From IMG/VR virus record IMGVR_UViG_3300036770_008166, positions 1-64,000 of that record: a DNA stretch of 64,000 bases, one strand, 5' to 3'. The notes under the pieces were generated by a model. The model did no database searches. It was not told the origin of the DNA and saw only the letters and a program-made list of their open reading frames with translations. The stretch comes from a virus. This document shows positions 1 to 64,000 of the stretch, one piece after another. How positions within the stretch are numbered: the first letter of the stretch is position 1; each line of letters begins with the position of its first letter. The position numbers and the translations under genes were made by a program.

Positions 1-1
1 A

Positions 2-118
2 CAGATAGCAGATCGTTATCCAGGCCGGGCGGTATGGATAGAGGTCTCCGAGGATGGCGAGAATGGTTGCCTGATCCGATATGAAACCCACCGCCCAAAT
101 CTTTCCGTCAACATCTAA
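2..118 (+). CDS. C-terminal fragment of a hypothetical protein
   Basis: An open frame enters from the left window edge and ends at TAA 116-118, leaving 38 visible residues (ending NLSVNI). Composition and spacing (12 nt to the next ATG) match the downstream genes, so it is probably the 3' end of a real gene of the same operon. No function can be assigned from the fragment. Confidence 0.5.
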   Translation, partial: QIADRYPGRAVWIEVSEDGENGCLIRYETHRPNLSVNI

Positions 119-130
119 AAGGACAGCGAC

Positions 131-343
131 ATGGGCAAGCCCACGTTCAAACCCAACCCTCGAATCACAGCGATCTTTGATGATCTTGAGCAGTTCTTAG
201 GATTCTGTCAAGATTTTGGTTATAGATTCAACGAAGCAGATCTCTACAACTGGAAATCCTATGCCTACCAGCAATTTAACAAGCACCTGCAAGGCAAGTT
301 CGCCAAGGACATGTGGGCTCTAGACAGCCGTAGGAGTCGTTGA
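131..343 (+). CDS. Small hypothetical protein, 70 aa
   Basis: ATG at 131 is preceded by AAAGGACAG, an acceptable ribosome binding site. The protein is soluble with many aromatics (FGYRF, NWKSYAYQQF) and a basic C-terminus. It ends in TGA that overlaps the start of the glycosyltransferase by one base (TGATG), so the two are probably translationally coupled. No recognised domain; it may be an accessory of the sugar genes that follow. Confidence 0.55.
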   Translation: MGKPTFKPNPRITAIFDDLEQFLGFCQDFGYRFNEADLYNWKSYAYQQFNKHLQGKFAKDMWALDSRRSR

Positions 344-1554
344 TGCGCAGACTTTACTACATGGGGCTGGAGTCTTATGAAGCCCGCTACACTCTCCAAC
401 TCACAGAATGGAACCGGTGTGTATTTGACCGGCGTGGATTAGATGTGAGATATGTTCCTGGGCTGAATCTTGACAACAGCAAGAAGATCTCTGTGGGACA
501 GGTCCTAGACGCGCATGGTCGAAGCTACTTCGCCATGAGCCAGATGATGAACCTTGTGAGACTCATGCAACAAGGAGAAGTCACTAGCGAAGATGTTGTG
601 TACTTCGAAGACATGTTCCAGCCCGGTATCGAGAGCTTGCCCTATATTCTTGATCAAGTGCCTGCCAATCTCCGGCCTCGCATTTTCGTCCGCTGTCTTG
701 CTCAAGCCATTGACCCTGATGATTTCGTGCATGTTTGGGGCATGGCGTCGTGGATGTCAACTTATGAAAAGATGGTGAATCAGATTCCAGGTGTGACAGT
801 GCTGGCCACCAACGAAGAGATGGTAGCCCATATGCGTATCGCGGGTTGGACTGCTCCCATCTACAACATCTCAGGCTTGGCGTTTGGCAAGGAGGAAGTG
901 CTGGAGCGCGTGGGCGGTCGTGAAAAGATTCGACCATTTGCCGATCGAAAGATGCGTGTAGCCTTTGCTGCCAGATTCGATCAGGAGAAACAACCGGGCT
1001 TTTTCATGGATCTGATCGAGATGTATCGTAATCAAGGACGACATCGAGATCATATCGAATTCGCTATCTTCCAGGGTGGGCCATTGCGATCCAATAATCC
1101 CGACTATGTAGATCAAGCCCGCACACTGGCCGATCTAGGTGCCCTTTCTATCTACGACAATCTAACAAAAAATGATTACTATGCTCTGCTCAATGATACT
1201 CGCGTGCTCTTTAATTGCGCCCTTCAAGATTGGGTTTCCAACACAGTCAGCGAAGCAGACGCTCTTGGGTGTAATGTTCTATACCCTGCTTATCGGTCTT
1301 TCCCTGAGACTTTTGCTAATGACCCTAACCGACTTTATGTTCCTTGGTCTATAGATGATGCATTCACCAAACTGGAACTTTTGCTGGACGAGCCACATCA
1401 CAACATGGGCCTGATCTCTGATTGGAACGATGGCACTATCGATCGCATCGTTGACATCATCACAGGGCAAGGTGAACAGTGGAATCGGTCTGGCAATCGC
1501 TACAGAGACCATGTGCCAACACCTAAGTACCACGTAATTAAAATCGAGGAGTAA
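343..1554 (+). CDS. GT-B type glycosyltransferase
   Basis: A 403-aa protein with the layout of a group-1 (GT-B) glycosyltransferase: an N-terminal acceptor half, then a Rossmann-like donor half. The donor half starts near residue 202 with VAFAARFDQEKQPGFF, the usual strand plus E-K of GT4-type enzymes, and a donor-site helix lies at about 289-315 (SNTVSEADALGC). I chose the ATG at 343 overlapping the previous stop over a TTG one codon earlier. It is followed after 2 nt by galE and then a DegT-like gene, so it likely transfers a hexose in phage or host surface glycan assembly. Substrate is unknown. Confidence 0.7.
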   Translation: MRRLYYMGLESYEARYTLQLTEWNRCVFDRRGLDVRYVPGLNLDNSKKISVGQVLDAHGRSYFAMSQMMNLVRLMQQGEVTSEDVVYFEDMFQPGIESLPYILDQVPANLRPRIFVRCLAQAIDPDDFVHVWGMASWMSTYEKMVNQIPGVTVLATNEEMVAHMRIAGWTAPIYNISGLAFGKEEVLERVGGREKIRPFADRKMRVAFAARFDQEKQPGFFMDLIEMYRNQGRHRDHIEFAIFQGGPLRSNNPDYVDQARTLADLGALSIYDNLTKNDYYALLNDTRVLFNCALQDWVSNTVSEADALGCNVLYPAYRSFPETFANDPNRLYVPWSIDDAFTKLELLLDEPHHNMGLISDWNDGTIDRIVDIITGQGEQWNRSGNRYRDHVPTPKYHVIKIEE

Positions 1555-1556
1555 GC

Positions 1557-2510
1557 ATGAAAAACTGCGTGTTGGTCACAGGTGCAGCCGGATACATCGG
1601 CGGCCAGACCATGCTGGCCTTGAGAGATCAGGGATTCAAAGTAATCGCAGTAGACACACGTCCCTTGCCACAGCATCTAAGATCAGTTGCAGATCGATTC
1701 CTGCAAGAAGATTTTGCCAATACCTATGCGCTGGATCAGATACGCGATCAAAACCCGCAGGCCATAGTGCATTGTGCAGGTACCAGCCTGGTTGGTCCCA
1801 GCGTGACCAACCCTGAACTTTACTTCCGCAACAACTTTGTCAAGACCAAGACCTTGCTGGATTACTTGGTAAAGAATCGCATCCGGAGCCGTGTGATCTT
1901 TTCATCATCGGCCGCCACTTATGGCAATCCTGTGATGACTCCCTGTAGCGAACAAGATCCCACCATGCCGGTAAGTCCCTACGGTGAAAGCAAGCTCATG
2001 ATAGAGATGATGCTGAGATCCTATCAGCAGGCCTATGGCATCGACTATGTGGCTTTTCGTTATTTCAATGCCTGCGGAGCAGATCCTCAGGTACGACATG
2101 GCCAGGAGCCCAATGCCACACACATCATTGCCCGAGTGCTAGAAAGCATACGCGACAACAAACCCTTCACTCTTTATGGTGACACCTATGCCACACCAGA
2201 TGGTACCTGTGTGCGTGATTACGTGCATGTGGCTGATATCGCTCGAGCACATGTGATGGCGGTGGATCGCACAGTACCTTCCAGTGTGTACAATCTGGGC
2301 ACCAGCAACGGTGCCAGCAATCGAGAGATCATCGCCATGGCCGAACGAGTCACTGGTAAGGCAGTGGATATCCGGGTGGGTGCTATACGAGCAGGAGATC
2401 CTGCTGTGCTTACCGCATCGGCGTCCTTGTTCAACAATACTACCACTTGGGTGCCACAGTACGATCTCGAAGAGATGGTACAACATGCCTGGGCATGGTA
2501 TGTTCGATAA
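1557..2510 (+). CDS. galE: UDP-glucose 4-epimerase-like extended SDR
   Basis: A 317-aa extended short-chain dehydrogenase. It has the NAD-binding glycine motif GAAGYIG at residues 9-15, the FSSSAATYG strand with the catalytic Ser/Thr near 120, and the YGESK Tyr-x3-Lys pair near 142-146. RYFNACGADP and the CVRDYVHVADIA segment are typical of GalE. It should interconvert UDP-glucose and UDP-galactose or the N-acetyl forms. RBS GAGGAGTAAGC lies just before the ATG. Flanking glycosyltransferase and DegT-like genes suggest it feeds nucleotide sugars to them. Confidence 0.85.
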   Translation: MKNCVLVTGAAGYIGGQTMLALRDQGFKVIAVDTRPLPQHLRSVADRFLQEDFANTYALDQIRDQNPQAIVHCAGTSLVGPSVTNPELYFRNNFVKTKTLLDYLVKNRIRSRVIFSSSAATYGNPVMTPCSEQDPTMPVSPYGESKLMIEMMLRSYQQAYGIDYVAFRYFNACGADPQVRHGQEPNATHIIARVLESIRDNKPFTLYGDTYATPDGTCVRDYVHVADIARAHVMAVDRTVPSSVYNLGTSNGASNREIIAMAERVTGKAVDIRVGAIRAGDPAVLTASASLFNNTTTWVPQYDLEEMVQHAWAWYVR

Positions 2511-3078
2511 GATCTCGGAATTCGAAGTAGCATTAGCAGCCTATACCGGCGCTCCTTATGCCATAATGACCGACTGCTGCACTCATGCCATTGAGCTGTG
2601 TCTGCGGCATGAACGATCAAACTGGGTATCTTTTACGGCTCATACCTATCTCAGTATTCCAATGCTGATGCATAAACTGGGTATCAAATATGATTTGGTA
2701 GACGAAGACTGGTGTGGAGAATATCGATTCCACAACAGCCGTGTATGGGATTCAGCACGTAGGCTCGAACGTGATATGTATCGCGCTGGCATGATGCAGT
2801 GCCTAAGTTTTGGTCATGGAAAGCCTTTACATGTAGGCCGTGGTGGTGCTATACTGCTAGATGATGTTGATGCTTACAGGATCATATTGGCGCAGAGATA
2901 TGATGGCCGTAATCTCAAAATCTCACCGTGGCAGGATCAGAAAGTTTTTCGAGTGGGTTATCATTACCGACCTACCATAGAAGAAGCAGTCAAAGCACTA
3001 GAATTGCTCGATAGTGTTGATGAACGACCTAAATATGTTTCATATCCGGATCTAAGGCAAATCCGGATCATTGATTGA
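2500..3078 (+). CDS. Half-length DegT/DnrJ/EryC1-like PLP aminotransferase
   Basis: A 192-aa protein resembling only the N-terminal large-domain part of DegT sugar aminotransferases, which are usually 370-400 aa. It opens with the typical helix (ISEFEVALAAYTGAPYA), then a cofactor-site strand (MTDCCTHAIELC). At about residue 107 a Lys in SFGHGKPLHVGRGGAI sits where the PLP-binding Lys belongs. The C-terminal substrate domain is absent. ATG 2500 overlaps the galE stop; ATG 2485 is an alternative start. It could be a minimal aminotransferase or a binding remnant; fold assignment fairly sure, activity unsure. Confidence 0.6.
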   Translation: MFDKISEFEVALAAYTGAPYAIMTDCCTHAIELCLRHERSNWVSFTAHTYLSIPMLMHKLGIKYDLVDEDWCGEYRFHNSRVWDSARRLERDMYRAGMMQCLSFGHGKPLHVGRGGAILLDDVDAYRIILAQRYDGRNLKISPWQDQKVFRVGYHYRPTIEEAVKALELLDSVDERPKYVSYPDLRQIRIID

Positions 3079-3112
3079 TGGCGATCCACCGCCCTAACTC
3101 GGAGAACGATGA

Positions 3113-3847
3113 ATGATAGCAAAATTTAACGAATACGCACAGACAAAAGAAAACAAAGGCACTTACCTCAGTGATGCCATCCGGCAGAACATGCGAAGCC
3201 AAGGCAAGCGGTTCTGGGCCGGCGACAACATCTCGGACTATGTGTATCCGGAGATGAAAAAAGTGCTCATCGACGAAGCCACCGAAGCGTTTGAACTGGT
3301 GCTGGATCGGCTCTTGATCGATCGTGAAACCGATCCCAACAGCAAGGGCACCGCCCGGCGCCTTGCCAAGATGTACTTCAACGAAATCATGGAGGGTAGA
3401 TATGAACCAGCACCCGACTGCACAGCGTTTCCTAACGACAGCGAGGACCGCTACACAGGCATGCTTGTGGTTCGCAGTGAAATTCGCAGTATGTGTAGTC
3501 ATCATCACCAACCCGTTGTTGGCGTTGCTTATATTGGCATTCTGGCTGCAGAAAAACTGATTGGGCTGAGCAAATACACACGCATCGCACAATGGTGCAG
3601 CCGGCGTGGTACGCTACAGGAAGAACTCTGCAATGACATCGCGCGTGAAATCATGCGGGCCACTGATAGCAAAGATGTTGGTGTGTATATCCAGGCCACG
3701 CATGGCTGTTGCGAGAATCGCGGCATCATGGCCCACTCCAGCCTCACACAGACCACCGTGCTACATGGTGCGTTCCGCACAGACCCTGCGGTGAAAAAAG
3801 AATTCATCGACAACATCAAACTCCAGCAAGATTTTGCTCCCAGATAA
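3113..3847 (+). CDS. folE: GTP cyclohydrolase I
   Basis: A 244-aa T-fold enzyme converting GTP to dihydroneopterin triphosphate, the first step to folate and to preQ0 (7-deazaguanine). The zinc site is visible: Cys127 and the His run in MCSHHHQP, with the second Cys in GCCENRG (about 198-199). The N-terminal ~60 aa are longer than in many FolE proteins. RBS CGGAG precedes two ATGs; the first (3109) opens only six codons, so 3113 is the start. With queD and queE downstream it likely serves 7-deazaguanine synthesis rather than folate. Confidence 0.9.
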   Translation: MIAKFNEYAQTKENKGTYLSDAIRQNMRSQGKRFWAGDNISDYVYPEMKKVLIDEATEAFELVLDRLLIDRETDPNSKGTARRLAKMYFNEIMEGRYEPAPDCTAFPNDSEDRYTGMLVVRSEIRSMCSHHHQPVVGVAYIGILAAEKLIGLSKYTRIAQWCSRRGTLQEELCNDIAREIMRATDSKDVGVYIQATHGCCENRGIMAHSSLTQTTVLHGAFRTDPAVKKEFIDNIKLQQDFAPR

Positions 3848-4272
3848 TGCCCGAACCACGCGACCAGTTTCTCAAACACTACAGCCTAAATCAGGCCCAA
3901 CTAGAAGGTGTGGCACCTTGGGATGATCTCGAATTCAATCTCAATGGTATCCGGGTGTTCCGAGATCGTTATCCTGTGACACCCGGACATCTCTTGTTCG
4001 TGCCTGAATACGATGCCATCGACAACATCACAGAAGCATTCCGTATGGCCCTGATCCGCGGCACTGCCATGGTCAGGCGCGGTGATTGCGATGCCTTCAA
4101 CATCGGCATCAACATGGGCCCAGAGGCTGGCCAGACCGTGATGTATCCACACATTCACCTCATCCCCCGACGTGCAGGCGATGTAGAGGATCCTGTGGGC
4201 GGTGTGCGAGCTACGATTCCCGGCCAGGCCAATTACAAGAAACCCGAGTATAAAAACCCTACAGATAAATAA
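3847..4272 (+). CDS. HIT-family nucleotide hydrolase/transferase
   Basis: A 141-aa HIT-domain protein. The signature region near residues 100-107 reads YPHIHLIPRR, so two of the three histidines of the H-x-H-x-H motif are kept and the first is Tyr. The preceding GPEAGQTV and the TPGHLLFVP strand are typical. Family members hydrolyse or transfer nucleotide monophosphates through the middle His. The start overlaps the folE stop (TAATG). Its place between folE and queD suggests nucleotide metabolism; the substrate cannot be told. Confidence 0.8.
   Translation: MPEPRDQFLKHYSLNQAQLEGVAPWDDLEFNLNGIRVFRDRYPVTPGHLLFVPEYDAIDNITEAFRMALIRGTAMVRRGDCDAFNIGINMGPEAGQTVMYPHIHLIPRRAGDVEDPVGGVRATIPGQANYKKPEYKNPTDK
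4264..4271 (+). promoter_or_regulatory. Possible T4-like late promoter element (GATAAATA)
   Basis: GATAAATA overlaps the stop codon of the HIT gene, 73 nt before queD, in one of the few gaps of the region. It resembles the NATAAATA late -10 box of T4-like phages. A similar box is at 14431. With an 8-nt motif chance occurrence is quite possible. Confidence 0.25.
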
Positions 4273-4343
4273 TGCGTCAAGTGGACTCCGGCATTCATCC
4301 CACTCTAAAAATTCTGCATGTCTTGCTAACATAGGAGACAAAA

Positions 4344-4874
4344 ATGGCAATGTACGTTTCAACTAAAACTTATGGCACAGATCGTGGACTTTCATGCTGT
4401 TTCCGTCAATGGCGTAGCACTCACAGTCATTGCAGCCTATTGCATGGTTATAGCATTGGCATCCGTCTCGTATTTGAGTCTAGTACCCTTGATGATCGCA
4501 ATTGGGTTATGGACTTCGGCGGATTGAAGGCCTTCAAAGACTGGGCAGATCACATGTTTGATCACACCCTGATCATAGCCAAAGACGATCCTCATCTCCC
4601 CATGTTCCTCAAGATGGCCGAACTGGGCCTGCAGGATCAGGGCGGTGTGTGTGATCTCAGACTGGTAGAGGCGGTAGGCTGCGAAAAGTTTGCAGAACTG
4701 GCATACAATGTCATGAACGACATATTAGAAACGTATCAGCGCGGCGAAGAATGGCATCACATCGGACTCGATAGGAAGAGTTATGATGCTCGATATCCAG
4801 TAGGTCAAGGTGTGCGCCTGCGTTCCGCGGAAGTTTTTGAACATGAAGGAAATTCTGCTATCTATGAAGGCTGA
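4344..4874 (+). CDS. queD: 6-carboxy-5,6,7,8-tetrahydropterin synthase (QueD/PTPS family)
   Basis: A 176-aa T-fold protein converting dihydroneopterin triphosphate to carboxytetrahydropterin in preQ0 synthesis. The active-site block near residues 19-36 (CCFRQWRS, then HSHC and LHGY) follows the FRQWRA subgroup, where the last His of the usual LHGH is Tyr. MDFGGLK and the FDHT motif, and a late Glu (SAEVFEHEG), are also present. RBS TAGGAGAC is 7 nt before ATG 4344. It works between folE (upstream) and queE (8179). Confidence 0.85.
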   Translation: MAMYVSTKTYGTDRGLSCCFRQWRSTHSHCSLLHGYSIGIRLVFESSTLDDRNWVMDFGGLKAFKDWADHMFDHTLIIAKDDPHLPMFLKMAELGLQDQGGVCDLRLVEAVGCEKFAELAYNVMNDILETYQRGEEWHHIGLDRKSYDARYPVGQGVRLRSAEVFEHEGNSAIYEG

Positions 4875-5745
4875 CTCAACTCACAAATATGACATAGCCA
4901 TTTTGTTGGCCACACGAGGTCGTACAGTGGCCCTGGATCGCAGCATCCACAGCATAGTAGATCTAGCAGATGATATCAGCAGAGTGCAGATCATGTTTGC
5001 CCTGGATCGTGATGACGACGTGGGTCAGCATCATTTCCGGCATCACTTGCAGCCATGGATGGCAGATCACAAGGTAAACTACACTGCCATGCTGTTTGAT
5101 CCCATGGGTTATATAAGGTTAAATGTCTACAATAATAAAATGGCTGCACGTTCCGATGCCCGTTGGTTCGTGATCTGGAACGACGACGCCATCATGGAGA
5201 CCCAGGGCTGGGACACGGAGATCATGCGGTACGATGGCGAATTCCGGCTTTTGGCGTTCCATACACATAGAGATCACCCCTATTCAATATTTCCGATCCT
5301 ACCTCGCAAATGGTACGACCTTTTGGGGTATATTTCGCCTCATCAGGCACAGGATGCATGGTTGAGCCAACAGGCCTACATGCTGGACATCTGGCAGCGC
5401 ATACCGGTCAATGTGCTGCACGATCGATTCGATCTCACCGGCAACAACAAAGATCGCACATTCTTGGATCGCGCCATGCTGGAGGGCAGGCCAGCCGATC
5501 CCAACGATTTCCACAGCCGAGCCATGATGGACCTCCGGCACAGAGACTGTGCCAAACTGGCTACCTATATCCGCAACGTGCTGGGTGGCGATGTCACTTT
5601 TTTCCAACGCATCTTTGAAGGCAAGCAGGATCCCTGGCAGAAGCTCAAAGAAAATGATGTGAACAATCAGATGGTGCAGTTTGAAAATCCACATCGCCAT
5701 TTTGGCCAATCCACTGGTGCAGCCAGCAGTGTAAATACTGCATGA
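4864..5745 (+). CDS. GT-A type glycosyltransferase
   Basis: A 293-aa protein that looks like a family-2-type glycosyltransferase: the opening IAILLATRGRTVALDRSIHSI strand-helix is the nucleotide-binding start, and WNDDA near 105-109 supplies the metal-binding D-D pair. The IRLNVYNNKMAARSDARWFVIWND stretch is the usual helix before it. The ATG overlaps the queD stop; an in-frame ATG at 4843 is an alternative. It ends four bases inside the B12-type radical SAM gene. Substrate unknown. Confidence 0.7.
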   Translation: MKADSTHKYDIAILLATRGRTVALDRSIHSIVDLADDISRVQIMFALDRDDDVGQHHFRHHLQPWMADHKVNYTAMLFDPMGYIRLNVYNNKMAARSDARWFVIWNDDAIMETQGWDTEIMRYDGEFRLLAFHTHRDHPYSIFPILPRKWYDLLGYISPHQAQDAWLSQQAYMLDIWQRIPVNVLHDRFDLTGNNKDRTFLDRAMLEGRPADPNDFHSRAMMDLRHRDCAKLATYIRNVLGGDVTFFQRIFEGKQDPWQKLKENDVNNQMVQFENPHRHFGQSTGAASSVNTA

Positions 5746-7751
5746 CCTACAATGTAGCCTGGGTGCAACCAAATTTCCAGCAGGGCCCCAAGGAATTCAA
5801 CGCACACTATCTGCCTTATTCGGCTGGTGTGATCTGGAGCTATGCCGTATCTGATCCTTGGATACGCGACAACTTCCGTTGCACAGACATGATCTGGCGC
5901 CGAGAAGCCATAGAACCTTTGGCCCAACGCCTGGCTCAGAATGATATCTGCACGTTCAGTACCTATGTGTGGAACCATCAATACAACTACAACCTGGCAC
6001 GCCGCATCAAGGAGCTCAATCCAGAGTGCATGATCATATTTGGTGGGCCTGAGCCCGCCATCACGGATCCTGACATATTCCGCAAGGAACCCTACATGGA
6101 TCTCATCATCTGCTTCGAAGGTGAGATCACATATCGTAATGTGTTGCTACGATATGAAACACGCGATTGGGAGAGCCTGCCTGGGCTCCTGATCAATCGC
6201 GATGGCGAGGCTGTAAAAACCGAAGATGCCAAACGCATCGAAAGCCTGGCCGAAATCCCCAGTCCCTATCTCACCGGAGTATTCGACGAGATCATAGCCG
6301 CCAATCCCGACGTAGAATGGAACGGCACCCTGGAAACCAATCGTGGTTGTCCTTTCGCCTGTACCTTCTGCGACTGGGGCAGCCTCACCTACAACAAGGT
6401 TAAGCACTTTGGGCTGGAGCGAGTGTTTGATGAACTGGAATGGATGGCGCAGCATCGTTGCGGTTTCATAAGCATTACCGATGCCAACTTCGGCATGTTT
6501 CCCGAGCGTGACAACATGATCGCGGACAAGATCATCGAGATACAGGAACGCTATGGTTATCCCAAGACCTTTAGCGTGGCCTGGGCCAAGAATCAAAAAC
6601 GCGAAGTGGTGGACATCGTCAAAAAACTCTTAGACGCCCCCGGGTTCAACCAGGGTCTCACCCTGAGCGTGCAGAGCTTGGATGTGGATGTGCTTGAGAA
6701 CATCCGCAGAAAGAACATGGAGATGAACAAGCTGGAAGAAGTGTTTGAGCTATGCGAACAGCGCAACATTCCTACCTATACCGAACTGATCCTGGGTCTG
6801 CCTGGAGAAACCTTGACCAGTTGGAAAGAAAACTTTTGGCGCCTGTTCCGCATGGGCAATCACACTGGGCTAACTGTGTTCCAGGCACAACTGTTGGAAA
6901 ATGCTGAAATGAATCTGCTGCAGAAAAAACTGTACCAGATCAAAGGACAGAGAGTCACAGATTATTTTTCCGGCAGCTACTCAAACGAACACATCGAAGA
7001 AGGCATCGACATCATTGTCAGCACCAAAGATCTTCCGTTTGAGACCATGCTGGATGCGGAAATTTTCTCGTGGTATATCAATACCTTCCACATCAACGGT
7101 GTTAGCACTATCCTAAGCCGTATCGTCTACAAGTATCTCGGCATAGATTATCAAGAATTCTACGAAGATTTGTTTGAATTTCTACAGCACGATGAATGGT
7201 GGCAAAGTGAACAAACAGAAACACGCCAGTATTTTTCAAACTGGATGACCCAGGGGCGCATACATCACCCCAATGTTGGCGGTATTGAAATCCATGGTTG
7301 GAACCTCATTCACCGAACCATACTGAACATGCATGTGGAAAAGAAATACGATCATGTTTTTGATCTGCTGGAACGGTTTGCCTCTCGCTATGATCTTCCA
7401 AAAGATTTGCTTGAGGACGCTATGCGTTTCCAAAGGCACTATCTCATAGCCTACGATCAGAAAAAACAATATCCGATGCAGTTAGATACCCAATTCAATA
7501 TCTGGGAATATCTCACGTTCGATGAAGACTTGACACAGCAGCCTGCTTGTTATATAATGGACTTTCCGGAAGACAAAGACATGAGCTTTCCGAGATTCCT
7601 GGAACTGTTCTATTTTGCACGCAGGAGGAATTTTGGCAAGGCCACAGTGGAAAGATCACACAGTGAAAATCACAAAATTGACATGGCAAGACGTGGAAGG
7701 ACAGGTTCAAGAAATCCTGCGCCAGATGCAACAACAGAGCTGGTTACCTGA
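5742..7751 (+). CDS. B12-binding-type radical SAM enzyme
   Basis: A 669-aa protein with an N-terminal Rossmann-like cobalamin-binding-type domain (FGGPEPAIT near 100; no DxHxxG lower ligand is seen). A radical SAM core follows, with the [4Fe-4S] motif RGCPFACTFC near residues 201-210 and the LGLPGET strand near 350. The C-terminal 250 aa are helical and unassigned. This architecture covers methylases and other hard C-H chemistry acting on peptides, lipids or natural products. ATG overlaps the previous stop by 4 nt. Its end overlaps the phosphoribosyltransferase by over 100 nt. Reaction unknown. Confidence 0.8.
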   Translation: MTYNVAWVQPNFQQGPKEFNAHYLPYSAGVIWSYAVSDPWIRDNFRCTDMIWRREAIEPLAQRLAQNDICTFSTYVWNHQYNYNLARRIKELNPECMIIFGGPEPAITDPDIFRKEPYMDLIICFEGEITYRNVLLRYETRDWESLPGLLINRDGEAVKTEDAKRIESLAEIPSPYLTGVFDEIIAANPDVEWNGTLETNRGCPFACTFCDWGSLTYNKVKHFGLERVFDELEWMAQHRCGFISITDANFGMFPERDNMIADKIIEIQERYGYPKTFSVAWAKNQKREVVDIVKKLLDAPGFNQGLTLSVQSLDVDVLENIRRKNMEMNKLEEVFELCEQRNIPTYTELILGLPGETLTSWKENFWRLFRMGNHTGLTVFQAQLLENAEMNLLQKKLYQIKGQRVTDYFSGSYSNEHIEEGIDIIVSTKDLPFETMLDAEIFSWYINTFHINGVSTILSRIVYKYLGIDYQEFYEDLFEFLQHDEWWQSEQTETRQYFSNWMTQGRIHHPNVGGIEIHGWNLIHRTILNMHVEKKYDHVFDLLERFASRYDLPKDLLEDAMRFQRHYLIAYDQKKQYPMQLDTQFNIWEYLTFDEDLTQQPACYIMDFPEDKDMSFPRFLELFYFARRRNFGKATVERSHSENHKIDMARRGRTGSRNPAPDATTELVT

Positions 7752-8133
7752 CTACATCGTAGGCATCACGCGAGGTGGCCTGGTACCCGCAAATCTCATG
7801 AGCCAGTACCTGCAGATACCCATGCACACACTCCGTGTAAGCCTGCGCGATTCGGTGGAAGGTTGCGAAAGCAATTTTTGGATGCAGGAAGATGCCTGCA
7901 ATCACAAGCGAATCCTGATCGTGGATGACATCAATGATAGCGGTGCTACTTTGAACTGGATCCTCGATGACTGGGGCGCCAAGGTACCGTGGAATCGCTC
8001 AGTGCGAGTGGCAGTGCTGTACGACAACGAATCAAGTGATTCTAGAATCACTCCGGACTTTTCGGCTGTGACCATCAACAAAGCCGATGTAGATGAATGG
8101 ATAGACTTTCCCTGGGAATCATGGTGGCATTGA
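7633..8133 (+). CDS. Purine-type phosphoribosyltransferase
   Basis: A 166-aa type I phosphoribosyltransferase. ILIVDDINDSGAT (about 93-105) is the PRPP-binding loop, and YIVGITRGGLVPANLMS carries the early G-G loop of Gpt-like enzymes. The best start is TTG 7633, four bases after a perfect AGGAGG; GTG 7663 is the alternative. Either lies inside the upstream radical SAM gene (119-nt overlap). It probably joins a purine-like base to PRPP; a link to the deazaguanine genes is possible but unproven. Confidence 0.75.
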   Translation: MARPQWKDHTVKITKLTWQDVEGQVQEILRQMQQQSWLPDYIVGITRGGLVPANLMSQYLQIPMHTLRVSLRDSVEGCESNFWMQEDACNHKRILIVDDINDSGATLNWILDDWGAKVPWNRSVRVAVLYDNESSDSRITPDFSAVTINKADVDEWIDFPWESWWH

Positions 8134-8178
8134 TGCCCGGTGCGTGTGTAGTAAAACTTCAAAATTTGTGAGAACAAA

Positions 8179-9024
8179 ATGAAATTCAAGGTCAGTGAAA
8201 TATTCTATTCCGCACAGGGCGAAGGCCGCTACGTGGGTGTGCCCAGCATCTTTCTACGCATGTTTGGCTGCAACTTTACCTGTTCGGGGTTTGGCTGCCG
8301 GCCGGGCGAGCGCAGTGTCGAAGCAGACGAAGTGGCCAAACGCATCGAGCTGTACAAGACCTTTGAAGAATTGCCTTTGGTAGACACTGGCTGTGACAGT
8401 TATGCATCCTGGCATCCGGCCTTCAAGCACTTGTCCCCCAACTACACTGCCACAGAACTATGCGACCGCATGGCGGAATCGCTGCCGCACGGCAACTGGC
8501 AGCAGCCAAATGGAAACCCGGTACACCTCGTGGTCACGGGTGGAGAGCCTTTGTTGGGTTGGCAGCGTGGCTATCCGGAACTGTTTGATGCTTTGCACCA
8601 ACGTGGCCTGCGACACATCACGTTCGAAACCAATGGCACACAAGAACTGCATCGAGACTTTGCACAGTATCTTGATTCTTGGTTCGGCGAGATCACATTC
8701 TCTGTAAGCCCTAAGCTCAGTGTGAGCGGTGAGGCGTGGGAGGATGCTATCCGACCCGACGTGGTCTGGAACTATGAAACACATGGTGTGACCTATCTCA
8801 AGTTCGTGGTAGAACGCCGGGAAGATTTTGACGAGCTGGATCGTGCCGTAGACGAATATCGCCTGCGTGGATTTGCAGGGCCGGTGTTTGTGATGCCAGT
8901 GGGCGGTGTGGTGCGTGTGTATGACGACAATCGCTTGAACGTGGCCGACGAAGCGTTGCGCCGAGGTTACTGGTACAGCCCAAGACTGCATGTTGACCTT
9001 TGGGGCAATGGTTGGGGCCGATGA
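8179..9024 (+). CDS. queE: 7-carboxy-7-deazaguanine synthase (radical SAM)
   Basis: A 281-aa QueE that rearranges carboxytetrahydropterin to 7-carboxy-7-deazaguanine. Family signs are FYSAQGEGRYVGVPSIFLR at 9-27, TGGEP near 120 and ETNGT. The cluster motif is atypical: Cys31-x3-Cys35, with further Cys40 (GFGC) and Cys72 (TGCDSY) rather than C-x3-C-x2-C. The third ligand is probably Cys72, as I recall for phage QueE forms with the GCDSY motif. No strong RBS (GTGAGAAC). The next gene starts on its stop (ATGA). Confidence 0.85.
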   Translation: MKFKVSEIFYSAQGEGRYVGVPSIFLRMFGCNFTCSGFGCRPGERSVEADEVAKRIELYKTFEELPLVDTGCDSYASWHPAFKHLSPNYTATELCDRMAESLPHGNWQQPNGNPVHLVVTGGEPLLGWQRGYPELFDALHQRGLRHITFETNGTQELHRDFAQYLDSWFGEITFSVSPKLSVSGEAWEDAIRPDVVWNYETHGVTYLKFVVERREDFDELDRAVDEYRLRGFAGPVFVMPVGGVVRVYDDNRLNVADEALRRGYWYSPRLHVDLWGNGWGR

Positions 9025-9287
9025 TACTGGGCTGGCAGAGAACTGCAGATCGTGCTTTCAGGATTCTTTTTGATCCATTGGATTTTGAACAGCGTGCTCG
9101 TTTTGAGTCGCGATGGAGCTTTTGCCCCCGACGCTGTTATCGCACAGGTCGATGGATCTGGGGGCCAGCTGTGAGAGCCGAGGCCATGTGGACCGGCCCT
9201 GGGGAACCCATTACAGAACGCCGATGGCTGCATCGGCATGAAGGCCTAGTCATGATGTTGAGAAGGAGTCACAATGGGACTGTTTGA
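9021..9287 (+). CDS. Small basic hypothetical protein, 88 aa
   Basis: ATG overlaps the queE stop (ATGA). The protein is rich in Arg and Trp (RESRWSF, RRCYRTGRWIWGP, ERRWLHRHEG) and has two Cys close together (FCPRRC). No family recognised. Its 3' end overlaps the next start by 14 nt, so it is part of the same coupled operon. Confidence 0.55.
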   Translation: MILGWQRTADRAFRILFDPLDFEQRARFESRWSFCPRRCYRTGRWIWGPAVRAEAMWTGPGEPITERRWLHRHEGLVMMLRRSHNGTV

Positions 9288-9660
9288 TAGATTTCGCAAA
9301 AAACCTGTGAAACTCGCAGAGTCTAAAGACAAACCAGAACGAACAAAAAAAACCGAGAAAGATCTAGCCAATGAACGGGGAGAACCTTACGTAGCCATCC
9401 TGAGCATGGACCTCGATCCCAATAACTTGCACCAAGGATCGTTTGAACTGGATTGGAATGAAATTTTCGTTGCTCGTCTGGTCAAGGCCGGTTATATGAA
9501 AGACAAGGAGGACAGCGATGCTGACATAGTGGATCGCTGGTTCCAGAACGTGTGCCGGCACGTGGTCATGGAGACCTGGGAGCAGGAAGAAGCCATACGG
9601 CGCAGCGGCATCTATGTTCAGAGTCGCGACATTGGTGATGGCAGGAGTGAAGTATCGTGA
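9274..9660 (+). CDS. Conserved T4-like phage hypothetical protein
   Basis: A 128-aa protein opening MGLFDRFRKKP, then a charged linker and a folded part around ERGEPYVAILSMDLD, FELDWNEIFV and IVDRWFQNVCRHV. This sequence pattern is familiar to me from conserved unknowns of T4-like marine phages, which supports the phage assignment; the role is unknown. RBS GAAGGAG sits 6 nt before the ATG. Confidence 0.7.
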   Translation: MGLFDRFRKKPVKLAESKDKPERTKKTEKDLANERGEPYVAILSMDLDPNNLHQGSFELDWNEIFVARLVKAGYMKDKEDSDADIVDRWFQNVCRHVVMETWEQEEAIRRSGIYVQSRDIGDGRSEVS

Positions 9661-9929
9661 TAACTGAGCGTCAGAGAGAAGTGTTGGTAATCACTCAAGA
9701 GGAGGCAGCCGAAGTTATCAAAGAAATCTCAAAGGTTTTTCGCTTTGGTATAGACCAAGCTTCACCGGATGGTGTGTCACATCGAGATCGATTACAGACA
9801 GAAATAGGTGATCTGCTCTGCATGATTGATGTCATGATAGACAATCGGTTGTTGGATCCTGTCAAGATAGAAATCGCACGCCAGGCCAAGATTGGAAAAT
9901 TGCGGAAATACAGCAGGATCTATCCGTGA
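9657..9929 (+). CDS. MazG-like nucleotide pyrophosphohydrolase
   Basis: A 90-aa all-alpha NTP pyrophosphohydrolase of the MazG type. The metal-binding motif is complete: EEAAE at 15-19 (with Glu23 following) and E49-x2-D52 in TEIGDLL. Phage MazG enzymes remove NTPs or alter (p)ppGpp signalling. Start is GTG 9657, overlapping the previous TGA, with AGGAG upstream. It is coupled by overlap to the nucleotidyltransferase that follows. Confidence 0.8.
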   Translation: MITERQREVLVITQEEAAEVIKEISKVFRFGIDQASPDGVSHRDRLQTEIGDLLCMIDVMIDNRLLDPVKIEIARQAKIGKLRKYSRIYP

Positions 9930-10450
9930 TTTTCAATCACATTAAAGACCTTAAAGCACAAGGCAAGCGCATCGGTATCACGTTTTCTACCTTTGACATG
10001 TTGCATGCCGGACACATCGCCATGTTGGCCGAAGCCAAGAATCATTGTGATTATCTCATTGCTGGTCTGCAAACTGATCCCACCATCGATCGCCCCGATA
10101 CCAAGAATAAGCCAGTACAAAGCATCGTGGAACGCCAAATCCAATTGGCTGCATGTCGCTATGTGGATGAAGTGGTAGTGTACCAGACCGAGCAGGATCT
10201 CGTGGACCTGTTGCTGATCCTGCCCCTGGATGTTCGCGTGTTGGGAGTGGAGTATAAAGGCAGGCATTTCAGCGGTCGAGATGAATGTGAGCACCGAGGA
10301 ATCGAATGCATATTCAATGCTAGAGATCACAGTTTCAGTTCAAGCAGCCTGCGCAAGCGAGTGGTACAGGCCGAGATCGAAAAAAACCTTAGGAGTGGGA
10401 ACTCAGCAGCTCCTGCAGATGCCACGGACCCTTATATTCAAACTCGATGA
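9926..10450 (+). CDS. Cytidylyl/adenylyltransferase-like nucleotidyltransferase
   Basis: A 174-aa HxGH-type nucleotidyltransferase. TFSTFDMLHAGHIAML carries H27-A-G-H30; the second motif appears as SSSSLRKRV near 136-145. It is closest in look to GCT/TagD/RfaE-C enzymes that make CDP- or ADP-activated alcohols and sugars. GTG 9926 overlaps the MazG stop. It could activate a glycan or lipid building block; the substrate is unknown. Confidence 0.75.
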   Translation: MIFNHIKDLKAQGKRIGITFSTFDMLHAGHIAMLAEAKNHCDYLIAGLQTDPTIDRPDTKNKPVQSIVERQIQLAACRYVDEVVVYQTEQDLVDLLLILPLDVRVLGVEYKGRHFSGRDECEHRGIECIFNARDHSFSSSSLRKRVVQAEIEKNLRSGNSAAPADATDPYIQTR

Positions 10451-11169
10451 TCCTGTATGTAAATGGGTGTAGCCACACCGCTGCTGCCGAAGCAGTTAAT
10501 CCGCATGCATTTGCCTGCGATGACGGCGCACTCTGGCAACTGGGCCGTAGACCACATCCCGACAACGAACTGGTTAGTTGGGGCTACCAACTGAGCGGGC
10601 TGCTGGGTGCTGCGTTGGTCAATCAAAGCGAATCCGCTAGCAGCAATTATCGTATCATGCGTACCTGTCGCGCTTGGCTAGAATCCAATCCCGAAACCTG
10701 GCCGGATGTCTTGGTGATCATACAGTGGAGTACCTGGGAACGTGAAGAGTGGCTGATTGAGGATCAGTACTATCAAATCGGTGCCTCTGGTCTGGACCAT
10801 GTGCCGCCAGAATCACAAGATCAGTATCGTGAATTTGTGGTAAACGTAGATTGGTCCGAACGTGAAAGATTTTGGCATCAAGAAATCTGGCAACTGCACC
10901 GCTGGCTCAAGCGTTCGGGTATCCGCCATGTGTTCTTTAATGGCAACAACTATTTTGGTACCATATCCTATCCAAAATCCTGGGGCAGCAGCTATCTAGA
11001 TCCTTATAGCGTGCAAGGAACCTGGAATCATGTGCTTAGGTCACAGGGGTTCGATACAGTGAACACCAAGAGTTGGCATTTTGGGGCCGATGCCCATTGC
11101 TTTTGGAGTAGATATCTGTTACAATACTGCATAGACAACCATTTGGTAGAGCCATGCGATATCTCCTGA
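10447..11169 (+). CDS. SGNH/GDSL-like hydrolase domain protein
   Basis: A 240-aa protein beginning LYVNGCSHTAA, a GDS-like block with Ser9, and ending with a W-HFGADAHCFW segment where the catalytic His of SGNH enzymes would lie. Such proteins are common in cyanophage-like genomes near sugar genes, and may de-acetylate or esterify glycans. ATG overlaps the previous stop; the end overlaps the exonuclease by 16 nt. A second SGNH-like protein is at 37054. Confidence 0.6.
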   Translation: MILYVNGCSHTAAAEAVNPHAFACDDGALWQLGRRPHPDNELVSWGYQLSGLLGAALVNQSESASSNYRIMRTCRAWLESNPETWPDVLVIIQWSTWEREEWLIEDQYYQIGASGLDHVPPESQDQYREFVVNVDWSERERFWHQEIWQLHRWLKRSGIRHVFFNGNNYFGTISYPKSWGSSYLDPYSVQGTWNHVLRSQGFDTVNTKSWHFGADAHCFWSRYLLQYCIDNHLVEPCDIS

Positions 11170-12161
11170 TCGACACAGCCAATATGTTTTTCCGGGCAAG
11201 ACACGTGGCCTTCAGGGCCAGCGATCCACAGGAAAAAGTAGGCTATGCACTTCACATCACATTGACCGCGATCAACAAGATGGCCCGCAAGTTCGGCCCC
11301 GATCATGTAGTGTTTGCCCTGGAAGGACGCAGCTGGCGCAAGGATTTCTACGAACCTTACAAAAAAAACCGTGCTGCGGCCCGAGCTGCATTGACCGAAA
11401 GCGAACAGGAGGAAGACCGCCTTTTCTGGGACACATATGACAGTTTCACGACTTATCTGGCCGAGCACACAAATTGTTCTGTGATACGGCACCCGGCCGC
11501 AGAAGCCGATGACATCATAGCTCGCTGGATCGCGCTACATCCTCGAGATCATCATACCATAGTTTCCAGCGACACTGATTTTGTGCAGTTGATCAACGAA
11601 AATGTTGACCAATACAATGGTATCACCGACGAACTTATCACAGTGCGCGGTATTTTTGACGCCAAGGGACGAGAGATAATCGACAAAAAAACCAAGGCAG
11701 CAAAAACAATTCCGGATCCGGAATGGTTGTTGTTTGAAAAATGCATGCGTGGTGATGCCTCGGACAATGTTTTTTCAGCGTACCCAGGTGTGAGGACCAA
11801 AGGCACCCGGAACAAGGTGGGTCTCGAAGAAGCCTTCCAAGATAGAACCAACAAAGGTTATGCCTGGAACAATCTCATGCTACAACGCTGGACTGATCAC
11901 AACGGAACAGAACACAGAGTGTTGGATGACTATCAGCGTAATCGACAATTGATCGATCTGCGTTCCCAGCCTGCAGAGGTAAAAGATTACGTAGACGCGG
12001 CCATACGAGATCAAATCAGTCATAGAGATGTTGGCCAGGTCGGCGTGAGATTCATGCGATTCTGCGGCCGGCACGAACTGACCAAGATCAGTGATACCGC
12101 GGATCAATACGCTAGCTGGCTTAACACCACTTACCAAGGAGTGCTTGATGATCATAGCTAA
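11154..12161 (+). CDS. 5'-3' exonuclease / flap endonuclease (T4 RNase H-like)
   Basis: A 335-aa FEN-family nuclease that would remove RNA primers and flaps in phage replication. Visible signs are LLIDTANMFFRAR (Asp7), the arch segment with EGRSWRKDFYEPYKKNR near 63-79, AEADDII near 115, SSDTDFVQL near 138, and GDASDN near 199. These are the acidic metal ligands in the right order. Length matches T4 RNase H (about 305 aa). It overlaps the previous gene by 16 nt. Confidence 0.85.
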   Translation: MRYLLIDTANMFFRARHVAFRASDPQEKVGYALHITLTAINKMARKFGPDHVVFALEGRSWRKDFYEPYKKNRAAARAALTESEQEEDRLFWDTYDSFTTYLAEHTNCSVIRHPAAEADDIIARWIALHPRDHHTIVSSDTDFVQLINENVDQYNGITDELITVRGIFDAKGREIIDKKTKAAKTIPDPEWLLFEKCMRGDASDNVFSAYPGVRTKGTRNKVGLEEAFQDRTNKGYAWNNLMLQRWTDHNGTEHRVLDDYQRNRQLIDLRSQPAEVKDYVDAAIRDQISHRDVGQVGVRFMRFCGRHELTKISDTADQYASWLNTTYQGVLDDHS

Positions 12162-12597
12162 ACCAGTGATACCCAATCAATACTGGATATTGAAACAGGA
12201 TGATCGCAAAATCGGAAACATAGAAGCCGGCGGCGATGGTTATTCAGTCAAAATCAATAACCAAGTACAGAAGTTCAAAACCATACCCATGGTACGCAGG
12301 CGCATCAACATCGAATTTGAGTCCCCACCGCGGTCTGTGACCAAACTGCCTAAAGGTATCTATGGCTACGAAGTGCAGGGGCAACATTTCAACGAAGTCT
12401 GGAATGCCAAACTCAACGTGCCGTTGTTTACAAAAACTGCCAAAAGCAAGAGTTGGTTTGCAGCAGGATGGTACGCAGTCCGACAAGGACGACAATGGAA
12501 AACAGTGCATCAACCCAAATTGATCCTATTGGAGCGTTATGACTATCGGGGGCCATATCACACCAGAGAGCAAGCCGGTGACCCAACCTCTACGTGA
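12148..12597 (+). CDS. Conserved T4-like phage hypothetical protein
   Basis: A 149-aa beta-rich protein: AKPVIPNQYWILKQDDRKIGN, an IKINN-VQKFKTIPMVRRR core and a conserved C-terminal ILLERYDYRGPYHTREQA. I recognise this pattern from cyanophage-type T4-like genomes as a conserved unknown. Start ATG 12148 has AAGGAG 6 nt upstream and lies in the tail of the exonuclease gene. The function is not known. Confidence 0.7.
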   Translation: MIIAKPVIPNQYWILKQDDRKIGNIEAGGDGYSVKINNQVQKFKTIPMVRRRINIEFESPPRSVTKLPKGIYGYEVQGQHFNEVWNAKLNVPLFTKTAKSKSWFAAGWYAVRQGRQWKTVHQPKLILLERYDYRGPYHTREQAGDPTST

Positions 12598-13006
12598 TGA
12601 TCTCATGGTGCAGCAACAACTGCCTTCTGGGTTTACCTTGAACGGTGCCTGGCAGCACATGGTAGCAGTTATCATGTTGAACCAGACCGGACGCAAGCCC
12701 GTGAAATCGGTGTTCCCTGTATTCATGAGCAAATGGCGCACACCTCATGGGTTCTCGCTGGCTACTGAAGATGAAGTCAAAAATGTGATCTGGCCTTTGG
12801 GCATGGTCAATGTTCGATACAATAGGCTGAAACGGATGACCGAAGACTTCTTGACTTGGGACGGTGATGATGCTACAATGCTGTATGGTATCGGCAAATA
12901 TGGTTCTGATAGTTATGAGATCTTTTTTAAACAGAACTATCAAATTGAGCCCACTGACAAAGAACTCAAAAGATATCTAGCGGAGGAAGTATATGATCAA
13001 GTATAG
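12539..13006 (+). CDS. MBD4/endonuclease III-like HhH-GPD DNA glycosylase
   Basis: A 155-aa protein closely resembling the glycosylase domain of MBD4: LNQT at 47-50, the LGMVNVRYNRLKRM helix pair, and the helix-hairpin-helix YGIGKYGSDSY (116-126) with Asp124 at the catalytic Asp position of GNDSY in MBD4. No iron-sulphur cysteines are present. It should remove damaged or mispaired bases (T:G or U:G type). RBS TTGGAG precedes ATG 12539, giving a 59-nt overlap with the previous gene. A role with modified DNA is possible. Confidence 0.75.
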   Translation: MTIGGHITPESKPVTQPLRDDLMVQQQLPSGFTLNGAWQHMVAVIMLNQTGRKPVKSVFPVFMSKWRTPHGFSLATEDEVKNVIWPLGMVNVRYNRLKRMTEDFLTWDGDDATMLYGIGKYGSDSYEIFFKQNYQIEPTDKELKRYLAEEVYDQV

Positions 13007-13355
13007 TCCTGTAAACCCAGAGTCTGCTGTAGAACGCATCGATTTCTACCGAGGAGACAAAAAGATCACCCTGGTCAATCGATTTGACGCCTATGTGGGC
13101 TATGTGGATGAGGAAGAAGACGATTTCGATCCGGACAACTATGACGAGAATCTGGGCGAGATCATGCTGTTTGTTGATGCCGAAGAAGGCGACCGTGTGG
13201 AGTTCGCAGTGGAAGGTGACATCACCGACGAGGAAAAGTCTGAGATCATTGCCGCGTTCCAGGAGGACTTTGAACACGGTGTAGAAGCCCTGGGCTGGGA
13301 CTGGTCGGATCGCGAAGTCTGGTTCTATGGACCCATCCTGTGCGAGGAAGAATGA
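12993..13355 (+). CDS. Acidic hypothetical protein, paralogue of the gene at 13693
   Basis: A 120-aa very acidic protein (DEEEDDFDPDNYDEN). The second half (ITDEEKSEIIAAFQED ... LGWDWSDREVWFYGPI) aligns by eye with the end of the 13693-14215 gene (FTDAEKADIEAIL ... GTGWIYDGDHNWEIED ... ITGPV), so the two are paralogues flanking a cupin gene. RBS GGAGG is 6 nt before the ATG. No function recognised. Confidence 0.6.
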   Translation: MIKYSPVNPESAVERIDFYRGDKKITLVNRFDAYVGYVDEEEDDFDPDNYDENLGEIMLFVDAEEGDRVEFAVEGDITDEEKSEIIAAFQEDFEHGVEALGWDWSDREVWFYGPILCEEE

Positions 13356-13693
13356 AAAAGTATCACATACACAACATCGGCGGTGAGGTAGTCAAAGACA
13401 ACGAAGTTTATTTGTTGAAAGACAACCACGATCTAAATAATCTCATCCTGAGTTTTACACGGTTGTATCGAGGTCAGCAAACTCGTGGCCATCGACATGA
13501 AGGACAAGAAGAAGTTTACTTTTTTGTTTACGGTCGTGGAAAGATGATAGTGGGCGAAGAAACTGATGAGCCCGTTGCTGTAGGCCCGGGAGATGTTGTT
13601 CTCATTCCCGACGGTGCTTTCCACCGTGTGATCAACGATGGCGATGGGCACATGCTGTTCAACTGTGTGTTCCAAGGCAGGAGGAATCATTAA
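13352..13693 (+). CDS. Small single-domain cupin
   Basis: A 113-aa cupin. Motif 1 is clear as GHRHEGQEEVYFFVYGRG (His-x-His, Glu, Gly) and motif 2 as PGDVVLIPDGAFHRVIN (Pro-x-Gly, His, Asn), so a metal site is intact. Cupins of this size include sugar isomerases/epimerases and sensing domains. ATG 13352 overlaps the previous stop; TAATG overlap with the next. Given nearby sugar genes a role in sugar metabolism is plausible. Confidence 0.75.
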   Translation: MKKYHIHNIGGEVVKDNEVYLLKDNHDLNNLILSFTRLYRGQQTRGHRHEGQEEVYFFVYGRGKMIVGEETDEPVAVGPGDVVLIPDGAFHRVINDGDGHMLFNCVFQGRRNH

Positions 13694-14215
13694 TGGAACG
13701 TCTGTACCGCATCACTCCCTTGGAAAAAGAAATCGGTAGAATACTTTGTGGATGTGTTTGAGCGCATGCCAGATGGCACCATCCGTGGCTTTGAAGTCAC
13801 TGAAATATGGCGCTGGGGAGTTGGCTTTCGCGAGGAAGACGAAGAGGTCTGGGCATGGGAAGTCGGCAACAATGGTGTACACTGTAGGCCCCAGATAGGT
13901 TGGGGCTGCGAACTTGACGACCTGTGTTCTGTTTATGTAAACTTCTCGGATGGATTCACCGACGCAGAGAAAGCCGATATCGAAGCCATACTGCGCTGGG
14001 AGAAGGAAGACGACGACGGACGCTGCGGCACCGGCTGGATCTATGATGGTGATCACAACTGGGAGATCGAGGACGAGCATGTGTGCATCACAGGTCCTGT
14101 GAAGATTGACTTAGTAGATGCCAATGGCTATGGTGATTCTGCTGTGCTAGAAGCCGATATTCAACCCTATGACCCTGACAACAAGCAAGATGACAAAGGG
14201 TGGCCACAAACATGA
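13693..14215 (+). pseudogene. Acidic hypothetical protein interrupted by an apparent +1 frameshift
   Basis: ATG 13693 has a perfect AGGAGG eight bases upstream and opens MERLYRITPLEK. That frame stops at 13761. The well-formed remainder (VEYFVDVFERMPDG to the stop at 14215) lies in the +1 frame. Removing one A from the A-run near 13724-13728 joins the two as LEKKSVEYFVDVFE, which matches the paralogue at 12993 (SAVERIDFYR). So this is one gene carrying an indel, a sequencing error in a homopolymer, or a programmed shift. The intact form would have about 173 residues. Tag as broken only provisionally. Confidence 0.6.
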
Positions 14216-14424
14216 GCCTACATATCCATCGTTTCATCGATCTCATAAAGTCAGCAGAATCACGCAATCAGAAAGACCTACACATGTCATTGCGAGATGC
14301 CAAAGACCTGCATGGTGATATCACCAAGTTGCTGACCACACTAGAACAACTGCGTGCTCACAGCGTGCAGGATACCAACACAGTGGAACTACAGATCTCC
14401 GGGGGCAGCTTCAAAAACGACTAG
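14212..14424 (+). CDS. Conserved small helical phage protein
   Basis: A 70-aa mostly helical protein (LHIHRFIDLIKSAESRNQKDLHMSLRDAKDLHGDITKLL) ending in a VELQISGGSFK tail. The pattern is like short conserved unknowns of T4-like cyanophages. ATG overlaps the preceding stop (ATGA). Function unknown. Confidence 0.65.
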   Translation: MSLHIHRFIDLIKSAESRNQKDLHMSLRDAKDLHGDITKLLTTLEQLRAHSVQDTNTVELQISGGSFKND

Positions 14425-14430
14425 TTTAAT

Positions 14431-14438
14431 CATAAATA
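14431..14438 (+). promoter_or_regulatory. Possible T4-like late promoter element (CATAAATA)
   Basis: CATAAATA sits in the 31-nt gap before the gene at 14456, placed so that transcription would begin just upstream of its AGGAG. It matches the NATAAATA late box of T4-like phages. Short motif, so only suggestive. Confidence 0.3.
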
Positions 14439-14455
14439 AAACTAGGAGTACATGA

Positions 14456-14752
14456 ATGAGCCGACCCAAACCCACTGTGCTGATTGAGCACACAGATCGA
14501 AATACCTACCGGTCCGAGCAGGTGCTGGCCTCTGACGGTGTGTGGGCAGTGTTTTATCAAGGTCAGCCCATCAATCTCAAAACCGGCAACATGCTGACCC
14601 AGTATCCCGGACCCAAATACAAAAAAGTCAGTTTTTCCAATCCTGGTCATGCTATAAATCTAGCACGCAAACTGAACACCCAGTTCAAGACCGAAGACTT
14701 TACTGTGGTGCTAATGCGTTCAGGGGAGCAGGTCTTCCCCCGTGCTGGATAA
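14456..14752 (+). CDS. Conserved T4-like phage hypothetical protein
   Basis: A 98-aa protein opening MSRPKPTVLIEHTDRNTYRS, with VWAVFYQGQPINL and a YPGPKYKKVSFSNPGHA core. This pattern is familiar from conserved unknowns of cyanophage-type T4-like phages. RBS AGGAG is 8 nt before ATG. Function unknown. Confidence 0.7.
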   Translation: MSRPKPTVLIEHTDRNTYRSEQVLASDGVWAVFYQGQPINLKTGNMLTQYPGPKYKKVSFSNPGHAINLARKLNTQFKTEDFTVVLMRSGEQVFPRAG

Positions 14753-15110
14753 AACAGATCTCACACACCAGATACTGGCCCTGATCAAAGATAGTTGCGA
14801 TCTCAAGGCAGGAACAGCATTGTCGCAGTGGTGGGTTGATTTCCGACCCACCGGTGGCATGCGATTGACCGACGACGGATACAAGATCTTTTCGTCCATG
14901 CTAGAACTCGAAAGCTGGCGCTTTGCAGTTGGCACTGACGTCTTGCAGCCGCGCAATTTGATCCTGCTGGATCGCAAGATGCGATTTCCTTATTATCTCC
15001 AAAGAGCACGAAGGCAACACTGGTTGCACATGTTTGGGGACAAAGAAGCCATGATGGCCACCCTGTACGGTGATATAGAGCAGTGGTTAAAGAGCCTAGA
15101 GAAGGCGTAG
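14742..15110 (+). CDS. Conserved phage hypothetical protein
   Basis: A 122-aa protein with GGMRLTDDGYKIF and a basic helical C-terminus (RKMRFPYYLQRARRQHW). The GGxRLTDxGY segment is seen in other T4-like phage unknowns. Start is GTG 14742 overlapping the previous stop; it ends 15 nt inside the convergent minus-strand gene. Function unknown. Confidence 0.65.
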   Translation: MLDKTDLTHQILALIKDSCDLKAGTALSQWWVDFRPTGGMRLTDDGYKIFSSMLELESWRFAVGTDVLQPRNLILLDRKMRFPYYLQRARRQHWLHMFGDKEAMMATLYGDIEQWLKSLEKA

Positions 15111-16070
15111 GGCGAGTTCTTGGCAGGCCAGCCGAAACGTGAGTTCCATGCGGGCCGTGTAGTCTGACAGCACAAATTGCTGTTGCTGCTGCAGGCGTGC
15201 TTGATAAGGGCCAAGATCGATACGGCCCTGGATGAGATCTTCATTGAGCCAGAGTGCGGCTTCAGCCCTGCGGTTGTTGGCCAAAGAATCATATGACGTG
15301 TCCACAAGATCTCGGAACATATCAAATCCCAGCTCTTCACAGTCCTGCACTATGCCGGCATAACCAACAACGATAGGAATCTGGCAAGCCAGCAAAGCCA
15401 TGGTGGTTTTTTCGGTGATGATACCTGGAGCGGTATCATACTGTGTTTCGGTCACGATGTTCACGGCACATTCGCTGTACACTGGTAAAAGGCGCAGCCA
15501 GTTTTGCTCGTTTTCTGTTCCCGGATAGGTATCATAGGCCCAATCCGGCAATGGAACAGACATACCCAGACTGAGCACACCGTTGGGCCAGTGCTGCAAT
15601 ATACTCGCCACACGCTGTCGATGATCACATTTGCGGCCATTAAGACACTGCCAGGCCCGAGTCTTGGGTTTGGTGATTTTGGCTTGCCACACAGATTCTT
15701 GAGCTCGCAGATTGCGAATGACCTGCCACTCATGGCTGGCAAACTCGATAAGGTTGATAGCGCCATCATAGTATCTAGACAGAGCATGCGGCCAATGTGT
15801 CACGATCACTCTGTCACTGCGATCTCCGTAGTGCTGTTCCACCCGATTCAGCTCCAGGATGCCATGCGACGTTGCCGTCACGAAATCTTGGAAATGCAGC
15901 AGCAACACAGTGTTGGCGCGCCATTCTAGATCTGGCAGTTTCAGCGGCCAGCCTGTGTCGGCACAGTAAGGTGGTTCAAAACAGTTGTATTGAGCCACAA
16001 CATCGAACCCCATGGTAGACAGCACATGAGAAAACATCACGGTGTAATCATCGAAGTCAGCGTCAGTCAT
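15096..16070 (-). CDS. TEK-motif glycosyltransferase-like protein (copy 1)
   Basis: A 324-aa protein whose C-terminal third carries the motif block shared by eight proteins of this window: VTETQYD, then GIITEKTTMALLACQIPIVVGYAG, ELGFDMF and DTSYDSLANN. The x-TEK signature recalls the donor-binding VTEK region of fucosyltransferase (GT10)/exostosin-type GT-B enzymes. It is last in a three-gene minus operon, with an 8-nt overlap to the gene upstream. Role inferred: glycosyl transfer onto phage or host glycans. Confidence 0.55.
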   Translation of the reverse strand: MTDADFDDYTVMFSHVLSTMGFDVVAQYNCFEPPYCADTGWPLKLPDLEWRANTVLLLHFQDFVTATSHGILELNRVEQHYGDRSDRVIVTHWPHALSRYYDGAINLIEFASHEWQVIRNLRAQESVWQAKITKPKTRAWQCLNGRKCDHRQRVASILQHWPNGVLSLGMSVPLPDWAYDTYPGTENEQNWLRLLPVYSECAVNIVTETQYDTAPGIITEKTTMALLACQIPIVVGYAGIVQDCEELGFDMFRDLVDTSYDSLANNRRAEAALWLNEDLIQGRIDLGPYQARLQQQQQFVLSDYTARMELTFRLACQELALRLL

Positions 16071-16680
16071 AGAACCAGGTAGAACTGAAACGAAATCCTG
16101 CAGTCAGCTCTTGGCATAACATATCTATGCAGAGCCGGGTATCGTGTAGATGATGATTGGTGCTGTTATCGCCTATTTCCAACCAGGACACAGCCCAGGG
16201 TGTTCCGGCGTCGGTACGGGTGTAAAAGAGATGAGCTGATTGCGGATCTAAATCCAAGAGGTCAAACAACTGAACCTGGCCAGTGATCTGCTGCCATCCA
16301 GCAAACTCATGCCGCTGGTCTGATCTCGCCGTGATCAAAACCGAAACAGTTGACAACGAGGGCAAGAGACTCAGGGCCATGAGGCGTGTATCACCACAGT
16401 CTACAATCAGTCGCCCACGATCGAGATGTGCCAGTATGGGTTTGCGGATAGGCATGCGATCCAGATTATGATAGATCCAACGCACTCGCACCATGCGTGC
16501 CACACAATCCTGCTGCAGATCGGTGAGATTGCGCGGATCAGGTGACATCTCCAGCAGCTGGTTGGCCCGATACATGGCTTCGGTCAGGGAGAGCACAGGC
16601 GATAGATGGTCTGTCCTGATTGAGGGGTGATACCACATGTGATAGTCAGGAGCCAGCAGCAATTGGACCTGATCGATCAT
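16063..16680 (-). CDS. Hypothetical protein in glycosyltransferase operon
   Basis: A 205-aa soluble protein. Start ATG 16680 overlaps the stop of the upstream TEK protein (ATGA). The segment KPILAHLDRGRLIVDCGDTRLMALSL looks like the ParB/Srx-type 'DGxxR' strand-turn-helix, but other ParB motifs are not evident, so this is only a hint. The C-terminus ends near FSSTWFYD. It is sandwiched between two TEK proteins and is probably part of the same pathway. Confidence 0.5.
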   Translation of the reverse strand: MIDQVQLLLAPDYHMWYHPSIRTDHLSPVLSLTEAMYRANQLLEMSPDPRNLTDLQQDCVARMVRVRWIYHNLDRMPIRKPILAHLDRGRLIVDCGDTRLMALSLLPSLSTVSVLITARSDQRHEFAGWQQITGQVQLFDLLDLDPQSAHLFYTRTDAGTPWAVSWLEIGDNSTNHHLHDTRLCIDMLCQELTAGFRFSSTWFYD

Positions 16681-17798
16681 GCAATAAGTGGAATGGTGTT
16701 GTACCACCAGGTAGCAAAATCGCTCGACCATTTTGAGCGCATTTCCGTCAAGACCTCTCGATTGTGTTTGGCTGCCTCGGCACATCTAATCTGCAGATCA
16801 CTAAATTTCATGTCCATCATGCTCTCTACCGAATCTGCTGCTTCAAATATAAAATCGACCATTTTGTCACCATAACGAGCGGTGTGGTTTTCGATCATGC
16901 TGTCGTAGCGATGGGCGATCACGTCCTGGAGCACATCAAATCCCAAACTGGTCAGTCTGGCTATCGTATGTCTCCCACTGTACAGCATCCAGGGCGCCGG
17001 CCGGCACAACACTCGAAACGTCTTTTCGCTTAGGGCAATCACATTGTCGCTACTGTAGGTCTCGGGTGTGATGTTTAACCACGCTGACACATGCACCGTT
17101 TCATGATCGAGATCGTGATTGCGCAGCGGCATGCGATCCTGCCATTGTCGAAAAGTTTCTCCATAGGTTTTGTGATATCCTTGCGCTATGTTTTCCAGGG
17201 TGTTAAATTCGCGTCGAAAATTTTCCTGTAATGCCTCGACGCTGTCATTTTTTCCTTGCCAGCTCCAACAGTTGAAATTCATGTAGTCTGTGGTGTCATG
17301 ACAACCCTGTAGATGTGCGCGTTGTATGAGTTCTAGGAACAGTAACAAGCGTTTGTTATCGATACGATTCACAGCAAAATTGAACCTGCGTTGCGGATTC
17401 CATATCGACTGGGATGGAGAATGACAATAGATACCAAAAAAACTATCCGGTAATCGAGCCACACGATATTGGGTAGGACAGTTGATCAAATTATCTGTGA
17501 TCACTATAGTATTAGGATCGAAAAGATACGGCGTTTTTGTTGACCAATCTTGGCTGCATGAGGTAAAATCATCCACCAAGCAAACAATGACCTGTTGCCC
17601 GCGGCGCTGCCAGATCTTTCCGCTGTCGCTGCACCGTTCATAGCCCAAGGCCGACAGCTGAGTGCGGAAAAAATCCATCAGCGCGTTTTCGTGCCAGATA
17701 CACTGACTCTGTTGCCAGATTTCGCTGTCGTATATGTTTTGATATGATGCAATCATGCAGATACTTATTGGCTCATAGGTTGACCGGAAAATCATCAC
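16677..17798 (-). CDS. TEK-motif glycosyltransferase-like protein (copy 2)
   Basis: A 373-aa member of the window's TEK family: ALSEKTFRVLCRPAPWMLYSG, then LTSLGFDVLQDVIAHRYDSM, matching the TEK, GF-x-F and YD landmarks, though Thr of TEK is Ser. A basic pair in FNFAVNRIDNKRLLLFLEL resembles the xNRxxxHR strand seen in copy 6. First gene of the three-gene minus operon. Its start codon region overlaps the plus-strand promoter at 17780. Confidence 0.55.
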   Translation of the reverse strand: MMIFRSTYEPISICMIASYQNIYDSEIWQQSQCIWHENALMDFFRTQLSALGYERCSDSGKIWQRRGQQVIVCLVDDFTSCSQDWSTKTPYLFDPNTIVITDNLINCPTQYRVARLPDSFFGIYCHSPSQSIWNPQRRFNFAVNRIDNKRLLLFLELIQRAHLQGCHDTTDYMNFNCWSWQGKNDSVEALQENFRREFNTLENIAQGYHKTYGETFRQWQDRMPLRNHDLDHETVHVSAWLNITPETYSSDNVIALSEKTFRVLCRPAPWMLYSGRHTIARLTSLGFDVLQDVIAHRYDSMIENHTARYGDKMVDFIFEAADSVESMMDMKFSDLQIRCAEAAKHNREVLTEMRSKWSSDFATWWYNTIPLIA

Positions 17799-17808
17799 CT
17801 TGTATAAT
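17780..17808 (+). promoter_or_regulatory. Sigma-70 promoter for orphan ncRNA
   Basis: TTGACC (17780-17785), 17-bp spacer, perfect TATAAT (17803-17808). It points into a gene-free structured stretch that ends in a strong terminator at 18014. Confidence 0.8.
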
Positions 17809-17814
17809 GGTTTA

Positions 17815-18014
17815 TAAAGTGCACCGGCGACATTTGACAGCGTGAGTGATGTTGGGGGTCAAGCCTCCCAGAGGCCCGAGCAGCCGGTGCCGTGAATGCT
17901 TTGTTCTGCTCGCCCCGCTCCTGTGGTGCCACTGGACGCGCCAACCAATCACTTGGTCCAGAGTAGGTAAGTGCTTGCTAACCCCTAAAGTTAGTGCGCA
18001 CTTACCTACTTTTT
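17815..18014 (+). ncRNA. Candidate structured ncRNA (about 200 nt) with own promoter and terminator
   Basis: No ORF lies here. Between the promoter at 17780 and the terminator at 17962 the RNA can form a GCACCGGC/GCCGGTGC stem (17821-17828 with 17883-17890) enclosing smaller hairpins, then a CTGGAC/GTCCAG stem before the terminator. The layout (promoter, compact structured transcript, intrinsic terminator) is that of a bacterial or phage sRNA. No known family recognised; 6S RNA was considered but its open-bubble rod is not obvious. Confidence 0.6.
17962..18014 (+). terminator. Strong intrinsic terminator
   Basis: A 13-bp perfect stem (17962-17974 with 17998-18010) is extended by inner pairing GCTAAC/GTTAGT and followed by TTTTT. 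It ends the ncRNA just before the next promoter. Confidence 0.85.
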
Positions 18015-18021
18015 CTATGAC

Positions 18022-18050
18022 TTGACCAGAAATGCCTTTTCTGATATAAT
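18022..18050 (+). promoter_or_regulatory. Sigma-70 promoter for the 18.0-20.5 kb operon
   Basis: TTGACC (18022-18027), 17-bp spacer, TATAAT (18045-18050). The -10 ends only 6 nt before the ATG at 18057, so either the mRNA is near leaderless or translation begins at ATG 18063. Confidence 0.75.
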
Positions 18051-18056
18051 AACAAT

Positions 18057-18401
18057 ATGGAAATGAAAAAAGCACCCCGCAAAAAACGCACAGATCGTAC
18101 CCACATCGTGTACCGTATCCAATCTGGCTCGGACTTCTATATCGGAGTCACTGCCAAGACTGAGTCAACAGTGTTGAAGAGTGTGAGGGTGCGCATGAAC
18201 AAACATCTGTATCGTAGCCGGTCAGAAGATAAATCCTGGGCACTGTACGAGGCTCTCCGTGATCGTGGTCCGGAGTGCTTTTCCTACTCTATCGTGAGTG
18301 TGGTGCGTGGCAAGACCGCGGCGCATCATGTGGAGCGTGCCCTGATCCGCGAACTGCGCCCCACGCTGAACACCGACGTGAGAGAAAGGCAGGCAGTATG
18401 A
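18057..18401 (+). CDS. GIY-YIG-like nuclease domain protein
   Basis: A 114-aa protein with the GIY-YIG layout: [17 protein letters not shown] (about 17-33; the GIY triad is VYR, the YIG is kept), an Arg-rich helix ([13 protein letters not shown]), and the late Glu in [16 protein letters not shown]. These nucleases are free-standing homing or repair enzymes in T4-like phages. It is the first gene after the promoter at 18022; the next gene starts on its stop. Confidence 0.7.
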
Positions 18402-18622
18402 ACGAACGAATCCGAAAACTTGCTGAACAGGCTGGTGCTACATTAAATGAGGGGTTCGATGGCAACAAGAATTTTGTTTATGCAATTACAACGAGCCCAG
18501 AAGAATTGAAAAAATTCGCCGAGTTGATCGTGCGAGAATGCATGGATAATTTGGCATGGCATGGGCATGATGAAGCAGTTAGCCAGTTGGATTGGTTTCT
18601 GCATCATAAAATTCGGAGTTGA
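18398..18622 (+). CDS. Small conserved phage protein, 74 aa
   Basis: ATG 18398 overlaps the previous stop (ATGA). The sequence [12 protein letters not shown] ... [16 protein letters not shown] resembles short conserved unknowns seen widely in tailed phages. Function unknown. Confidence 0.65.
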
Positions 18623-18625
18623 AGA

Positions 18626-18958
18626 GTGACTGAAAGACTGATCCGCGATGGTTCGGTGGCGGTGCTGTACTCGCCGGGCTATGGTGCTGGGTGGTCGACC
18701 TGGTGCCAGGAGGATGTGACGATGCGGCTGAGCATGCTGTTCGATCCGCAGATCGCGGATATCCGGGATCGGAGTGACGCAGACTGGAAGGAAAAAGCCC
18801 AAGCCATCGCCCTCGTAAAATATCCAGAGGCATATATAGGTGGGCTCTCGGATCTTGAAGTACGGTGGTTGCCGGTGGGCACCCAGTTCCGTGTGCTAGA
18901 ATACGATGGAAGCGAAAGCGTAGAGGTCAACGGAGAAATAGAATGGATCACAGCATGA
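18626..18958 (+). CDS. Conserved phage hypothetical protein
   Basis: A 110-aa protein starting at GTG 18626 (GGAG 7 nt upstream): RDGSVAVLYSPGYGAGWSTW, MLFDPQIADI, and a C-terminal beta part VGTQFRVLEYDG. The VLYSPGYGAGWSTW start is found in phage conserved unknowns. Function unknown. Confidence 0.65.
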   Translation: MTERLIRDGSVAVLYSPGYGAGWSTWCQEDVTMRLSMLFDPQIADIRDRSDADWKEKAQAIALVKYPEAYIGGLSDLEVRWLPVGTQFRVLEYDGSESVEVNGEIEWITA

Positions 18959-19089
18959 CTCGAGCGAAACAACAGATAAGACAGCGCAACTGGGTGGCCA
19001 AAAACAATCGCAATCGTTCTGCGCGCCATCGTGTGGCCACGGACTATCAACGACAACCCAAGCATCGCAACCAGGAGGAACAGGCATGA
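18955..19089 (+). CDS. Very basic 44-aa peptide
   Basis: Start ATG 18955 overlaps the previous stop, and its own stop overlaps the next start (both ATGA). The product is extremely rich in Arg, Gln and Asn (TRAKQQIRQRNW, NRNRSARHR), suggesting nucleic-acid binding. Its coupling at both ends supports it as a real gene. Confidence 0.6.
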   Translation: MTRAKQQIRQRNWVAKNNRNRSARHRVATDYQRQPKHRNQEEQA

Positions 19090-19313
19090 TCGAACTTACC
19101 GGACTTTCGCCCCTGCAACAGGAACTGGCCGAACGCATGTGGAACATGAACAGCATGGATGAAATCGTGGCCTGGATACAGATGATGCCTCGATCGGTGG
19201 CCTTGCAGGCCTACATCGTGATGCAGATGATCATAGCGGCCGAGATCGATCGTCAGGCCGAGGACGATTTATCCGCAGCCAATGCCATCATTGATCGGAT
19301 CCGCTCATGCTGA
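19086..19313 (+). CDS. Conserved small helical phage protein, 75 aa
   Basis: Helical protein (LSPLQQELAERMWNMNSMDEIVAWIQMMPRSV) of a type seen repeatedly in phage genomes near early genes. It is coupled to both neighbours through overlaps. Function unknown. Confidence 0.65.
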   Translation: MIELTGLSPLQQELAERMWNMNSMDEIVAWIQMMPRSVALQAYIVMQMIIAAEIDRQAEDDLSAANAIIDRIRSC

Positions 19314-20002
19314 AATACGAGACCATCTATGAAGTGTCTGGGGCTCGTCGACGCCTGGGCAACCGTGCTCATCGCAGGGACCCTTATGCCTGGCGACAGG
19401 ACGGACGCAATCGCGACCAGGATCAACTCGCCTTGTTCACGTTTGAGACTCCGGCCTTGGCAGACAGCGCCCACAATCTCGACTTCCTAATGGCACAGGC
19501 CCGGGGTCATGATCAACGCTATGTGGTCCTGACTGACACCAAGATACAGGTCGCGGGCGAACATGACACAGAACATGTGGCTAACGCGATAGCGCCCCGG
19601 GCATGGCAGCAGGATTTTGCAGAATGGCAGGATGCCAATCATTACGGCAGCGCACCCACAGTGGAAGACACCCGACTGGGCAGCGTGGTGACCTTGCATT
19701 CCTGGCGCCACTGCTTCTGTTTGAAAGAGCATCAAGGCGTGTATGATGTGGCTACGGGTCAACGCATGACCCGTCGTGAAGACATCATCCGTGCGTTCTG
19801 GTCGTTAGGTTTCGCTACCTGGCGTGGTCGCCCTTACAGCATCGCCCGACTGCGCTGGAGCGGCGAGCGCGAAGAACTGGAAGAACTTACTAGTCTGGCC
19901 GGTCGTTACTGGCACAATCGAAATCTCACAGACGTGGCCAAAAAGATCACCAGTGCTCACCGTAGTATCAACCGCTACGCGGCTTGGCCTGGATCATGGT
20001 AG
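19307..20002 (+). CDS. Hypothetical protein, 231 aa
   Basis: Soluble, Arg/Trp-rich protein with no recognised motif. Notable stretches are RRLGNRAHRRDPYAWRQDGR near the start and HSWRHCFCLKEHQGVYDV in the middle. It overlaps the previous gene by 7 nt. Codon use matches its neighbours. Confidence 0.55.
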   Translation: MLKYETIYEVSGARRRLGNRAHRRDPYAWRQDGRNRDQDQLALFTFETPALADSAHNLDFLMAQARGHDQRYVVLTDTKIQVAGEHDTEHVANAIAPRAWQQDFAEWQDANHYGSAPTVEDTRLGSVVTLHSWRHCFCLKEHQGVYDVATGQRMTRREDIIRAFWSLGFATWRGRPYSIARLRWSGEREELEELTSLAGRYWHNRNLTDVAKKITSAHRSINRYAAWPGSW

Positions 20003-20011
20003 GATTGCTGT

Positions 20012-20230
20012 ATGGATGACATCGAATCACGTTTCCCTTATGAATGCCGCACATCGCATTCTCATGATGAAGTGGTGCCTTGGTGTGAAGAACATTTTGG
20101 TGAGTTCGACGATCGCTGGTATAGATACGGTACTGACATAGCCCATGGCCTCTGGAACTGGCCCATTGTCGATTACTATCGCTTCCGCGATGAGCAGGCA
20201 GCCATATTGTTCCAACTGAAGTGGTCTTGA
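20012..20230 (+). CDS. Small hypothetical protein, 72 aa
   Basis: Acidic, aromatic-rich protein (FDDRWYRYGTDIAHGLWNWPIVDYYRF), start ATG 20012 with AGGA 8 nt upstream. Aromatic density resembles small phage proteins that bind other proteins. No family recognised. Confidence 0.55.
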   Translation: MDDIESRFPYECRTSHSHDEVVPWCEEHFGEFDDRWYRYGTDIAHGLWNWPIVDYYRFRDEQAAILFQLKWS

Positions 20231-20493
20231 TACCCAGGCACCGTGCCCATGACTTGGTGCTCTGGCTGGATCGGGAGGTCAGCGCCAATCGTCCTTATGC
20301 CATGCCCGATGCTGAGCGCACCGCGGCGAGCCGTTTCAATCCCTACTACGTGAGTGCCACGGCACAGATCGCGATCTGGCAGGGCGAGGGGGATCTCTGG
20401 CGGGTGCGACAGAGCAGCCGCGATCGCTGGCTCCAGGTGGAGTGCCAAGATCCTCACATCGAGACCGTGATCGGGCTGCGGTTCGGAGAATAA
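20221..20493 (+). CDS. Small hypothetical protein, 90 aa
   Basis: Starts at GTG 20221, overlapping the previous gene by 10 nt. HRAHDLVLWLDREVSANRPY and a C-terminal beta part are visible. No family recognised. It is the last plus-strand gene before the convergent pstS cluster. Confidence 0.5.
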   Translation: MVLIPRHRAHDLVLWLDREVSANRPYAMPDAERTAASRFNPYYVSATAQIAIWQGEGDLWRVRQSSRDRWLQVECQDPHIETVIGLRFGE

Positions 20494-20598
20494 AAAACCG
20501 TTCTAGGGCGGTGCTGACCATTTGGCCTATTGTACGCCGTCAGCTAGCGAGGTATTGTACCGCTGCCATACCGAAACCGACAAAGGTTATGCTCACCA

Positions 20599-20628
20599 TG
20601 ATCCCTGCTTGTATTATCACAGGGATCA
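20599..20628. terminator. Inverted repeat between convergent operons
   Basis: A 9-bp perfect stem TGATCCCTG/CAGGGATCA with a 12-nt loop lies in the 165-nt gap between the plus operon (ends 20493) and pstS (ends 20659). There is no clear T-run on either side, so it may be a weak bidirectional terminator or a processing hairpin. Nothing else is seen in the gap. Confidence 0.35.
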
Positions 20629-20658
20629 CGCAGAGCATCAACACTCGGTCAGCGATGT

Positions 20659-21699
20659 TCACCGCTGGATCTGGTTCCAAACACGCTGCCGGATCTGCTC
20701 TGTGAGAGCGTCAGGCAAGGGCACATAGTCCAGTTCCAGCGCGGCTTTCTTACCGTTGCGGAATGACCAGTCAAAGAATTTCAGCACTTCTGCTGACGCT
20801 GCCTTGTTCTCTGGATCCCGGTACATGATGATGAAACTGGCAGTAGAGATAGGCCAGGCCGTGGCACCGGGTTGGTCCACGATGGAGATTCCCATGCCCG
20901 GAGTGGAGAACCAATCTGCGCCAGCGGCAGCCGCAGCAAAGGTGGTGTCATCTGGACGCACGAACTTGCCGTCCCGGTTCTGCATCTGGAAGTAGGGCAG
21001 ATTGTTCTTCTTGGCATAGGCATATTCCACATAGCCGATGGCACCCTTCACACGGGCTACGTTGGCGGCCACGCCCTCGTTGCCCTTGCCGCCGATGGAA
21101 GAGGCTGCAGGCCACTTCACGGCAGCACCCTTGCCAACCTTCTCAGCCCACAGTTTGGAACTTACAGTGAGATAGTCAGTGAAGTTGAAAGTGGTGCCCG
21201 AGCCGTCTGCACGATGCACCACGGTGATGGTCTGGTCAGGCAGTTTCTTGCCCGGATTCAAGGCAGCAATCTTGGGATCGTTCCAGTTCACGATCCAGCC
21301 CATGAACATCTCAGCCAGCACAGCACCTGTGATGCGCAGTTCGCCCTGGGCGAAGCCATCCAGATTGAAGATAGGCACTGTGCCACCGATCACGGCGGGA
21401 AACTGCACCTGACCACGCTCGGCCAACTTGTCACCGGCCACAGGAGCATCAGTGGCTCCAAAGGTCACAGTCTTGCCGTTGATCTGGCGGATGCCGCCGG
21501 ACGAACCGATGCTCTGATAGTTCAGTGACACGCCAGAGTCTTTCTTGTACATCTCGGCCCATTTGGCGTAAATGGGATAAGGGAACGTGGCGCCTGCGCC
21601 CGTGATGGTCGTGGCCCAGGCCACGGTACCCATGGTCATGCAGGCCAGGGCAGCGATGATTTTCTTCATTGATTTCTCCTTGTAATAGTGCGATAGCAC
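20659..21699 (-). CDS. pstS: Phosphate ABC transporter periplasmic binding protein
   Basis: A 346-aa PstS. It has a signal peptide (KK, hydrophobic run, AWA cleavage site near residue 19) and then ITGAGATFPYPIYAKW, the family start. The phosphate-binding loops are seen as YQSIGSSGG, FGATDAP and RADGSGTTFNF, and GNEGVAANV and GYVEYAYAKKN complete the picture. It looks betaproteobacterial. RBS AAGGAG precedes the ATG, with a TAGTGC/GCACTA hairpin upstream. As in cyanophages it likely boosts host phosphate uptake; it sits next to plcP/agt-like genes. Confidence 0.93.
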   Translation of the reverse strand: MLSHYYKEKSMKKIIAALACMTMGTVAWATTITGAGATFPYPIYAKWAEMYKKDSGVSLNYQSIGSSGGIRQINGKTVTFGATDAPVAGDKLAERGQVQFPAVIGGTVPIFNLDGFAQGELRITGAVLAEMFMGWIVNWNDPKIAALNPGKKLPDQTITVVHRADGSGTTFNFTDYLTVSSKLWAEKVGKGAAVKWPAASSIGGKGNEGVAANVARVKGAIGYVEYAYAKKNNLPYFQMQNRDGKFVRPDDTTFAAAAAGADWFSTPGMGISIVDQPGATAWPISTASFIIMYRDPENKAASAEVLKFFDWSFRNGKKAALELDYVPLPDALTEQIRQRVWNQIQR

Positions 21700-21731
21700 T
21701 AAACCTACTTAGTGACCGTTATATTACAATA

Positions 21732-22730
21732 TTATGACTGTGTGGGCACCAGGTTGTCCCGGAATATCTCCCAGGCCCGCTGCCATGACCAACGTTCACT
21801 GCCTTGCCATACCGATCTGCGATCCAACTCAATGGCCTGCTGTGTTGCTCGCCAGAGATCCCTATGCATCACGCCTGTGACACCGGCATCGATCACGTCC
21901 AAGGGTCCGGGCGCAGGGTAGGCCGCCACTGGAGTGCCACAGGCCATGGCTTCGATCATGACGATGCCGAAGGTCTCCCAACGGCTAGGGAACACGAACG
22001 CATCTGCCATCTGATAGTACGAGGCCAGTTCTCGCCCGGTCTTGAACCCTACGAACTCTACTTCAGGATAACGGCGTTCATACTCTGCTCGCATGGGACC
22101 GTCTCCTACCATGATCTTCCTGTAGCCTGCCGCGGGCATGGCCAGGAAATCTTCCAGATTCTTTTCTTCGCTCACCCGGCTTACACACACCAACACACCG
22201 GTTCCTGATCCACCCAGACGAGGAGTAAAGATGTCTCGATCCACCCCGCGGGTCCATGCGATCACATTGCCGCTGAAGCCCTGATCCTGCAGTTCCGACA
22301 CCATGGTTTCCGTCGTGGTCAGCACACGGCCAGCATGGCGATGGAACCAACGCACATAGCTCCAGGTTATGGCTTCGGGCACACCTACCAACTGATGTAT
22401 GGCTTCAGGAAAGCGAGTGTGGTAAGCAGTATTGTAGCGAAGACCACGTTTTGAAAGATATTTTCTAGCGCACAGACCCACAGGACCCTCTGTGGCGATG
22501 TGGATATGATCCGCACCTGCCGCCTCAATCTTCTCGCCCATTTCCCGGGGAATGGCAATCTTGAGTTCGTTGTAGCCAGGACAATCAAAGTAGCGGAACT
22601 GCCCGGGATCAATGTAAACAATGCTATATCCCGCCAGAACCGCATGAGCTTCAATGTTTTTGTAGGTAGTGACCACGCCATTGATCTGATCCGGTAGGTT
22701 GTCTGTTATGATGAGGATCGTTTTTGACAT
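21732..22730 (-). CDS. agt: Agt-like glycolipid glycosyltransferase (GT4)
   Basis: A 332-aa GT4 enzyme. The N-terminus ILIITDNLPDQINGVVTTYKN and the segments HIHIATEGPVGL, NTAYHTRFPE and WTRGVDRDIF are those of the diacylglycerol glycosyltransferases (Agt) paired with PlcP in phosphate-starved bacteria. The donor site is seen in VSRVSEEKNLE and FGIVMIEAMACGTPV. It should add a sugar to diacylglycerol at the inner membrane, making phosphorus-free lipids. Start: ATG 22730 fits the family N-terminus; ATG 22769, directly after the plcP stop, is the alternative. Confidence 0.75.
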   Translation of the reverse strand: MSKTILIITDNLPDQINGVVTTYKNIEAHAVLAGYSIVYIDPGQFRYFDCPGYNELKIAIPREMGEKIEAAGADHIHIATEGPVGLCARKYLSKRGLRYNTAYHTRFPEAIHQLVGVPEAITWSYVRWFHRHAGRVLTTTETMVSELQDQGFSGNVIAWTRGVDRDIFTPRLGGSGTGVLVCVSRVSEEKNLEDFLAMPAAGYRKIMVGDGPMRAEYERRYPEVEFVGFKTGRELASYYQMADAFVFPSRWETFGIVMIEAMACGTPVAAYPAPGPLDVIDAGVTGVMHRDLWRATQQAIELDRRSVWQGSERWSWQRAWEIFRDNLVPTQS

Positions 22731-22769
22731 TGGGCGTCTATCCGGAACGATCGGAATTTCAGTTCCCAT

Positions 22770-23636
22770 CTAATGGATTCCGCTGCTGCCTGGCACGCTG
22801 CCTGGCTGGGCATCTCGATCTCCACCCTTCCTGGAACGTCTTGGGGATCGTTCATGTGTACCGCCAGTATGATCAGTATCCACATCGTCCTTCTCCTTGG
22901 TCCAGGTCACTATCTCCCAGCGACCGTCATGATGTTCTACTAGAGCGGTACAGGATTCTACCCAGTCACCGTCGTTCATGTAGCGTATGCCGTCAATATC
23001 TTTGATCTCTGCGTGATGTATGTGTCCACAGATCACTCCGTCGAATCCACGCTTGCGGCAGTAGGTGGCCAGGTTGCGTTCAAACTCAAATATGAAATCC
23101 ACGGCCTTTTTGACTCTGTGTTTGAGATAACGGCTCAGGCTCCAATAGCCCAGACCTAACCTGCGGCGTATGGCGTTAAAACGGCTGTTGAGATCCAGCA
23201 CGAAGTCATAGGCCTTGTCGCCCAGGAAACCCAGCCAAGGAGCCAGGCGTGTGATGCCATCGAACATGTCTCCATGCACCACCAGATAGCGATGGCCATC
23301 TGCGCCCTGATGTTCAGCCTGATTGGCTATCTCGATCTGGCCAAATGATATGCCAAACGGTATCATGGGTCTCAAGAACTCGTCGTGGTTGCCTGCTATG
23401 AACACCACCCGGGTGCCGCGTTTGGCATGTCCCAGTATGCGACGAACCACGTTGGTGTGTGATTGTTTCCAGCGCCACCGGTTCTGCTGTATCTTCCAGG
23501 CGTCGATGATGTCGCCCACAAGATACAGGGTGTCGCAGGTGTGATGTTTGAGGAAGTTGTTGAGCCGGTCTGCCTGGCAATCTCGGGTGCCAAGATGCAC
23601 GTCGGAAATGAATATGCTTCGGTAGGTATGCGGCAT
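22770..23636 (-). CDS. plcP: PlcP-like metallophosphoesterase (phospholipase C of lipid remodelling)
   Basis: A 288-aa calcineurin-type phosphoesterase, the group usually mislabelled UDP-2,3-diacylglucosamine hydrolase. Metal ligands are Asp12/His14 (SDVHLG), Asp42 (GDIIDAW), Asn83-His84 (GNHDE), His121 (HGDMFD) and His205/207 (GHIHH). RRRLGLGYWSLS and YMNDGDWVESCTALVEHHDG match Sinorhizobium PlcP as I recall it. PlcP removes headgroups from phospholipids to give diacylglycerol, the substrate of Agt next door. The C-terminal 45 aa are basic and disordered. A perfect hairpin covers its start codon. Confidence 0.8.
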   Translation of the reverse strand: MPHTYRSIFISDVHLGTRDCQADRLNNFLKHHTCDTLYLVGDIIDAWKIQQNRWRWKQSHTNVVRRILGHAKRGTRVVFIAGNHDEFLRPMIPFGISFGQIEIANQAEHQGADGHRYLVVHGDMFDGITRLAPWLGFLGDKAYDFVLDLNSRFNAIRRRLGLGYWSLSRYLKHRVKKAVDFIFEFERNLATYCRKRGFDGVICGHIHHAEIKDIDGIRYMNDGDWVESCTALVEHHDGRWEIVTWTKEKDDVDTDHTGGTHERSPRRSRKGGDRDAQPGSVPGSSGIH

Positions 23637-23662
23637 CACACAAATATTTACTGTGATGCCGC
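23630..23662 (-). repeat. Perfect 11-bp hairpin over the plcP start codon
   Basis: Positions 23630-23640 and 23652-23662 are exact inverted repeats with an 11-nt AT-rich loop. The minus-strand ATG of plcP (23636-23634) is inside the stem and no Shine-Dalgarno is visible, so the fold should block ribosome access. It could act as a translational switch, or as a processing/termination hairpin after terC. Confidence 0.6.
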
Positions 23663-23678
23663 TGCCTGTTAAAGACTA

Positions 23679-24617
23679 CTATGACCGAATTGTGACTACT
23701 CTGGTCTTCCAAAGGCTGTACGCGATACCGCCCGCTATCAAACCAAATGTAAGGCCCAGCGTGAGCAGGGCCGGCAACTTGATGCCGATCATCATGAGCA
23801 CGATCTTGATGCCGATCAAGACCAGGATCAAGGCCAAGGCATACTTGAGATAGTGGAAACGATGTATCATCGCCGACAGGGCAAAGTACAAGGCTCTGAG
23901 TCCGAGGATAGCAAAGATGTTTGATGTATACACCAAGAACGGATCCTGCGTTATGGCCAGGATGGCCGGTACCGAATCCACTGCAAATATGATGTCAGCG
24001 AAGTTCACCAGGACCAAGGCCACCAACAACGGAGTAAAGTATCGGACGCCGTTTTCTTTGAACCAGAAACTGTGCCCACGATACTCCTTGGTGAGATTCA
24101 TCTTGCTCTTCATCCAGCGATAGATCACGCTGTTCTCAAAGTCCGGACCATCGTTCTCTTTGACATACAGCATCTTGACGCCTGTGTAGATCAAGAACGC
24201 GCCAAAGAACCACAAGATCCACTGCCACTCTGACACAGCCGCGGCACCAAACCCTATGAATATAGCCCGGAACACCAGGGCCATGAGTATGCCCCATACC
24301 AACACTCGATGCTCGTAGATCCTTGGTATTCCTAAGAAAGCGAATATCAGTGCGAACACGAAAACGTTGTCCAGGCTCAGGCTTTTTTCTACCAGGAATC
24401 CGGTATAGTACAGCAAGGCATCGTCTGGGCCACGCCACCACCATACGCCCAGACCAAACAACAGGGCAATGGCGATGTAGAAGGCCGATAACCAGAGACT
24501 TTCTTTGACACCGATTTCGTGATCAGTTTTGTGCAGCACACCAAGATCAAAGGCCAACAGAGCAAACACTATGAGCAGGAAAACAGCCCAGGGCAACAGG
24601 GTCATGAATTCCATCAT
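23679..24617 (-). CDS. TerC/Alx-family integral membrane protein
   Basis: A 312-aa polytopic membrane protein with about nine membrane segments. Family motifs are the acidic EKSLSLDNVFVFALIF in an early helix and NFADIIFAVDSVPAILAI in a later one. TerC/Alx members export manganese or help metal loading and membrane protein stability. It lies upstream of plcP and is coupled to a 42-aa peptide gene by an ATGATG overlap. A host-derived gene by look; its use to a phage is unclear. Confidence 0.88.
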   Translation of the reverse strand: MMEFMTLLPWAVFLLIVFALLAFDLGVLHKTDHEIGVKESLWLSAFYIAIALLFGLGVWWWRGPDDALLYYTGFLVEKSLSLDNVFVFALIFAFLGIPRIYEHRVLVWGILMALVFRAIFIGFGAAAVSEWQWILWFFGAFLIYTGVKMLYVKENDGPDFENSVIYRWMKSKMNLTKEYRGHSFWFKENGVRYFTPLLVALVLVNFADIIFAVDSVPAILAITQDPFLVYTSNIFAILGLRALYFALSAMIHRFHYLKYALALILVLIGIKIVLMMIGIKLPALLTLGLTFGLIAGGIAYSLWKTRVVTIRS

Positions 24618-24742
24618 CGGATCCTAAAACGAGCGTGGCCGATGATCCAGTCTTGCTGTGTAGGATCCAGTCGTTTGATTATCGCGTACAGTGAGGCTAC
24701 AACTAAGAATGGCAGTGATGCCAATGAGGCAAAGGTACCCAT
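24614..24742 (-). CDS. Small membrane peptide upstream of terC, 42 aa
   Basis: An ORF shorter than usual cut-offs. ATG 24742 follows AAGGAGAG at ideal distance and the stop overlaps the terC start. The peptide has one hydrophobic helix (LASLPFLVVASLYAIIKRL) and a short charged tail. It is probably the first gene of the terC-plcP-agt-pstS operon. Confidence 0.6.
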   Translation of the reverse strand: MGTFASLASLPFLVVASLYAIIKRLDPTQQDWIIGHARFRIR

Positions 24743-24857
24743 TTCTCTCTCCTTGAGTAAAATGGTCTTGCCTCTTCGTTCGCAGACCGGGTATCTCTAC
24801 CGTGTTGACGATCTGCAAAGCCCACCCTTGGGCTGGCTACTCCCCATAGATATTTAT

Positions 24858-24886
24858 GTTGACCGCAAGAGAAAGATATGCTACAA
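24858..24886 (+). promoter_or_regulatory. Sigma-70 promoter for tRNA-Met operon
   Basis: TTGACC (24858-24863), 17-bp spacer, TACAAT (24881-24886), ten bases before the tRNA. It starts the plus-strand RNA region. Confidence 0.8.
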
Positions 24887-24896
24887 TAGTTCATTG

Positions 24897-24971
24897 GCCC
24901 CGGTAGCTTAATGGTAAAGCAATCGACTCATAATCGACAGAGTGCGGGTTCAATTCCTGCCCGGGGCACCA
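24897..24971 (+). tRNA. tRNA-Met (CAT) or tRNA-Ile2 (CAT)
   Basis: Cloverleaf of 75 nt with encoded CCA. Anticodon loop CTCATAA gives CAT; D-stem GCT/AGC and T-arm GCGGG-TTCAATT-CCTGC are good. Oddities are a C1.C72 mismatch (a G lies just before C1) and an A-C pair at the top of the anticodon stem. The anticodon stem lacks the three G-C pairs of initiator tRNA, so elongator Met or lysidine-type Ile is likely. Confidence 0.85.
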
Positions 24972-24989
24972 CTGAACAGAGGAATCACC

Positions 24990-25190
24990 ATGAAAAAAGA
25001 AATTTTGAAGGCAGTGCGCGGTAATCTTGAAGCGCGCATACGCGATGGAGAAATCCGCATCGCAGTGCTGTTGGCCAACCCTACAGTGATTCCTGATCAC
25101 ATGAACATCACCGAAAGCATCGAGCAAGAACTAGAACGCATGGCCGATGCCGCAGACAAACTGGCTGTGCTGGAGAAACACTTTGAGTGA
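24990..25190 (+). CDS. Conserved T4-like phage protein, 66 aa
   Basis: Start ATG 24990 (GAGGAAT upstream) lies 18 nt after the tRNA. KKEILKAVRGNLEARI, a middle VLLANPT and a helical LERMADAADKLAVLEKHF end match a short conserved unknown I know from T4-like marine phages. Function unknown. Confidence 0.7.
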   Translation: MKKEILKAVRGNLEARIRDGEIRIAVLLANPTVIPDHMNITESIEQELERMADAADKLAVLEKHFE

Positions 25191-25416
25191 CGGCAAAAAA
25201 ATGCGGATAGAATTCGCACCTGGTGCGTTTGACACATTCGATGGAACTCAAGAGGAACTGGATGCCTTGGTAGCCGAACTTGAACGCATGGCCGAATCCG
25301 GCGAACTGGAAGCGAACTCCGTGGCCTTGGAAGACTGGGACGACCTCGACGACCAAGATCGCGACATCATTGCCGATGCTTTGGAACGTATGCAACCGCC
25401 GCGCAGCCTTAACTAA
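25183..25416 (+). CDS. Conserved T4-like phage protein, 77 aa
   Basis: TTG 25183 is the best start (GGAG upstream; product opens MSDGKKMRIEFAPGAFD); ATG 25201 is the alternative. IEFAPGAFDTFDGTQEELDALVAELERM followed by an acidic tail is a pattern of conserved T4-like phage unknowns. It overlaps the preceding gene by 8 nt. Confidence 0.65.
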   Translation: MSDGKKMRIEFAPGAFDTFDGTQEELDALVAELERMAESGELEANSVALEDWDDLDDQDRDIIADALERMQPPRSLN

Positions 25417-25442
25417 ATTATGATCCATTTACCAACGGTAAA

Positions 25443-25696
25443 TACCAAATTGTTGTAATTCCTTCAATGAGGATGTGTTCAAGACGCGGGTTCGAATCCC
25501 GCCACCTCCACCCAAGTATATCGAAAAGTGTATTTGGGTGGGGGTGCTCCGGCAATCGATTGGGCAAGCAATCAAAGACGGCAACAGGAGAGTCGACTGA
25601 CCTAATCAGCGAAAAACCATAGACGCCAATGACAGTGTCTACGCACGGGCCGCTTGAACCCTGCCGGGGTAGCTATACCTTGTAACCCAAAATAGC
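25443..25696 (+). ncRNA. ssrA: Permuted (two-piece) tmRNA
   Basis: The acceptor piece comes first: GAGGATGT, then T-arm GCGGG-TTCGAAT-CCCGC (25486-25502) and CACCTCC-A (25503-25510). After a CCCAA.../...TTGGG linker hairpin the coding piece begins with GGGGGTG (25540-25546). These pair as a 7-bp acceptor stem with the alanine-identity G3.U70 (25542/25507). Tag: resume codon GCC 25625, peptide ANDSVYARAA, stop TGA 25655-25657, preceded by ATAGAC as in the E. coli resume region. CCA is not encoded (CCC). A terminator follows. The RNA rescues stalled ribosomes and tags peptides for proteolysis. Confidence 0.9.
25625..25657 (+). CDS. tmRNA tag peptide reading frame (ANDSVYARAA)
   Basis: Ten sense codons from the GCC resume codon to TGA. 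The AND start and AA end are typical of proteobacterial tags; the final AA is the ClpXP degron. No start codon is needed because ribosomes enter from the stalled mRNA. Confidence 0.85.
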   Translation, partial: ANDSVYARAA

Positions 25697-25722
25697 GATA
25701 GGCCTTAGGGCCTATCTTTTTT
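25697..25722 (+). terminator. Intrinsic terminator of tmRNA
   Basis: GATAGGCC/GGCCTATC stem with a short loop followed by six T (25717-25722). Confidence 0.9.
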
Positions 25723-25781
25723 CCCATTACGATAGTCTATGATGCCCATAGAAAAAAATAATGAAAAATCAAGAAAAAACA

Positions 25782-25811
25782 TTGACTCTATGATATATAA
25801 TCGTGTATAGT
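25782..25811 (+). promoter_or_regulatory. Sigma-70-type promoter for ahpC-ahpD
   Basis: TTGACT (25782-25787), 18-bp spacer, TATAGT (25806-25811), 55 nt before the ahpC start, directly after the tmRNA terminator. Confidence 0.65.
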
Positions 25812-25865
25812 AGAAACACTGAGACAGGGTGTCTCAATCGACGAAATAAAGGAACCCCAAAAAAT

Positions 25866-26426
25866 ATGAAAACCGTAGGCGACAAAATCGAACCATTCAT
25901 CGTGACAGGTGTAAATCCTGGCAGCGACAAGTTTTTTGACATCACCGAACACAGTTTCGCAGGCAAGTGGCGAGTGATCGTGTTTTATCCCAAAGACTTC
26001 ACATTCGTGTGTCCCACGGAGATCGTGGCATACGACCGATTGTTCAAGGACTTTGAGGAGCGTGACGCTGTGTTGCTCACAGGATCGACTGACAACGAGT
26101 TCTGCAAACTGGGCTGGCAGGCTGCGCACAAAGATCTTGCCAAGATCCGTCATGTACAATTTGCCGACACACAGCGTGGCGAACTGAGCCTGGTTGATCA
26201 ATTGGGTGTGTTCTTTGCTCCCGCAGGGGCCGCACTCCGCGCTACTTTCATCGTGGACCCTGAGGGCGTGATCCAGCATGTCACAGTGAACAATCTCAAT
26301 GTTGGCCGCAGTGCCGAAGAAACGCTGCGTGTGCTGGATGCGCTACAGACCGGCGAACTGTGCGAATGCAACCGTCAGGTGGGTGCTGACACACTTGAGA
26401 GTAAAAAACTCAAGAAGGCCACTTGA
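25866..26426 (+). CDS. ahpC: AhpC-type peroxiredoxin
   Basis: A 186-aa 2-Cys peroxiredoxin reducing H2O2 and organic peroxides. The peroxidatic motif DFTFVCPTE has Cys49; a C-terminal GELCECNRQ supplies resolving cysteines, as in the AhpC type reduced by AhpD. I take ATG 25866 (AAGGAACCCC upstream), not an in-frame ATG at 25803 inside the promoter. ahpD follows directly. Probably protects host or virion assembly from oxidative stress. Confidence 0.9.
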   Translation: MKTVGDKIEPFIVTGVNPGSDKFFDITEHSFAGKWRVIVFYPKDFTFVCPTEIVAYDRLFKDFEERDAVLLTGSTDNEFCKLGWQAAHKDLAKIRHVQFADTQRGELSLVDQLGVFFAPAGAALRATFIVDPEGVIQHVTVNNLNVGRSAEETLRVLDALQTGELCECNRQVGADTLESKKLKKAT

Positions 26427-26428
26427 TC

Positions 26429-26941
26429 ATGCAGTGGGTTGATCAACTCAAAGAAGGCCTGCCCGACTACGCCAAGGACACTCGGCTCAACATCGATGCC
26501 GTGGTCAAACGATCAACATTGGTCGCGGAAGAAGCCGAAGCCGTGGCCTTGGCTGCTGTGTTTGCCACAGGCAATACAAAATTGTGGACCTGGATGCAGA
26601 TCCAGATTGCCGATCAACGGGAGGCCGAGGCTGCGATCACTGCCGCATCGTTGATGGCCATGAACAATGTTTGGTATCCCTATGTTGAGATGGCAGATGA
26701 TGCCAATCTCACAGGACTACCGGCACAGTTGAGGATGAACGCTATAGCCACCCACGGTGGCACCACCAAGGCTCGTTTCGAAGCCTATAGTTTGGCCGCT
26801 AGTATCGTAGGCAAATGTCATTTCTGTGTGAAAGCACACTATGAAACGCTGAAGACGGAAGGTTACACAGTGGAGCAACTGAGAGATATTGGTCGGATCG
26901 CGGCTGTGATGACTGCAGTGAGCCGGGTAATGGCTTCCTAA
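26429..26941 (+). CDS. ahpD: AhpD alkylhydroperoxidase / AhpC reductase
   Basis: A 170-aa carboxymuconolactone-decarboxylase-fold protein. SIVGKCHFCVKAHYETL (CxxC near 131-134, then His) is the AhpD active site, and NIDAVVKRSTLVAEEAEAVALAAVFA the family N-terminal half. It would recycle oxidised AhpC. It starts right after ahpC (ATG 26429; TTG 26423 is possible). The pair forms a self-contained peroxide defence unit. Confidence 0.88.
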   Translation: MQWVDQLKEGLPDYAKDTRLNIDAVVKRSTLVAEEAEAVALAAVFATGNTKLWTWMQIQIADQREAEAAITAASLMAMNNVWYPYVEMADDANLTGLPAQLRMNAIATHGGTTKARFEAYSLAASIVGKCHFCVKAHYETLKTEGYTVEQLRDIGRIAAVMTAVSRVMAS

Positions 26942-26948
26942 TCAGAGG

Positions 26949-26977
26949 TTGACAGGTATAAATAAAACCAGTACAAT
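26949..26977 (+). promoter_or_regulatory. Sigma-70 promoter for small RNA
   Basis: Consensus TTGACA (26949-26954), 17-bp spacer, TACAAT (26972-26977). The spacer contains TATAAATA (26957-26964), an exact T4-type late box, so the site could be read by both host and late phage machinery. Confidence 0.7.
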
Positions 26978-26983
26978 TATGAC

Positions 26984-27136
26984 TATGATGAACTTCGCTC
27001 ACCGCAATCAAACAACCACACTGGCACTAGAGTGGCTGTGTGGCTATGACCTGATTGATTGGGAGGGGTCCAGGTAGATCGAATTGTAAACGATTAGAAC
27101 CTACAAGGACCCTGGCATAAACACCCAGGGTTTTTT
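26984..27136 (+). ncRNA. Candidate small RNA, about 150 nt
   Basis: Bounded by the promoter at 26949 and the terminator at 27110, with no ORF that has a usable RBS. It can form CCACAC/GTGTGG, then GGTCC/GGACC enclosing AGGT/ACCT and ATCG/CGAT. A 32-codon frame from ATG 26979 starts before the predicted transcript and is not considered coding. Confidence 0.55.
27110..27136 (+). terminator. Intrinsic terminator
   Basis: CCCTGG/CCAGGG stem (27110-27115 with 27125-27130) followed by six T. Confidence 0.85.
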
Positions 27137-27264
27137 GTTTTTGGCGCCAGGTAACGAGGACCAGCCAGCGCGGTACAAAAGGGCAAACGGGCGGACAAGA
27201 CCCATGAAAGATCGGCGATCCCGATCCGGTAAGACTCTTGGGCAGGACACGATCCTGTCTATGG

Positions 27265-27293
27265 TTGACCACAAAACTCTTTTCGTGTAGAAT
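27265..27293 (+). promoter_or_regulatory. Sigma-70 promoter for structured RNA/tRNA cluster
   Basis: TTGACC (27265-27270), 17-bp spacer, TAGAAT (27288-27293). It precedes a strongly folded stretch and tRNA-Tyr. The 127 nt upstream (27137-27263) hold no gene; only short hairpins are seen. Confidence 0.7.
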
Positions 27294-27299
27294 GTGTTT

Positions 27300-27480
27300 T
27301 GTGGTACCATATTGAAGCGCATTTTGATGCCTATAGGGTCGTGGAATTGATCACCCACGATACGGCAAGAGATGAGTGCGCTTCGATATGGTAAGAGAGG
27401 GGTGGCAAGTAAGTGTTCTCTTATGCACTGAGGGCTGGAATTCCCGAGCCGGCAACACCGGCACCATATCAAAACACATT
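27300..27480 (+). ncRNA. Candidate structured RNA upstream of tRNA-Tyr
   Basis: A 16-bp stem with one G.T pair (27306-27321 with 27377-27392) encloses a CGTGG/CCACG hairpin. It is followed by AAGAGA/TCTCTT (27393-27398 with 27417-27422), GGCT/AGCC (27433-27436 with 27447-27450) and alternatively GCCGG/CCGGC (27448-27452 with 27458-27462). ACCATAT occurs twice (27306, 27463) and either copy can pair with ATATGGT at 27386, so two folds compete. GTGTTTTG flanks the element at both ends. It may be a processed leader, an intron-like element or an sRNA. Confidence 0.5.
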
Positions 27481-27543
27481 GGAGATAAGCAGGAACAGAT
27501 CCGGATCTGGTCGCCTCGTCCAGTGTGTTTTGTTATGGTTTCT

Positions 27544-27626
27544 GGATGACGGGCGGCATTGGCGACCGCAGGTGACTGTAAATCACTGCCTTCGGGAACG
27601 GGGTTCGATTCCCTGGTCATCCACCA
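27544..27626 (+). tRNA. tRNA-Tyr (GTA)
   Basis: 83 nt with encoded CCA. Acceptor GGATGAC/GTCATCC, D-stem GCGG/CCGC, anticodon loop CTGTAAA (GTA), long variable arm GCCTTCGGGAAC as expected for class II Tyr, T-arm CGGGG-TTCGATT-CCCTG. Positions 8-9 are GG instead of the usual U8. Confidence 0.92.
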
Positions 27627-27699
27627 AGTTTTGCACAGTTCGGCTATTGGTTAGGACATGTAAATCATTATTTTTTGACAAGTTCGAATAAATACGATT

Positions 27700-28473
27700 A
27701 TGAACACTTGTCCTAAATGTAATGTAAACCACACAAAGCCTGGAAAATTTTGTTCTCGTTCTTGTGCTAATAGCAGAGGTCCCAGAACTGAAGAATTCAA
27801 ACAGAGCGTAAGTAAAAAATTATTTGGCAGGAAAGGTATCTCGAATGTAAACAAAGGGCTATACCTGGTAGAAAGAATCACCACTAAATGTTTACAATGT
27901 AAAATCGAATTTTTCACAAAGATTACAAAACCAACAAAATATTGTTCGAATGATTGTTGGAGACAACAATCCGGAGGATATAGGCCAGGGTCAGGAAGAA
28001 GTAAATCGGGATACTACAAAGGTATCTATTGCGGTTCTTCATATGAACTTTGTTGGGTGATTTACAACATTGATCACGGAATTAAATTTAAAAGATTCCC
28101 AGGAGTAATAGAAAACGCCGAATTAAAGTATTATCCTGATTTCATTCTCGATGATCGCAAAACCATTGTTGAGATAAAAGGGTTTGAGGATAAGCAGTCG
28201 GTTGATAAAAAAACAAAACTAGCAGAAAGTGTTGGATACATTGTTAATGTCTATCGTAAAGACGACTTGAAATATGCTTTCGATTATGTCAAAAAAGCAT
28301 ACAATACGACAAGGTATCATACATTATATGATCAATACAGTCCGTCGTATCATTACACATGCAATCATTGCTCTACCGAATTCAGTAGAGATAAAAAATT
28401 GAAAACCGATGTAGTTTTTTGTTCTCGGCAATGTGCAGGAAAAGGTCATAGAGGTAAAAAGTTGTCCCTATAG
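27700..28473 (+). CDS. PD-(D/E)XK-type homing endonuclease-like protein with zinc fingers
   Basis: A 257-aa protein, clearly more AT-rich and Lys-rich than its neighbours, inserted between tRNA-Tyr and tRNA-Glu. Three Cys pairs-of-pairs (CPKC...FCSRSC near 4-22; KCLQC...YCSNDC in the middle; TCNHC...FCSRQC at the end) look like small zinc ribbons. Between them GIYCGSSYELCWVIYNIDHGI and YYPDFIL...IVEIKGFE give the Asp and Glu-x-Lys of the nuclease fold. Probably a mobile homing nuclease targeting the tRNA array. Its last 10 nt are the 5' strand of tRNA-Glu. Confidence 0.75.
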   Translation: MNTCPKCNVNHTKPGKFCSRSCANSRGPRTEEFKQSVSKKLFGRKGISNVNKGLYLVERITTKCLQCKIEFFTKITKPTKYCSNDCWRQQSGGYRPGSGRSKSGYYKGIYCGSSYELCWVIYNIDHGIKFKRFPGVIENAELKYYPDFILDDRKTIVEIKGFEDKQSVDKKTKLAESVGYIVNVYRKDDLKYAFDYVKKAYNTTRYHTLYDQYSPSYHYTCNHCSTEFSRDKKLKTDVVFCSRQCAGKGHRGKKLSL

Positions 28474-28540
28474 ATTACGCTGGTTAGATCACTTCCCTTT
28501 CAAGGAAGCGGACCGGGATCGTCACCCGGTGGGGACGCCA
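28464..28540 (+). tRNA. tRNA-Glu (TTC)
   Basis: Acceptor GTCCCTA/TGGGGAC, D-stem GAT/ATC, anticodon stem CTTCC/GGAAG with loop CTTTCAA (TTC), T-stem CCGGG/CCCGG, discriminator G and CCA. The T-loop ATCGTCA lacks the usual TTC. Its first 10 nt overlap the endonuclease gene end. Confidence 0.85.
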
Positions 28541-28550
28541 TAAAACAAGT

Positions 28551-28625
28551 CCTAGCGACAGTGCTCAACGGGCGCGCAAGCCGACCGATCTGGCTAGGCC
28601 AAGCGGGACCAGCAACCTCCCGCTT
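28551..28625 (+). other. Structured spacer between tRNA-Glu and tRNA-Asp
   Basis: Two stems fill the gap: CCTAGC/GCTAGG (28551-28556 with 28593-28598, followed by CCA) and an 8-bp perfect AAGCGGGA/TCCCGCTT (28601-28608 with 28618-28625). The first might be a decayed tRNA; the second may be a processing signal. Confidence 0.4.
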
Positions 28626-28640
28626 GATGACAATGAGTTT

Positions 28641-28715
28641 GGTCCGTTAGTTAAACGGTTATAATTCTGGCTTGTCACGCCAGGGTCAGGAGTTCGACTC
28701 TCCTACGGACCGCCA
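28641..28715 (+). tRNA. tRNA-Asp (GTC)
   Basis: 75 nt with CCA. Acceptor GGTCCGT/ACGGACC, anticodon stem CTGGC/GCCAG with loop TTGTCAC (GTC), T-loop TTCGACT, discriminator G. Confidence 0.93.
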
Positions 28716-28721
28716 GTCCAT

Positions 28722-28797
28722 GTATCGGTAGTGTCAACGGTTAGCACGGCAGCCTCCAAATCTGCTTGTGAGGGTTCGAATCCTTCCCGGTACGCCA
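28722..28797 (+). tRNA. tRNA-Trp (CCA)
   Basis: 76 nt with CCA. Acceptor GTATCGG/CCGGTAC with one T.G pair, anticodon loop CTCCAAA (CCA), T-arm GAGGG-TTCGAAT-CCTTC. A C.T mismatch closes the anticodon loop. Confidence 0.88.
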
Positions 28798-28813
28798 AAC
28801 GATCCAATCTTTG

Positions 28814-28888
28814 GCCGGTGTAGCACAGTGGCAATGCGCTCGCCTTGTAAGCGAGATATCGGGAGTTCGATTCTCTCCACCGGCACCA
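28814..28888 (+). tRNA. tRNA-Thr (TGT)
   Basis: 75 nt with CCA. Acceptor GCCGGTG/CACCGGC, anticodon stem CTCGC/GCGAG with loop CTTGTAA (TGT), T-loop TTCGATT, discriminator A. Confidence 0.93.
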
Positions 28889-28893
28889 AACAT

Positions 28894-28967
28894 CTCGGCG
28901 TGGCCGATCGTCCAGGCACGGGTCTGCAAAACCCGCTAGGCAGGTTAGACTCCTGCCGCCGAGTCCA
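28894..28967 (+). tRNA. tRNA-Cys (GCA)
   Basis: 74 nt with CCA. Acceptor CTCGGCG/CGCCGAG, anticodon stem CGGGT/ACCCG with loop CTGCAAA (GCA), T-arm GCAGG-TTAGACT-CCTGC, discriminator T. Confidence 0.92.
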
Positions 28968-28971
28968 CTTA

Positions 28972-29017
28972 TCAGGCAATGCCCACCGGCCTTGTAAGCC
29001 AGCCTCTTGCCTGACAC
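28972..29017 (+). ncRNA. Armless tRNA-like element with TGT anticodon loop
   Basis: A 7-bp perfect outer stem TCAGGCA/TGCCTGA (28972-28978 with 29008-29014) followed by C-ACC, and an inner GGC/GCC stem with loop CTTGTAA identical to tRNA-Thr. There is no D- or T-arm. It sits exactly in the tRNA row between Cys and Gly, 4 nt from the next tRNA. Either a deleted tRNA-Thr or a minimal tRNA mimic. Confidence 0.5.
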
Positions 29018-29020
29018 CCA

Positions 29021-29094
29021 GCGGCGGTAGTATAATGGTATTATGACAGCCTTCCAAGCTGATGACGCGGGTTCGATTCCCGCTCGCCGCTCCA
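29021..29094 (+). tRNA. tRNA-Gly (TCC)
   Basis: 74 nt with CCA. Acceptor GCGGCGG/TCGCCGC, anticodon stem CAGC/GCTG with loop CTTCCAA (TCC), T-arm GCGGG-TTCGATT-CCCGC, discriminator T. Confidence 0.93.
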
Positions 29095-29116
29095 CTTATT
29101 TCAAAGGAGATTGATC

Positions 29117-29164
29117 ATGTCTGTAGAAGAATACTGGCAATGGATCCGTGATAATGTACAATGA
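29117..29164 (+). CDS. Possible 15-aa peptide after the tRNA cluster
   Basis: ATG 29117 has AAAGGAGA at good distance and encodes MSVEEYWQWIRDNVQ before TGA, whose bases overlap another ATG. The RBS is better than many real ones here, but the length makes it doubtful; it could be a leader peptide for the phosphoesterase gene. Confidence 0.3.
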   Translation: MSVEEYWQWIRDNVQ

Positions 29165-29201
29165 ACTTAATTCAGGTTAATTACTAAGAAAGGATATGAC
29201 T

Positions 29202-29804
29202 ATGCCAGCTGTATTTCTAGTATCAGACACACATTTCGGTCACAGCGGTGTCTGTAGATTCACCCGCGACGACGGTACCAAGCTGCGTCCTTGGACCGAT
29301 CCTGACGAGATGGATGAACATCTGGTGCGTGTGTGGAACGAGCGTGTGCGGCCACAGGACAAAGTGTATCACCTTGGAGACGTTGTGATCAATCGTAAAG
29401 CCCTGCGAACTCTGTCTAGGCTCAACGGAGACAAGGTCTTGATTCGCGGTAATCATGACATCTTTCGGGACGATGAGTATCGCGAATACTTCCGTGAACT
29501 GAGAGCTTATCATGTCATGAACGGCATGATACTCAGCCATATTCCTGTGCATGAAGCCAGCCTGGGTCGCTTTGGTGTTAACATCCACGGACACCTGCAC
29601 TATCAGCGCGTGCGGCGTGCCCGTGGGGTCAATTCCCGGACTGGAGAGATCTTATATTCAGATGACATCGATACGCGCTATCATTGTGTGTGCGTGGAAC
29701 AGACTCCGGATTTTGCGCCGATCTTGTTTGAAGATGCGATCCGGAGGATCAAGGCCGAAGGCGGCACAGTGGGATTTCGCAACGGCAATGGTCCGGTGAT
29801 GTAG
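29202..29804 (+). CDS. Calcineurin-like metallophosphoesterase
   Basis: A 200-aa phosphoesterase of the small phage type: SDTHFGH, HLGDVVINRK, IRGNHDIF, ILSHIPVHE and NIHGHLH carry the metal ligands in order. Such proteins are frequent in T4-like marine phages; substrate unknown (nucleotides or RNA ends proposed). ATG 29202 is 7 nt from AAAGGA; ATG 29196 is too close. Confidence 0.85.
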   Translation: MPAVFLVSDTHFGHSGVCRFTRDDGTKLRPWTDPDEMDEHLVRVWNERVRPQDKVYHLGDVVINRKALRTLSRLNGDKVLIRGNHDIFRDDEYREYFRELRAYHVMNGMILSHIPVHEASLGRFGVNIHGHLHYQRVRRARGVNSRTGEILYSDDIDTRYHCVCVEQTPDFAPILFEDAIRRIKAEGGTVGFRNGNGPVM

Positions 29805-29892
29805 TGCAACAGCAGCGATCCAAACCACAGAACGCAAGGTTTCCGCCCACTCTAATCGGGAGTCGAATTATTACTGGCCAGGCCAAACACAG

Positions 29893-29921
29893 TTGACAAT
29901 ACGATCAACCTGTGTCATAAT
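29893..29921 (+). promoter_or_regulatory. Sigma-70 promoter for rpoZ homologue
   Basis: Perfect TTGACA (29893-29898), 17-bp spacer, CATAAT (29916-29921), 27 nt before the start codon. One of the best host-type promoters in the window, suggesting early expression. Confidence 0.85.
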
Positions 29922-29948
29922 GTTTATCTGACATGATAGGAGCGATTA

Positions 29949-30200
29949 ATGGCAAGGATTTCTAGCGAACTGGCAGCACGAGCAGTAGGCAGCAAGTATG
30001 ATCTTATCTTGATTGGCGCAAGACGCGCACGCGAACTGAACCGTGGTTGGCGACCCACAGTGACCTGTGACAATGGTGCTGTGGTAACGGCCCTGCGCGA
30101 GATCGAAGCCGGCCATATCGGCCGGGATTATCTGTTGAAACCTCTCAATCTCGATCGGCGAGAACGACCTCCCGCCGATGCTCATCATGGTAGACTATAG
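29949..30200 (+). CDS. rpoZ: RNA polymerase omega subunit homologue
   Basis: An 83-aa protein that reads as RpoZ: MARISSELAARAVGSKYDLILIGARRARELNRG corresponds to the conserved first helices, and VVTALREIEAGHIGRDYL to the conserved second block (ALREIEEG in E. coli). In bacteria omega chaperones the beta' subunit and tunes promoter choice. A phage copy under a strong host-type promoter could bias host RNA polymerase. The C-terminal 20 aa are basic and unrelated. RBS AGGAGCG is 8 nt upstream. Confidence 0.85.
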   Translation: MARISSELAARAVGSKYDLILIGARRARELNRGWRPTVTCDNGAVVTALREIEAGHIGRDYLLKPLNLDRRERPPADAHHGRL

Positions 30201-30210
30201 GAGAACCAAT

Positions 30211-30609
30211 TTGGAATTTTTACCTGTACTAGAACTGATCGATAGACTTTGTATTGCCAGGGTCAAACACAAACGTACCAATGGCGCCAACCAAGTTGAA
30301 TTAGATTGGTATGAGGATAAGTTCCGCCAGCTAACACAAAGTGCCGAACTTGATTACAATGTAGATGCCATGACTGCGATCCACAATGCCATATGGGAAC
30401 TGGAATGGCAACTCAAAACTGGTGTGGAGCAACAGTTGTCTTTGGAAGAAATCGGACGCAGAGCCATCCGCATCCGAGACTACAACAACAAACGCATCAG
30501 TTTCAAAAACTCTATCGCCAGTCTCTTAGGTCATCCTGTGAGAGAATTTAAACACGATCATCTCAGCGAGGACACCATGGTCCGAACTGTTCACGATCGG
30601 AACAAATAG
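30211..30609 (+). CDS. Conserved phage hypothetical protein, 132 aa
   Basis: Helical protein: EFLPVLELIDRLCIARVKHKRTNGAN near the start and a basic C-terminus. TTG 30211 with AGGAG 7 nt upstream is my choice; ATG 30187 or 30178, inside rpoZ, are alternatives. The LEFLPVxExxDRLxIAxVKxxxTNGAN pattern is one I associate with phage unknowns. Its stop directly abuts the inverted-repeat RNA element. Confidence 0.6.
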   Translation: MEFLPVLELIDRLCIARVKHKRTNGANQVELDWYEDKFRQLTQSAELDYNVDAMTAIHNAIWELEWQLKTGVEQQLSLEEIGRRAIRIRDYNNKRISFKNSIASLLGHPVREFKHDHLSEDTMVRTVHDRNK

Positions 30610-30831
30610 GATCCATGGTCAAGCCCGTGAGAGAAAGCAGGCTTGCCACCGTCCCAACTGTGAGGGAATGTTTACCACCCTGGGCTCTGCTGTATCCGTA
30701 ATACGGAGGTGCTCCGTGGCTGGAGATGAACATGCCGCAGGGGATGTCAAGGCTGAGTTGGTAGCTCAGCAAAGGCTGGTTGAGCCAGCGTTGGCATCTT
30801 AAACACAGCACAGTGGGCTTGACCATGGATC
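30610..30831 (+). ncRNA. Candidate structured RNA closed by a perfect 17-bp stem
   Basis: 30610-30626 and 30815-30831 are exact inverted repeats 188 nt apart. The interior folds well: GATGTCAA/TTGGCATC encloses GCTGAG/CTCAGC and GCTGG/CCAGC (a three-way junction), and CCGTAATACGG is a local hairpin. AAGCC near 30621 can pair instead with GGCTT at 30640, giving an alternative 5' hairpin. No ORF has an RBS here. Layout suggests a long-range closed ncRNA or riboswitch-like element; no known family recognised. Confidence 0.6.
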
Positions 30832-30907
30832 AAGAGCAATGCTTGTAGTCAGACAGGTAGGACGCAGACAATGCATCATCTCGCCTGGGCCTCTTGTTCC
30901 CATGATA

Positions 30908-30913
30908 TATAAT
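30908..30913 (+). promoter_or_regulatory. Possible -10 box (TATAAT)
   Basis: A perfect TATAAT lies in the 175-nt gap 30832-31006, but the -35 region is poor. It would give a leader of about 85 nt with a GATGC/GCATC hairpin before the gene at 31007. Nothing else is seen in the gap. Confidence 0.4.
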
Positions 30914-31006
30914 CAACATGGATCCACAGCGATGTTAGGGTCTGCAAAGCCCGCGATGCATTAGAAGCATCGGCCTCTCGCTGCCATGACAACTCAGGAG
31001 ATAGCA

Positions 31007-31168
31007 ATGAGCATCAAAGGATTGAAAGAAGCCCTGGCCCGGAAACAGGCACAGCAACTGCCAGACGGCACTGTGAAAGACAGTGCAGGAACCAAAGTCA
31101 CGCCTACCGCACCTGTGCGAGTGGGCGGTAGCAAACCCCAGAAAAAAGCCGCTGGTCGAGGACGTTGA
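31007..31168 (+). CDS. Small basic protein, 53 aa
   Basis: ATG 31007 has CAGGAG 7 nt upstream (an ATG at 30986 has none). The helix SIKGLKEALARKQAQQL is followed by a Lys/Gly/Pro-rich tail ending KKAAGRGR. Such tails bind nucleic acids non-specifically. Function unknown. Confidence 0.55.
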   Translation: MSIKGLKEALARKQAQQLPDGTVKDSAGTKVTPTAPVRVGGSKPQKKAAGRGR

Positions 31169-31248
31169 TAGATGCAAAAAAGAAAGCATGATACATTGCG
31201 TATCTATCTTGTATCATCCGCAATCAGTCTTTAACACCAATTCATCAA

Positions 31249-32136
31249 ATGCACAAGACAGCATCGTTATCAAGTATTACTAACAGATGGCAAGAATTTT
31301 ACAAAGCGATCCGCGACCCAAGCTGGCCAGAGTGTTATAATGAACATCATTTTCATCAACTGCCCTACCGAATACAACAAGAAATCATCAATGATCATAA
31401 TGGAATGTCATTCGTATCATTGCAGGCTGCTGACATCGAATACATAAACACCAACTTGCAGTCAGAAAGTTTTAATGCCTATGCCAACATTGAATTCAAC
31501 CCAGATCAACAATTTCGTATCACGGACGATTTTGTGGTGTATTATACTCAATGTTTGGAAGGCGATGGAACCACCAACGGACAAGATTTCCCCAATGTGA
31601 TCAGACACTTTTATCCACAACGTAAATTCCAACATTGTCTAGACTGGTGTTCTGGGGCAGGATTCATAGGTTTTCGCTTACTATCAGATGGCATATGCGA
31701 TCGGCTTACACTGCAGGATTGCCATCAACCAGCGATAGATGCCTGTAAGTACACGATGCAAAGAATGCCGGCCGAATATCAACAAAAAACACAGGCAATC
31801 TGCAGCGCAGATCTATCTTATCTCGACGACACCATGGTATTCGATCTGGTGGTCGGTAATCCCCCGCCCCTCTTTTACCAGCCAGAGTTCGCATCATGGT
31901 TTGATCCTAATTACGCTAGAATTTTGATAGATCCTGGATGGCGGGCCCATCATGATTTTCTGGCTAACATAGCCCATAATCTCGCACCTGATGGTGTGAT
32001 CTTGCTGAAAAATTTTCAGCAAGTATCAATCAAACAGTATGAACCTCTGTTGGCAAAAAATGGTTTGACTGTCACGCGTGCATTCAAAGAAGTTTTTAGC
32101 CCGTCCTTGTGGTATCTTGAACTAGGTCGGATCTAA
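31249..32136 (+). CDS. Class I SAM methyltransferase with NPP motif
   Basis: A 295-aa protein with SAM-binding LDWCSGAGFIGFRLL near 132-146 and VVGNPPPLF near 202-210, the motif IV of N-methyltransferases acting on Gln (PrmC type), adenine or similar amide/amine nitrogen. The first 100 aa form a separate domain. No strong RBS. It starts a run of more AT-rich genes up to 35.8 kb. Substrate unknown. Confidence 0.7.
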   Translation: MHKTASLSSITNRWQEFYKAIRDPSWPECYNEHHFHQLPYRIQQEIINDHNGMSFVSLQAADIEYINTNLQSESFNAYANIEFNPDQQFRITDDFVVYYTQCLEGDGTTNGQDFPNVIRHFYPQRKFQHCLDWCSGAGFIGFRLLSDGICDRLTLQDCHQPAIDACKYTMQRMPAEYQQKTQAICSADLSYLDDTMVFDLVVGNPPPLFYQPEFASWFDPNYARILIDPGWRAHHDFLANIAHNLAPDGVILLKNFQQVSIKQYEPLLAKNGLTVTRAFKEVFSPSLWYLELGRI

Positions 32137-32648
32137 TGCTGCGTATGGCGAGGATCGACGTCGTGACAGAACACTGCGTGATTGATGTCATCATCGACAA
32201 TGCACTGTATCACAATCAGGTGGTGTCGTCTGGCATGAACAGTGTACAAATCCAATTGCCCACTCTCACTGCAACTTTCTGCCGCATGCAAATCAATTGT
32301 TCAGAGGGGAGTTGCCAGATTGGTAAAGTTCAGTTCAATCATAGTTGGACAATGAACACTGTGTTTGCTCAACTTCATCCGTCTCTATATGACTTGATCT
32401 TGGATAACGATTTTGATATCAGTAGATTGACCGCAGCCGAGCTGGACTTGGTTGAACGATACGGTATGTTCATGTGCTCTGGCCATAATGATTATCAAGG
32501 ATGGTCTGAGTTCAGATTAAATGTTTGTATCGACGGTCAGTCACAACCTTTGCGGGATATAAATGATAATTCACATCATTACGCACTGAATCAAGGCCAG
32601 AGCATGACGTTCGATCTAACTGTGCCAAGGGCGGCATGCTCGATCTAG
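32136..32648 (+). CDS. Hypothetical beta-rich protein, 170 aa
   Basis: TAATG overlap with the methyltransferase. Alternating hydrophobic strands (CVIDVIIDNALYHNQVV, SVQIQLPTLTATFC) and a final MTFDLTVPRAAC suggest a beta-sandwich, perhaps carbohydrate-binding. No motif recognised. Its end overlaps the next methyltransferase by 13 nt. Confidence 0.55.
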   Translation: MLRMARIDVVTEHCVIDVIIDNALYHNQVVSSGMNSVQIQLPTLTATFCRMQINCSEGSCQIGKVQFNHSWTMNTVFAQLHPSLYDLILDNDFDISRLTAAELDLVERYGMFMCSGHNDYQGWSEFRLNVCIDGQSQPLRDINDNSHHYALNQGQSMTFDLTVPRAACSI

Positions 32649-33385
32649 ATTCCAGGTTCGCTCATTTTGTGCGCGGCAAAATGCAGAATCCACACTTGCA
32701 ATACGCGCAGATAGCGCAGAGTGCTTGCAAATGGGCCTACAGCGATCGGTTGCGTATCAAGACGCAACTGATAGATAATATTGAGCTCATCAAGAATCGA
32801 AGAGTATTAGATTTAGGTTGCCATGATGGAATTCTAAGTGAAGCCATGGATCAATTGGGAGCTAGGTCGGTGATAGCTACCAATGTAAGACAAGACATGA
32901 TTGATCTGGTAAATCAATGTCTCAAAGAACTTCCGGTACCCACACTGGTCACAGTGATCAAACACGACCTGTATGATCTAGACACATTGGACCTGTTGCT
33001 GGAACAAAGCGACACTATACATTTCTCTGGCACAGTCATGCATCTCAATCATCATTATCAGCTTTTTTATCATCTGTGTAATAATCGACCAGATCACATG
33101 ATTTTGGACTCTATCTATTATGATCAATCATGGCATCATGCCACGCCTTTACAGACATGGCGTCTTGAATCTATGGAAGATGTGCTCTTCGGACATGACC
33201 AAAAATCGCAAACAACTGATGGCAAAATCTTTGTAGGCACGCCTAATCTTTGCTGGTATCGACAGATGTTAGACATGTTCGGGTGGCAATTGGTCGAGCA
33301 TCATGACCTCGCTTATGTCCACTTTGAAGAAAAGCTGCGCCGGAGATCTGTGATGGTATGTCAAAGACGTAAGAAATCGCCATGA
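32636..33385 (+). CDS. Class I SAM methyltransferase
   Basis: A 249-aa protein with motif I VLDLGCHDGILSEAM near 57-71 and TIHFSGTVMHLNHHYQLFY near 127-145. The last resembles small-molecule or tRNA-wobble type methyltransferases. It lies between a beta-rich protein and the transporter, overlapping both. Substrate unknown. Confidence 0.7.
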   Translation: MLDLDSRFAHFVRGKMQNPHLQYAQIAQSACKWAYSDRLRIKTQLIDNIELIKNRRVLDLGCHDGILSEAMDQLGARSVIATNVRQDMIDLVNQCLKELPVPTLVTVIKHDLYDLDTLDLLLEQSDTIHFSGTVMHLNHHYQLFYHLCNNRPDHMILDSIYYDQSWHHATPLQTWRLESMEDVLFGHDQKSQTTDGKIFVGTPNLCWYRQMLDMFGWQLVEHHDLAYVHFEEKLRRRSVMVCQRRKKSP

Positions 33386-34626
33386 GCAAAATTAATCGTA
33401 TCACCTTTGCCAGCGCATTTGGAACGCTGTTTGAATGGTATGATTTTTTGATCTATGGTATTGCGGCTGCACTGGTTTTCAACACCCTGTTTTTTCCACA
33501 GGTAGATCCAATCACCGGAATGTTAGCATCATTGCTGACATTTTCAGTGGGATTTATTGCTCGACCAGTAGGAGGTATCTTGTTTGGGCATTTGGGAGAT
33601 CGCATCGGCCGGAAAAAAACCCTGATGTTAACGATGTTAATCATGGGCATGGCCACATTTGGCATTGGGATTTTGCCCACATATCAAAGTATCGGAGTAT
33701 GGGCGGCGGTGTTGCTGGTAGTGTTGCGATTACTGCAAGGACTAGCATTTGGTGGCGAATGGTCTGGAGCCAGTGTCATGATTCTCGAGCATGCTCCGCT
33801 GCGCCGTCGGGGGTTTTATACCAGTTTTATACAAATGGGTTATCCATTGGGGTTGCTGTGTGCCACTGGAATATATGCCTTGATCACTAGGCTTCCAGAA
33901 CAAGAATTTTTAGAATGGGGTTGGCGCATTCCGTTTATATTGAGCATGCTATTGGTGGCCATTGGAATCTGGGTGCGCTGGGGACTGGATGAAACTCCGG
34001 CCTTCCAAGAATTGTCATCTACTGGTGCCATTTCCAAAACGCCATTGTTAGACGTATTGCAACAGCCCAAAGATCTATTGATTGCAATGGGACTCAAAAT
34101 AACCGAAGTCTCTTGGGCGTATCTATTGACAGTGTTCGCCGTGGTGTACGCTGTCAACAATTTATCAATAGCTCGCAGCGATATGATGCATGCCATATTG
34201 ATAGCCAGCGTTATCAATGTCATTGCTATTCCGGTGTTTGGATGGTTGAGTGACGTGGTAGGCCGTAGACAAATCTATATCATGGGATCGATCATCACTG
34301 TGATAATAGCCTTTCCAGTCTGGCAGGCATTGTCCAGTGGACACTTGTTGGAAGCAATGATAGCGGGACTGGTTCTAGGCAATGCTTTGATGATGGCACC
34401 ATTGGCTGCATACCTTCCAGAGTTATTTCCGGCCAGCACGAGATATACCGGTAGTGGTATAGGATGTCAGATGGCAGCAGCCTTGGGTGGCGGAATCTTG
34501 CCAGTCGCTGCCACTGCTTTGGCCACTACCTATGGAATATCAACAGTGAGTATACTGATGATTGTGCTTGGATTGATCACTCTGTATTCGGCGTATCATG
34601 CGCCGAGGCAGATAGACAAATCTTAA
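33382..34626 (+). CDS. MFS transporter of the metabolite:H+ symporter type
   Basis: A 414-aa membrane protein with 12 predicted segments. FGTLFEWYDFLIYGIAAALVF at the start, GFIARPVGGILFGHLGDRIGRKK (loop 2-3 motif near 56-78), and LQGLAFGGEWSGASVMILEHAP are hallmarks of the ShiA/KgtP/ProP group importing organic acids, proline or betaine with protons. Start ATG overlaps the methyltransferase stop. Complete, not truncated. A full-length secondary transporter is very unusual for a phage. Confidence 0.88.
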   Translation: MSKINRITFASAFGTLFEWYDFLIYGIAAALVFNTLFFPQVDPITGMLASLLTFSVGFIARPVGGILFGHLGDRIGRKKTLMLTMLIMGMATFGIGILPTYQSIGVWAAVLLVVLRLLQGLAFGGEWSGASVMILEHAPLRRRGFYTSFIQMGYPLGLLCATGIYALITRLPEQEFLEWGWRIPFILSMLLVAIGIWVRWGLDETPAFQELSSTGAISKTPLLDVLQQPKDLLIAMGLKITEVSWAYLLTVFAVVYAVNNLSIARSDMMHAILIASVINVIAIPVFGWLSDVVGRRQIYIMGSIITVIIAFPVWQALSSGHLLEAMIAGLVLGNALMMAPLAAYLPELFPASTRYTGSGIGCQMAAALGGGILPVAATALATTYGISTVSILMIVLGLITLYSAYHAPRQIDKS

Positions 34627-34636
34627 ATCACCACTG

Positions 34637-35797
34637 ATGTATCATTACAATCACAAAGGTATCTATCGAGTTGGCAATCACACATATGCCAACAAATTAG
34701 CAGCGTGCTTGGAACTTAATGCCATAAATCACGATCTCAAGACTGGGCATCAACTGCACTGGGATTATCATGAACATGCATTTGATCAAGCCCAATGGCA
34801 ACAGGAACCCCCGGTGGCGATAAAGGACCTTTACAGAGAGCGGGCTCTGCAGTTGAGAGAAAACTATGATCATTTGGTGTTGTTCTATTCAGGAGGTGCT
34901 GACAGCCATACCATATTGAATACTTTTGTCACGAATAACATACATCTGGATGAGATTTTCTTGTATGGAGCATTCAAAGCTGAAGAAAAAATAAATCAAA
35001 AATTGGGCTGGTCGCGAAATCCTGGGTATTTCACACGCGAAGTCGCTTACATCGCTAAGCCTATGTTAGAACGCTTACAAAACACTCACAAGTTCAAAAT
35101 TACAGTTTGGGATTGGACCGACAGGACGATAGAAGCACTGAACAATCCAGATTGGTTTTGGGATGTAGGCACTAGATTCGCGCCCGATGCTGTACCTCGT
35201 CAATACCTGCACGAAGCCTTTAGACACAATGACAGATTTGAAGGCAAGGGCAAAAAAGTAGCATTCATATTTGGGGTCGATAAACCTCGATTGTTTCGTG
35301 ACGATACGTCGGTGTATTTCGCATTCATTGACACCATGTTGACCACTGCAGTTGGCAACAACAGCGACATCCACGGCCGTTATTGGGAAAACGATGAGTA
35401 TTTTTATTGGACACCAAACTTGCCAGCCATTCCCATCAAGCAGGCTCATCTGATTTACAACTACCTAAAACAACACAATCGATTGCACGAACTGACCCAT
35501 GTCAACAACAAAAATCAATTCCACATGGCTGACTACTATCACATGATCCACCCCATCATATATCCGGATTGGAACAATAGCACGTGGCAAATCAAAAAAA
35601 GCACCAACTCAGTGACCGATGAATTTGGCCAATGGTTTTTTGACCTGGCGCCCGATCACAGTAAAAAACAATGGCGAAACGGAATTTTGCAAATGGAGCG
35701 ATTGATCGGTCAAAGGCATTTCAATGATCAAACGGTTTGGCAAGGTCTGGTGGGCTGTTATAGCAAACTTTATCGAATTGGAGCGGTTGACCAATAA
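34637..35797 (+). CDS. PP-loop ATPase superfamily protein
   Basis: A 386-aa protein with the PP-loop LVLFYSGGADSHTILNTF (SGGADS at 86-91), as in ATP pyrophosphatases that adenylate substrates (asparagine synthetase, PAPS reductase, tRNA-thiolation and QueC-like enzymes). The cysteines needed by QueC are not seen, so QueC is unlikely. The C-terminus is long and aromatic-rich. Such proteins occur in T4-like marine phages near sugar genes. It carries the -35 of the next promoter in its last codons. Confidence 0.7.
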   Translation: MYHYNHKGIYRVGNHTYANKLAACLELNAINHDLKTGHQLHWDYHEHAFDQAQWQQEPPVAIKDLYRERALQLRENYDHLVLFYSGGADSHTILNTFVTNNIHLDEIFLYGAFKAEEKINQKLGWSRNPGYFTREVAYIAKPMLERLQNTHKFKITVWDWTDRTIEALNNPDWFWDVGTRFAPDAVPRQYLHEAFRHNDRFEGKGKKVAFIFGVDKPRLFRDDTSVYFAFIDTMLTTAVGNNSDIHGRYWENDEYFYWTPNLPAIPIKQAHLIYNYLKQHNRLHELTHVNNKNQFHMADYYHMIHPIIYPDWNNSTWQIKKSTNSVTDEFGQWFFDLAPDHSKKQWRNGILQMERLIGQRHFNDQTVWQGLVGCYSKLYRIGAVDQ

Positions 35798-35816
35798 ATG
35801 TCCGTCCGGCTATAAT
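35787..35816 (+). promoter_or_regulatory. Sigma-70 promoter P1 for moxR
   Basis: TTGACC (35787-35792), 18-bp spacer, TATAAT (35811-35816), overlapping the end of the PP-loop gene. Confidence 0.65.
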
Positions 35817-35888
35817 ATATACATGCTTCAAACACTATGTCTTAGGTGCCGGTTATAAATCTTTCAATACGCACATCCGGGATCACTG

Positions 35889-35917
35889 TTGACCAACAAT
35901 TAGCTGTTCAGTATAGT
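35889..35917 (+). promoter_or_regulatory. Sigma-70 promoter P2 for moxR
   Basis: TTGACC (35889-35894), 17-bp spacer, TATAGT (35912-35917), 37 nt before the moxR start. With P1 it gives tandem promoters in the 156-nt gap. Confidence 0.7.
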
Positions 35918-35953
35918 TTATACACAACAACCAACTAGAAAAGGATTGATTCT

Positions 35954-37045
35954 ATGTCCGTAGAAACCCGTACCGTGACCGCGGTTGGTGCCCGCCGTGC
36001 TGTAATGAAGTGCTTCGCCAAAAAACGTCCCATGTTCCTGTGGGGGCCTCCTGGCATTGGCAAATCGGAAGTGGTGGCCCAGATCACCCAAGAACTGGGT
36101 GGCTTCATGATCGATCTGCGCCTGGGCCAGATGGATCCCACCGACATCCGCGGCATTCCGTTTTTCAATCGCGAGCTCAACAAGATGGACTGGGCACCGC
36201 CCATTGATCTGCCGGATGCGGAATTGGCCAGCCAGTATCCCATCGTGGTGTTGTTCATGGACGAGATGAACTCGGCTGCACCTGCGGTGCAGGCAGCGGC
36301 CTATCAGTTGGTGCTGAATCGGCGCATCGGCAAATATGTGTTGCCGGACAATGTCGTGATGGTGGCCGCAGGCAACCGCGAGTCAGACAAAGGCGTCACG
36401 TACCGCATGCCCACGCCCTTGGCCAATCGTTTTGTGCATGTGGAGATGCGAGCAGATTTCGCGACCTGGCAGGACTGGGCAGTGACACACGGGATCCACA
36501 AGGATGTAGTGGGCTACCTTTCGTTCGCCAAGCAGGATCTCTACGACTTTGATGCCAAATCCTCCAGCCGTGCCTTTGCCACACCACGATCCTGGTGCTT
36601 TGTCAGCGAACTCCTGGAAGACGAAGATCTCGACGACGTCACAGCCACTGATCTCATTGCTGGTACCATCGGTGAAGGTCTGGCTGTCAAGTTCCAGGCT
36701 CATCGCCGGATCTCGGGCAAATTGCCCCGGCCCGAGGACATCCTTTCAGGCAAAGAAAAAGAACTACAGGTCAAAGAAGTGTCGGCCATGTACAGCCTGG
36801 TGATCAGCCTGTGCTACGAACTCAAGGATGCTCTGGAAGTTCGCAAGGTGGACCAAAAAGAGTTCCATGCCATGGCAGACAACTTCTTCGGCTACATGAT
36901 GAAGAACTTCGAGACCGAACTGGTTGTTATGGGTGCTCGCATCGCGCTGACCACTTACAATCTGCCGTTCCAGCCCACCAAGCTCAAGAACTTTGATGAG
37001 TTCCACCAGCGGTACGGCAAATACATCCTGCAAGCTAACAGTTGA
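35954..37045 (+). CDS. MoxR-type AAA+ ATPase
   Basis: A 363-aa AAA+ protein: Walker A GPPGIGKSE (31-39), Walker B VVLFMDEMNSA (about 96-106), sensor ANGR-like AAGNRESDKG, and TPLANRFVHVEM. MoxR ATPases pair with VWA proteins and act as metal-insertion or assembly chaperones. The matching VWA protein is at 39318, split from it here by three other genes. RBS AAAGGA upstream; tandem promoters precede it. Confidence 0.85.
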   Translation: MSVETRTVTAVGARRAVMKCFAKKRPMFLWGPPGIGKSEVVAQITQELGGFMIDLRLGQMDPTDIRGIPFFNRELNKMDWAPPIDLPDAELASQYPIVVLFMDEMNSAAPAVQAAAYQLVLNRRIGKYVLPDNVVMVAAGNRESDKGVTYRMPTPLANRFVHVEMRADFATWQDWAVTHGIHKDVVGYLSFAKQDLYDFDAKSSSRAFATPRSWCFVSELLEDEDLDDVTATDLIAGTIGEGLAVKFQAHRRISGKLPRPEDILSGKEKELQVKEVSAMYSLVISLCYELKDALEVRKVDQKEFHAMADNFFGYMMKNFETELVVMGARIALTTYNLPFQPTKLKNFDEFHQRYGKYILQANS

Positions 37046-37053
37046 ATTAGGAT

Positions 37054-37815
37054 ATGAAAGATACCATACTGATTGTGGGTGACAGTTGGGGTATCGGCGA
37101 ATGGGATGGCCCAGACGGTATGGACAGGATCTGGCAGGTTCCTGTCTCGCATGCCGGTCTACAACACTTCTTATCGGAAAAAAACCAAAAAGTGATCAAT
37201 CTTTGTAGGCCAGGCGGAAGTAATGCCGATAGTTGGCACACTTGCTTGGCGGCGTTGACCAACAATCCAGATCTACAGAATGCTTTAAGATTCATAATCG
37301 TGTTTCAAACAGAATGGCAACGAGATATCTGTGAACATTGGCACATTGCCGAGGCTAAAGATTTTTGCCTCAAAGAGTTGAAATCTCGATGGATTTCAAG
37401 GATGTATTTAAAGATGTCTCAGCTCAGTGTAAGATATGATCTGCCGATATATTTTATAGGAGGGGCAAGCGACACTGTCTGGATGTCAAATTTTGAACAT
37501 GAATACCCAGGTCTCCAGATAGCCTGCCAAAGCATGACTAATTTTATGATCAATGATGACCACCGGATTGAGCATCCTATCATGATCAGTGTACACGCAC
37601 CATTGTTAGACAGCATTTGTTCGCTGAAGTCTGACAATCTATCTGCTATTGACAAAGAATTTGTGCTTCACGAAATTGAACAAAGTCGACGCAGACTGGA
37701 TATCTGGAGTCGCTATCCCCAATGGTTCTGGCCAGACAGTACACATGCCAATCGTCGTGGTCATAAAAAACTTTTTGATTATCTTTGCGCAACCATACCA
37801 AACTTTTTAATTTAG
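37054..37815 (+). CDS. SGNH hydrolase-like protein
   Basis: A 253-aa protein with block [14 protein letters not shown] (Ser near 10), block III-like [13 protein letters not shown] (Gly, Asn) and block [16 protein letters not shown] (Asp-x2-His). All SGNH catalytic landmarks are present, so an esterase or acyltransferase acting on glycans or lipids is plausible. RBS AGGAT. Related in fold to the protein at 10447. Confidence 0.7.
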
Positions 37816-38051
37816 ATCAAACTGCGCGGCTCGCATCCAGGGTCCGGATCGAATTCCGACCCTACAGCCACGGTGAAGTCCATGATCTACTAAGAGAGGT
37901 CGCTTTGGATTTTGGTCCACCCGGTGACCGTCGCCGATGGCGATTTGAAACTGCACAGACTCCGGACACCCAAATCAATGCGTGGATCATAGATTTCCTG
38001 TTCCCAGATCCTCATGATGCCATGATATTTGGTCTAAAATATTCGAGATGA
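37785..38051 (+). CDS. Hypothetical protein, about 88 aa, start unclear
   Basis: The frame opens at TTG 37785, 31 nt inside the SGNH gene, with no RBS and no ATG in the first part. The body ([48 protein letters not shown]) looks like a real folded phage protein. The start may have been lost or eroded. It ends flush against the convergent gene at 38052. Confidence 0.45.
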
Positions 38052-39221
38052 TCAGCCCAACAATGTTTGTTTCGCTTTTTCAAAATCTGCCGGTATGGGT
38101 AGATCTCGACCGTCAATCCGACCATTGTTCCAGATTCTAAGGCACTGACCAAAATTGTCTACCAGCTCGCTGACAATGAGGCTGGGAAACACATTATAGA
38201 AATGCCAGCGATTGTGTTCCAGTACCGGCAGCATGTCTTGATAGAGATCACGTAGTTGACAGGTGGGCATGCTGGAGATTCGGACTATTTCGTTGGCTAT
38301 GGCATCCAGTCTTTGATCGTGATCCAACATGCGATCATAACTTTCGTCGATCCATTTATCAAAGGTCTGGAATCCGTACTGTCTCAGATACTGCAGGTTG
38401 CCCGGTGCGGCCACCAACAGGAAAGGCCGTTTGGCCACGATGGGCTTGAAAACTTTTTCAGTGAGATGTTGTTTTGGCTCGTAAAAAACCGTTTCGTTGA
38501 CCACATGAAACAGAGAAGTCTGCCAAAGTTGATATTCTCGAGCCCCAAATCTAGCACTGAGATTCCCGTTTGCCGTGATGCGATCCAACTGCCAAGGCAG
38601 ACGCAAGGTGGAATCAAGGTGTCGTTCGATTAGATTCCGGCTTTGGACAGATACTTGAGTATACATGCTGGCTAGTTCTGTCATGACATCACGCGAATCT
38701 GCATGAAAACTGATCGATCCCTTGTGGGCCACTTCTCGGTCCAGCAGTCTTGCCAACAATGAAATACGATATGATCTACGATGTGATATGAGATGATTGA
38801 GCGATAAGAATGCATTTTGTATGGCATGATCGACGTCAACATGCCGTGCATCACGATACCAATCCAGCGCGGCAAATCCATGATAGAAAAAATACCAATC
38901 CAACATGGATCGATCTTTACAGATCTGGCGCTTGATCTCAGAATGTTCGCTGTTAGCTAAAATTTTCAATTTCTTTACAGACCATGATGCGTGCAGTGCT
39001 ATACCGAGATCATATGCATGGCCTAGATCATGGTTCCAGAGCGGCTCTTGATCAAAATGGAACAACACATGATTAAGATCTGCCTGGCTGTGATACGGAA
39101 ACCATTCTTTTTGACTGAGATGATCCTGTGTACCCCAGGGATAATAATACCAACAGTCCAATCCGGCAGGCTGCAGGAGATTTTGGAACAGCACCCAATA
39201 GAAATTCTCAACTGAAATCAT
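38052..39221 (-). CDS. TEK-motif glycosyltransferase-like protein (copy 3)
   Basis: A 389-aa family member with all landmarks: NETVFYEPKQHLTEKVFKPIVAKRPFLLVAAPG, YLRQYGFQTFDKWIDESYDRMLD, and an early FHFDQEPLW and FYHGFAALDWYRD that recur in copy 4 (FFHDQEP, FFHGWACLDWYRG). I chose ATG 39221 rather than a longer start inside the opposite promoter. Standing alone on the minus strand between plus genes, it looks like an insertion between moxR and its VWA partner. Confidence 0.6.
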   Translation of the reverse strand: MISVENFYWVLFQNLLQPAGLDCWYYYPWGTQDHLSQKEWFPYHSQADLNHVLFHFDQEPLWNHDLGHAYDLGIALHASWSVKKLKILANSEHSEIKRQICKDRSMLDWYFFYHGFAALDWYRDARHVDVDHAIQNAFLSLNHLISHRRSYRISLLARLLDREVAHKGSISFHADSRDVMTELASMYTQVSVQSRNLIERHLDSTLRLPWQLDRITANGNLSARFGAREYQLWQTSLFHVVNETVFYEPKQHLTEKVFKPIVAKRPFLLVAAPGNLQYLRQYGFQTFDKWIDESYDRMLDHDQRLDAIANEIVRISSMPTCQLRDLYQDMLPVLEHNRWHFYNVFPSLIVSELVDNFGQCLRIWNNGRIDGRDLPIPADFEKAKQTLLG

Positions 39222-39266
39222 ATCAATATGTACCACAAGGGCGCACACCACGTAATAATACAGCAC

Positions 39267-39295
39267 TTGACCAGAAAATCCCAATATCATATAAT
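39267..39295 (+). promoter_or_regulatory. Sigma-70 promoter for VWA metallopeptidase
   Basis: TTGACC (39267-39272), 17-bp spacer, TATAAT (39290-39295), 22 nt before the start codon. Confidence 0.8.
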
Positions 39296-39317
39296 AATTA
39301 CAATATAGGAGAGATCA

Positions 39318-40595
39318 ATGACTGCTGCCGCAACAGATACCACCAACAAAGACGACGCCAAACGCTTTGCCAATCTCATTGGGCCCATGGATGCCAAAGT
39401 GGATCGCGAAGTGCGTGAACTCCTGGTCACTGCCCGCGTGGGCATGTTGCTCCGGGCTTCGTTCTTTGGCAACCTGGCCACCCGACTCAAGCTGGTGAAT
39501 GCGGACGAATGGTGCGCCACTGCTGCCACCGACGGCAGAAACTTTTACTACAACAGCCGCTTCATCAAGATGTTGAAGCCCAAAGAGATCGAATTCTTGT
39601 TCGGTCATGAGGTCTTGCATTGTGTGTATGATCATTTTGGTCGCCGTGGTGAGCGCGATCCACAGCTCTGGAACGTGGCCAACGATTTCTGTGTGAACGG
39701 CGATCTAAAGAAACATAGAGTGGGTGAATTCATCACGTCGGTGCCTTGTCTGTACGATCAGAAATACGAAGGCAAATCGTCGGAAGAGATCTATGACATC
39801 CTGTATGAAAATGCCGAAAAGATTTCCATCGATGACCTCATCGATCGTGTGCTGGACGAACACATGGATGGTGAAACCGAAAGTAATGGCTCTGGCAAAA
39901 AGTCGGGAGAAGGCAAAGGACGTCCGCGGCTGAGCGAAGAAGAAAAAGCCAAGATCCGTGACGAGATCAAGGAAGCCATGCTCAGTGCCGCACAGACCTG
40001 CGATGCCGGCAACTTGCCCGCAGGCATTAAGCGCCTGATCCAAAATCTCACTGAGCCCAAGATGAACTGGCGCGAACTGCTCCGCATGCAGTTGGAGAGC
40101 ACCATCAAGTCAGACTACACCTTTGCCCGGCTCAGCCGCAAGGGCTGGCATCATGAGGCCATCCTGCCTGGCATGAAGACCACCGATGCCATCGACATAG
40201 CCATCGGCATCGACATGTCAGGTTCGATCTCTGACGCCCAGGGTCGAGACTTCCTGGCCGAAGTGCAGGGCATCATGGAAGCATTTGATAGTTATCGCAT
40301 CCATGTGGTGTGCTTTGACACTGAAATCTACAATCCCCGGCAATATGATTCAGACAATCTCGAAGACATCACGGACTATGAATTGGCCGGCGGTGGTGGC
40401 ACGGACTTCGAGTGTGTATTCAACTATCTCAAAGACAATGACATCGAGCCCAAGAAACTGGTGATGTTCACAGATGGCTATCCATTCGGATCCTGGGGTG
40501 ATGAGAACTACGCGGATACCGTATGGATCATCCATGGCAATCCCACGCCAGATCCTCCGTTTGGCGTCTGGGCCAAGTACGGCGACACCGACTGA
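39318..40595 (+). CDS. VWA-like metallopeptidase (DUF2201 type), MoxR partner
   Basis: A 425-aa protein with a zinc-protease-like GHEVLHCVYDH (His97-Glu98-x2-His101) in the N-terminal part. A charged linker follows (about 185-215), then a C-terminal von Willebrand A domain with MIDAS IGIDMSGSISD near 295-303 and GGGGTDFECVF. This two-domain plan matches MoxR-associated VWA proteins and occurs in other T4-like marine phages. RBS AGGAGAG. It likely works with the ATPase at 35954. Confidence 0.82.
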   Translation: MTAAATDTTNKDDAKRFANLIGPMDAKVDREVRELLVTARVGMLLRASFFGNLATRLKLVNADEWCATAATDGRNFYYNSRFIKMLKPKEIEFLFGHEVLHCVYDHFGRRGERDPQLWNVANDFCVNGDLKKHRVGEFITSVPCLYDQKYEGKSSEEIYDILYENAEKISIDDLIDRVLDEHMDGETESNGSGKKSGEGKGRPRLSEEEKAKIRDEIKEAMLSAAQTCDAGNLPAGIKRLIQNLTEPKMNWRELLRMQLESTIKSDYTFARLSRKGWHHEAILPGMKTTDAIDIAIGIDMSGSISDAQGRDFLAEVQGIMEAFDSYRIHVVCFDTEIYNPRQYDSDNLEDITDYELAGGGGTDFECVFNYLKDNDIEPKKLVMFTDGYPFGSWGDENYADTVWIIHGNPTPDPPFGVWAKYGDTD

Positions 40596-40614
40596 TTTCG
40601 CCAGAATCACTCTA

Positions 40615-40648
40615 AACCCTGCTGATTTCCGTTGGCAGGGTTTTTTTG
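40615..40648 (+). terminator. Intrinsic terminator after VWA gene
   Basis: AAACCCTGC/GCAGGGTTT (40615-40623 with 40636-40644) then a run of T to 40648. Confidence 0.9.
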
Positions 40649-40664
40649 TGGCGTAAATATCTAT

Positions 40665-40847
40665 ATGGAACCCCAACAATTGACTGTGGCCGATATCGCT
40701 TCTATCAAAAGCTTGATTGAGGCCGCCTGTGGTCGAGGCACATTTCGAGCATCCGAGCTGAGCACTGTAGGTGCTCTGTACGACAAACTGGATGCTTTTT
40801 TAAACCAAGCCGCGGCAGCGGCCACTCAAGGAGATCAAAATGCTTAA
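40665..40847 (+). CDS. Conserved T4-like phage protein, 60 aa
   Basis: Helical: VADIASIKSLIEAACGRGTFRASELSTVGALYDKLDAFL. The ACxRGxFxxxELSTVGxLxDK pattern is a well-known conserved unknown of cyanophage-type T4-like phages. It is coupled by overlap to the next gene. Function unknown. Confidence 0.75.
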   Translation: MEPQQLTVADIASIKSLIEAACGRGTFRASELSTVGALYDKLDAFLNQAAAAATQGDQNA

Positions 40848-41529
40848 ACACATAGGCCGACACGGAGACCGCAAAGTAGCTATCGTATTCAGAGAAATAC
40901 CCGGTGAAGATCACATGTGTCTGGTGATCTATCCCGATGTGCTACCAACTCCTATCCACGATACTGTGATGAAAGTGTTAGAAAGCCCGGTAGGACAACA
41001 AGAAAGTGTGTTAGCTGATGCTCTGCACCGGAACCTGTTGCCGGACGGCCGAGCCATCCTGGAGGCTCTGCACAAGGAAGGCATGCTCAAAAAGGTCAGC
41101 ACAGAGCATATCATCATGACACCCACGGCCAACAGCACCGTGAGACTGGATGAGCTTAATCGACTGGTACGAGAAATGGAGCAAGGTGAAGGCGCCCGCA
41201 AACGCATGGCTGAATTAGACGCCAGTGCCGGTCTGGTAGATCCACAGACCAAACGCCGGGCAGAAGCCGAATTCAAATCACAACAGCAGCAAAAGGCAAC
41301 CAATCCCACTGATACCCTGGATGATAAAACCCTGGCTACAAACATGCTATCACAGGCAAAACGCATGGAAGTAGAGGCTCGAGGCTTGATAGCTGAAGCT
41401 GCTCGAATGAAGAAAGAAGCCGAACGCATGTTTCCTGGAGTGATGGTCACTGAAATCTCAGAAGCTCCAGCAGTTCAAACCAAAGCACGTGGACGAAAAC
41501 GAGCGGTGGCTGCAGATGCAGTTCAGTGA
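40840..41529 (+). CDS. Conserved T4-like phage protein, 229 aa
   Basis: N-terminal domain (LKHIGRHGDRKVAIVFREIPGEDHMCLVIY), a helical middle with VRLDELNRLVREMEQGE, and a long coiled-coil-like C-terminal region (AKRMEVEARGLIAEAARMKKEAERM) ending in a Lys/Arg tail. It resembles a conserved unknown of cyanophages located in the same gene order. RBS AAGGAG. Function unknown. Confidence 0.72.
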   Translation: MLKHIGRHGDRKVAIVFREIPGEDHMCLVIYPDVLPTPIHDTVMKVLESPVGQQESVLADALHRNLLPDGRAILEALHKEGMLKKVSTEHIIMTPTANSTVRLDELNRLVREMEQGEGARKRMAELDASAGLVDPQTKRRAEAEFKSQQQQKATNPTDTLDDKTLATNMLSQAKRMEVEARGLIAEAARMKKEAERMFPGVMVTEISEAPAVQTKARGRKRAVAADAVQ

Positions 41530-41818
41530 TGAATTCATAACCAAATGGGAACACATTATCAAAGGTGTTGACGCCACTGAGGTGCCCATTGAATGCATCA
41601 AAAAAGTTGTGATCAAACTGTCAAATCGCAGACAACGTACCATCAACATAACGTCTCTAAAAAAACAGGGTCTAGCATTCGACGAGATAGAGATGGTGTT
41701 GGCTCGAAATTTAATGGACTATGATGACGAGCTCAGGGACATTGACTTTATACTGGACGTAGGTGCAGTGGCCGAAATTATACAGCCAGAAACAGATAAA
41801 TTGCTTAAGAATTTGTAA
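41516..41818 (+). CDS. Conserved T4-like phage protein, 100 aa
   Basis: Helical protein: QFSDEFITKWEHIIKGVDATEVPIECIKKVVIKL, then RRQRTINI and a C-terminal DFILDVGAVAEIIQPETDKLL. The family occurs after the previous gene in other T4-like marine phages. ATG 41516; a longer GTG start at 41489 is possible. Its stop overlaps thyX (TAATG). Confidence 0.72.
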   Translation: MQFSDEFITKWEHIIKGVDATEVPIECIKKVVIKLSNRRQRTINITSLKKQGLAFDEIEMVLARNLMDYDDELRDIDFILDVGAVAEIIQPETDKLLKNL

Positions 41819-42501
41819 TGCATGTTCGCCTGGTATCCTATTCACGACCCACAGAGGAATTTGCCGAACACGGTATCACAGATGCGCAGGAACTTATTGC
41901 GTATTGCGCCCGTGTCAGCAACCCCGCCAACCAATTCAATACAGAGACATCAGAGAAGCTTATCCGATATCTTATCAAACACGCACACTGGAGTCCCCTC
42001 GAGATGGTGTCTGCTTGCATGGAGATCACTACAACCAGAGACATCGCGCGGCAGATACTGCGACACAGATCGTTTTCCTTCCAAGAGTTCTCACAGCGAT
42101 ATGCCGACCCGGTACAAGACCTCGAGTTTGAATTGCGGCCTGCCCGACTGCAAGACGCCAAAAACAGACAGAACAGCGTGGAACTGGACCTCCGAGATCC
42201 AGATCAAAGAGAATTGGCACGTCTATGGGTGGAAAAACAACAGGCTGTCATTAGAGCCGCTCGAGATGCCTATACCTGGGCTATCACGAATGGCATAGCC
42301 AAAGAGCAGGCTCGTGCCGTGTTGCCCGAAGGAAACACCCAGAGCCGCCTGTACATGAATGGCACCCTGCGATCATGGGTGCATTTCATCGAACTCAGGA
42401 GTGCCAACGGCACGCAGTTGGAGCACCAGGCAGTGGCGCGATCCTGTGCAGAGGTGATCGCTACTGTGTTCCCCATGGCCGCCGAATTCGTAGGCCAGTA
42501 G
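41818..42501 (+). CDS. thyX: Flavin-dependent thymidylate synthase
   Basis: A 227-aa ThyX making dTMP from dUMP with FAD and folate. The signature RHRSFSFQEFSQRY (about 81-94) is complete, and SPLEMVSACMEI and LPEGNTQSRLYMNGTLRSW are the flavin and dUMP contacts. It supplies thymidine for phage DNA synthesis. Part of the conserved T4-like block around it. Confidence 0.93.
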   Translation: MHVRLVSYSRPTEEFAEHGITDAQELIAYCARVSNPANQFNTETSEKLIRYLIKHAHWSPLEMVSACMEITTTRDIARQILRHRSFSFQEFSQRYADPVQDLEFELRPARLQDAKNRQNSVELDLRDPDQRELARLWVEKQQAVIRAARDAYTWAITNGIAKEQARAVLPEGNTQSRLYMNGTLRSWVHFIELRSANGTQLEHQAVARSCAEVIATVFPMAAEFVGQ

Positions 42502-42525
42502 CACAGTATCTGCTATACTGTGAGC

Positions 42526-42777
42526 ATGAAGATCACTTTCCATACCTTTACCATGGGCGACGTGGAAGATCCTGACATCTATGCGGCCGAACCTATCTAT
42601 CGATGGCAACAGACTGAGCAGGGAACATGGGCGATGGAGCACGCGCATGATCTCACCTATTACACAGGAGCCGATCCTCACGGTTTTGGATATCTGATCA
42701 GCATCAGAGGCACTGTCAATGACCCCCGACGAGTCACGGAGTATTTCCTAAGATGGCCCAAGCAAGAAAAATCCTAG
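42526..42777 (+). CDS. Conserved T4-like phage protein, 83 aa
   Basis: ITFHTFTMGDVEDPDIYAAEPIYRWQQTEQGTWAMEH and FGYLISIRGTVND: a short beta-rich conserved unknown seen next to thyX-like genes in cyanophage genomes. ATG 42526. Overlaps the SDR gene by 25 nt. Function unknown. Confidence 0.7.
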   Translation: MKITFHTFTMGDVEDPDIYAAEPIYRWQQTEQGTWAMEHAHDLTYYTGADPHGFGYLISIRGTVNDPRRVTEYFLRWPKQEKS

Positions 42778-43742
42778 TCACAGGAGGTCTTGGCCTGATT
42801 GGACACAATGTAGTCCGGCGACTGCACGACCAAGGTCACGAAGTCATCGTGACAGATATCTGCACCAACTACGGCATCGTGCCGCAGAGCGAAATCGACT
42901 ATCTTGTCCGAGAACGCAGGCAAAGATTAGATCCTAACACGCGAGTTTATGACATAGACATCGCGGATCAGGTAGGCATGGACAACCTCATGCGCAGCCA
43001 TCGATTTGATACCGTGATACACATGGCCAGCTTTCCCCGGCAGAAAGTTGTGAACGCTGATCCCATGCGTGGCAGCCGCACCATGAGCGAAGGGCTACTG
43101 AATCTCCTAGAACTAAGCTCAAGGCATGGGGTAGACAGATTCGTGTACATCTCATCCAGCATGGTGTATGGCGACTTTGCGGATCAGATGCGCGAGGATG
43201 CTGTGTGCAGACCTCAAGGTCAATATGGCATCATGAAACTGGCAGGAGAGTGGTTGGTGCGTGACTACACCCGGCGAGGCAGTTTTGATCATGTCGTAAT
43301 TCGTCCCAGTGCTGTTTATGGTGAACTGGACGTGGAGGATCGCGTGATTTCTCGGTTTATGCTCACGGCCCTGCGTGGAGGGGTATTGAAAGTCAACGGC
43401 GCCACCGAAACCTTGGATTTTACCTATGTAGAGGACGCCGCTGATGGCATCGTGAGTGCTGCCCTGCTACCAGTAGCCCGCAACAAGACCTACAACATCA
43501 CCAAGAGTCATTCCTGGAGCCTGCTAGATGCTGCCCGGCTGGCAGTAAGTATAGCTGGTCAAGGCTCAGTAGAAGTAAGAGACAAGGATGCTGATTTCCC
43601 CAGTCGAGGAGCGCTCAACATTGATGCTGCACGACGAGACCTCGGGTTCAATCCCCGGGTAGACATCGAAGAAGGATTCCAAAGATATCATGACTGGTTC
43701 CGAGGTTCCACTTACTGGAAGCAGCAGTTGAAACAATCATGA
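42753..43742 (+). CDS. Extended SDR NDP-sugar epimerase/dehydratase
   Basis: A 329-aa SDR with GGLGLIG at 11-17, VIHMASFPR, YISSSMVYGDF and the Tyr-Lys pair in QYGIMKLAGEW (about 158-162). RPSAVYGELD and TLDFTYVEDAADGI complete the family. It modifies a nucleotide sugar and is coupled (ATGA) to the DegT aminotransferase that follows, together suggesting an amino-sugar route. Confidence 0.82.
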   Translation: MAQARKILVTGGLGLIGHNVVRRLHDQGHEVIVTDICTNYGIVPQSEIDYLVRERRQRLDPNTRVYDIDIADQVGMDNLMRSHRFDTVIHMASFPRQKVVNADPMRGSRTMSEGLLNLLELSSRHGVDRFVYISSSMVYGDFADQMREDAVCRPQGQYGIMKLAGEWLVRDYTRRGSFDHVVIRPSAVYGELDVEDRVISRFMLTALRGGVLKVNGATETLDFTYVEDAADGIVSAALLPVARNKTYNITKSHSWSLLDAARLAVSIAGQGSVEVRDKDADFPSRGALNIDAARRDLGFNPRVDIEEGFQRYHDWFRGSTYWKQQLKQS

Positions 43743-44845
43743 CGGGACTGACGATACCGTTTGTAGGTCTGACCAAGCAATACAACAATCTCCGCACCGA
43801 GATCCTGGATGTCACCGATGAGGTCTTGCGATCAGGATCTCTCATGGACGGCAACTTCACGGCCGAATTTGAAAACTGGTTGGCCAGGCGCAACAGTGTA
43901 AAATATGCTGTGACCTGCCACTCCGGTACCCAGGCCTTGGAAATCATCGCTCACTATTACGGCACACAACACACTATGCCTAACCCGCCCACAGTGCTCA
44001 TCCCCGCGGTTACCTATGTGGCCACCGCCAATGCGTTCATGCGCGCAGGCTGGTCGGTACATTTTGTTGATGTAGATGCTTTGGGTATTTTTGACATGCG
44101 GTCGATACCAGATATAAGTTATCAGGCCATGGTCTTGGTAGGACTATATGGTGCTGCCATCACGCACATCGGCGATACCAAGATCTGGCGACAGACAGTG
44201 CTACGTGATGGCCTGGTGATAGAGGACGCTGCACAGCACTGGCTCTCCAGCGGTGCCATCAGGATCGGCCAGGCCGCGGCCATCAGTTTCGATCCCATGA
44301 AGAATCTCGCGGCATATGGCAACGGCGGTGCTGTTGTGACCAATGATGCTGATCTTTATCGGTATGCCAAGGCCTGGCGCAACAACGGCAAACCCGACCA
44401 TCATCATGCTGGTACCAACAGCAGGATGAGCGAGATAGACTGTGCCGGGCTCTTGGTCAAAACCCGCCATATCGACGATTGGCAGCAGCGTCGAGCCAAG
44501 ATAGCGCAGTTCTGGATAGACAAGTTGCAGTCATCCACTGTACGCTGTCTTATTAATCGTGACAACTGGCACGACCATTGTTATCACAAGTTCGTGATTG
44601 ATGTGGAAGCCCGCGACATCCTTCAACGCAATCTGGCCATACGAGGCATAGAAACACGCGTGCATTACAGCCAACCCCTGCACGAAATAGATATCTATCG
44701 CCAGTGGCCAGGGCCTTCATTCCTTAGTTCTGCTTCGGCACTGTGTCGCCGGGTGCTAAGCCTGCCGATTTATCCTGAGCTCACTGATCTACAGGTAGAA
44801 TACATAGCAGATCAGGTACGAGACTGCGTGACCAGTTCAGGATGA
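43739..44845 (+). CDS. DegT/DnrJ/EryC1 sugar aminotransferase
   Basis: A full-length (368-aa) PLP enzyme. TCHSGTQALEIIA and VLIPAVTYVATANAFMRAG are typical; VIEDAAQHW provides the PLP-ring Asp; SFDPMKNLAAYGNGGAVV holds the PLP Lys near 188. The C-terminal LSLPIYPELTD end is complete. It would transfer an amino group to a keto-sugar made by the SDR. Its end overlaps the convergent repeat-protein gene by 34 nt. Confidence 0.88.
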   Translation: MTGLTIPFVGLTKQYNNLRTEILDVTDEVLRSGSLMDGNFTAEFENWLARRNSVKYAVTCHSGTQALEIIAHYYGTQHTMPNPPTVLIPAVTYVATANAFMRAGWSVHFVDVDALGIFDMRSIPDISYQAMVLVGLYGAAITHIGDTKIWRQTVLRDGLVIEDAAQHWLSSGAIRIGQAAAISFDPMKNLAAYGNGGAVVTNDADLYRYAKAWRNNGKPDHHHAGTNSRMSEIDCAGLLVKTRHIDDWQQRRAKIAQFWIDKLQSSTVRCLINRDNWHDHCYHKFVIDVEARDILQRNLAIRGIETRVHYSQPLHEIDIYRQWPGPSFLSSASALCRRVLSLPIYPELTDLQVEYIADQVRDCVTSSG

Positions 44846-47844
44846 ATCATCATGGCATATGCACTCAACCATGACCATTCGTAGCTCTTTTTTAATTCTG
44901 CGAAATCCCCGTCTACTTGATCGTAGTAGGCCAATGCATCTTGTGCGCCACAGGCGCTCCATGATGCGAAATTTCCTGCACCCTCAGAACACCAACGGCG
45001 GATACGATATTCGCTTTCCACGTCTGGCAAGCTGGCACGCAGCTTGAGTACTTCTCGGAAAGCTGTGCGCCATGTGGTCCAGGCATCCACATCGTAGCGA
45101 GCCACGCCTGACAGTATCGGCACCACTTCATGCGCATCATCTAGGGTAAAGTCTAGCCCGCGGCCAGGGTTTCTCAAGGTCAGTCGTCGGTTGTAGGCGA
45201 TCATGGCCTGGTGCCCGTACTCCAATTGATTCACAGGATTGTAGGCATGGAAGATGTAGTGTTTGGCCTGCTGCAGCCGATCTGGCTGCCATGCCCAGTC
45301 AAAATCGGCCATGACCTCCAGCTTGGCAAACACCGCAAAGAACCATGGCGTTTGGCTGGCATCAGCGGCAGCATGATAGGCAGCCACTCTGCCTTTGACT
45401 CCATCTACTCTTACACACCGATTTGGTTGCCCTTGCTTGTGATGCAGCAGCGCGCCCCAGTTCAGATCGGCATTGGCTTCCCCGTTGGATATGAATACTA
45501 TGTCCAAGGGCTCGCAGGCATTGTCGCCAAGGTGTGTTTTGTCGATCACAGCATAGTCATAGACCTGTTGTCGTATGCGACCTGTGACTTCTCTGGGCAC
45601 AATCACAGCACAGCTGCCTGGATCCAATGGAGTCACGGCCTTGACATCATCACGCCAGAGATTCACAGCGGGTATCCGAGCTGGTCGATCTTGCGTCGTA
45701 GTAAACAGCGTCAACGGCGCACGCAAAATAGCTGTTCGGATGGGCTCTACATGTGAATCTTCTTGATGTACCATCACTGGTATGGATCTGCGCGGCACAG
45801 ACACACTGACAAAATTCACATCGTACCATTCCAACAGTTTGCATTTGGCTGCTCGTTCTCGGAAAGTGGGCACATGCATGAAAAACGTATCGCCGAACTT
45901 TTGATCGTCCGAGGCAAATACATGCAGCATGCTAGCCTGCCATTGCTCAGGATACCATGTCCAATCAAATTTTGTGTAGTCACAGATACTGCTCACTATC
46001 CAGATCCATTCTGCATCAACTGTGGCAGCTACGCGACGCAGGGTGTCCAGATAGTTGTTCACATATCTCACACATTTTATCACGGGCACTGTTTTGACCA
46101 ATGCCTGTGCCAGTTCAGGCGCGTGTCCATCCAGATGATCCAACACTACCACAGGTGCCCGGCTGGCAACTACTTCTACTCGTACCTGCTCAACATACTT
46201 GCGTTCAGTGGCCCCTGGCACATGATATTCGGGCCCACCGGTTTTTTGATGTTGGCTACCAAACTCATAGATGAAAGGCTGCTCTGTGGCATCTGGATGC
46301 CAGGTCCAGTCAAAATCCGCTATTAGCGCGGCAAGATCTCCGGGCAATTGCCAGTACGGATCCTGCGAAGTTTTTCGGCATCTAAACGCCGATGCATATT
46401 TTACTTCTGTGGCTCTTGGCATATTGTACACTGCCCCGCCGGTCTTCTGCCACTGTGTACCAAACTGATAGATATAGGGCGGCGAACCTGGGTCAGGCCT
46501 CCAAGTGGTATCTACCGAATCCGGATCAATACCTTGGGGCACTGTCCAGGCAGCGGGATTTGGTAAAAGATTTGCTCGCACGTTTGCCACGTACTTGCGT
46601 TCAGTGGCTCCGGGCATCCGGTATTCCAGGGTGGGCCAGATTTCTGCCGGCCACCATTGATTACCGAACACATAGATATAGGGCGGATCTCCGGGATCGG
46701 GTTGCCACGAAGGATCCCAGACGCATGATTCTATAGGGTACCAATAATCATTGGGATTCCTAGTGAGCCTGGCCTGTGGCGAAGGCATGAACTTTCGCTC
46801 AGTGGCTCCGGGTACCCGGAATTCTACAGTGGGCATCTTTTCTGCTGGCCACCACTGATTTCCGAACACATAGATGTAAGGCGGATCTCCCGGATCTGGT
46901 TCCCAAGAAAAATCAAACTCACAATCTATCAGTACCTGAAACAAGGATGGATCAGATTGGCGCTGTGCTCGAGGAGCGGCAAGATATTTTGTTTGCGTGG
47001 CTCCGGGCACAGTGTACATGGCACTGATCCTTTTTTCAGCTGGCCACCACTGATTGCCAAACACATAGGTCATGGGTGGATCGCTGGGATCGGGCCGCCA
47101 ACGGCGCACAGGATCATCGGCCGCAAGATCGTCTAAGATTCGCATGCCTTGATCAGGCCGGGTACGAACAGAAAAATCTGTCGCATATTTTATTTGTGTA
47201 GCACCGGGCACATGATACTGTGCACCACCTGTGCGGTTCCATCCCCACTCTACCGGAAATTCATAGATATAGGGTGGTGCGACAGGATTAGGAACCCATG
47301 ATCTGTCGATGCTGTCTGGATCGATCCAATCTGGTATGTGCCACAGTGCAGGATCGCTGCGTGTGCGGTAAGTGACCAAATCGCTATGTTTGACTTGTGT
47401 GGCTCCCTCGACACGATAGACCACGCCACCGATGTTGTCCCAATGCCACGGTGACGCAAAATGCCACACATAGGGCGGGTCTGCTGGATCTGGATGCCAG
47501 GAGAAATCCACAGATTCTGGGTCCACATACGGAGGCACTTCCCATGCAGCAGGATCCGGCCTTCGTTGGATGGTGTTGGCATGATAGTGGGTATCAACAT
47601 AGCCTGCAGCCGGAACAAGATATATACCGGCATCTTTTTGATGCTGGCTGGCCCAGGCATGCCGTTGGGTGGCCTGCCATGGTGGTGGTTCCCAAAGCCA
47701 ATCCCAGTCAGTGAGATCCGCTAAGTAATGCACCCACCAAAAAAATCTAGTTCGAGCCCGTGACTGTGCATCCGTTATACTTTCAGCAGACTGTTCATGC
47801 AGACCTAACCGCGGTGATCGACCATGATAAAAAATATCAAACAT
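44812..47844 (-). CDS. 1010-aa tandem-repeat protein with GT-A-like C-terminal domain
   Basis: The largest gene of the window. Residues ~116-550 hold seven copies of a ~66-aa Trp/Pro-rich unit: W-x-PDP-x2-PPYIY-x-FG-x-QW, then Y-x-VPGAT-x2-KY; a looser copy precedes them (47-80). Further on, AEWIWIV...FDWTWYPEQWQ and, near 835-870, TPWFFAVFAKLEVMADFDWAWQPD follow the same theme inside what looks like a glycosyltransferase-type domain (DIVFISNGEANADLNW, GVKG). This suggests repeats derived from a piece of that domain. Its ATG shares bases with the opposite ATG at 47843. Function unknown. Confidence 0.65.
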   Translation of the reverse strand: MFDIFYHGRSPRLGLHEQSAESITDAQSRARTRFFWWVHYLADLTDWDWLWEPPPWQATQRHAWASQHQKDAGIYLVPAAGYVDTHYHANTIQRRPDPAAWEVPPYVDPESVDFSWHPDPADPPYVWHFASPWHWDNIGGVVYRVEGATQVKHSDLVTYRTRSDPALWHIPDWIDPDSIDRSWVPNPVAPPYIYEFPVEWGWNRTGGAQYHVPGATQIKYATDFSVRTRPDQGMRILDDLAADDPVRRWRPDPSDPPMTYVFGNQWWPAEKRISAMYTVPGATQTKYLAAPRAQRQSDPSLFQVLIDCEFDFSWEPDPGDPPYIYVFGNQWWPAEKMPTVEFRVPGATERKFMPSPQARLTRNPNDYWYPIESCVWDPSWQPDPGDPPYIYVFGNQWWPAEIWPTLEYRMPGATERKYVANVRANLLPNPAAWTVPQGIDPDSVDTTWRPDPGSPPYIYQFGTQWQKTGGAVYNMPRATEVKYASAFRCRKTSQDPYWQLPGDLAALIADFDWTWHPDATEQPFIYEFGSQHQKTGGPEYHVPGATERKYVEQVRVEVVASRAPVVVLDHLDGHAPELAQALVKTVPVIKCVRYVNNYLDTLRRVAATVDAEWIWIVSSICDYTKFDWTWYPEQWQASMLHVFASDDQKFGDTFFMHVPTFRERAAKCKLLEWYDVNFVSVSVPRRSIPVMVHQEDSHVEPIRTAILRAPLTLFTTTQDRPARIPAVNLWRDDVKAVTPLDPGSCAVIVPREVTGRIRQQVYDYAVIDKTHLGDNACEPLDIVFISNGEANADLNWGALLHHKQGQPNRCVRVDGVKGRVAAYHAAADASQTPWFFAVFAKLEVMADFDWAWQPDRLQQAKHYIFHAYNPVNQLEYGHQAMIAYNRRLTLRNPGRGLDFTLDDAHEVVPILSGVARYDVDAWTTWRTAFREVLKLRASLPDVESEYRIRRWCSEGAGNFASWSACGAQDALAYYDQVDGDFAELKKSYEWSWLSAYAMMIHPELVTQSRT
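46195..47499 (-). repeat. Seven tandem ~66-codon repeats inside the 1010-aa protein
   Basis: Units align at the PDP and PGAT motifs (residues about 116-150, 183-217, 249-284, 314-350, 380-415, 448-480, 514-547). The three central ones share FGNQWWPAE almost exactly, pointing to recent duplication; outer ones have QKTGG or WNRTGG at that spot. Confidence 0.85.
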
Positions 47845-48937
47845 GATCAGGATAGACGAACTTTATAATCACACCTTCTGGCCTTGGATCGAAAAAAACT
47901 GCCCTGGTACCAGAGTATTTTTTTGTGACCCGTTCGGTTATACCCAACCAGAAAATCTTTTCAATCATGGCAGCGATCTCATCCAGGAAGCTGACTATGT
48001 TTTTTTCCATGATCAAGAACCTATCCAGATAGAAGCTCACCGTGCGTTGTTTGATGATGTGGTGCGCAGGAACATGGACATCCAGCCCGCACCTCAGGGT
48101 CGTGTGGTGGTGAGTGAAAAGGGAGATCATGTTGCTGAACTGTGCGATATTTACGGTTGGAAGTCCAGTTATTATTTTTTCCACGGATGGGCCTGTCTTG
48201 ATTGGTATCGCGGATATGACCGCACGTTCCTTTTTCCGCCGCCTGACAGTCGCCGCCGGCCCACACGCACTTTCATGAGTCCCAATCGCATCGTCGGAGG
48301 ACAGAGAGATCATAGGGTTCTTTTCATTTATCACTGTATCAAAAAAAATCTTTTGCAAAACAATATATCTGCTCCAAAAATCTGCCCACATGAAAACGTT
48401 CACATCAAAGATCTGGCTCTGCGTTATGTTAACACATATCCTGACATTGTGCAAGCACTCCAATCTGCCGAGCTACCTTGGTTATTTCCTGACGAAGTCA
48501 CACAGGAAATGACCAGCTGCTGGTTGGACAATTTTGATGTGGCCATGGACAGCATGATCTATGTGCCTACAGAAACTGTGTATTTTGGCAATCGCACTCA
48601 TCTCACTGAAAAAACTTTCAAGGCCATAGCATTGGGCATGCCATTCATTCTGATAGCGGCTGCTGGCAGCCTGGACTATCTCAAACACTATGGATTCCAG
48701 AGTTTTGGCACAGTTTGGGACGAAAGCTATGATCAAGAAACCAACGATCTACGACGTCTCGAGATGGTGACAGATCTTTTGCGTGACATAGAACAGCAGA
48801 GCGACCGAGAAAAACATCAGATCTGGCGCTATGCCATGCACGTGGCCCAGCACAACTGGAATCATTTTTATCATGGCGGTTTCGAACGGGTGCTCTGGCA
48901 GGAAATGACCAACATGCTGAGCGAGTTCAATGCTTAA
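47843..48937 (+). CDS. TEK-motif glycosyltransferase-like protein (copy 4)
   Basis: A 364-aa member: FFHDQEPIQIEAH, FFHGWACLDWYRG, PTETVYFGNRTHLTEKTFKAIALGMPFILIAAAG and LKHYGFQSFGTVWDESYDQE. It is closest to copy 3. ATG 47843 overlaps head-to-head with the minus-strand gene start. No Shine-Dalgarno is visible, so leaderless or weak initiation is possible. The next copy follows with an 8-nt overlap. Confidence 0.62.
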   Translation: MIRIDELYNHTFWPWIEKNCPGTRVFFCDPFGYTQPENLFNHGSDLIQEADYVFFHDQEPIQIEAHRALFDDVVRRNMDIQPAPQGRVVVSEKGDHVAELCDIYGWKSSYYFFHGWACLDWYRGYDRTFLFPPPDSRRRPTRTFMSPNRIVGGQRDHRVLFIYHCIKKNLLQNNISAPKICPHENVHIKDLALRYVNTYPDIVQALQSAELPWLFPDEVTQEMTSCWLDNFDVAMDSMIYVPTETVYFGNRTHLTEKTFKAIALGMPFILIAAAGSLDYLKHYGFQSFGTVWDESYDQETNDLRRLEMVTDLLRDIEQQSDREKHQIWRYAMHVAQHNWNHFYHGGFERVLWQEMTNMLSEFNA

Positions 48938-50117
48938 CTTGGTCACCGATTCCATCATCAAGGGTCGTATCTATCCTGCAGGAGCTAAATGGCAGGCACG
49001 ACCTTACACCCAAGCCTGGCGACAGTTTGGCAATCATTGGCCCTATACCACGCCATTGCGCATGCAGGAGTATTGCGAACAACACGGCGTGGCTTTGAAT
49101 ATTTTTTACCCCGAACAGGTATTGCCGTCAAACACCTTTTACGCTGTATGTCTGGGTTTTTTTGATTTCTCCATAGACTATGTGAATCTGCTGCCAAAAA
49201 ACATAATGGCATTGCTCCGATCCAGCCGGATCAAACTGTTGTTCATGTATCATGAAGGGGACAATCCTTCACAAATCAAACAAAGATTAGATGCTCTATG
49301 CCAACTTCATGACCTCCCCAATCGTTGTTATGTGTTTGTGAGCTCTAATTCATCCGCGGCACGTTTACCAGGGTTTGTGCATTTTGATGATTTTGAGCTC
49401 TGGTATTGGCAACGCAATCGTGATCAAGTGGCCACAGAGATACACCGCGGGGCAAGGCCATATGATTTCACCGTACTGTGTCGCGAACACAAATGGTGGA
49501 GGGCCACAGTGATGGCGGATCTCTGGCGACATCATCTACTGGATCGCAGCCTCTGGAGCTACTGCCATACACCAGACGACGATAATGATCATGACTGTCC
49601 TATCGAAATAGATCGCATATCTCAGCTGAGATACCATCGCGCAAAATTTTTAGAGATCTTGCCCAAATTTTGCGACAGTCTGACCGATCATCAAAGGAAC
49701 GATCATTCACAATCTCCTGAATCTTTGTTTTCCCAGTCTTATATGAATGTGATAATTGAGAGTCAGTTTGATGTCGACAACAGCAGCGGAGTTTTCCTTA
49801 CTGAAAAAACATTCAAACCCATCAAACACGGACAACCTTTTTTCATTGCTGGTGCTGTAGGCAGTTTGCAACAACTGCGTGCGTTGGGCTACAGGACGTT
49901 TGATTCCGTGCTAGACAATGCTTATGACGAAGAGCGTGATCATACCCAGCGGTGGTGCCTGCTGCTACAGGCTATCCAGCGTGCCTACAAAATTGGTCTA
50001 GATCGTATCTTTGCTGCCTGCCTGCCAGACATTGAACACAATCAACAGCTATTCTTGCAACACAAAAAAGACAGATTAAATACCGCGATACAACAGATCA
50101 ATGACCAATACTGTTAA
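48930..50117 (+). CDS. TEK-motif glycosyltransferase-like protein (copy 5)
   Basis: A 395-aa member: MYHEGDNPSQIKQR replaces HDQEP, VLCREHKWWRATVMADL is the RxHKWxR strand, and FLTEKTFKPIKHGQPFFIAGAVG with LGYRTFDSVLDNAYDEERD form the C-terminal block. In tandem with copy 4 and overlapping the amidinotransferase start by 17 nt. Confidence 0.62.
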   Translation: MLNLVTDSIIKGRIYPAGAKWQARPYTQAWRQFGNHWPYTTPLRMQEYCEQHGVALNIFYPEQVLPSNTFYAVCLGFFDFSIDYVNLLPKNIMALLRSSRIKLLFMYHEGDNPSQIKQRLDALCQLHDLPNRCYVFVSSNSSAARLPGFVHFDDFELWYWQRNRDQVATEIHRGARPYDFTVLCREHKWWRATVMADLWRHHLLDRSLWSYCHTPDDDNDHDCPIEIDRISQLRYHRAKFLEILPKFCDSLTDHQRNDHSQSPESLFSQSYMNVIIESQFDVDNSSGVFLTEKTFKPIKHGQPFFIAGAVGSLQQLRALGYRTFDSVLDNAYDEERDHTQRWCLLLQAIQRAYKIGLDRIFAACLPDIEHNQQLFLQHKKDRLNTAIQQINDQYC

Positions 50118-51129
50118 TTCCTATACCAGCTGGCAACCGTTGGAGACCGTGATAGTGGGCAGAGCATACAGCCCCGACTACTTTGACTTCATCGATGATG
50201 TCCAGGTCAGGAACCAACTGCAACAGATCTTGACCGAGACCGAAGAAGATCTGGACAATCTCGCACGTGTGATCCAGAGTTTTGGTGCCGAAGTGCTGAG
50301 GCCAGATCTCCCTGACAAAGATCAGTTCGTGTGGTTCCAGACCGAAGGTGGAGGTGCACCGCTACCACCACTGACACCCAGAGACTGGCAGATTACCTTG
50401 GGTGATCGGTTATTGCGTGTATTGGCCATGCCCGAACTGGACAGCATTTGCGACAGATATGGTGATCAGGTAATCAATCCGCACCGTGAGCAATGGGACG
50501 CAGATTGCATCTTGAATGGAGCATCAGCATCTTGTATTGTGCGAGTAGGGCGTGACGTATTTTTTGATAATTCTGATTTCCTACGCCCGGAGCAAACTCA
50601 ATGGATAGTGGACAACGTGCTGGATTCTCGCTATCGAGTCCACGAAGCAGTAACAGATGGTCACGGGGATGCTGTGTTTGCTATACTGAAACCCGGAGTC
50701 ATACTTTCCAGCAAACATGATGTCAATCTAGATCTTGCCAGAGACTTCCCAGGATGGGATGTGTGCAAAATCTGGGATGCCAGCATCTGGGCGGCCATGG
50801 AAGTAGGGAAATTCAAATACGAATCTAACCCCGGAGCATGGTATGTGCAAGGCCAGACACCCACCGCAGAGTTTACCCAGTTTGTTGACACCTATCTCGC
50901 CAAGTGGACTGGCTTTGTGGCAGAAACTGTGTTTGATGTAAACTGCCTGGTGTTAGACGAGAACCATGTGATATTCAGCGCCTATAATCGAGATGTTTTT
51001 GAGTTTTGCAAACGGCATCGCATAGAACCAATCATCTGCGAATTGCGTCACAGTTATTTCTGGGACGGTGGTATCAGTTGTTGCACGCAGGATCTTTGTC
51101 GTCGTGGCGGTCTTGAAACTTATCTATAG
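50101..51129 (+). CDS. Amidinotransferase-family (pentein) enzyme
   Basis: A 342-aa protein like glycine/inosamine amidinotransferases: SWQPLETVIVGRA at the start, ASASCIVRVGRDVFFDN, His near 188 in TDGHGDAVFAIL, and the nucleophile Cys near 326 in GGISCCTQDLCR. These enzymes move an amidino group from arginine to an amine, forming a guanidino compound. In a sugar/glycan cluster with a sugar aminotransferase it may guanidylate an amino-sugar, as in some antibiotics. It ends 10 nt into the convergent DUF2061 gene. Confidence 0.82.
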   Translation: MTNTVNSYTSWQPLETVIVGRAYSPDYFDFIDDVQVRNQLQQILTETEEDLDNLARVIQSFGAEVLRPDLPDKDQFVWFQTEGGGAPLPPLTPRDWQITLGDRLLRVLAMPELDSICDRYGDQVINPHREQWDADCILNGASASCIVRVGRDVFFDNSDFLRPEQTQWIVDNVLDSRYRVHEAVTDGHGDAVFAILKPGVILSSKHDVNLDLARDFPGWDVCKIWDASIWAAMEVGKFKYESNPGAWYVQGQTPTAEFTQFVDTYLAKWTGFVAETVFDVNCLVLDENHVIFSAYNRDVFEFCKRHRIEPIICELRHSYFWDGGISCCTQDLCRRGGLETYL

Positions 51130-51332
51130 GTCTTTCTACCCCATTGAACTAGGTTCCAGATCCGCTCGTGAAAATAATACAAGATTGTATTAGCTATCAA
51201 CTGGATCATAGCAATTGTACCCGCGGTTCCAATGCTGCCGCCAATAATCCACGCTATAACGAACGTAGCAAAACTGCCCGTGAACCGCCAGGTCAAGGCC
51301 TTCGCTATGCTACGACCACGTGTGTCATTCAA
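51120..51332 (-). CDS. DUF2061-type small membrane protein
   Basis: A 70-aa protein: SIAKALTWRFTGSFATFVIAWIIGGSIGTAGTIAMIQLIANTILYYFHERIWNLVQWG, two membrane helices. The KALTWRxxGSxxTxxIxWxxTG pattern and YYxHERxWN end define DUF2061, which often sits beside adenylylsulfate kinase genes. Here it overlaps by 8 nt a gene with an N-terminal P-loop kinase domain, keeping that association. Last gene of the minus operon. Confidence 0.85.
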   Translation of the reverse strand: MNDTRGRSIAKALTWRFTGSFATFVIAWIIGGSIGTAGTIAMIQLIANTILYYFHERIWNLVQWGRKTYR

Positions 51333-52158
51333 GTCCCATCTCTTTTCTTATCTTCGTGGCGGAAATAGCGTGTGTAGCATCGTCAAATCTTTCTTGCTCT
51401 ATCCGGTAACCCACGTCTCTACCGTAAGTTATATTGACGATGTTGGGCACTACCTGGATCTCATATTGTCCTTGATAGAGAGGGTCCAGGTCTCGCCTGA
51501 TAGCGTCTTTTACTGTAGACCACGAAAAAGGATTTGACTGATTCCAGCCCTGGCAATCACGGATCATGATACAGACTTGTCCGGTTTTCGCTATGGCTCG
51601 CTCAAACAATGCCCTGTGGCCGGCATGCCAAGGTTGCCAGCGACCCAACATCTGTACAGTTTCTTTCTTCCAGTCAAACACCGGCCTGCGGCGCCGTTCC
51701 AGGATATGCTCGCCCACGAATTCTGCCCACTTCTCGGCACGCTGTTCCGTGATGCGGAAGTCATACACTTCAGGTGGCACAAACATTCGGTTTGTGTCCA
51801 CAAATCTGCCAGCATCAATGGTATCCATCCATATAGTCCAATCGGCTTTGAAATTGTGACGCATCTCGGCCAAGGGTGCCACGAAGTCCACTACAACAAA
51901 ATCGGCCCAACTTTTGCCTGCCAATTCACGCATGCGATGGCTCTGACGTATGCGACCGTCTTGGCTGAAATCCCAGTCATTGAATCTTTGCCGGACCTCG
52001 TCGGCATTGAACCGTTCCACTGTTGCTCGACTGTCAAATAGACTTTCAGACTCGGAATGGTAAAAATCACTGTGAGCCTCGAGATATTGTTTGAGGTGGT
52101 CCGCAAAATAGGTTTTACCTGATCCTGGCAGACCCATTACTAGTATTTTTTGTGTCAT
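51325..52158 (-). CDS. P-loop kinase fused to HxGH nucleotidyltransferase
   Basis: A 277-aa two-domain protein. Residues ~1-150: kinase-like with Walker A GLPGSGKTYFA (9-19) and FNADEVRQRFNDWDFS, as in adenylylsulfate kinase. Residues ~165-277: nucleotidyltransferase with GRWQPWHAGHRALFERA and late ISATKIRKEM. The order kinase-then-transferase is opposite to NadR. It could phosphorylate and nucleotidylate one small molecule. ATGA overlap with the carbamoyltransferase, 8-nt overlap with DUF2061. Confidence 0.8.
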   Translation of the reverse strand: MTQKILVMGLPGSGKTYFADHLKQYLEAHSDFYHSESESLFDSRATVERFNADEVRQRFNDWDFSQDGRIRQSHRMRELAGKSWADFVVVDFVAPLAEMRHNFKADWTIWMDTIDAGRFVDTNRMFVPPEVYDFRITEQRAEKWAEFVGEHILERRRRPVFDWKKETVQMLGRWQPWHAGHRALFERAIAKTGQVCIMIRDCQGWNQSNPFSWSTVKDAIRRDLDPLYQGQYEIQVVPNIVNITYGRDVGYRIEQERFDDATHAISATKIRKEMGLE

Positions 52159-53639
52159 GAAAATACCTTTACGTTATAAAGTTGTTGAAATTTGTCAGCA
52201 TCCTCGCGATCATTGACCATGGGTTCGCCACGGATGTTGAGGCTGGTGTTCAGCAGCATGGGACAACCAGTGAGCGCATACCAAGCTTCCAGCAGCCTTC
52301 GTATGCCAGATCCATCCTGCGGCACAGTCTGCACACGCGCTGTACCATCCGCATGCGTAATTGCTGGGAATGATCGCGCGTCTCGTACCCGGGCCACGGT
52401 CTGCATGTATCTGCTGGTGGTAAAACCGCGTGGCATGTCAAAATAGTCCGTGACATGCTCTTCCAGGATGGCAGGAGCGAAAGGTCGGAACTTTTGCCTG
52501 CGTTTGATCTCGTTCACTCGATCTTTGATTTCCGGTCCTCTGGGGTCTGCGAGCAGACTGCGATTGCCCAATGCGCGCGGACCAAACTCAGCACGGCCGC
52601 TAGCCACACCAGCAATAGCATGGGCACAGAGATGATCAACAACAGCACGCACAGGATAAGGCCCAGGGATATCATGGCCAAGATAAGCATGGCGCCACCT
52701 AAGTCTTCCGCCATGAGAAAGAGCCGCTGCGCCCAAGCTTGACCCTGCGTCTCCGGGGTTGGGCATGATCCAGATGTTTTCATAGATATCTCCTATTCTT
52801 GCGTTGGCCACACAGTTCAGGGCCACTCCGCCCATGTATACCAGATTATCACTGCTCACAAGGCTGCGGGCCCGTATCATGACATTGCGTATCATCTGTT
52901 CCGTGAGATGTTGTGCAGCCGCGGCCAAATCTTCGGGCTTGTAGAAATCAAGTTCGTACTCGTCAAATCCTATGTGCAGATTGCGTCGCATGGTCAGATC
53001 GATCATGCTTTCCACGCATTGATCTCGCAGCCAGGCAGTGCCGAGACCATTGCCATAGGCTGCCATGCCCATGGTGATGTATTCTTCTTCCATGGGTTTA
53101 AGTCCCACAGCCCGGGTTATGGCGCTGTAAAACAATCCAATGCTGTGCGGATAACCTTGGCGCCACACGCGCCGATAATGTGCGCGACCACGCTCATCAT
53201 ACCAGGCTCGAAATATACTGATGGTGTCCATCTCTCCGATGGCATCTATGACCACTACCGCAGCATCTCGGAACGGCGAAGTTTGGAATCCTGCAGCGGC
53301 ATGGCTGAGATGATGCGGCCACGAGCGTTCACGATTGGCCGCACGCTGATACCAGGCACCTAGATGCCGTCTGATGGCTTGACCGGTGGTCCAAGGACCA
53401 TACTGTCTCTGGCCGCTGCGCCATTGTTGCCAGTTGTGCAACCATGGACGTTCATAGAATGCCACATCGTTTATGTCAAAATCGCAGCATTCACGCAAAA
53501 GGTCTGGATGTATGTTTGGATCATTCTTGATCTTGCTGTATCTCTCTGAATGGCCGGCAAATAGGATATCCCCTCGATCACTCAGCACAGTCACGGCAGC
53601 ATCATGAAATCCTGCGCTGATGCCTAGTATGGTTTTCAT
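52155..53639 (-). CDS. NodU/TobZ-type O-carbamoyltransferase
   Basis: A 494-aa protein: GISAGFHDAAVTVL at the start, HHLSHAAAGFQTSPF, VYMGGVALNCVANARI, MPNPGDAGSSLGAA, and EFGPRALGNRSLLADPR late. These are the family's Fe/ATP site and the carbamoyl-adenylate transferase part. It uses carbamoyl phosphate and ATP to carbamoylate a hydroxyl on a sugar or natural product. Somewhat shorter than NodU (~570 aa) but with both ends present. Confidence 0.88.
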   Translation of the reverse strand: MKTILGISAGFHDAAVTVLSDRGDILFAGHSERYSKIKNDPNIHPDLLRECCDFDINDVAFYERPWLHNWQQWRSGQRQYGPWTTGQAIRRHLGAWYQRAANRERSWPHHLSHAAAGFQTSPFRDAAVVVIDAIGEMDTISIFRAWYDERGRAHYRRVWRQGYPHSIGLFYSAITRAVGLKPMEEEYITMGMAAYGNGLGTAWLRDQCVESMIDLTMRRNLHIGFDEYELDFYKPEDLAAAAQHLTEQMIRNVMIRARSLVSSDNLVYMGGVALNCVANARIGDIYENIWIMPNPGDAGSSLGAAALSHGGRLRWRHAYLGHDIPGPYPVRAVVDHLCAHAIAGVASGRAEFGPRALGNRSLLADPRGPEIKDRVNEIKRRQKFRPFAPAILEEHVTDYFDMPRGFTTSRYMQTVARVRDARSFPAITHADGTARVQTVPQDGSGIRRLLEAWYALTGCPMLLNTSLNIRGEPMVNDREDADKFQQLYNVKVFS

Positions 53640-53766
53640 GTTGCAATCTTTTCATGATATGCTGTCTTTCTTGATCGCTATAACTGGTCCACGATGCGAT
53701 TTCTTGCAAGGTCTTTCCTCCACATCCGAGGCAACGATTGTTGGCATTTGAAAGAGCTTGATACAC
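53602..53766 (-). CDS. DUF1289-like small Cys protein, 54 aa
   Basis: A short frame starting at GTG 53766. RCLGCGGKTLQEIASWTSYSDQERQHIMKRL is very close to the DUF1289 pattern (C-x-GC-G-RT-x2-EI-x2-W-x3-SD-x-ER). The first Cys pair of full DUF1289 proteins is lacking, and no RBS is visible for the GTG, so it may be read by coupling from the 33-aa gene before it. Its end overlaps the carbamoyltransferase start by 38 nt. Confidence 0.6.
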   Translation of the reverse strand: MYQALSNANNRCLGCGGKTLQEIASWTSYSDQERQHIMKRLQHENHTRHQRRIS

Positions 53767-53773
53767 GACGTGA

Positions 53774-53875
53774 TCATTTATAGATGAATGGATCTCGTTT
53801 GCGCAATTCCTTCAGTTTTTTGCGATACCGTATTTCAAGACGTATACGATCTATGATTTTTTTGATCCAATTCAT
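53774..53875 (-). CDS. Very basic 33-aa peptide
   Basis: ATG 53875 has AGGAGACAGAA upstream and overlaps the previous stop (ATGA). The peptide is a single charged helix (NWIKKIIDRIRLEIRYRKKL). Good RBS and coupling on both sides support it as a gene missed by length cut-offs. Function unknown. Confidence 0.5.
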   Translation of the reverse strand: MNWIKKIIDRIRLEIRYRKKLKELRKRDPFIYK

Positions 53876-54957
53876 TTCTGTCTCCTCAGGGCCATTTCCT
53901 GTATTTGCCGATGCTGATAATCTCGATCACTCCAGTGATACGGATACTCGTTTGACGCATCATTGGTACGGATAGCCAACACGTCTGTGTAGTTAGTCAA
54001 CATTTGCACTATGGTTGCATGATCCTGGGTACCAAATGACGCTACAAGATCCACCTGGCCGATCTTGGGATGACCAATGGTGAGTTCTGGATCACCTGGA
54101 TCAAAACCATTGTGACTCAGCCAAGATCTAAAGTTTTGCAGCTGGGTTTGGCGCCACTCAAATTTTTGTGGATTCCGGCCCCATTCGATATCAAAGTCAC
54201 CCGCGGCTTCGGTCTGTCCACGCATGGTGGTACTGACCAATTCAGCAACGTTCCGTCCCTCATCACAGAAGACTTCCCAATGGTGTTTTCCAACAGCTTT
54301 GTTGACGCCAACATATACTGCTCCAGTATCGCGATTTAGGGTGCCAATACCGAACAGTTCAAAATCCTGTGAGTCAAGCGCAAATCTGGGTGCTTCTAGC
54401 CAACACATCAGTTGGCTAGGGCATAACCAATCTGGAGCTTCGCGCTGTTTTCGATAGCTCAGTGCCCAGGATTCAAATTCGTGACACAACAAATTCAACT
54501 GTCTGATATGCCATCTGGTGTCATCGTTGGCACGTAGATAAAATTTGCTGGGATTGCCACTGATACCTTGTAGATCTTCGAAATATCGATGCAACCAGTT
54601 AAGACGATCTTGTATGACGTTTCTACCGCAGGCACGTCCGTACCTGGGATCATCACTTATGGTGTTGGCCAGTAAAAATTCATCATCAATGCGATACCCT
54701 ATGTCAGCTTGGTTGATGGCCTGGATGCTCTGATTGATCCGGTCACAGATGAACGCACCATTTCTATCACTGTCTGGGAACCCCATGAAGCAAAAATTTT
54801 TTTCAAGATGGAAATTATCTCGCAACAAATGATTCAAAGCCTGCAACCATTTGCCGGCCAGAGAATTATCTGCAACATCTATGAAAATCGACAGTGGCAC
54901 CGACTGCCTATTACGCAGCACCATTTCGATTCTATCTAATGTTTTGCCACCATCCAT
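53872..54957 (-). CDS. Hypothetical protein of radical SAM operon, 361 aa
   Basis: ATG 54957 with AGGA 6 nt upstream, 26 nt inside the upstream radical SAM gene. Segments such as LSIFIDVADNSLAGKWLQALNHLL, KFYLRANDDTRWHIRQLNLLCHEFESW and VYVGVNKAVGKHHWEVFCDEGR suggest a mixed alpha/beta protein. No motif recognised. Its place directly after a twitch radical SAM gene suggests it is the substrate-handling or partner protein. Confidence 0.6.
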   Translation of the reverse strand: MDGGKTLDRIEMVLRNRQSVPLSIFIDVADNSLAGKWLQALNHLLRDNFHLEKNFCFMGFPDSDRNGAFICDRINQSIQAINQADIGYRIDDEFLLANTISDDPRYGRACGRNVIQDRLNWLHRYFEDLQGISGNPSKFYLRANDDTRWHIRQLNLLCHEFESWALSYRKQREAPDWLCPSQLMCWLEAPRFALDSQDFELFGIGTLNRDTGAVYVGVNKAVGKHHWEVFCDEGRNVAELVSTTMRGQTEAAGDFDIEWGRNPQKFEWRQTQLQNFRSWLSHNGFDPGDPELTIGHPKIGQVDLVASFGTQDHATIVQMLTNYTDVLAIRTNDASNEYPYHWSDRDYQHRQIQEMALRRQK

Positions 54958-56227
54958 ATATGTCCTGATCTTGTTGTAAAATATCTTGCATGGTATATCG
55001 GTCATCGCGGATCGACTCTAGCCGCAAAATCCGGGCTTTGCCTCGACGCAATGCCTGCTCATAATCATGGGGCCATTGTTCTGCGAAGGTAGGTCGTGTT
55101 TTCAATTGCTGTAGGGTATCACGCAGGGCACCCGTGACATAGGCCGACAACGAATCTACTTTTTGATCCAGCACGGTCCTGGGCAAGGCCAACGGACTCA
55201 AGATGATGTCGGGTGAAAAACTGAATATGACCTTGCTTAACACATCAACACCAAACCGCTGAGCCAGTGCCTGTACGTTCCTGACTTCGAACAGACCTGG
55301 CAAAGTCAGGGTAAAATCGATCCTCATCTGCCGGGGGGATTTTTGTTGGTCCACGCCTCGTTGGAAATTCTCACACCAGTGCGCAAAATCAAGCCCTGTG
55401 CGTATATATTCACCTGTTGCTCCGGTTCCGTCGAGGCTGGCACAGATCTGCCAGTCCCGTAAATGCGAGAGAATATCCTGGTAAAGATCCAGGCCGCGAT
55501 AGCGCACACGGCTAAGATTAGTGTTGTAACGAGCATAAACATTGGCACCATCCCCCAGTTCTATTATGCGGCGCATGTACCGCCAGTGCTGTTCATACAT
55601 CAAGGGTTCGCCGCCTACCCAGTACACTTCTTCCACACGATGCTGTTCTACTGCTTCAGCAAATTCTTGTTCGACCTGTGTGTCTTGGAATTTGCTGATT
55701 TGGTCTCGCACTTCGGGCATCATCCAGGCATTCTTAGGATTGCTCCAGTCGATCATGTCATGCTGACGTTGTTCACTCTCCCAAGCGCTGCTCAACATGT
55801 CCCCGCACATGCGACATTTGAAATTACAAAGATTTGAGAAACGATAGTCCCAACTCACTGGCAACATGGTTGTATAACCATCTGGTTCGGTAGCTGCCAT
55901 GGCATCATGATATTTGTGGTCGAACAGACGATTAAAATACGTGCGATATACATCGGTATTGAGCAGTTTGTTGTTGCACACATCGCATTCGGGCAATGTT
56001 TCACCTGCCATCATGCGACGACGCACACTGCGCATATGATCGCTGTTCCAATGTTGCACGAGAGTCATGGGGTGATATCGACCCGTGCCAGATTCAGTAT
56101 CAATGTATTGACGGAAATTCTGCGCTGGCTCACGACTGGCACAGCACATTCTACGCTCGGTCTGGGGGCTGAGATAGGTATGTGTCCAGGGTGCCATGCA
56201 CAGAGTTTCGGGTCTACTGGCTGTCAA
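54932..56227 (-). CDS. N-terminal-twitch radical SAM protein (1)
   Basis: About 431 aa. The N-terminal auxiliary-cluster domain has Cys in LCMAPWTHTY, a CC pair in RMCCASRE, and CDVC. The radical SAM core has SNLCNFKCRMC near 131-141 and a GGEP strand (YWVGGEPLM). The order (SPASM/twitch-like first, core second) is reversed compared with usual SPASM enzymes. The start is uncertain: TTG 56227 keeps the first Cys; the next ATG would lose it. Overlaps both neighbours. Confidence 0.78.
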   Translation of the reverse strand: MTASRPETLCMAPWTHTYLSPQTERRMCCASREPAQNFRQYIDTESGTGRYHPMTLVQHWNSDHMRSVRRRMMAGETLPECDVCNNKLLNTDVYRTYFNRLFDHKYHDAMAATEPDGYTTMLPVSWDYRFSNLCNFKCRMCGDMLSSAWESEQRQHDMIDWSNPKNAWMMPEVRDQISKFQDTQVEQEFAEAVEQHRVEEVYWVGGEPLMYEQHWRYMRRIIELGDGANVYARYNTNLSRVRYRGLDLYQDILSHLRDWQICASLDGTGATGEYIRTGLDFAHWCENFQRGVDQQKSPRQMRIDFTLTLPGLFEVRNVQALAQRFGVDVLSKVIFSFSPDIILSPLALPRTVLDQKVDSLSAYVTGALRDTLQQLKTRPTFAEQWPHDYEQALRRGKARILRLESIRDDRYTMQDILQQDQDIYGWWQNIR

Positions 56228-57434
56228 AGTCGTATCCGTATATCTTGGCCAGCTCGGGCTCAACTAGGGCCATGTTCTGATTCCGTTTGCGATCTAGATC
56301 GCGTATCTTCATGCGCAGCATGAAGCCATCGGTACTGGCACCGGCCTGCATGAAGTCTATCACACGATCAAATTCTGCTTTGAACTGTTCCGGTACAGCA
56401 GACGATCTAATTTTGTGTTCGATAAGTTTTTTAGCATGATCAGGTAATGTAGCGATACTGAAATACCATGCATCATGCATCATGTTCCAGTGAACGAAAT
56501 CAAACTGTTGCTGCTGTGCCCATTCGGCAAACTCCGGCAAATAAAAAACATTGAACACATTGATGGTGCAGCACGCCTGCAATGTAATGTTGTTTGATCG
56601 GGCCTTGAGTTCCTGAAACCGGTGTATGTTGTCGAGCACCACGGACCACTCAGCATTGGTGCGTTGATATTCAAATCGCTTGCCGAGATCGTCAAGGCTG
56701 AATGCTATTTCTACCAGGCGGAAATGCGGCCAGATCTCTAGAGCTTGCTGGGGGAAATGTGTGCCATTGGTGTTGTAATGTATCTCGATGTTGCCGGCAA
56801 CACCTTGGTCCACCAGGCTTTTCAACATGTCGAAATGTTCGGATATCATGAAAGGCTCGCCACCGGTAAATTCGATGTATTTTATGTCCTTGGATATTCG
56901 TGCAATCTCGGGCCAAAAATCTGAATTCTCGCGCGGCCAGGCCCCGGCTCTGAGCATCTGATAAGCGAAGGATTTTTTCCTATCGGCATCTGGCGGCATA
57001 TCATTGATTTCTTCTGCGGCAATCTGGCTGCTGCTCCATGAACCACAGATGCGGCATTTGAGATTGCAGATATTGCCCAGTTTAAGATCAAGAAACATCA
57101 AGGGCTTGGCCTCGGTGCTCCACTCTTGATCAGTGATCATGTGCTTGAGTCTGTCCAGAGTGTGCATGCGCTTGCTGGTACGACCCGAGCGTTCTTCGTT
57201 CCAGCATTTTCGACAGGTCTGGGGGCGTTGGCCGGCCAAGAACTGCGATCTAAGATTTTGCATGTAGGCACTGTTGCGGATACGATCAAATTGAGTATTC
57301 TGCAGTTGGAACTTGTTGCCATCTTCGTCGGTGATTTCGTCATCGGTCAAACAGCAAGGCCTCACTGTGCCGATGGGGCTGGCCTCTAGGCTGACCCAGG
57401 GCAGAACACAGAATTTATCGTTGGGCAGTTTCAT
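56214..57434 (-). CDS. N-terminal-twitch radical SAM protein (2)
   Basis: 406 aa. Auxiliary Cys at 9, 27/28, 74 and 77 (FCVLPW, PCCLT, CRKCW); core motif GNICNLKCRIC with Cys 123, 127, 130; YIEFTGGEPF follows. YNTNGTHFP and AFSLDDLG are typical beta-strand ends of the core. ATG overlaps the upstream stop. Substrate unknown; family members act on peptides or glycan-linked groups. Confidence 0.82.
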   Translation of the reverse strand: MKLPNDKFCVLPWVSLEASPIGTVRPCCLTDDEITDEDGNKFQLQNTQFDRIRNSAYMQNLRSQFLAGQRPQTCRKCWNEERSGRTSKRMHTLDRLKHMITDQEWSTEAKPLMFLDLKLGNICNLKCRICGSWSSSQIAAEEINDMPPDADRKKSFAYQMLRAGAWPRENSDFWPEIARISKDIKYIEFTGGEPFMISEHFDMLKSLVDQGVAGNIEIHYNTNGTHFPQQALEIWPHFRLVEIAFSLDDLGKRFEYQRTNAEWSVVLDNIHRFQELKARSNNITLQACCTINVFNVFYLPEFAEWAQQQQFDFVHWNMMHDAWYFSIATLPDHAKKLIEHKIRSSAVPEQFKAEFDRVIDFMQAGASTDGFMLRMKIRDLDRKRNQNMALVEPELAKIYGYDFDSQ

Positions 57435-58690
57435 AACAAGGCCTCTAGCTCCGGTACAGCATCACGCCAGTTTTCACGGCGTAGATTATCTAATTGATTG
57501 GTCTTTTTCCAAAATGTTTCCAGCAACCTGGTGTTATCTGTGGCCATGAGAAAATTGATCGAGGATTCGAACCCCACAGTGGCACGAGTAAGTCGGTCCT
57601 GAGGTCTCAGCCATTCCAGATGCTCTTCAAATTTGACACGTAATCTCTGTTTGTATTTCATGGGTGCGATATCTATGCGATAATGCACCGGATCTTGCAA
57701 AAGATTCACATTGAGATCTTGTGCCCGTATCAATCCACGTTCTGTCCAAGCTCGATGAAAGTCCGGCAGGTGCCAAGCATTCATGATTGACAGCGTAGGA
57801 GAGATATAAAAATCTACGTTGGGGCACATATCCAGCATCCTGCGACGATTATCCTCTACCACTACCCAGTCCGTACCCTTGCGGATGTATTCGGCTCTTG
57901 GTCCCATGGCGTCCAGACTGGCTCCAACTGCCACGCTGTGGAATTTCCGCCAGTAATCAAACACCGAACGCTCTTTGAGTTTCGTCTGTGTGAAGTTGGT
58001 ATTGTAGATCAAGCGTACATCAAATCGTTCTCTGCGTTCCAGTTCTTCCAGGATGCGATAGTGCTCGTCCATCATGAGAGGTTCGCCGCCAGCGAAATAG
58101 ATCTGTTCCACATAGTCAATGTGGGGCAACAACTGTTCCCACATGTCGGTCTCTGTCTGTCCGGCATAGTTCAAGGGAACATTGTTGCCGCGCCATTCTG
58201 GTCCGGCCAATCGTGCTTGATCCTGATACCACGAACTGGAAAAAATATGACCACAACTGCGACAACGTAGATTGCAGAGATTACTGAAGCGTATGTCCCA
58301 ATAGGTCATCTCGAACGGAGTGGTAGACAATTTCTTGATGTGATGTCCATGATGCTTGTTGGCACTGCGTCGTCCGCTGAAGAAACCCGACTGCTCTTGT
58401 TCGTAGCATCTGGTGCAGGCAGCATTAGGCGTTTCTGATAGCATGTCCTGCCGCAACTTTTTCATGGCGTCGCCATGCCATATCTCCTCCAATGTGTTTT
58501 CTTTGCAGTGTCCTACTGGGTATGCCATTTCGGCGTGGCAACAAGGATAGGCTTCCCCAGTGGGATAGGCATGAAGGTGTATCCAGGGATAGATACAGAA
58601 TGTTTTGGATTTTTTTAGCAGGAACTCTTCGCGTTCGGTGAGTTCTATGGGTTTCACTAAATCACTGCTGTTGTAATTATAAGCTATCAT
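57431..58690 (-). CDS. N-terminal-twitch radical SAM protein (3)
   Basis: 419 aa. The N-terminal domain is the clearest twitch of the set: FCIYPWIHLHAYPTGEAYPCC (split over 31-51), NTLEEIWHGDAMKKLRQDML, then ACTRCYEQE (92, 95). Core SNLCNLRCRSC has Cys 139, 143, 146; QIYFAGGEPLMM follows. Overlaps both neighbouring radical SAM genes. Confidence 0.84.
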   Translation of the reverse strand: MIAYNYNSSDLVKPIELTEREEFLLKKSKTFCIYPWIHLHAYPTGEAYPCCHAEMAYPVGHCKENTLEEIWHGDAMKKLRQDMLSETPNAACTRCYEQEQSGFFSGRRSANKHHGHHIKKLSTTPFEMTYWDIRFSNLCNLRCRSCGHIFSSSWYQDQARLAGPEWRGNNVPLNYAGQTETDMWEQLLPHIDYVEQIYFAGGEPLMMDEHYRILEELERRERFDVRLIYNTNFTQTKLKERSVFDYWRKFHSVAVGASLDAMGPRAEYIRKGTDWVVVEDNRRRMLDMCPNVDFYISPTLSIMNAWHLPDFHRAWTERGLIRAQDLNVNLLQDPVHYRIDIAPMKYKQRLRVKFEEHLEWLRPQDRLTRATVGFESSINFLMATDNTRLLETFWKKTNQLDNLRRENWRDAVPELEALL

Positions 58691-60017
58691 ACCATTCTTT
58701 CAGTCGGGGAAACGTAGACGTGAAATCTTTGTCTCTGCGATTGTCATACTGCTGATAGAACTCCCTGAAATCATTATGCAGTTTCGGCATTTCAAACGCG
58801 TCCGAATGTGGAGTTTTCACAGTGTCAAGATAGTCTATCAAACGTTGCACATGATTGATCTCGTGCTCCTGTAATACAGGATCATCGCGATTGAGCTCCA
58901 GCCAGGTTATGAGATTGATACGATGACGATCTCGTATCTCTCTTGGCAGCACCAACGGGCTCTGGAAGCTGGGAAAACGCAGGATGTTCAAGGTAAAGTT
59001 CACCCGATTCCGGCCGTAGATTTTTTTCAACAGCAACAGGTGGTCGAGATATTCGGGGAGGCTTTCCAAACACAGCGCATTGATGGTACACATGCTGTGT
59101 ACTGCCCGCACAGGTGAATCCTCTGCCATGAGGATGTTCTGCACATTGTGATTCCAGGTCTGCCAATCCAGACCATCTCGGATGTATTCGGCCTGATCAC
59201 CTACAGCTTCATTAGAGGTGTAGATATCTAGTTCGATTCCCTGGCAGCTGTCCAGGAGCCTCTGCACTGTGCTCCAATCCAGGCTGAGATTACTATTGAT
59301 AGCAAGACGCGTCTTGCTTCGGCCAGGATTCGCGCGGAACCAGTCCAGGAGCTGCCAGGTGTAGCCAGACATGAGAGGTTCCCCACCGGTGATACGCAGT
59401 TCCTCCAGCGTGCGATGAAGATCGGTTTCCCACCACGCAAAGAAAGCATCCACGTACGGATTAGGTTCTCCAAAACGAAAAAGTTGAGCACTATCATGAC
59501 TGTGAGTGAAATGGTTTCGGCCATCAGAAATGAGATTCTGGTAGGGTCCACGGTTCCTGATGTCCTTAACCCATGTGCTAGAAAAAGCAGGATTACAGTA
59601 AGAGCAAGCGAGCTGGCAAGTGCGATCAAAGCTGATCTCCAGGGTCTTGAGATCGATATCCTGATCTGCTGGCGTGCCAGCAGCCTCGCGTAGGTCATGT
59701 ATTTCATAGATCTTTGATTTATATATGCGATCGCTCACAGCATCGCGGCCCATGTCTTCGATCTTCCAGCAGTATTCGCAACCAGCAGGTCTACGCCCGG
59801 CCTGCATGTCCGCTCGATCCTGTTTCTTTTGTGGTGTATTGTGCAGCAGTCGAGGATTGGTTTTCACTGCTTCGAGGTCCACCTGGTGTGCCGGTGGATG
59901 ATGGCAGCTGGTGGTCTGACCAGAACCCAGCCAGATAGTGGCATTGTACCATTTGGCTGCGCAGAAACTGGCGGAGATAGGATCCAGCACCTGCTGGCGG
60001 AATTCAATGTCTTGCAT
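58677..60017 (-). CDS. N-terminal-twitch radical SAM protein (4)
   Basis: 446 aa. Belongs with protein 5 to a second subgroup: FCAAKWYN, SCHHPPAH and CEYCWKIED in the N-terminal part (Cys 19, 38, 80, 83). Core RTCQLACSYC has Cys 134, 138, 141 and ELRITGGEPLMS follows. A conserved C-terminal HNDFREFYQQYDNRRDKDF also occurs in protein 5. Preceded by a TEK protein with 14-nt overlap. Confidence 0.82.
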   Translation of the reverse strand: MQDIEFRQQVLDPISASFCAAKWYNATIWLGSGQTTSCHHPPAHQVDLEAVKTNPRLLHNTPQKKQDRADMQAGRRPAGCEYCWKIEDMGRDAVSDRIYKSKIYEIHDLREAAGTPADQDIDLKTLEISFDRTCQLACSYCNPAFSSTWVKDIRNRGPYQNLISDGRNHFTHSHDSAQLFRFGEPNPYVDAFFAWWETDLHRTLEELRITGGEPLMSGYTWQLLDWFRANPGRSKTRLAINSNLSLDWSTVQRLLDSCQGIELDIYTSNEAVGDQAEYIRDGLDWQTWNHNVQNILMAEDSPVRAVHSMCTINALCLESLPEYLDHLLLLKKIYGRNRVNFTLNILRFPSFQSPLVLPREIRDRHRINLITWLELNRDDPVLQEHEINHVQRLIDYLDTVKTPHSDAFEMPKLHNDFREFYQQYDNRRDKDFTSTFPRLKEWYDSL

Positions 60018-61113
60018 CTAGGAAATCAATGATTGTTTGGGGTAAAATTGCGCGCTCTCTTTGATTGTGATAGCGCAAGTGCTGTTGGTTATATTTACAG
60101 GTTTCCTCAGTAGCGTCCAAAAAACTGGCAGCACCATTGGACACGATGTCTTTGATCACTTTCACAATGTCTTGCATACGCTGCTCTGGATCTGTGACAG
60201 AATCGAAACTTTCGTCAATCAGATGTCCAAATGTGCGAAATCCTGCACGGTGCAGATCGCGATAATATCCGGCATTGGCCGCTACCACAAAGGGATGCGC
60301 CATAATCATGGGTTTCCAGATTTTTTCGGTGCGAAATGTGTAAGGATAATCGTAAATGGTTTCCGTGACTACACTGAAATAGGTATCGGTATAAGCCTGC
60401 GGATTGATTATGGCATCACCCCATGTGTTATTGAACAGTTGGTGCTTGACAAATCCACCATCTAGTAGATTTGCAGTGAGATTAGGGCGAGCTCGTTCTA
60501 TTTCGTATTCAGGCGGGAGCAAACGTATTGGTTCGAGTTTTGTAGTTTGCAATGTGCTGGTAAATTGCATCTCTACACGACTGCCAAGATTGGTCCACAG
60601 CGCTCGCTGCAAGAGTCCCTGATCTCGTAGCACATCGATGAGATATTTCCTGTGTGGGCGCAAACGACCATTAAGAAACAGGAAATCATAAGGTCGGCCA
60701 TGGCCGTGACGAACATCCTGTTGTGCAGCCGCGAGATTTTCTGTGTACTCACAAATATTGCTGAAATAACAATCGGTTTTGATGTAGTCAAATTCGCATG
60801 CCATGTCTCCCGATGTTAACAGCAAGATCTGCCCCGCACGCACCAGATTTTCTATCCTTAGTCGCTGGAGTTGCAAAAGCACAGTTTCGCTTCCTTCGGC
60901 AGGATTACAAAACACGATGCGTCCTGGATATCGCTCTGCGAGCTCACACACTCGATACCAATTTTCTTTGATTTGTACGCGACCTAGTATGGTCACGCTA
61001 TCAGCATCGAATTCCAGTTCAGAAAACCGCCAAAATTCAACATCGGCGTAGTGTTTGAGTAAATCGTAGACTTCACTCCATTGATCTAACACAATGCGAT
61101 GATTACCTAGCAT
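60004..61113 (-). CDS. TEK-motif glycosyltransferase-like protein (copy 6)
   Basis: A 369-aa member: FLFLNGRLRPHRKYLIDVL (an N-G-R-x3-HR strand), ETIYDYPYTFRTEKIWKPMIMAHPFVVAANAG and LHRAGFRTFGHLIDESFDSV. This is the copy that most resembles GT10-type donor sites. ATG 61113 overlaps the upstream radical SAM gene. It is sandwiched between radical SAM proteins 4 and 5. Confidence 0.65.
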   Translation of the reverse strand: MLGNHRIVLDQWSEVYDLLKHYADVEFWRFSELEFDADSVTILGRVQIKENWYRVCELAERYPGRIVFCNPAEGSETVLLQLQRLRIENLVRAGQILLLTSGDMACEFDYIKTDCYFSNICEYTENLAAAQQDVRHGHGRPYDFLFLNGRLRPHRKYLIDVLRDQGLLQRALWTNLGSRVEMQFTSTLQTTKLEPIRLLPPEYEIERARPNLTANLLDGGFVKHQLFNNTWGDAIINPQAYTDTYFSVVTETIYDYPYTFRTEKIWKPMIMAHPFVVAANAGYYRDLHRAGFRTFGHLIDESFDSVTDPEQRMQDIVKVIKDIVSNGAASFLDATEETCKYNQQHLRYHNQRERAILPQTIIDFLDARH

Positions 61114-62506
61114 GATACTCACATTGTTGCCACCAGTCGCGCATTTCTGGAAACGTGGCAAGAAAATCTGTATTACGACGCCTATCGTGCTCAGAGAAAA
61201 ATCTGTAGAAATCGGCTCGGCACCGTTTGAGATATTGTGCGTCTAGTTTTGCTCCATCTCTCATCCAGGCAATGTCTCGTTCTAATCTTTGTATCTCGAA
61301 ATCTTTGAATCCTTGAAACGGGGCGTCAGGCCGTTCATGTTGACGTATCATCCAAGCCCAAAGGTGGTCCAGCCGATCTGCATAACTTTCTGGCAAGATC
61401 TGTAGGCTCTGCCATTCGGGCTTCCTCAGTACCGGAGTATCAAACCACACACGTTGATATGTTTGATTATAGGTGCGGCGGAGTCCTAGTATACCGGCAA
61501 ACAGTTTGTCTAGGCTGGTCACAGATAGATTGTTCATGGTCACGATAAAGGTCAGGCTATTTCTGTATGGTATCTCATTGAGAAACTGATTCACTCGATC
61601 CCATAAAAGTTCAAAATCCAAACCGTGCCGCATATACTCGGCTTGCAGGGCCCATCCGTCGATGCTGACATACTGCATAAAATGTTCAAGAATCGGTTGG
61701 TCACACAATCGCTTCACGTAGTCTTTGTAGCGTTGCCACAATTTCTCTTCCACAGAGAAATTGCTGGTCACACAGAGATGCAGATCAAGTTTAGGATTGG
61801 CCAGCACATAATCAAACACACGGTAGGTATTGCGATCCATGAGTGGTTCTCCGCCTGTCATGCGAAAGTGTGTTAGTTCAGGATACAGGTCGGGCCACCA
61901 ATCCCAGAAAGCTTCGACCCAGGGATTATGTTCACGAGCAGGAATAGGACGGCGGTCGCCTAGAAAATGATCTGGATGATTGTGCGGGGTGCTGGTAGGA
62001 TAAGCACCTAGGCGTTGAATTTCGTCTTGCCAGGTGGATGAAAATTGTGGACTACAATAGCTGCACCGGAGATTGCAAACATGATTGAAGTTGACTTCTA
62101 CATAGCTGGGTGTCACATCATTCTCATCTCCGGTGAAAGCAATGATCCGATCAAAATCTCGACTCGCCCAGGGTTCTCCTGATCTGTAATGACGATCACT
62201 CATCTGTCCAAGATCTTCCATGTTCCAACAGTATTGGCATTCAGCAGGACGCTGGCCCTCTAGCATCATCTTTCGCTGTAGTTTCTTGTGTGTGGTATTG
62301 TGCAAAGCGCTGGGACGACGCCCGATTTCGGTCACGGGTATACGGTGCAGAGGCGGATGATAGCAGGAATTGTTAAGACCGGTTGGGAGATGGAGACTGA
62401 CCTGCTTCCATTTGGCTAAACATAACGCAGATCCTAGTTTCTCTTTCATTACATGTGCAGCAGATAGAAAATCACTGGATTTTGTTGGCGAAGCAAGATC
62501 AGACAT
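61103..62506 (-). CDS. N-terminal-twitch radical SAM protein (5)
   Basis: 467 aa. N-terminal Cys at 29, 48, 90, 93 (LCLAKW, SCYHPPLHR, CQYCWNMED) and core NHVCNLRCSYC (144, 148, 151); HFRMTGGEPLMD follows. Same subgroup as protein 4, separated from it by TEK copy 6, so radical SAM/TEK pairs seem to have been duplicated together. Overlaps its upstream TEK gene by 8 nt. Confidence 0.83.
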   Translation of the reverse strand: MSDLASPTKSSDFLSAAHVMKEKLGSALCLAKWKQVSLHLPTGLNNSCYHPPLHRIPVTEIGRRPSALHNTTHKKLQRKMMLEGQRPAECQYCWNMEDLGQMSDRHYRSGEPWASRDFDRIIAFTGDENDVTPSYVEVNFNHVCNLRCSYCSPQFSSTWQDEIQRLGAYPTSTPHNHPDHFLGDRRPIPAREHNPWVEAFWDWWPDLYPELTHFRMTGGEPLMDRNTYRVFDYVLANPKLDLHLCVTSNFSVEEKLWQRYKDYVKRLCDQPILEHFMQYVSIDGWALQAEYMRHGLDFELLWDRVNQFLNEIPYRNSLTFIVTMNNLSVTSLDKLFAGILGLRRTYNQTYQRVWFDTPVLRKPEWQSLQILPESYADRLDHLWAWMIRQHERPDAPFQGFKDFEIQRLERDIAWMRDGAKLDAQYLKRCRADFYRFFSEHDRRRNTDFLATFPEMRDWWQQCEYHAR

Positions 62507-63680
62507 AGGCTTTACCCATCTCTTGATTTATTAAAGCATTCCATGTTCGGTAGATTTGGTTAGGTATTTGTTTGCATATTTCATCCATTTTCAGACAATT
62601 GTTTGCAAATCTGTCTTTTTTTGCTTGCCACAATTTGTCAAGATCTGTGGAACCATCCAGCAAGTGCAAGTTATCATCCAACGCCTTCAATAACCTAACG
62701 CCCGGATCCTTGATTCGATCGTACTCATGATTGATCACATCATCAAACGTATCTATTCCGAGATCCCGCAAATATTGCACCGTCCCTGTGCAGTTAATAT
62801 GGATTAAAAAATTACATCCATAAACGGCCTGCAATTCTTTTTCCGTGACAAACAACCCCGGTTCACCAAACAGCGTGCCTGTCACTATTTCTAATCTGGT
62901 TTGCTGTCGGATCGGCGCTAAATGTTTTTCTCCGTTGATTCTAACGGCATCGGTCAATCGAATGTTGTCGAAGATTGCAGAATCCCCAAACGGTGGAAGT
63001 CGTGACCTGTTGAACGAATTTTGAATCAAACGCTGATACCCTTGATCTAGATATTCATAGACATCTCGGTCCCATGTGTATGTGAGAAAATTATATATGT
63101 GTTCGAATTGTTGGCATCTTTTTACGAAGACATCGCTGGCGGTAATAAAAGCCATACGGTCCAGTTGTCTGGCTAACAAATATGATAAAACTCCTACACG
63201 ATGCCACCAGATGTCGTTGTTGCACATCACATAGGAATATTGATTTGGCATTTTGTCGCAGGCGTACATAGGTACGGACTTTCTTGCAAGGCCATTCCAC
63301 CAATAAGGGCCTGCTACTACCTTGAGATTATTGACATCAACCATGGCCTGCGTGATGAGATGTTCCGTAAGCAGCAAAAAAGTTTTATCCGGATTCGCGC
63401 TACAGATCTTTTCAAGTTCCAAAAGACCGAGAGGTTTTGAATCCTGATACCAATTATATTCACGATCGATACACAATGCATCACTGGTGATAAGGATCAC
63501 GATTGGTTTGCAGAAAGCCTGTCTGCACAAATTCGGCCAGACATCTGTGCCTGGACCGTGATGCACAGCATAACACTCAGCTTTTGTCCAGTCTACCCCT
63601 GCCAGCAATAAGTCAATGTCCAATGAGTCCTCGATCGTGGACATCACCGCACTATCAATATAAGTGCAATCTATTTTCAT
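62499..63680 (-). CDS. TEK-motif glycosyltransferase-like protein (copy 7)
   Basis: A 393-aa divergent member: GEPGLFVTEKELQAVYGCNFLIHINCTG, LRDLGIDTFDDVINHEYDRIKD, and Trp-rich middle part (NNDIWWHRVGVL). The gene is more AT-rich than those downstream. One base separates it from the preceding TEK copy. Confidence 0.6.
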   Translation of the reverse strand: MKIDCTYIDSAVMSTIEDSLDIDLLLAGVDWTKAECYAVHHGPGTDVWPNLCRQAFCKPIVILITSDALCIDREYNWYQDSKPLGLLELEKICSANPDKTFLLLTEHLITQAMVDVNNLKVVAGPYWWNGLARKSVPMYACDKMPNQYSYVMCNNDIWWHRVGVLSYLLARQLDRMAFITASDVFVKRCQQFEHIYNFLTYTWDRDVYEYLDQGYQRLIQNSFNRSRLPPFGDSAIFDNIRLTDAVRINGEKHLAPIRQQTRLEIVTGTLFGEPGLFVTEKELQAVYGCNFLIHINCTGTVQYLRDLGIDTFDDVINHEYDRIKDPGVRLLKALDDNLHLLDGSTDLDKLWQAKKDRFANNCLKMDEICKQIPNQIYRTWNALINQEMGKAYV

Positions 63681-63681
63681 A

Positions 63682-64000
63682 TCAACAAAAAATCTCTCTT
63701 AGTTTTTCATACCTCAATTGCATAAAAATCTCATAATTATGCTCCAGCACAGATTGCATATCATTTAAAATGACACGACATTTTTCATGATTCCAATCTG
63801 CAATTTCATCCAAGAGCTCAACTATCATCTTGATCCTGGTTTGATCCGTCTGTCCATCATAATCTTCAGACCACCACCGACCAAAAGTCTGGAATCCCAA
63901 TTTTCGTAAATGATACAAATAACTACCTGTACCTAGCACTATGAAAGGACGACGCGCAATGATGCAGCGCCAGAGTTTTTCTGTGACTAAAAAATTATTG
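63682..64000 (-). CDS. TEK-motif glycosyltransferase-like protein (copy 8), partial
   Basis: The 3' part of a gene cut by the window edge (106 residues visible). FLVTEKLWRCIIARRPFIVLGTGSYLYHLRKLGFQTFGRWWSEDYDG contains all C-terminal landmarks of the family. It shows that the minus-strand operon continues beyond the window. Confidence 0.65.
   Translation of the reverse strand, partial: NNFLVTEKLWRCIIARRPFIVLGTGSYLYHLRKLGFQTFGRWWSEDYDGQTDQTRIKMIVELLDEIADWNHEKCRVILNDMQSVLEHNYEIFMQLRYEKLREIFC

Follow-up and report, generated by a model that had tools for sequence, protein, structure and literature searches.

Phages modify the RNA polymerase of their hosts with unrelated small proteins, or they bring a whole polymerase. 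Like T4 AsiA, Alc, gp33/gp55, P7 and gp79, the phage protein described here would act on the host core polymerase; however, those proteins are unrelated binders, and a phage omega is a core subunit itself. In bacteria, omega (RpoZ) forms half of ppGpp site 1, and what it does in the polymerase is a long-standing question, given that E. coli can dispense with it. In giant eukaryotic viruses, Rpb6 homologues serve the viral polymerase. RNA polymerase subunit 6 of Marseillevirus (viral Rpb6) belongs to the same fold superfamily as omega and is a weak structural match to the protein studied here; in contrast, no viral polymerase was found for the phage omega in the sister records tested. The best viral structural matches are UniProt A0A6J5T227 and A0A6J7WH19, both from uncultured Caudovirales phage and automatically named 'DNA-directed RNA polymerase'; the former is 55% identical to our protein over 58 aligned columns. 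Neither a study of these two entries nor a study of any phage omega was found in the literature, where subscription journals were thinly covered. Huge phages carry housekeeping sets of tRNAs, tmRNA and ribosomal proteins, and the omega-bearing phages resemble them in their large genomes, tRNA/tmRNA islands and T4-type capsids; passages of the huge-phage survey name no omega, and a figure legend gives just 'RNA Pol' (PMC7162821).

The window, that is, the whole stretch of 64,000 nucleotides analysed here, covers the first 64 kb of a virus record of 115,246 bases. The omega gene and its surroundings are listed below, with L002, L003 and L004 denoting the loci of the three nearest relatives.

25395..25748 (+): permuted tmRNA, betaproteobacterial type, upstream of omega (ARAGORN and Rfam)
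28464..29094 (+): tRNA cluster Glu, Asp, Trp, Thr, Cys, Gly, upstream of omega (ARAGORN; 5 of the 6 also by Rfam)
29196..29804 (+): calcineurin-like phosphoesterase gene, adjoining omega (Pfam)
29826..29885 (+): probable decayed tRNA-Arg (alignment); an intact tRNA-Arg(TCT) lies there in L002-L004
29893..29921 (+): sigma70-type promoter TTGACA-17-CATAAT, 1 mismatch to consensus; TTGACA-17 kept in L002, L003 and L004
29893-29898 (+): -35 element TTGACA (promoter scan)
29916-29921 (+): -10 element CATAAT, 17-bp spacer from the -35
29938-29942 (+): Shine-Dalgarno AGGAG, 6 nt before the ATG; GGAG kept in L002-L004
29949..30200 (+): phage omega (RpoZ-like) gene, 83 aa, ATG start (profile, fold and tree evidence)
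29949..29963 (+): MARIS, codons 1-5, canonical; residues 2-5 are ppGpp site 1 contacts in E. coli
30117..30134 (+): IGRDYL, codons 57-62, phage C-terminal signature with consensus G-R-[DE]-Y-L (alignment)

In the Pfam search, the omega ORF matched PF01192 (RNA_pol_Rpb6) with 44.1 bits (E 2e-11; curated cut-off 26 bits), and in the NCBIfam search it matched TIGR00690 rpoZ with 40.9 bits (curated cut-off 23.6). The PDB matches to a profile of 8 relatives are all RNA polymerase omega chains, with E. coli among the best. The AlphaFold model (pLDDT 82.1) contains the omega helices. All Foldseek PDB matches listed for it are bacterial RNA polymerase entries or an omega model; the best align to omega chains (prob 1.00), with a TM-score of ~0.66 and 39-41% identity to E. 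coli omega chains, and the omega fold is thus found in the predicted structure. At the sequence level, the window protein carries [RK] at position 28 and the VxALREI block, and R26, V46, A48, E51 and I52 are invariant in the alignment of 64 phage omegas. Together, the profile scores, the omega-only PDB matches and the predicted fold indicate that the ORF is a real RNA polymerase omega homologue and not a chance reading frame. The first-pass annotation, which had called it an RpoZ homologue and proposed a profile search as the check, was correct on this point, as both profiles favour RpoZ. The basic tail that it described was confirmed in part: the C-terminal tail, LKPLNLDRRERPPADAHHGRL, is net basic, but only mildly so (5 K/R versus 3 D/E by hand count), and tails of this type are common only to the nearest relatives of the window omega.

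The spread of such genes is wide. A first scan of IMG/VR gave 10 relatives, an alignment of these first relatives raised the number to 146, and a wider alignment to at least 496 related genes in virus contigs, the last two totals being raw counts without one-by-one screening for bacterial DNA. The contigs reach 524 kb. A tree was built from 64 distinct phage omegas and 32 bacterial omegas, the latter mainly best matches from 299 genomes of one phylum, Pseudomonadota. In this tree, the phage omegas form one side of a branch with support of 100/100 and a length of 1.34 changes per site, and a wider quick tree with 99 phage rows agrees with a separate phage branch. By this sequence comparison, the phage omegas are a single virus-only clade apart from the sampled bacterial omegas. 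All 30 phage omega members examined match PF01192, and none of the 30 matches any family in PHROGs v4. Among near relatives, dN/dS lies between 0.015 and 0.17 in the 16 pairs where it was computable, which indicates that the omega gene is under purifying selection. In bacterial genome contigs, no close relative of the phage omega was found, only 7 distant omegas, and therefore no recent donor was identified.

Among 50,697 phage records, tblastn found no cultured phage with such an omega and gave weak matches only. The match in an Acinetobacter 'phage' lies in a gmk-rpoZ-spoT locus, which is bacterial DNA under a wrong label, and the Campylobacter A11a copy, which grouped with gammaproteobacterial omegas in the tree, was set aside as mislabelled bacterial sequence. 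We judge the weak 'phage' matches in GenBank to be mislabelled bacterial DNA, as was directly demonstrated for one of them. Such entries give some ground for suspecting that the window gene, too, is bacterial and that its contig is chimeric or mislabelled. This is contradicted by the position of the phage clade apart from bacterial omegas, by neighbours (the tRNAs and a peroxiredoxin pair) that are shared with other contigs, by the absence of gmk and spoT among the neighbouring genes searched, and by the baseplate genes of the same record. The chimera reading is thus largely refuted, and its probability is negligible.

Beyond the window, the remainder of the record encodes the wedge and hub proteins of a T4-type baseplate as well as further virion proteins, and the earlier claim that a phage carries this omega is thereby upheld. 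A T4 gp23-type capsid match was found in 12 of the 28 records with a related omega, 11 of them over the cut-off. In the near relative L002, the capsid shares 62-66% identity with its counterparts in jumbo phages including PA5oct, CBB and GAP32. For positions 1-24000 of the window, no match to known phage DNA was found. The window tmRNA has its best match to the betaproteobacterial tmRNA model (171 bits), which hints at, and does not prove, a betaproteobacterial host. Its tag is read by ARAGORN as ANDSVYARAA, while LAA is the usual tag ending in relatives; two tmRNA genes are present in L004.

Other genes of the window were also recorded. A peroxiredoxin (AhpC/TSA) and a carboxymuconolactone-decarboxylase-type (AhpD-like) gene form a pair at 25803-26941 (+) and are 86-92% identical in L002 and L004. 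At 20659-24617 (-) and 33382-34626 (+) there are genes for a PBP_like_2 (phosphate-binding-protein-like) protein, a glycosyltransferase, a phosphoesterase, a TerC membrane protein and a sugar-type MFS transporter, which are host-like transport and stress functions in a phage. Genes for GTP cyclohydrolase I and a QueE-like radical SAM protein, at 3113-3847 and 8179-9024 (+), possibly represent a deazaguanine route (queuosine or DNA modification). A Nol-like carbamoyltransferase is encoded at 52155-53639 (-) (PHROG 1601, 311 bits).

Comparison of the loci shows that phage omegas typically lie inside or beside tRNA islands. A tRNA or tmRNA was found within 3.1 kb of 60 of the 64 distinct phage omega genes, within 1 kb of 53 and within 100 nt of 33, which are descriptive figures with no genome-wide baseline. 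In 10 of the 64, omega stands between two tRNAs with no more than 30 nt on either side, some spacers being only ~20 and ~10 nt, and all tRNAs found in the 64 loci are on the strand of omega. The 3' end of omega overlaps the next tRNA-Met gene by ~20 nt in L034, L036 and L054. In L002-L004 the intact tRNA-Arg(TCT) lies 63-64 nt before omega; in the corresponding stretch of the window, 29826-29885, neither ARAGORN nor Rfam reported a tRNA. Relatives of the phosphoesterase are present in the omega loci of 37 of 80 relatives. For the 143-aa ORF directly 3' of omega (30178-30609), Pfam and PHROG gave no match, and no homologue adjoins other phage omegas; it was therefore left out of the omega unit.

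This setting bears on the identity of the gene. An ordinary bacterial rpoZ orthologue was rejected, as the phage genes form a separate clade (100/100) and the neighbours of the window gene are tRNAs and a phosphoesterase, with no gmk or spoT among the genes searched. The beta/gammaproteobacterial type of RpoZ shares the core, the predicted fold, the MAR segment and the VxALREI block with the window omega; however, phage omegas differ in having S6 for V, E29 for Q or M and a G-R-[DE]-Y-L end, as well as in their tRNA surroundings without adjoining gmk or spoT. The embedding of omega in tRNA arrays, at times with a tRNA close by on either side, might also suggest that the protein is a decoy or has a role outside the polymerase, for example one tied to the tRNA island. 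Invariant core residues under purifying selection speak against this, and we regard it as very unlikely.

The gene also appears to be provided with its own promoter. In the window, the first base of TTGACA-17-CATAAT is 56 nt 5' of the omega start, and TTGACA-17 sits 55-56 nt before the start in the three nearest relatives. The strong host-type promoter named by the first-pass annotation is thus confirmed, with a single mismatch and with conservation in the nearest relatives. Sigma70-like sites with up to 2 mismatches number 16 in the window, compared with 5.5 expected and a maximum of 12 in 100 shuffles; the early promoters of this phage are therefore probably of host type. TTGACC-17-TATAAT recurs at 17780, 18022 and 39267 (+). 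Across the family, a sigma70-like site lies no more than 250 nt upstream in 22 of the 64 distinct omega genes, compared with a mean of 4.2 and a maximum of 10 for random same-strand windows of the same loci. From this excess and the tRNA setting, phage omegas seem to be expressed in two ways: some, like the window omega, from a strong promoter of host type that serves the gene itself, and others presumably within tRNA transcripts.

The partner of the phage omega is likely the RNA polymerase of the host. Profile searches of sister records found no beta' N-domain in 28, and no beta domain and no sigma70 domain over the cut-off in 15, with one sub-threshold beta match in G013; in control genomes the beta' and beta searches were positive in 14 of 14 and the sigma70 search in 10 of 14, and the sister records are fragments in which a distant phage polymerase could be missed. 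These negative results and the host-type promoter point to the host enzyme. Genes for beta and beta' exist in some phage lineages (PMC7481178), so that omega might instead serve a multi-subunit polymerase of the phage. Given that such subunits were absent from the records searched while the controls were positive, and that omega has a promoter of host type, we hold this to be highly improbable.

It had also been proposed that the phage omega may reset promoter choice or may render the host enzyme insensitive to ppGpp. The ppGpp phosphates at site 1 are coordinated by omega residues 2-5 among others, and by beta' R417 and K615; most of the effect of ppGpp in E. coli is carried by site 2, with DksA (PMC7676912). 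The ppGpp proposal drew on a supposedly divergent N-terminus, and the suggested check of the site-1 residues was run. Residues 2-5 of the window omega are ARIS, compared with ARVT in E. coli, and the sampled proteobacterial omegas have MAR[VI]T; within residues 1-5 the sole departure from this pattern is a conservative Thr-Ser substitution at residue 5. The N-terminus is the canonical segment and not divergent, the omega part of site 1 looks intact, and a ppGpp-blind mechanism is therefore unsupported for the window protein. Moreover, site 2, the main one in E. coli, would stay untouched.

The same idea has a better footing elsewhere in the family. MAR[ILV] is kept in 40 of the 64 distinct phage omegas and replaced or extended in 24, and in the wider set the segment is altered in 44 of 99 sequences. 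It is replaced in sister clades by MPRQT or MKTPDF, or pushed inward by M[TS]ESR[AV]RYT and by longer extensions ending in LGLSNE. The fewest changes by parsimony are about 15, on a poorly resolved tree; repeated change of the MAR segment is likely, and its exact number is soft. Considering that omega residues 2-5 contact ppGpp, the insensitivity idea may be right for sister clades in which the MAR segment is lost or extended. As an account of the window omega, insensitivity at site 1 is unlikely. No RelA/SpoT domain (ppGpp enzymes) was found in the 28 records with a phage omega that were searched.

Apart from the N-terminus, several residues distinguish the phage proteins. S6 is present in 95% of 64 phage omegas, compared with V in 94% of the sampled bacterial omegas. 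E29 is present in all 64, compared with Q or M in the bacterial set. R59 is found in 91% of the phage omegas and Y61 in 97%, and in the sampled bacterial set neither is one of the four residues seen most often at its position. Phage omegas usually stop shortly past G-R-[DE]-Y-L. Drift that followed a single ancient transfer, and not a new function, could account for the phage-specific residues. In the simplest account, the phage omega would only do the job of host omega, as a beta' chaperone and part of site 1, and sustain the polymerase supply in long infections. The conserved core and MAR segment agree with such a dosage effect, as does the retention of omega beside other spare housekeeping parts (tRNAs, tmRNA). 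However, the fixed or nearly fixed S6, E29, R59 and Y61 and the long branch to bacterial omegas suggest an adaptation that goes further than mere replacement; a pure dosage role is possible but doubtful.

The explanation that we consider probable, if far from certain, is that a phage-adapted omega becomes part of the host polymerase and brings to it a phage-specific surface. The gene would be transcribed, probably early, by the host sigma70 polymerase from its own promoter, and in sister phages it would be read together with the tRNAs. The protein would assemble on host beta' during infection, where host omega would be topped up or replaced. As the MAR segment is kept, site-1 binding of ppGpp should be preserved in host polymerase carrying the window omega. 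The surface formed by S6, E29 and the G-R-[DE]-Y-L end would most likely be a changed beta' contact or a dock for a phage transcription factor. E. coli is viable without omega, so a large effect of the phage protein is not guaranteed. More tentatively, phage omegas may be modular regulators that replace host omega and offer a surface to phage factors, with the MAR-altered clades switching off site 1 and thereby tuning the stringent response.

Judged from sequence, the phage omega is a phage-specific variant that is more widespread than the earlier annotation could see. The hundreds of virus-only omegas, mostly among tRNA genes, suggest that these viruses routinely swap or top up this part of the host transcription machinery. 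To carry a single core subunit of cellular type, maintained by purifying selection across hundreds of uncultured phages, would represent a further strategy; no example turned up among the isolates, PHROGs and papers that were searched. As omega forms half of site 1, and phage versions have the site-1 segment intact, altered or missing, these genes would provide a useful set of natural variants with which to probe the role of omega in the polymerase.

Follow-up and report, generated by a model that had tools for sequence, protein, structure and literature searches.

T4-like pelagimyophages and cyanomyophages carry a host recognition cluster, a hypervariable region after the tail-fiber genes that contains glycosyltransferases and in which radical SAM (rSAM) cassettes have been noted (PMC7029224). 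Dense rSAM genes in T4-like phages are already known. The T4-like environmental genome TARA_ERS488813_N000010, described in 2017, holds 12 of them, and the accessible part of that report treats them as Fe-S related genes only, without analysis of family, order, synteny or neighbors (PMC5332604). The window analyzed here is a 64,000-nucleotide stretch, positions 1 to 64,000 of the 115-kb virus record IMGVR_UViG_3300036770_008166, which derives from a large, T4-like lake-water phage. Like TARA_ERS488813_N000010, this is an aquatic T4-like phage dense in rSAM genes, and like the host recognition cluster, its rSAM island follows the tail fibers. It is unlike that cluster (PMC7029224) in its invariant ordered five-rSAM cassette, its own promoter, its freshwater origin, a beta-type tmRNA in the phage genome, the protein U and an amidinotransferase. 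An earlier note on this DNA called such a density of rSAM chemistry extraordinary in a phage, which is too strong given the 12-rSAM genome and the finding that uncultured aquatic T4-like phages commonly carry clusters of this kind.

Aminocyclitol antibiotic toolkits use enzymes of the StrB, StrS and TobZ types, which are an amidinotransferase, a DegT aminotransferase and a carbamoyltransferase, respectively. The twitch rSAM enzyme BtrN performs the two-electron oxidation of an aminocyclitol (PMC9012708). The island resembles these toolkits as a set of enzyme classes (twitch rSAM, with BtrN-type oxidase as the toolkit counterpart, amidinotransferase, DegT aminotransferase and carbamoyltransferase), but its twitch domains are N-terminal instead of C-terminal and transferases and tail-fiber genes lie alongside. 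No cyclitol synthase was found with the island. All five rSAM enzymes belong to the NCBIfam N-twitch model NF033640 (N_Twi_rSAM), which is silent on substrate, on the R1–R5 subgroups and on their co-inheritance. We found no substrate, product or assigned reaction for any N-twitch enzyme in the literature, and no earlier account there of the five-enzyme cassette in its fixed order, of the corresponding bacterial locus or of the peptide–carbamoyltransferase pair.

The island has its own sigma70-like promoter site in a T4-like genome

T4 core genes matched in the record (baseplate wedge, late sigma factor and SbcCD-type gp46/gp47) place the virus among the T4-like phages, and its freshwater hosts are probably Betaproteobacteria. 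T4-type late promoter sites of the TATAAATA type lie upstream of structural genes. The true start of the island is position 70618 of the record, directly after Ser/Thr-rich tail-fiber genes, and has its own sigma70-like, apparently leaderless promoter. Of 64 distinct loci, 63 have a predicted −10 box 5–9 nt upstream of the island start codon, and this conserved promoter-like site sets the island apart from the tail-fiber genes.

The earlier note described one minus-strand run from the window edge at 64000 down to 51120 with overlaps at nearly every junction. The strand is correct and most junctions do overlap, by 4–50 nt; the window edge is not the start, and extension past 64 kb traced the run to 70618. 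The five rSAM proteins with an N-terminal auxiliary-cluster domain were confirmed as minus-strand open reading frames within 54932–62506 that score 286–392 bits against NF033640, and the 361-aa protein, the carbamoyltransferase, the kinase–nucleotidyltransferase fusion and the DUF2061 protein are present as first described. The three TEK proteins reported for the run are there as well, and the whole record has nine. One large gap, 53640–53871, is occupied by a 33-aa peptide gene that the first reading missed and by a DUF1289 gene. No tandem repeats were found in 50000–64000.

Five N-twitch radical SAM enzymes are inherited as a set

Matches to NF033640 were judged against its curated cutoff of 170 bits, a whole-protein score that no protein of 14 control genomes exceeded. 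R1 (54932–56263), R2 (56214–57434), R3 (57431–58690), R4 (58677–60017) and R5 (61103–62506) scored 286, 347, 392, 297 and 307 bits, respectively, and a sixth N-twitch copy elsewhere in the 115-kb record scored 246–247 bits. The R1 start must be the TTG at 56263, which retains the first twitch cysteine (CMAPW). An alignment of the six paralogs was too divergent for scanning viral contigs, and single proteins were used as queries; R3 was found in 212 IMG/VR stretches and R4 in at least 599. The CX3CX2C rSAM motif is present in all 678 orthologs examined and the N-terminal twitch cysteines in nearly all (128 of 134 for R1). Motifs are intact in 133 of 133 orthologs for both R2 and R5, and every R1–R5 ortholog has the GGEP motif. 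The pN/pS values of 0.26–0.31 for the R1–R5 orthologs indicate purifying selection. Conservation of four twitch cysteines points to an auxiliary cluster that is fully ligated, as it is in BtrN.

The recurring gene order is R5-(TEK)-R4-R3-R2-R1-U-peptide-carbamoyltransferase. All five enzymes are held by 198 fetched loci (129 distinct), and the order R5 R4 R3 R2 R1 is fixed in 214 of 217 loci carrying all five. In the tree, R1–R5 form five old, co-inherited clades, each of which unites phages from freshwater and from the sea with a chromosomal locus of Bacteriovoracaceae, which indicates that the five enzymes travel as a set. Comparison across phage metagenomes, proposed in the earlier note, shows a cassette that recurs in the same order in many viruses, with intact motifs and purifying selection instead of decay in relatives. 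The dedicated pathway that the note proposed is well supported by the invariant order, the intact motifs, purifying selection and five-enzyme co-inheritance.

A small peptide accompanies the carbamoyltransferase

The carbamoyltransferase (52155–53639, minus strand; PHROG 1601) has both the N- and C-terminal domains of the NodU/TobZ type (PF02543 and PF16861). The peptide gene (53774–53875, minus strand) encodes 33 residues ending in KELRKRDPFIYK (DPFIYK), and its start codon overlaps the stop codon of U. In 117 of 118 regions it lies upstream of the carbamoyltransferase, and it also occurs in 26 of 28 rSAM-free phage carbamoyltransferase loci, which argues that it is the partner of the carbamoyltransferase. 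A tblastn search of isolate phages with the peptide gave no match, a query this short being uninformative. The DUF1289 protein (53602–53766, minus strand; PF06945, E = 1.2e-9) occurs in few loci.

Transferase-like and sugar-type genes surround the cassette

U (53872–54957, minus strand), the 361-aa protein conserved in the cluster, was found in 328 IMG/VR stretches. Its model (pLDDT 90) matched only uncharacterized phage proteins in BFVD and no solved fold, and its sequence profile found no solved relative; BFVD suggested a U in Agrobacterium phage Atu_ph07, where there was no sequence match. The g308 profile likewise found no solved relative. Domain comparison relates part of a 1010-aa protein (44812–47844, minus strand) to g308.

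The TEK protein T1 (60004–61113, minus strand) is a candidate GT-B-fold transferase. Its AlphaFold model (pLDDT 93) has best Foldseek matches that are mostly GT-B enzymes, including a GT10 fucosyltransferase, and are weak (E = 0.02–0.12, TM about 0.35–0.45). No glycosyltransferase family was among those listed for 40 TEK members at E ≤ 1, and a PDB profile search returned neither a glycosyltransferase nor a solved relative, so the glycosyltransferase-like label given earlier has a weak fold match behind it and no sequence link. T2 (62499–63680, minus strand) occupies a variable slot, is present in few loci and was matched by profiles from other TEK groups. Further TEK paralogs are T3 (63682–64000, continuing to about 64722 of the record, minus strand), T4 (47843–48937, plus strand), T5 (48930–50117, plus strand) and a paralog outside the cluster (38052–39290, minus strand).

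The plus-strand amidinotransferase gene (50101–51129) ends against the cluster. Its product is of the arginine:glycine type; its profile matches the AGAT, SxtG, HsvA and StrB structures (E = 8e-26 to AGAT), and the catalytic residues Asp152, His188, Asp190 and Cys327 are invariant, as in the AGAT/StrB group. Also on the plus strand are a DegT/DnrJ/StrS sugar aminotransferase (43739–44845; PF01041, E = 8.7e-60), whose nearest NCBIfam model is PseC, matched below its cutoff, and an NAD-dependent sugar epimerase/dehydratase (42753–43742; PF01370, E = 2.6e-43). The DUF2061 membrane protein (51120–51332, minus strand; PF09834) and the kinase–nucleotidyltransferase fusion (51325–52158, minus strand; PHROG 10255, with an NMN adenylyltransferase-like C terminus) look accessory.

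In marine relatives this block likewise lies between the tail-fiber genes and carbamoyltransferase-DegT-epimerase genes. In Bacteriovoracales chromosomes, N-twitch rSAM genes lie beside relatives of g308, the amidinotransferase, the carbamoyltransferase, a transketolase and the epimerase. In the named isolate records of Vibrio phages K566 and K567 (OZ196521 and OZ196593), N-twitch rSAM genes are likewise interspersed with GT8/GT4 genes, but at ~24% identity, in a separate clade and with other partners. The cultured K566 encodes four N-twitch-type rSAMs, two above the NF033640 cutoff, interleaved with two GT8 genes and one GT4-like gene. The single-cell virus record AG-345-D19 gave no rSAM match, though relatives of the amidinotransferase and carbamoyltransferase are present.

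A candidate glycan pathway and its alternatives

A glycan pathway is favored because of the amidinotransferase, the DegT aminotransferase, the epimerase, the nine GT-B-like TEK paralogs and the Vibrio phage with GT8/GT4 genes. We give an even chance that the region is a glycan-modification island, lying beside the tail-fiber genes in a T4-like phage that infects freshwater bacteria. Where the earlier note had a modified sugar, glycan or peptide as the product, a glycan is the best-supported predicted class. The epimerase and DegT enzyme would supply an amino sugar, to which the amidinotransferase would add a guanidino group and the carbamoyltransferase a carbamoyl group; R1–R5 would act on successive positions, with one C-H activation per enzyme. 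The unit would be assembled by g308, g254/g261 and the TEK proteins and delivered to one of two destinations that we rate about equal, the virion tail fibers or, with early expression and superinfection exclusion, the host envelope. A surface glycan, if that is the product, would mean that common freshwater viruses use a decoration built by radical chemistry and unusual in its elaboration. Some evidence points away from sugars as substrates. In the bacterial UBA6144 locus, neither a glycosyltransferase nor U nor a carbamoyltransferase lies next to the full five-set, and a Paenibacillus copy adjoins acyl carrier protein and ketosynthase genes, so the enzymes may not act on sugars; many SPASM-domain rSAMs act on peptides.

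The C terminus of HypE enters the active site of HypF. A bolder proposal, which we regard as doubtful, is that the five N-twitch enzymes form a radical assembly line for a surface unit of a new chemical class, common to aquatic phages and predatory Bacteriovoracales, and that the phage carbamoyltransferase works with a peptide of its own, as carrier or substrate, which inserts an invariant DPFIYK C terminus into the active site in the manner of HypE. The fixed-order set of five, its defined partners, its bacterial counterpart and its distant relatives in isolated Vibrio phages make the N-twitch reaction findable. Apart from this, the peptide–carbamoyltransferase pair offers a protein partnership that is simple and can be tested.

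It is possible, although we lean against it, that early in infection the island alters the O-antigen, capsule or lipid A of the host envelope to block competing phages, without decorating the virion, a sub-case of the glycan island. Its own sigma70-like promoter, apart from the late promoter sites, is consistent with this, as is the PagP annotation, for lipid A acylation, of a gene that adjoins the K566 cluster, and the glycosyltransferases of the pelagimyophage cluster were so interpreted by their authors (PMC7029224). Against these stand a tail-fiber-adjacent position conserved from freshwater to marine phages and the lack of an evident membrane flippase or polymerase in the block, and the expression timing is predicted only.

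Rather unlikely is a role for the five enzymes as RiPP-like maturases, which would introduce cross-links, epimers or oxidations into a tail-fiber or other virion protein or a small peptide, for the transferases then to decorate. SPASM/twitch enzymes are often RiPP maturases (PMC9012708), the R3 profile weakly matches the protein-modifying anaerobic sulfatase-maturating enzyme, the adjoining tail-fiber genes are Ser/Thr-rich, and the bacterial R4/R5 loci adjoin a gene for a small protein that probably bears a signal peptide and is weakly similar to TPR proteins. However, no RiPP precursor linked to the rSAM genes was found, nor any other conserved small ORF in the one gap examined closely, and the sugar-type neighbors in K566 and Bacteriovoracales speak for the glycan reading. 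The DPFIYK peptide was rejected as an rSAM precursor, as a C-terminus scan and a carbamoyltransferase-baited scan both tie it to the carbamoyltransferase.

Phages do hypermodify DNA, and the kinase–nucleotidyltransferase fusion at the end of the run could belong to a pathway for a modified base or sugar on phage DNA. This outcome, raised in the earlier note, is very improbable and found no support: homologs of the fusion turned up in only 14 of the 240 fetched loci, the block adjoins tail-fiber genes and not replication genes, and there was no match to any nucleotide-modification family. Recent tandem amplification of one rSAM gene for dosage instead of five steps, which the five tandem members of one family might suggest, can be dismissed, since the others share only 23–28% identity with R3 and in the tree each copy sits with marine and bacterial counterparts of its own kind.

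A conserved cassette of five N-twitch radical SAM enzymes

The five N-twitch radical SAM (rSAM) enzymes R1–R5 belong to an island of radical SAM and sugar-type enzyme genes next to the tail-fibre genes. A profile search with NCBIfam NF033640 ('twitch domain-containing radical SAM protein') scores all five at 286–392 bits against a cut-off of 170 bits, a threshold that no match exceeds in any of 14 control genomes. The five-enzyme finding of the earlier note is confirmed. The genes lie on the minus strand at 54932–56263 (R1), 56214–57434 (R2), 57431–58690 (R3), 58677–60017 (R4) and 61103–62506 (R5), and identity to R3 within the set is 23–28%. The full virus record has 115,246 bases, of which the window is bases 1–64000; the remainder (L008–L010) was read too and carries a sixth N-twitch rSAM gene (record positions 104277–105479, plus strand) between SbcD- and SbcC-like (gp47/gp46-type) recombination nuclease genes.

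IMG/VR was searched with R3, R4 and the 361-residue protein U as baits, which matched 212, at least 599 and 328 stretches, respectively. The commonest order among the 240 loci kept is R5-T1-R4-R3-R2-R1-U-carbamoyltransferase, where T1 is a 'TEK' protein (60004–61113, minus strand). Because loci were selected by bait, the counts measure co-occurrence and not prevalence: all five enzymes occur together in 198 loci (129 distinct by R3), some loci carry one to three extra rSAM copies, and where each of the five has a best hit (217 loci), R5 R4 R3 R2 R1 follow one another in this order on a single strand in 214. The CX3CX2C and GGEP motifs are retained in all rSAM orthologs examined, and the rSAM genes have pN/pS of 0.26–0.31 with synonymous sites near saturation; T1 (0.48) and the tail-fibre protein TF1 (0.43) are both higher. 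The cluster thus recurs in related genomes and is free of decay there, as the earlier proposal of a dedicated pathway demands. A tblastn search of 50,697 phage records with R3 returned only Vibrio phages K566 and K567.

A small peptide pairs with the carbamoyltransferase

The earlier gene list, whose remaining named genes were all found present, overlooked a 33-residue peptide encoded between U and the carbamoyltransferase (53774–53875, minus strand). Its ATG overlaps the U stop and its product ends KELRKRDPFIYK. The peptide is present in 117/118 distinct carbamoyltransferase upstream regions, and DPFIY is invariant in 94/94 distinct peptide sequences, a pattern that the search itself required in DPFIY-like form. 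An independent scan with KRDPFIYK-stop codons found 80 loci, 67 with a same-strand downstream carbamoyltransferase; 50 of these 67 are without rSAM in the stretch examined. A third scan, for which an rSAM-free carbamoyltransferase served as bait, recovered 28 loci; 26 have the peptide no more than 700 nt upstream, and none has rSAM. Across loci (the window; L309–L388, L432–L459) the peptide has 33–50 residues and an invariant C-terminal DPFIYK, rSAM genes present or absent. These three scans tie the peptide to the carbamoyltransferase, as whose partner it is identified from sequence; its pairing in rSAM-free loci rules out an rSAM precursor. A DUF1289 protein lies between the two in some loci.

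Genome type and the predicted island promoter

PHROG matches in the record to baseplate wedge, late sigma factor and SbcCD-type proteins, together with TATAAATA-type sites 12–34 nt upstream of several structural genes, mark the phage as T4-like. A tmRNA of the permuted betaproteobacterial type (25395–25719, plus strand; Rfam E 3.6e-53) suggests, short of proof, a betaproteobacterial host. Several tRNAs lie alongside it at 24.9–29.1 kb.

In record coordinates, the last tail-fibre-like gene stops at 70653 and the island starts at 70618. The gap before g101, the first island gene (gap at 70619–70652), contains TTGACC-17-TATAAT, ~6 bases before the g101 ATG. Among 64 distinct relatives, 63 have a −10-like box 5–9 nt upstream of this ATG, 59 a −35-like hexamer, and 53 an intrinsic-terminator-like hairpin directly upstream of the promoter; no such hairpin was seen in the gap of this record. 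When the box test was run on individual genes, it was positive for 62 of 64 g101 genes and for none or few copies of most other genes tested, the exception being the TEK paralog gene T4 (47843–48937, plus strand; 19/49). The island looks like a separate transcription unit, and the box-to-ATG spacing predicts a leaderless, host-sigma-type g101 transcript.

Bacterial counterparts

R1–R5 each form their own clade in a quick 96-protein tree whose deep branches are weak. In each clade freshwater phages are joined first by marine phages, whose contigs had been binned into unrelated MAGs (L258–L261), and then by a copy from a single Bacteriovoracaceae contig (L263) outside both. R1–R5 appear to be old, co-inherited enzymes. 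L263 carries eight N-twitch rSAM genes (locus 6040–18036) and looks chromosomal because an Obg GTPase gene is nearby. In its order, Bacteriovoracales, 63/129 genomes encode proteins that pass the NF033640 cut-off, as many as 12 in a single genome, and the rSAM neighbours include relatives of the 308-residue island protein g308, amidinotransferase, carbamoyltransferase, transketolase and epimerase. In several of these genomes (L263, L289–L308), N-twitch genes adjoin both the gene for a g308-type protein and that for another rSAM of non-twitch type. Paenibacillus (L265, 9551–16559) has a lone N-twitch rSAM gene within an acyl carrier protein/ketosynthase cluster.

Partner enzymes and the proposed pathway

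The island amidinotransferase matches arginine:glycine amidinotransferase by profile (E 8e-26) with invariant catalytic residues, the carbamoyltransferase has both Pfam domains, and a DegT aminotransferase and an epimerase lie farther on, on the opposite strand. The record encodes nine TEK paralogs. The T1 AlphaFold model is confident (pLDDT 93); GT-B enzymes, GT10 fucosyltransferase and trehalose-phosphate synthase among them, make up most of its top PDB hits, but only at E 0.02–0.12, and sequence-profile searches gave no match. The U model is also confident (pLDDT 90) and matched no solved structure, its good matches being uncharacterised phage proteins only. Among the most conserved island proteins is g308 (record positions 67535–68461, minus strand), which has a DGDN motif, matched no known family and is related to part of a 1010-residue protein (44812–47844).

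The enzyme classes of the island match the ones used to make amino sugars with guanidino and carbamoyl groups. From its anatomy, conservation and partner enzymes, the island most likely encodes a sugar-type pathway. The strongest outside support comes from the named isolate Vibrio phage K566 (L276, 8965–17752), in which two GT8 genes and one GT4-like gene alternate with four rSAM genes of N-twitch type; of the four, two pass the NF033640 cut-off and two fall just below it. A PagP-annotated gene adjoins. The twitch rSAM enzyme BtrN oxidises an aminocyclitol and has a four-cysteine auxiliary cluster (PMC9012708); R1–R5 likewise have four conserved twitch cysteines, which suggests a cluster of the BtrN kind. 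The promoter and PagP lean toward a product on the host envelope, and the tail-fibre neighbourhood leans toward one on the virion.

Pelagimyophage host-recognition clusters contain glycosyltransferases and radical SAM cassettes (PMC7029224), both gene types are enriched in Tasman Sea phages (PMC7150976), and 12 radical SAM genes were reported earlier in one T4-like genome (PMC5332604). The open-access papers reached describe neither a fixed cassette of five N-twitch enzymes, nor a counterpart of it in Bacteriovoracales, nor the pairing of the DPFIYK peptide with the carbamoyltransferase, which does not prove that no such report exists. The cultured Pelagibacter phage Mosig EXVC030M (L431) has one cluster of MoaA-like genes, at least one of which matches radical SAM, with nitroreductases, an ArnB-like aminotransferase and a carbamoyltransferase.
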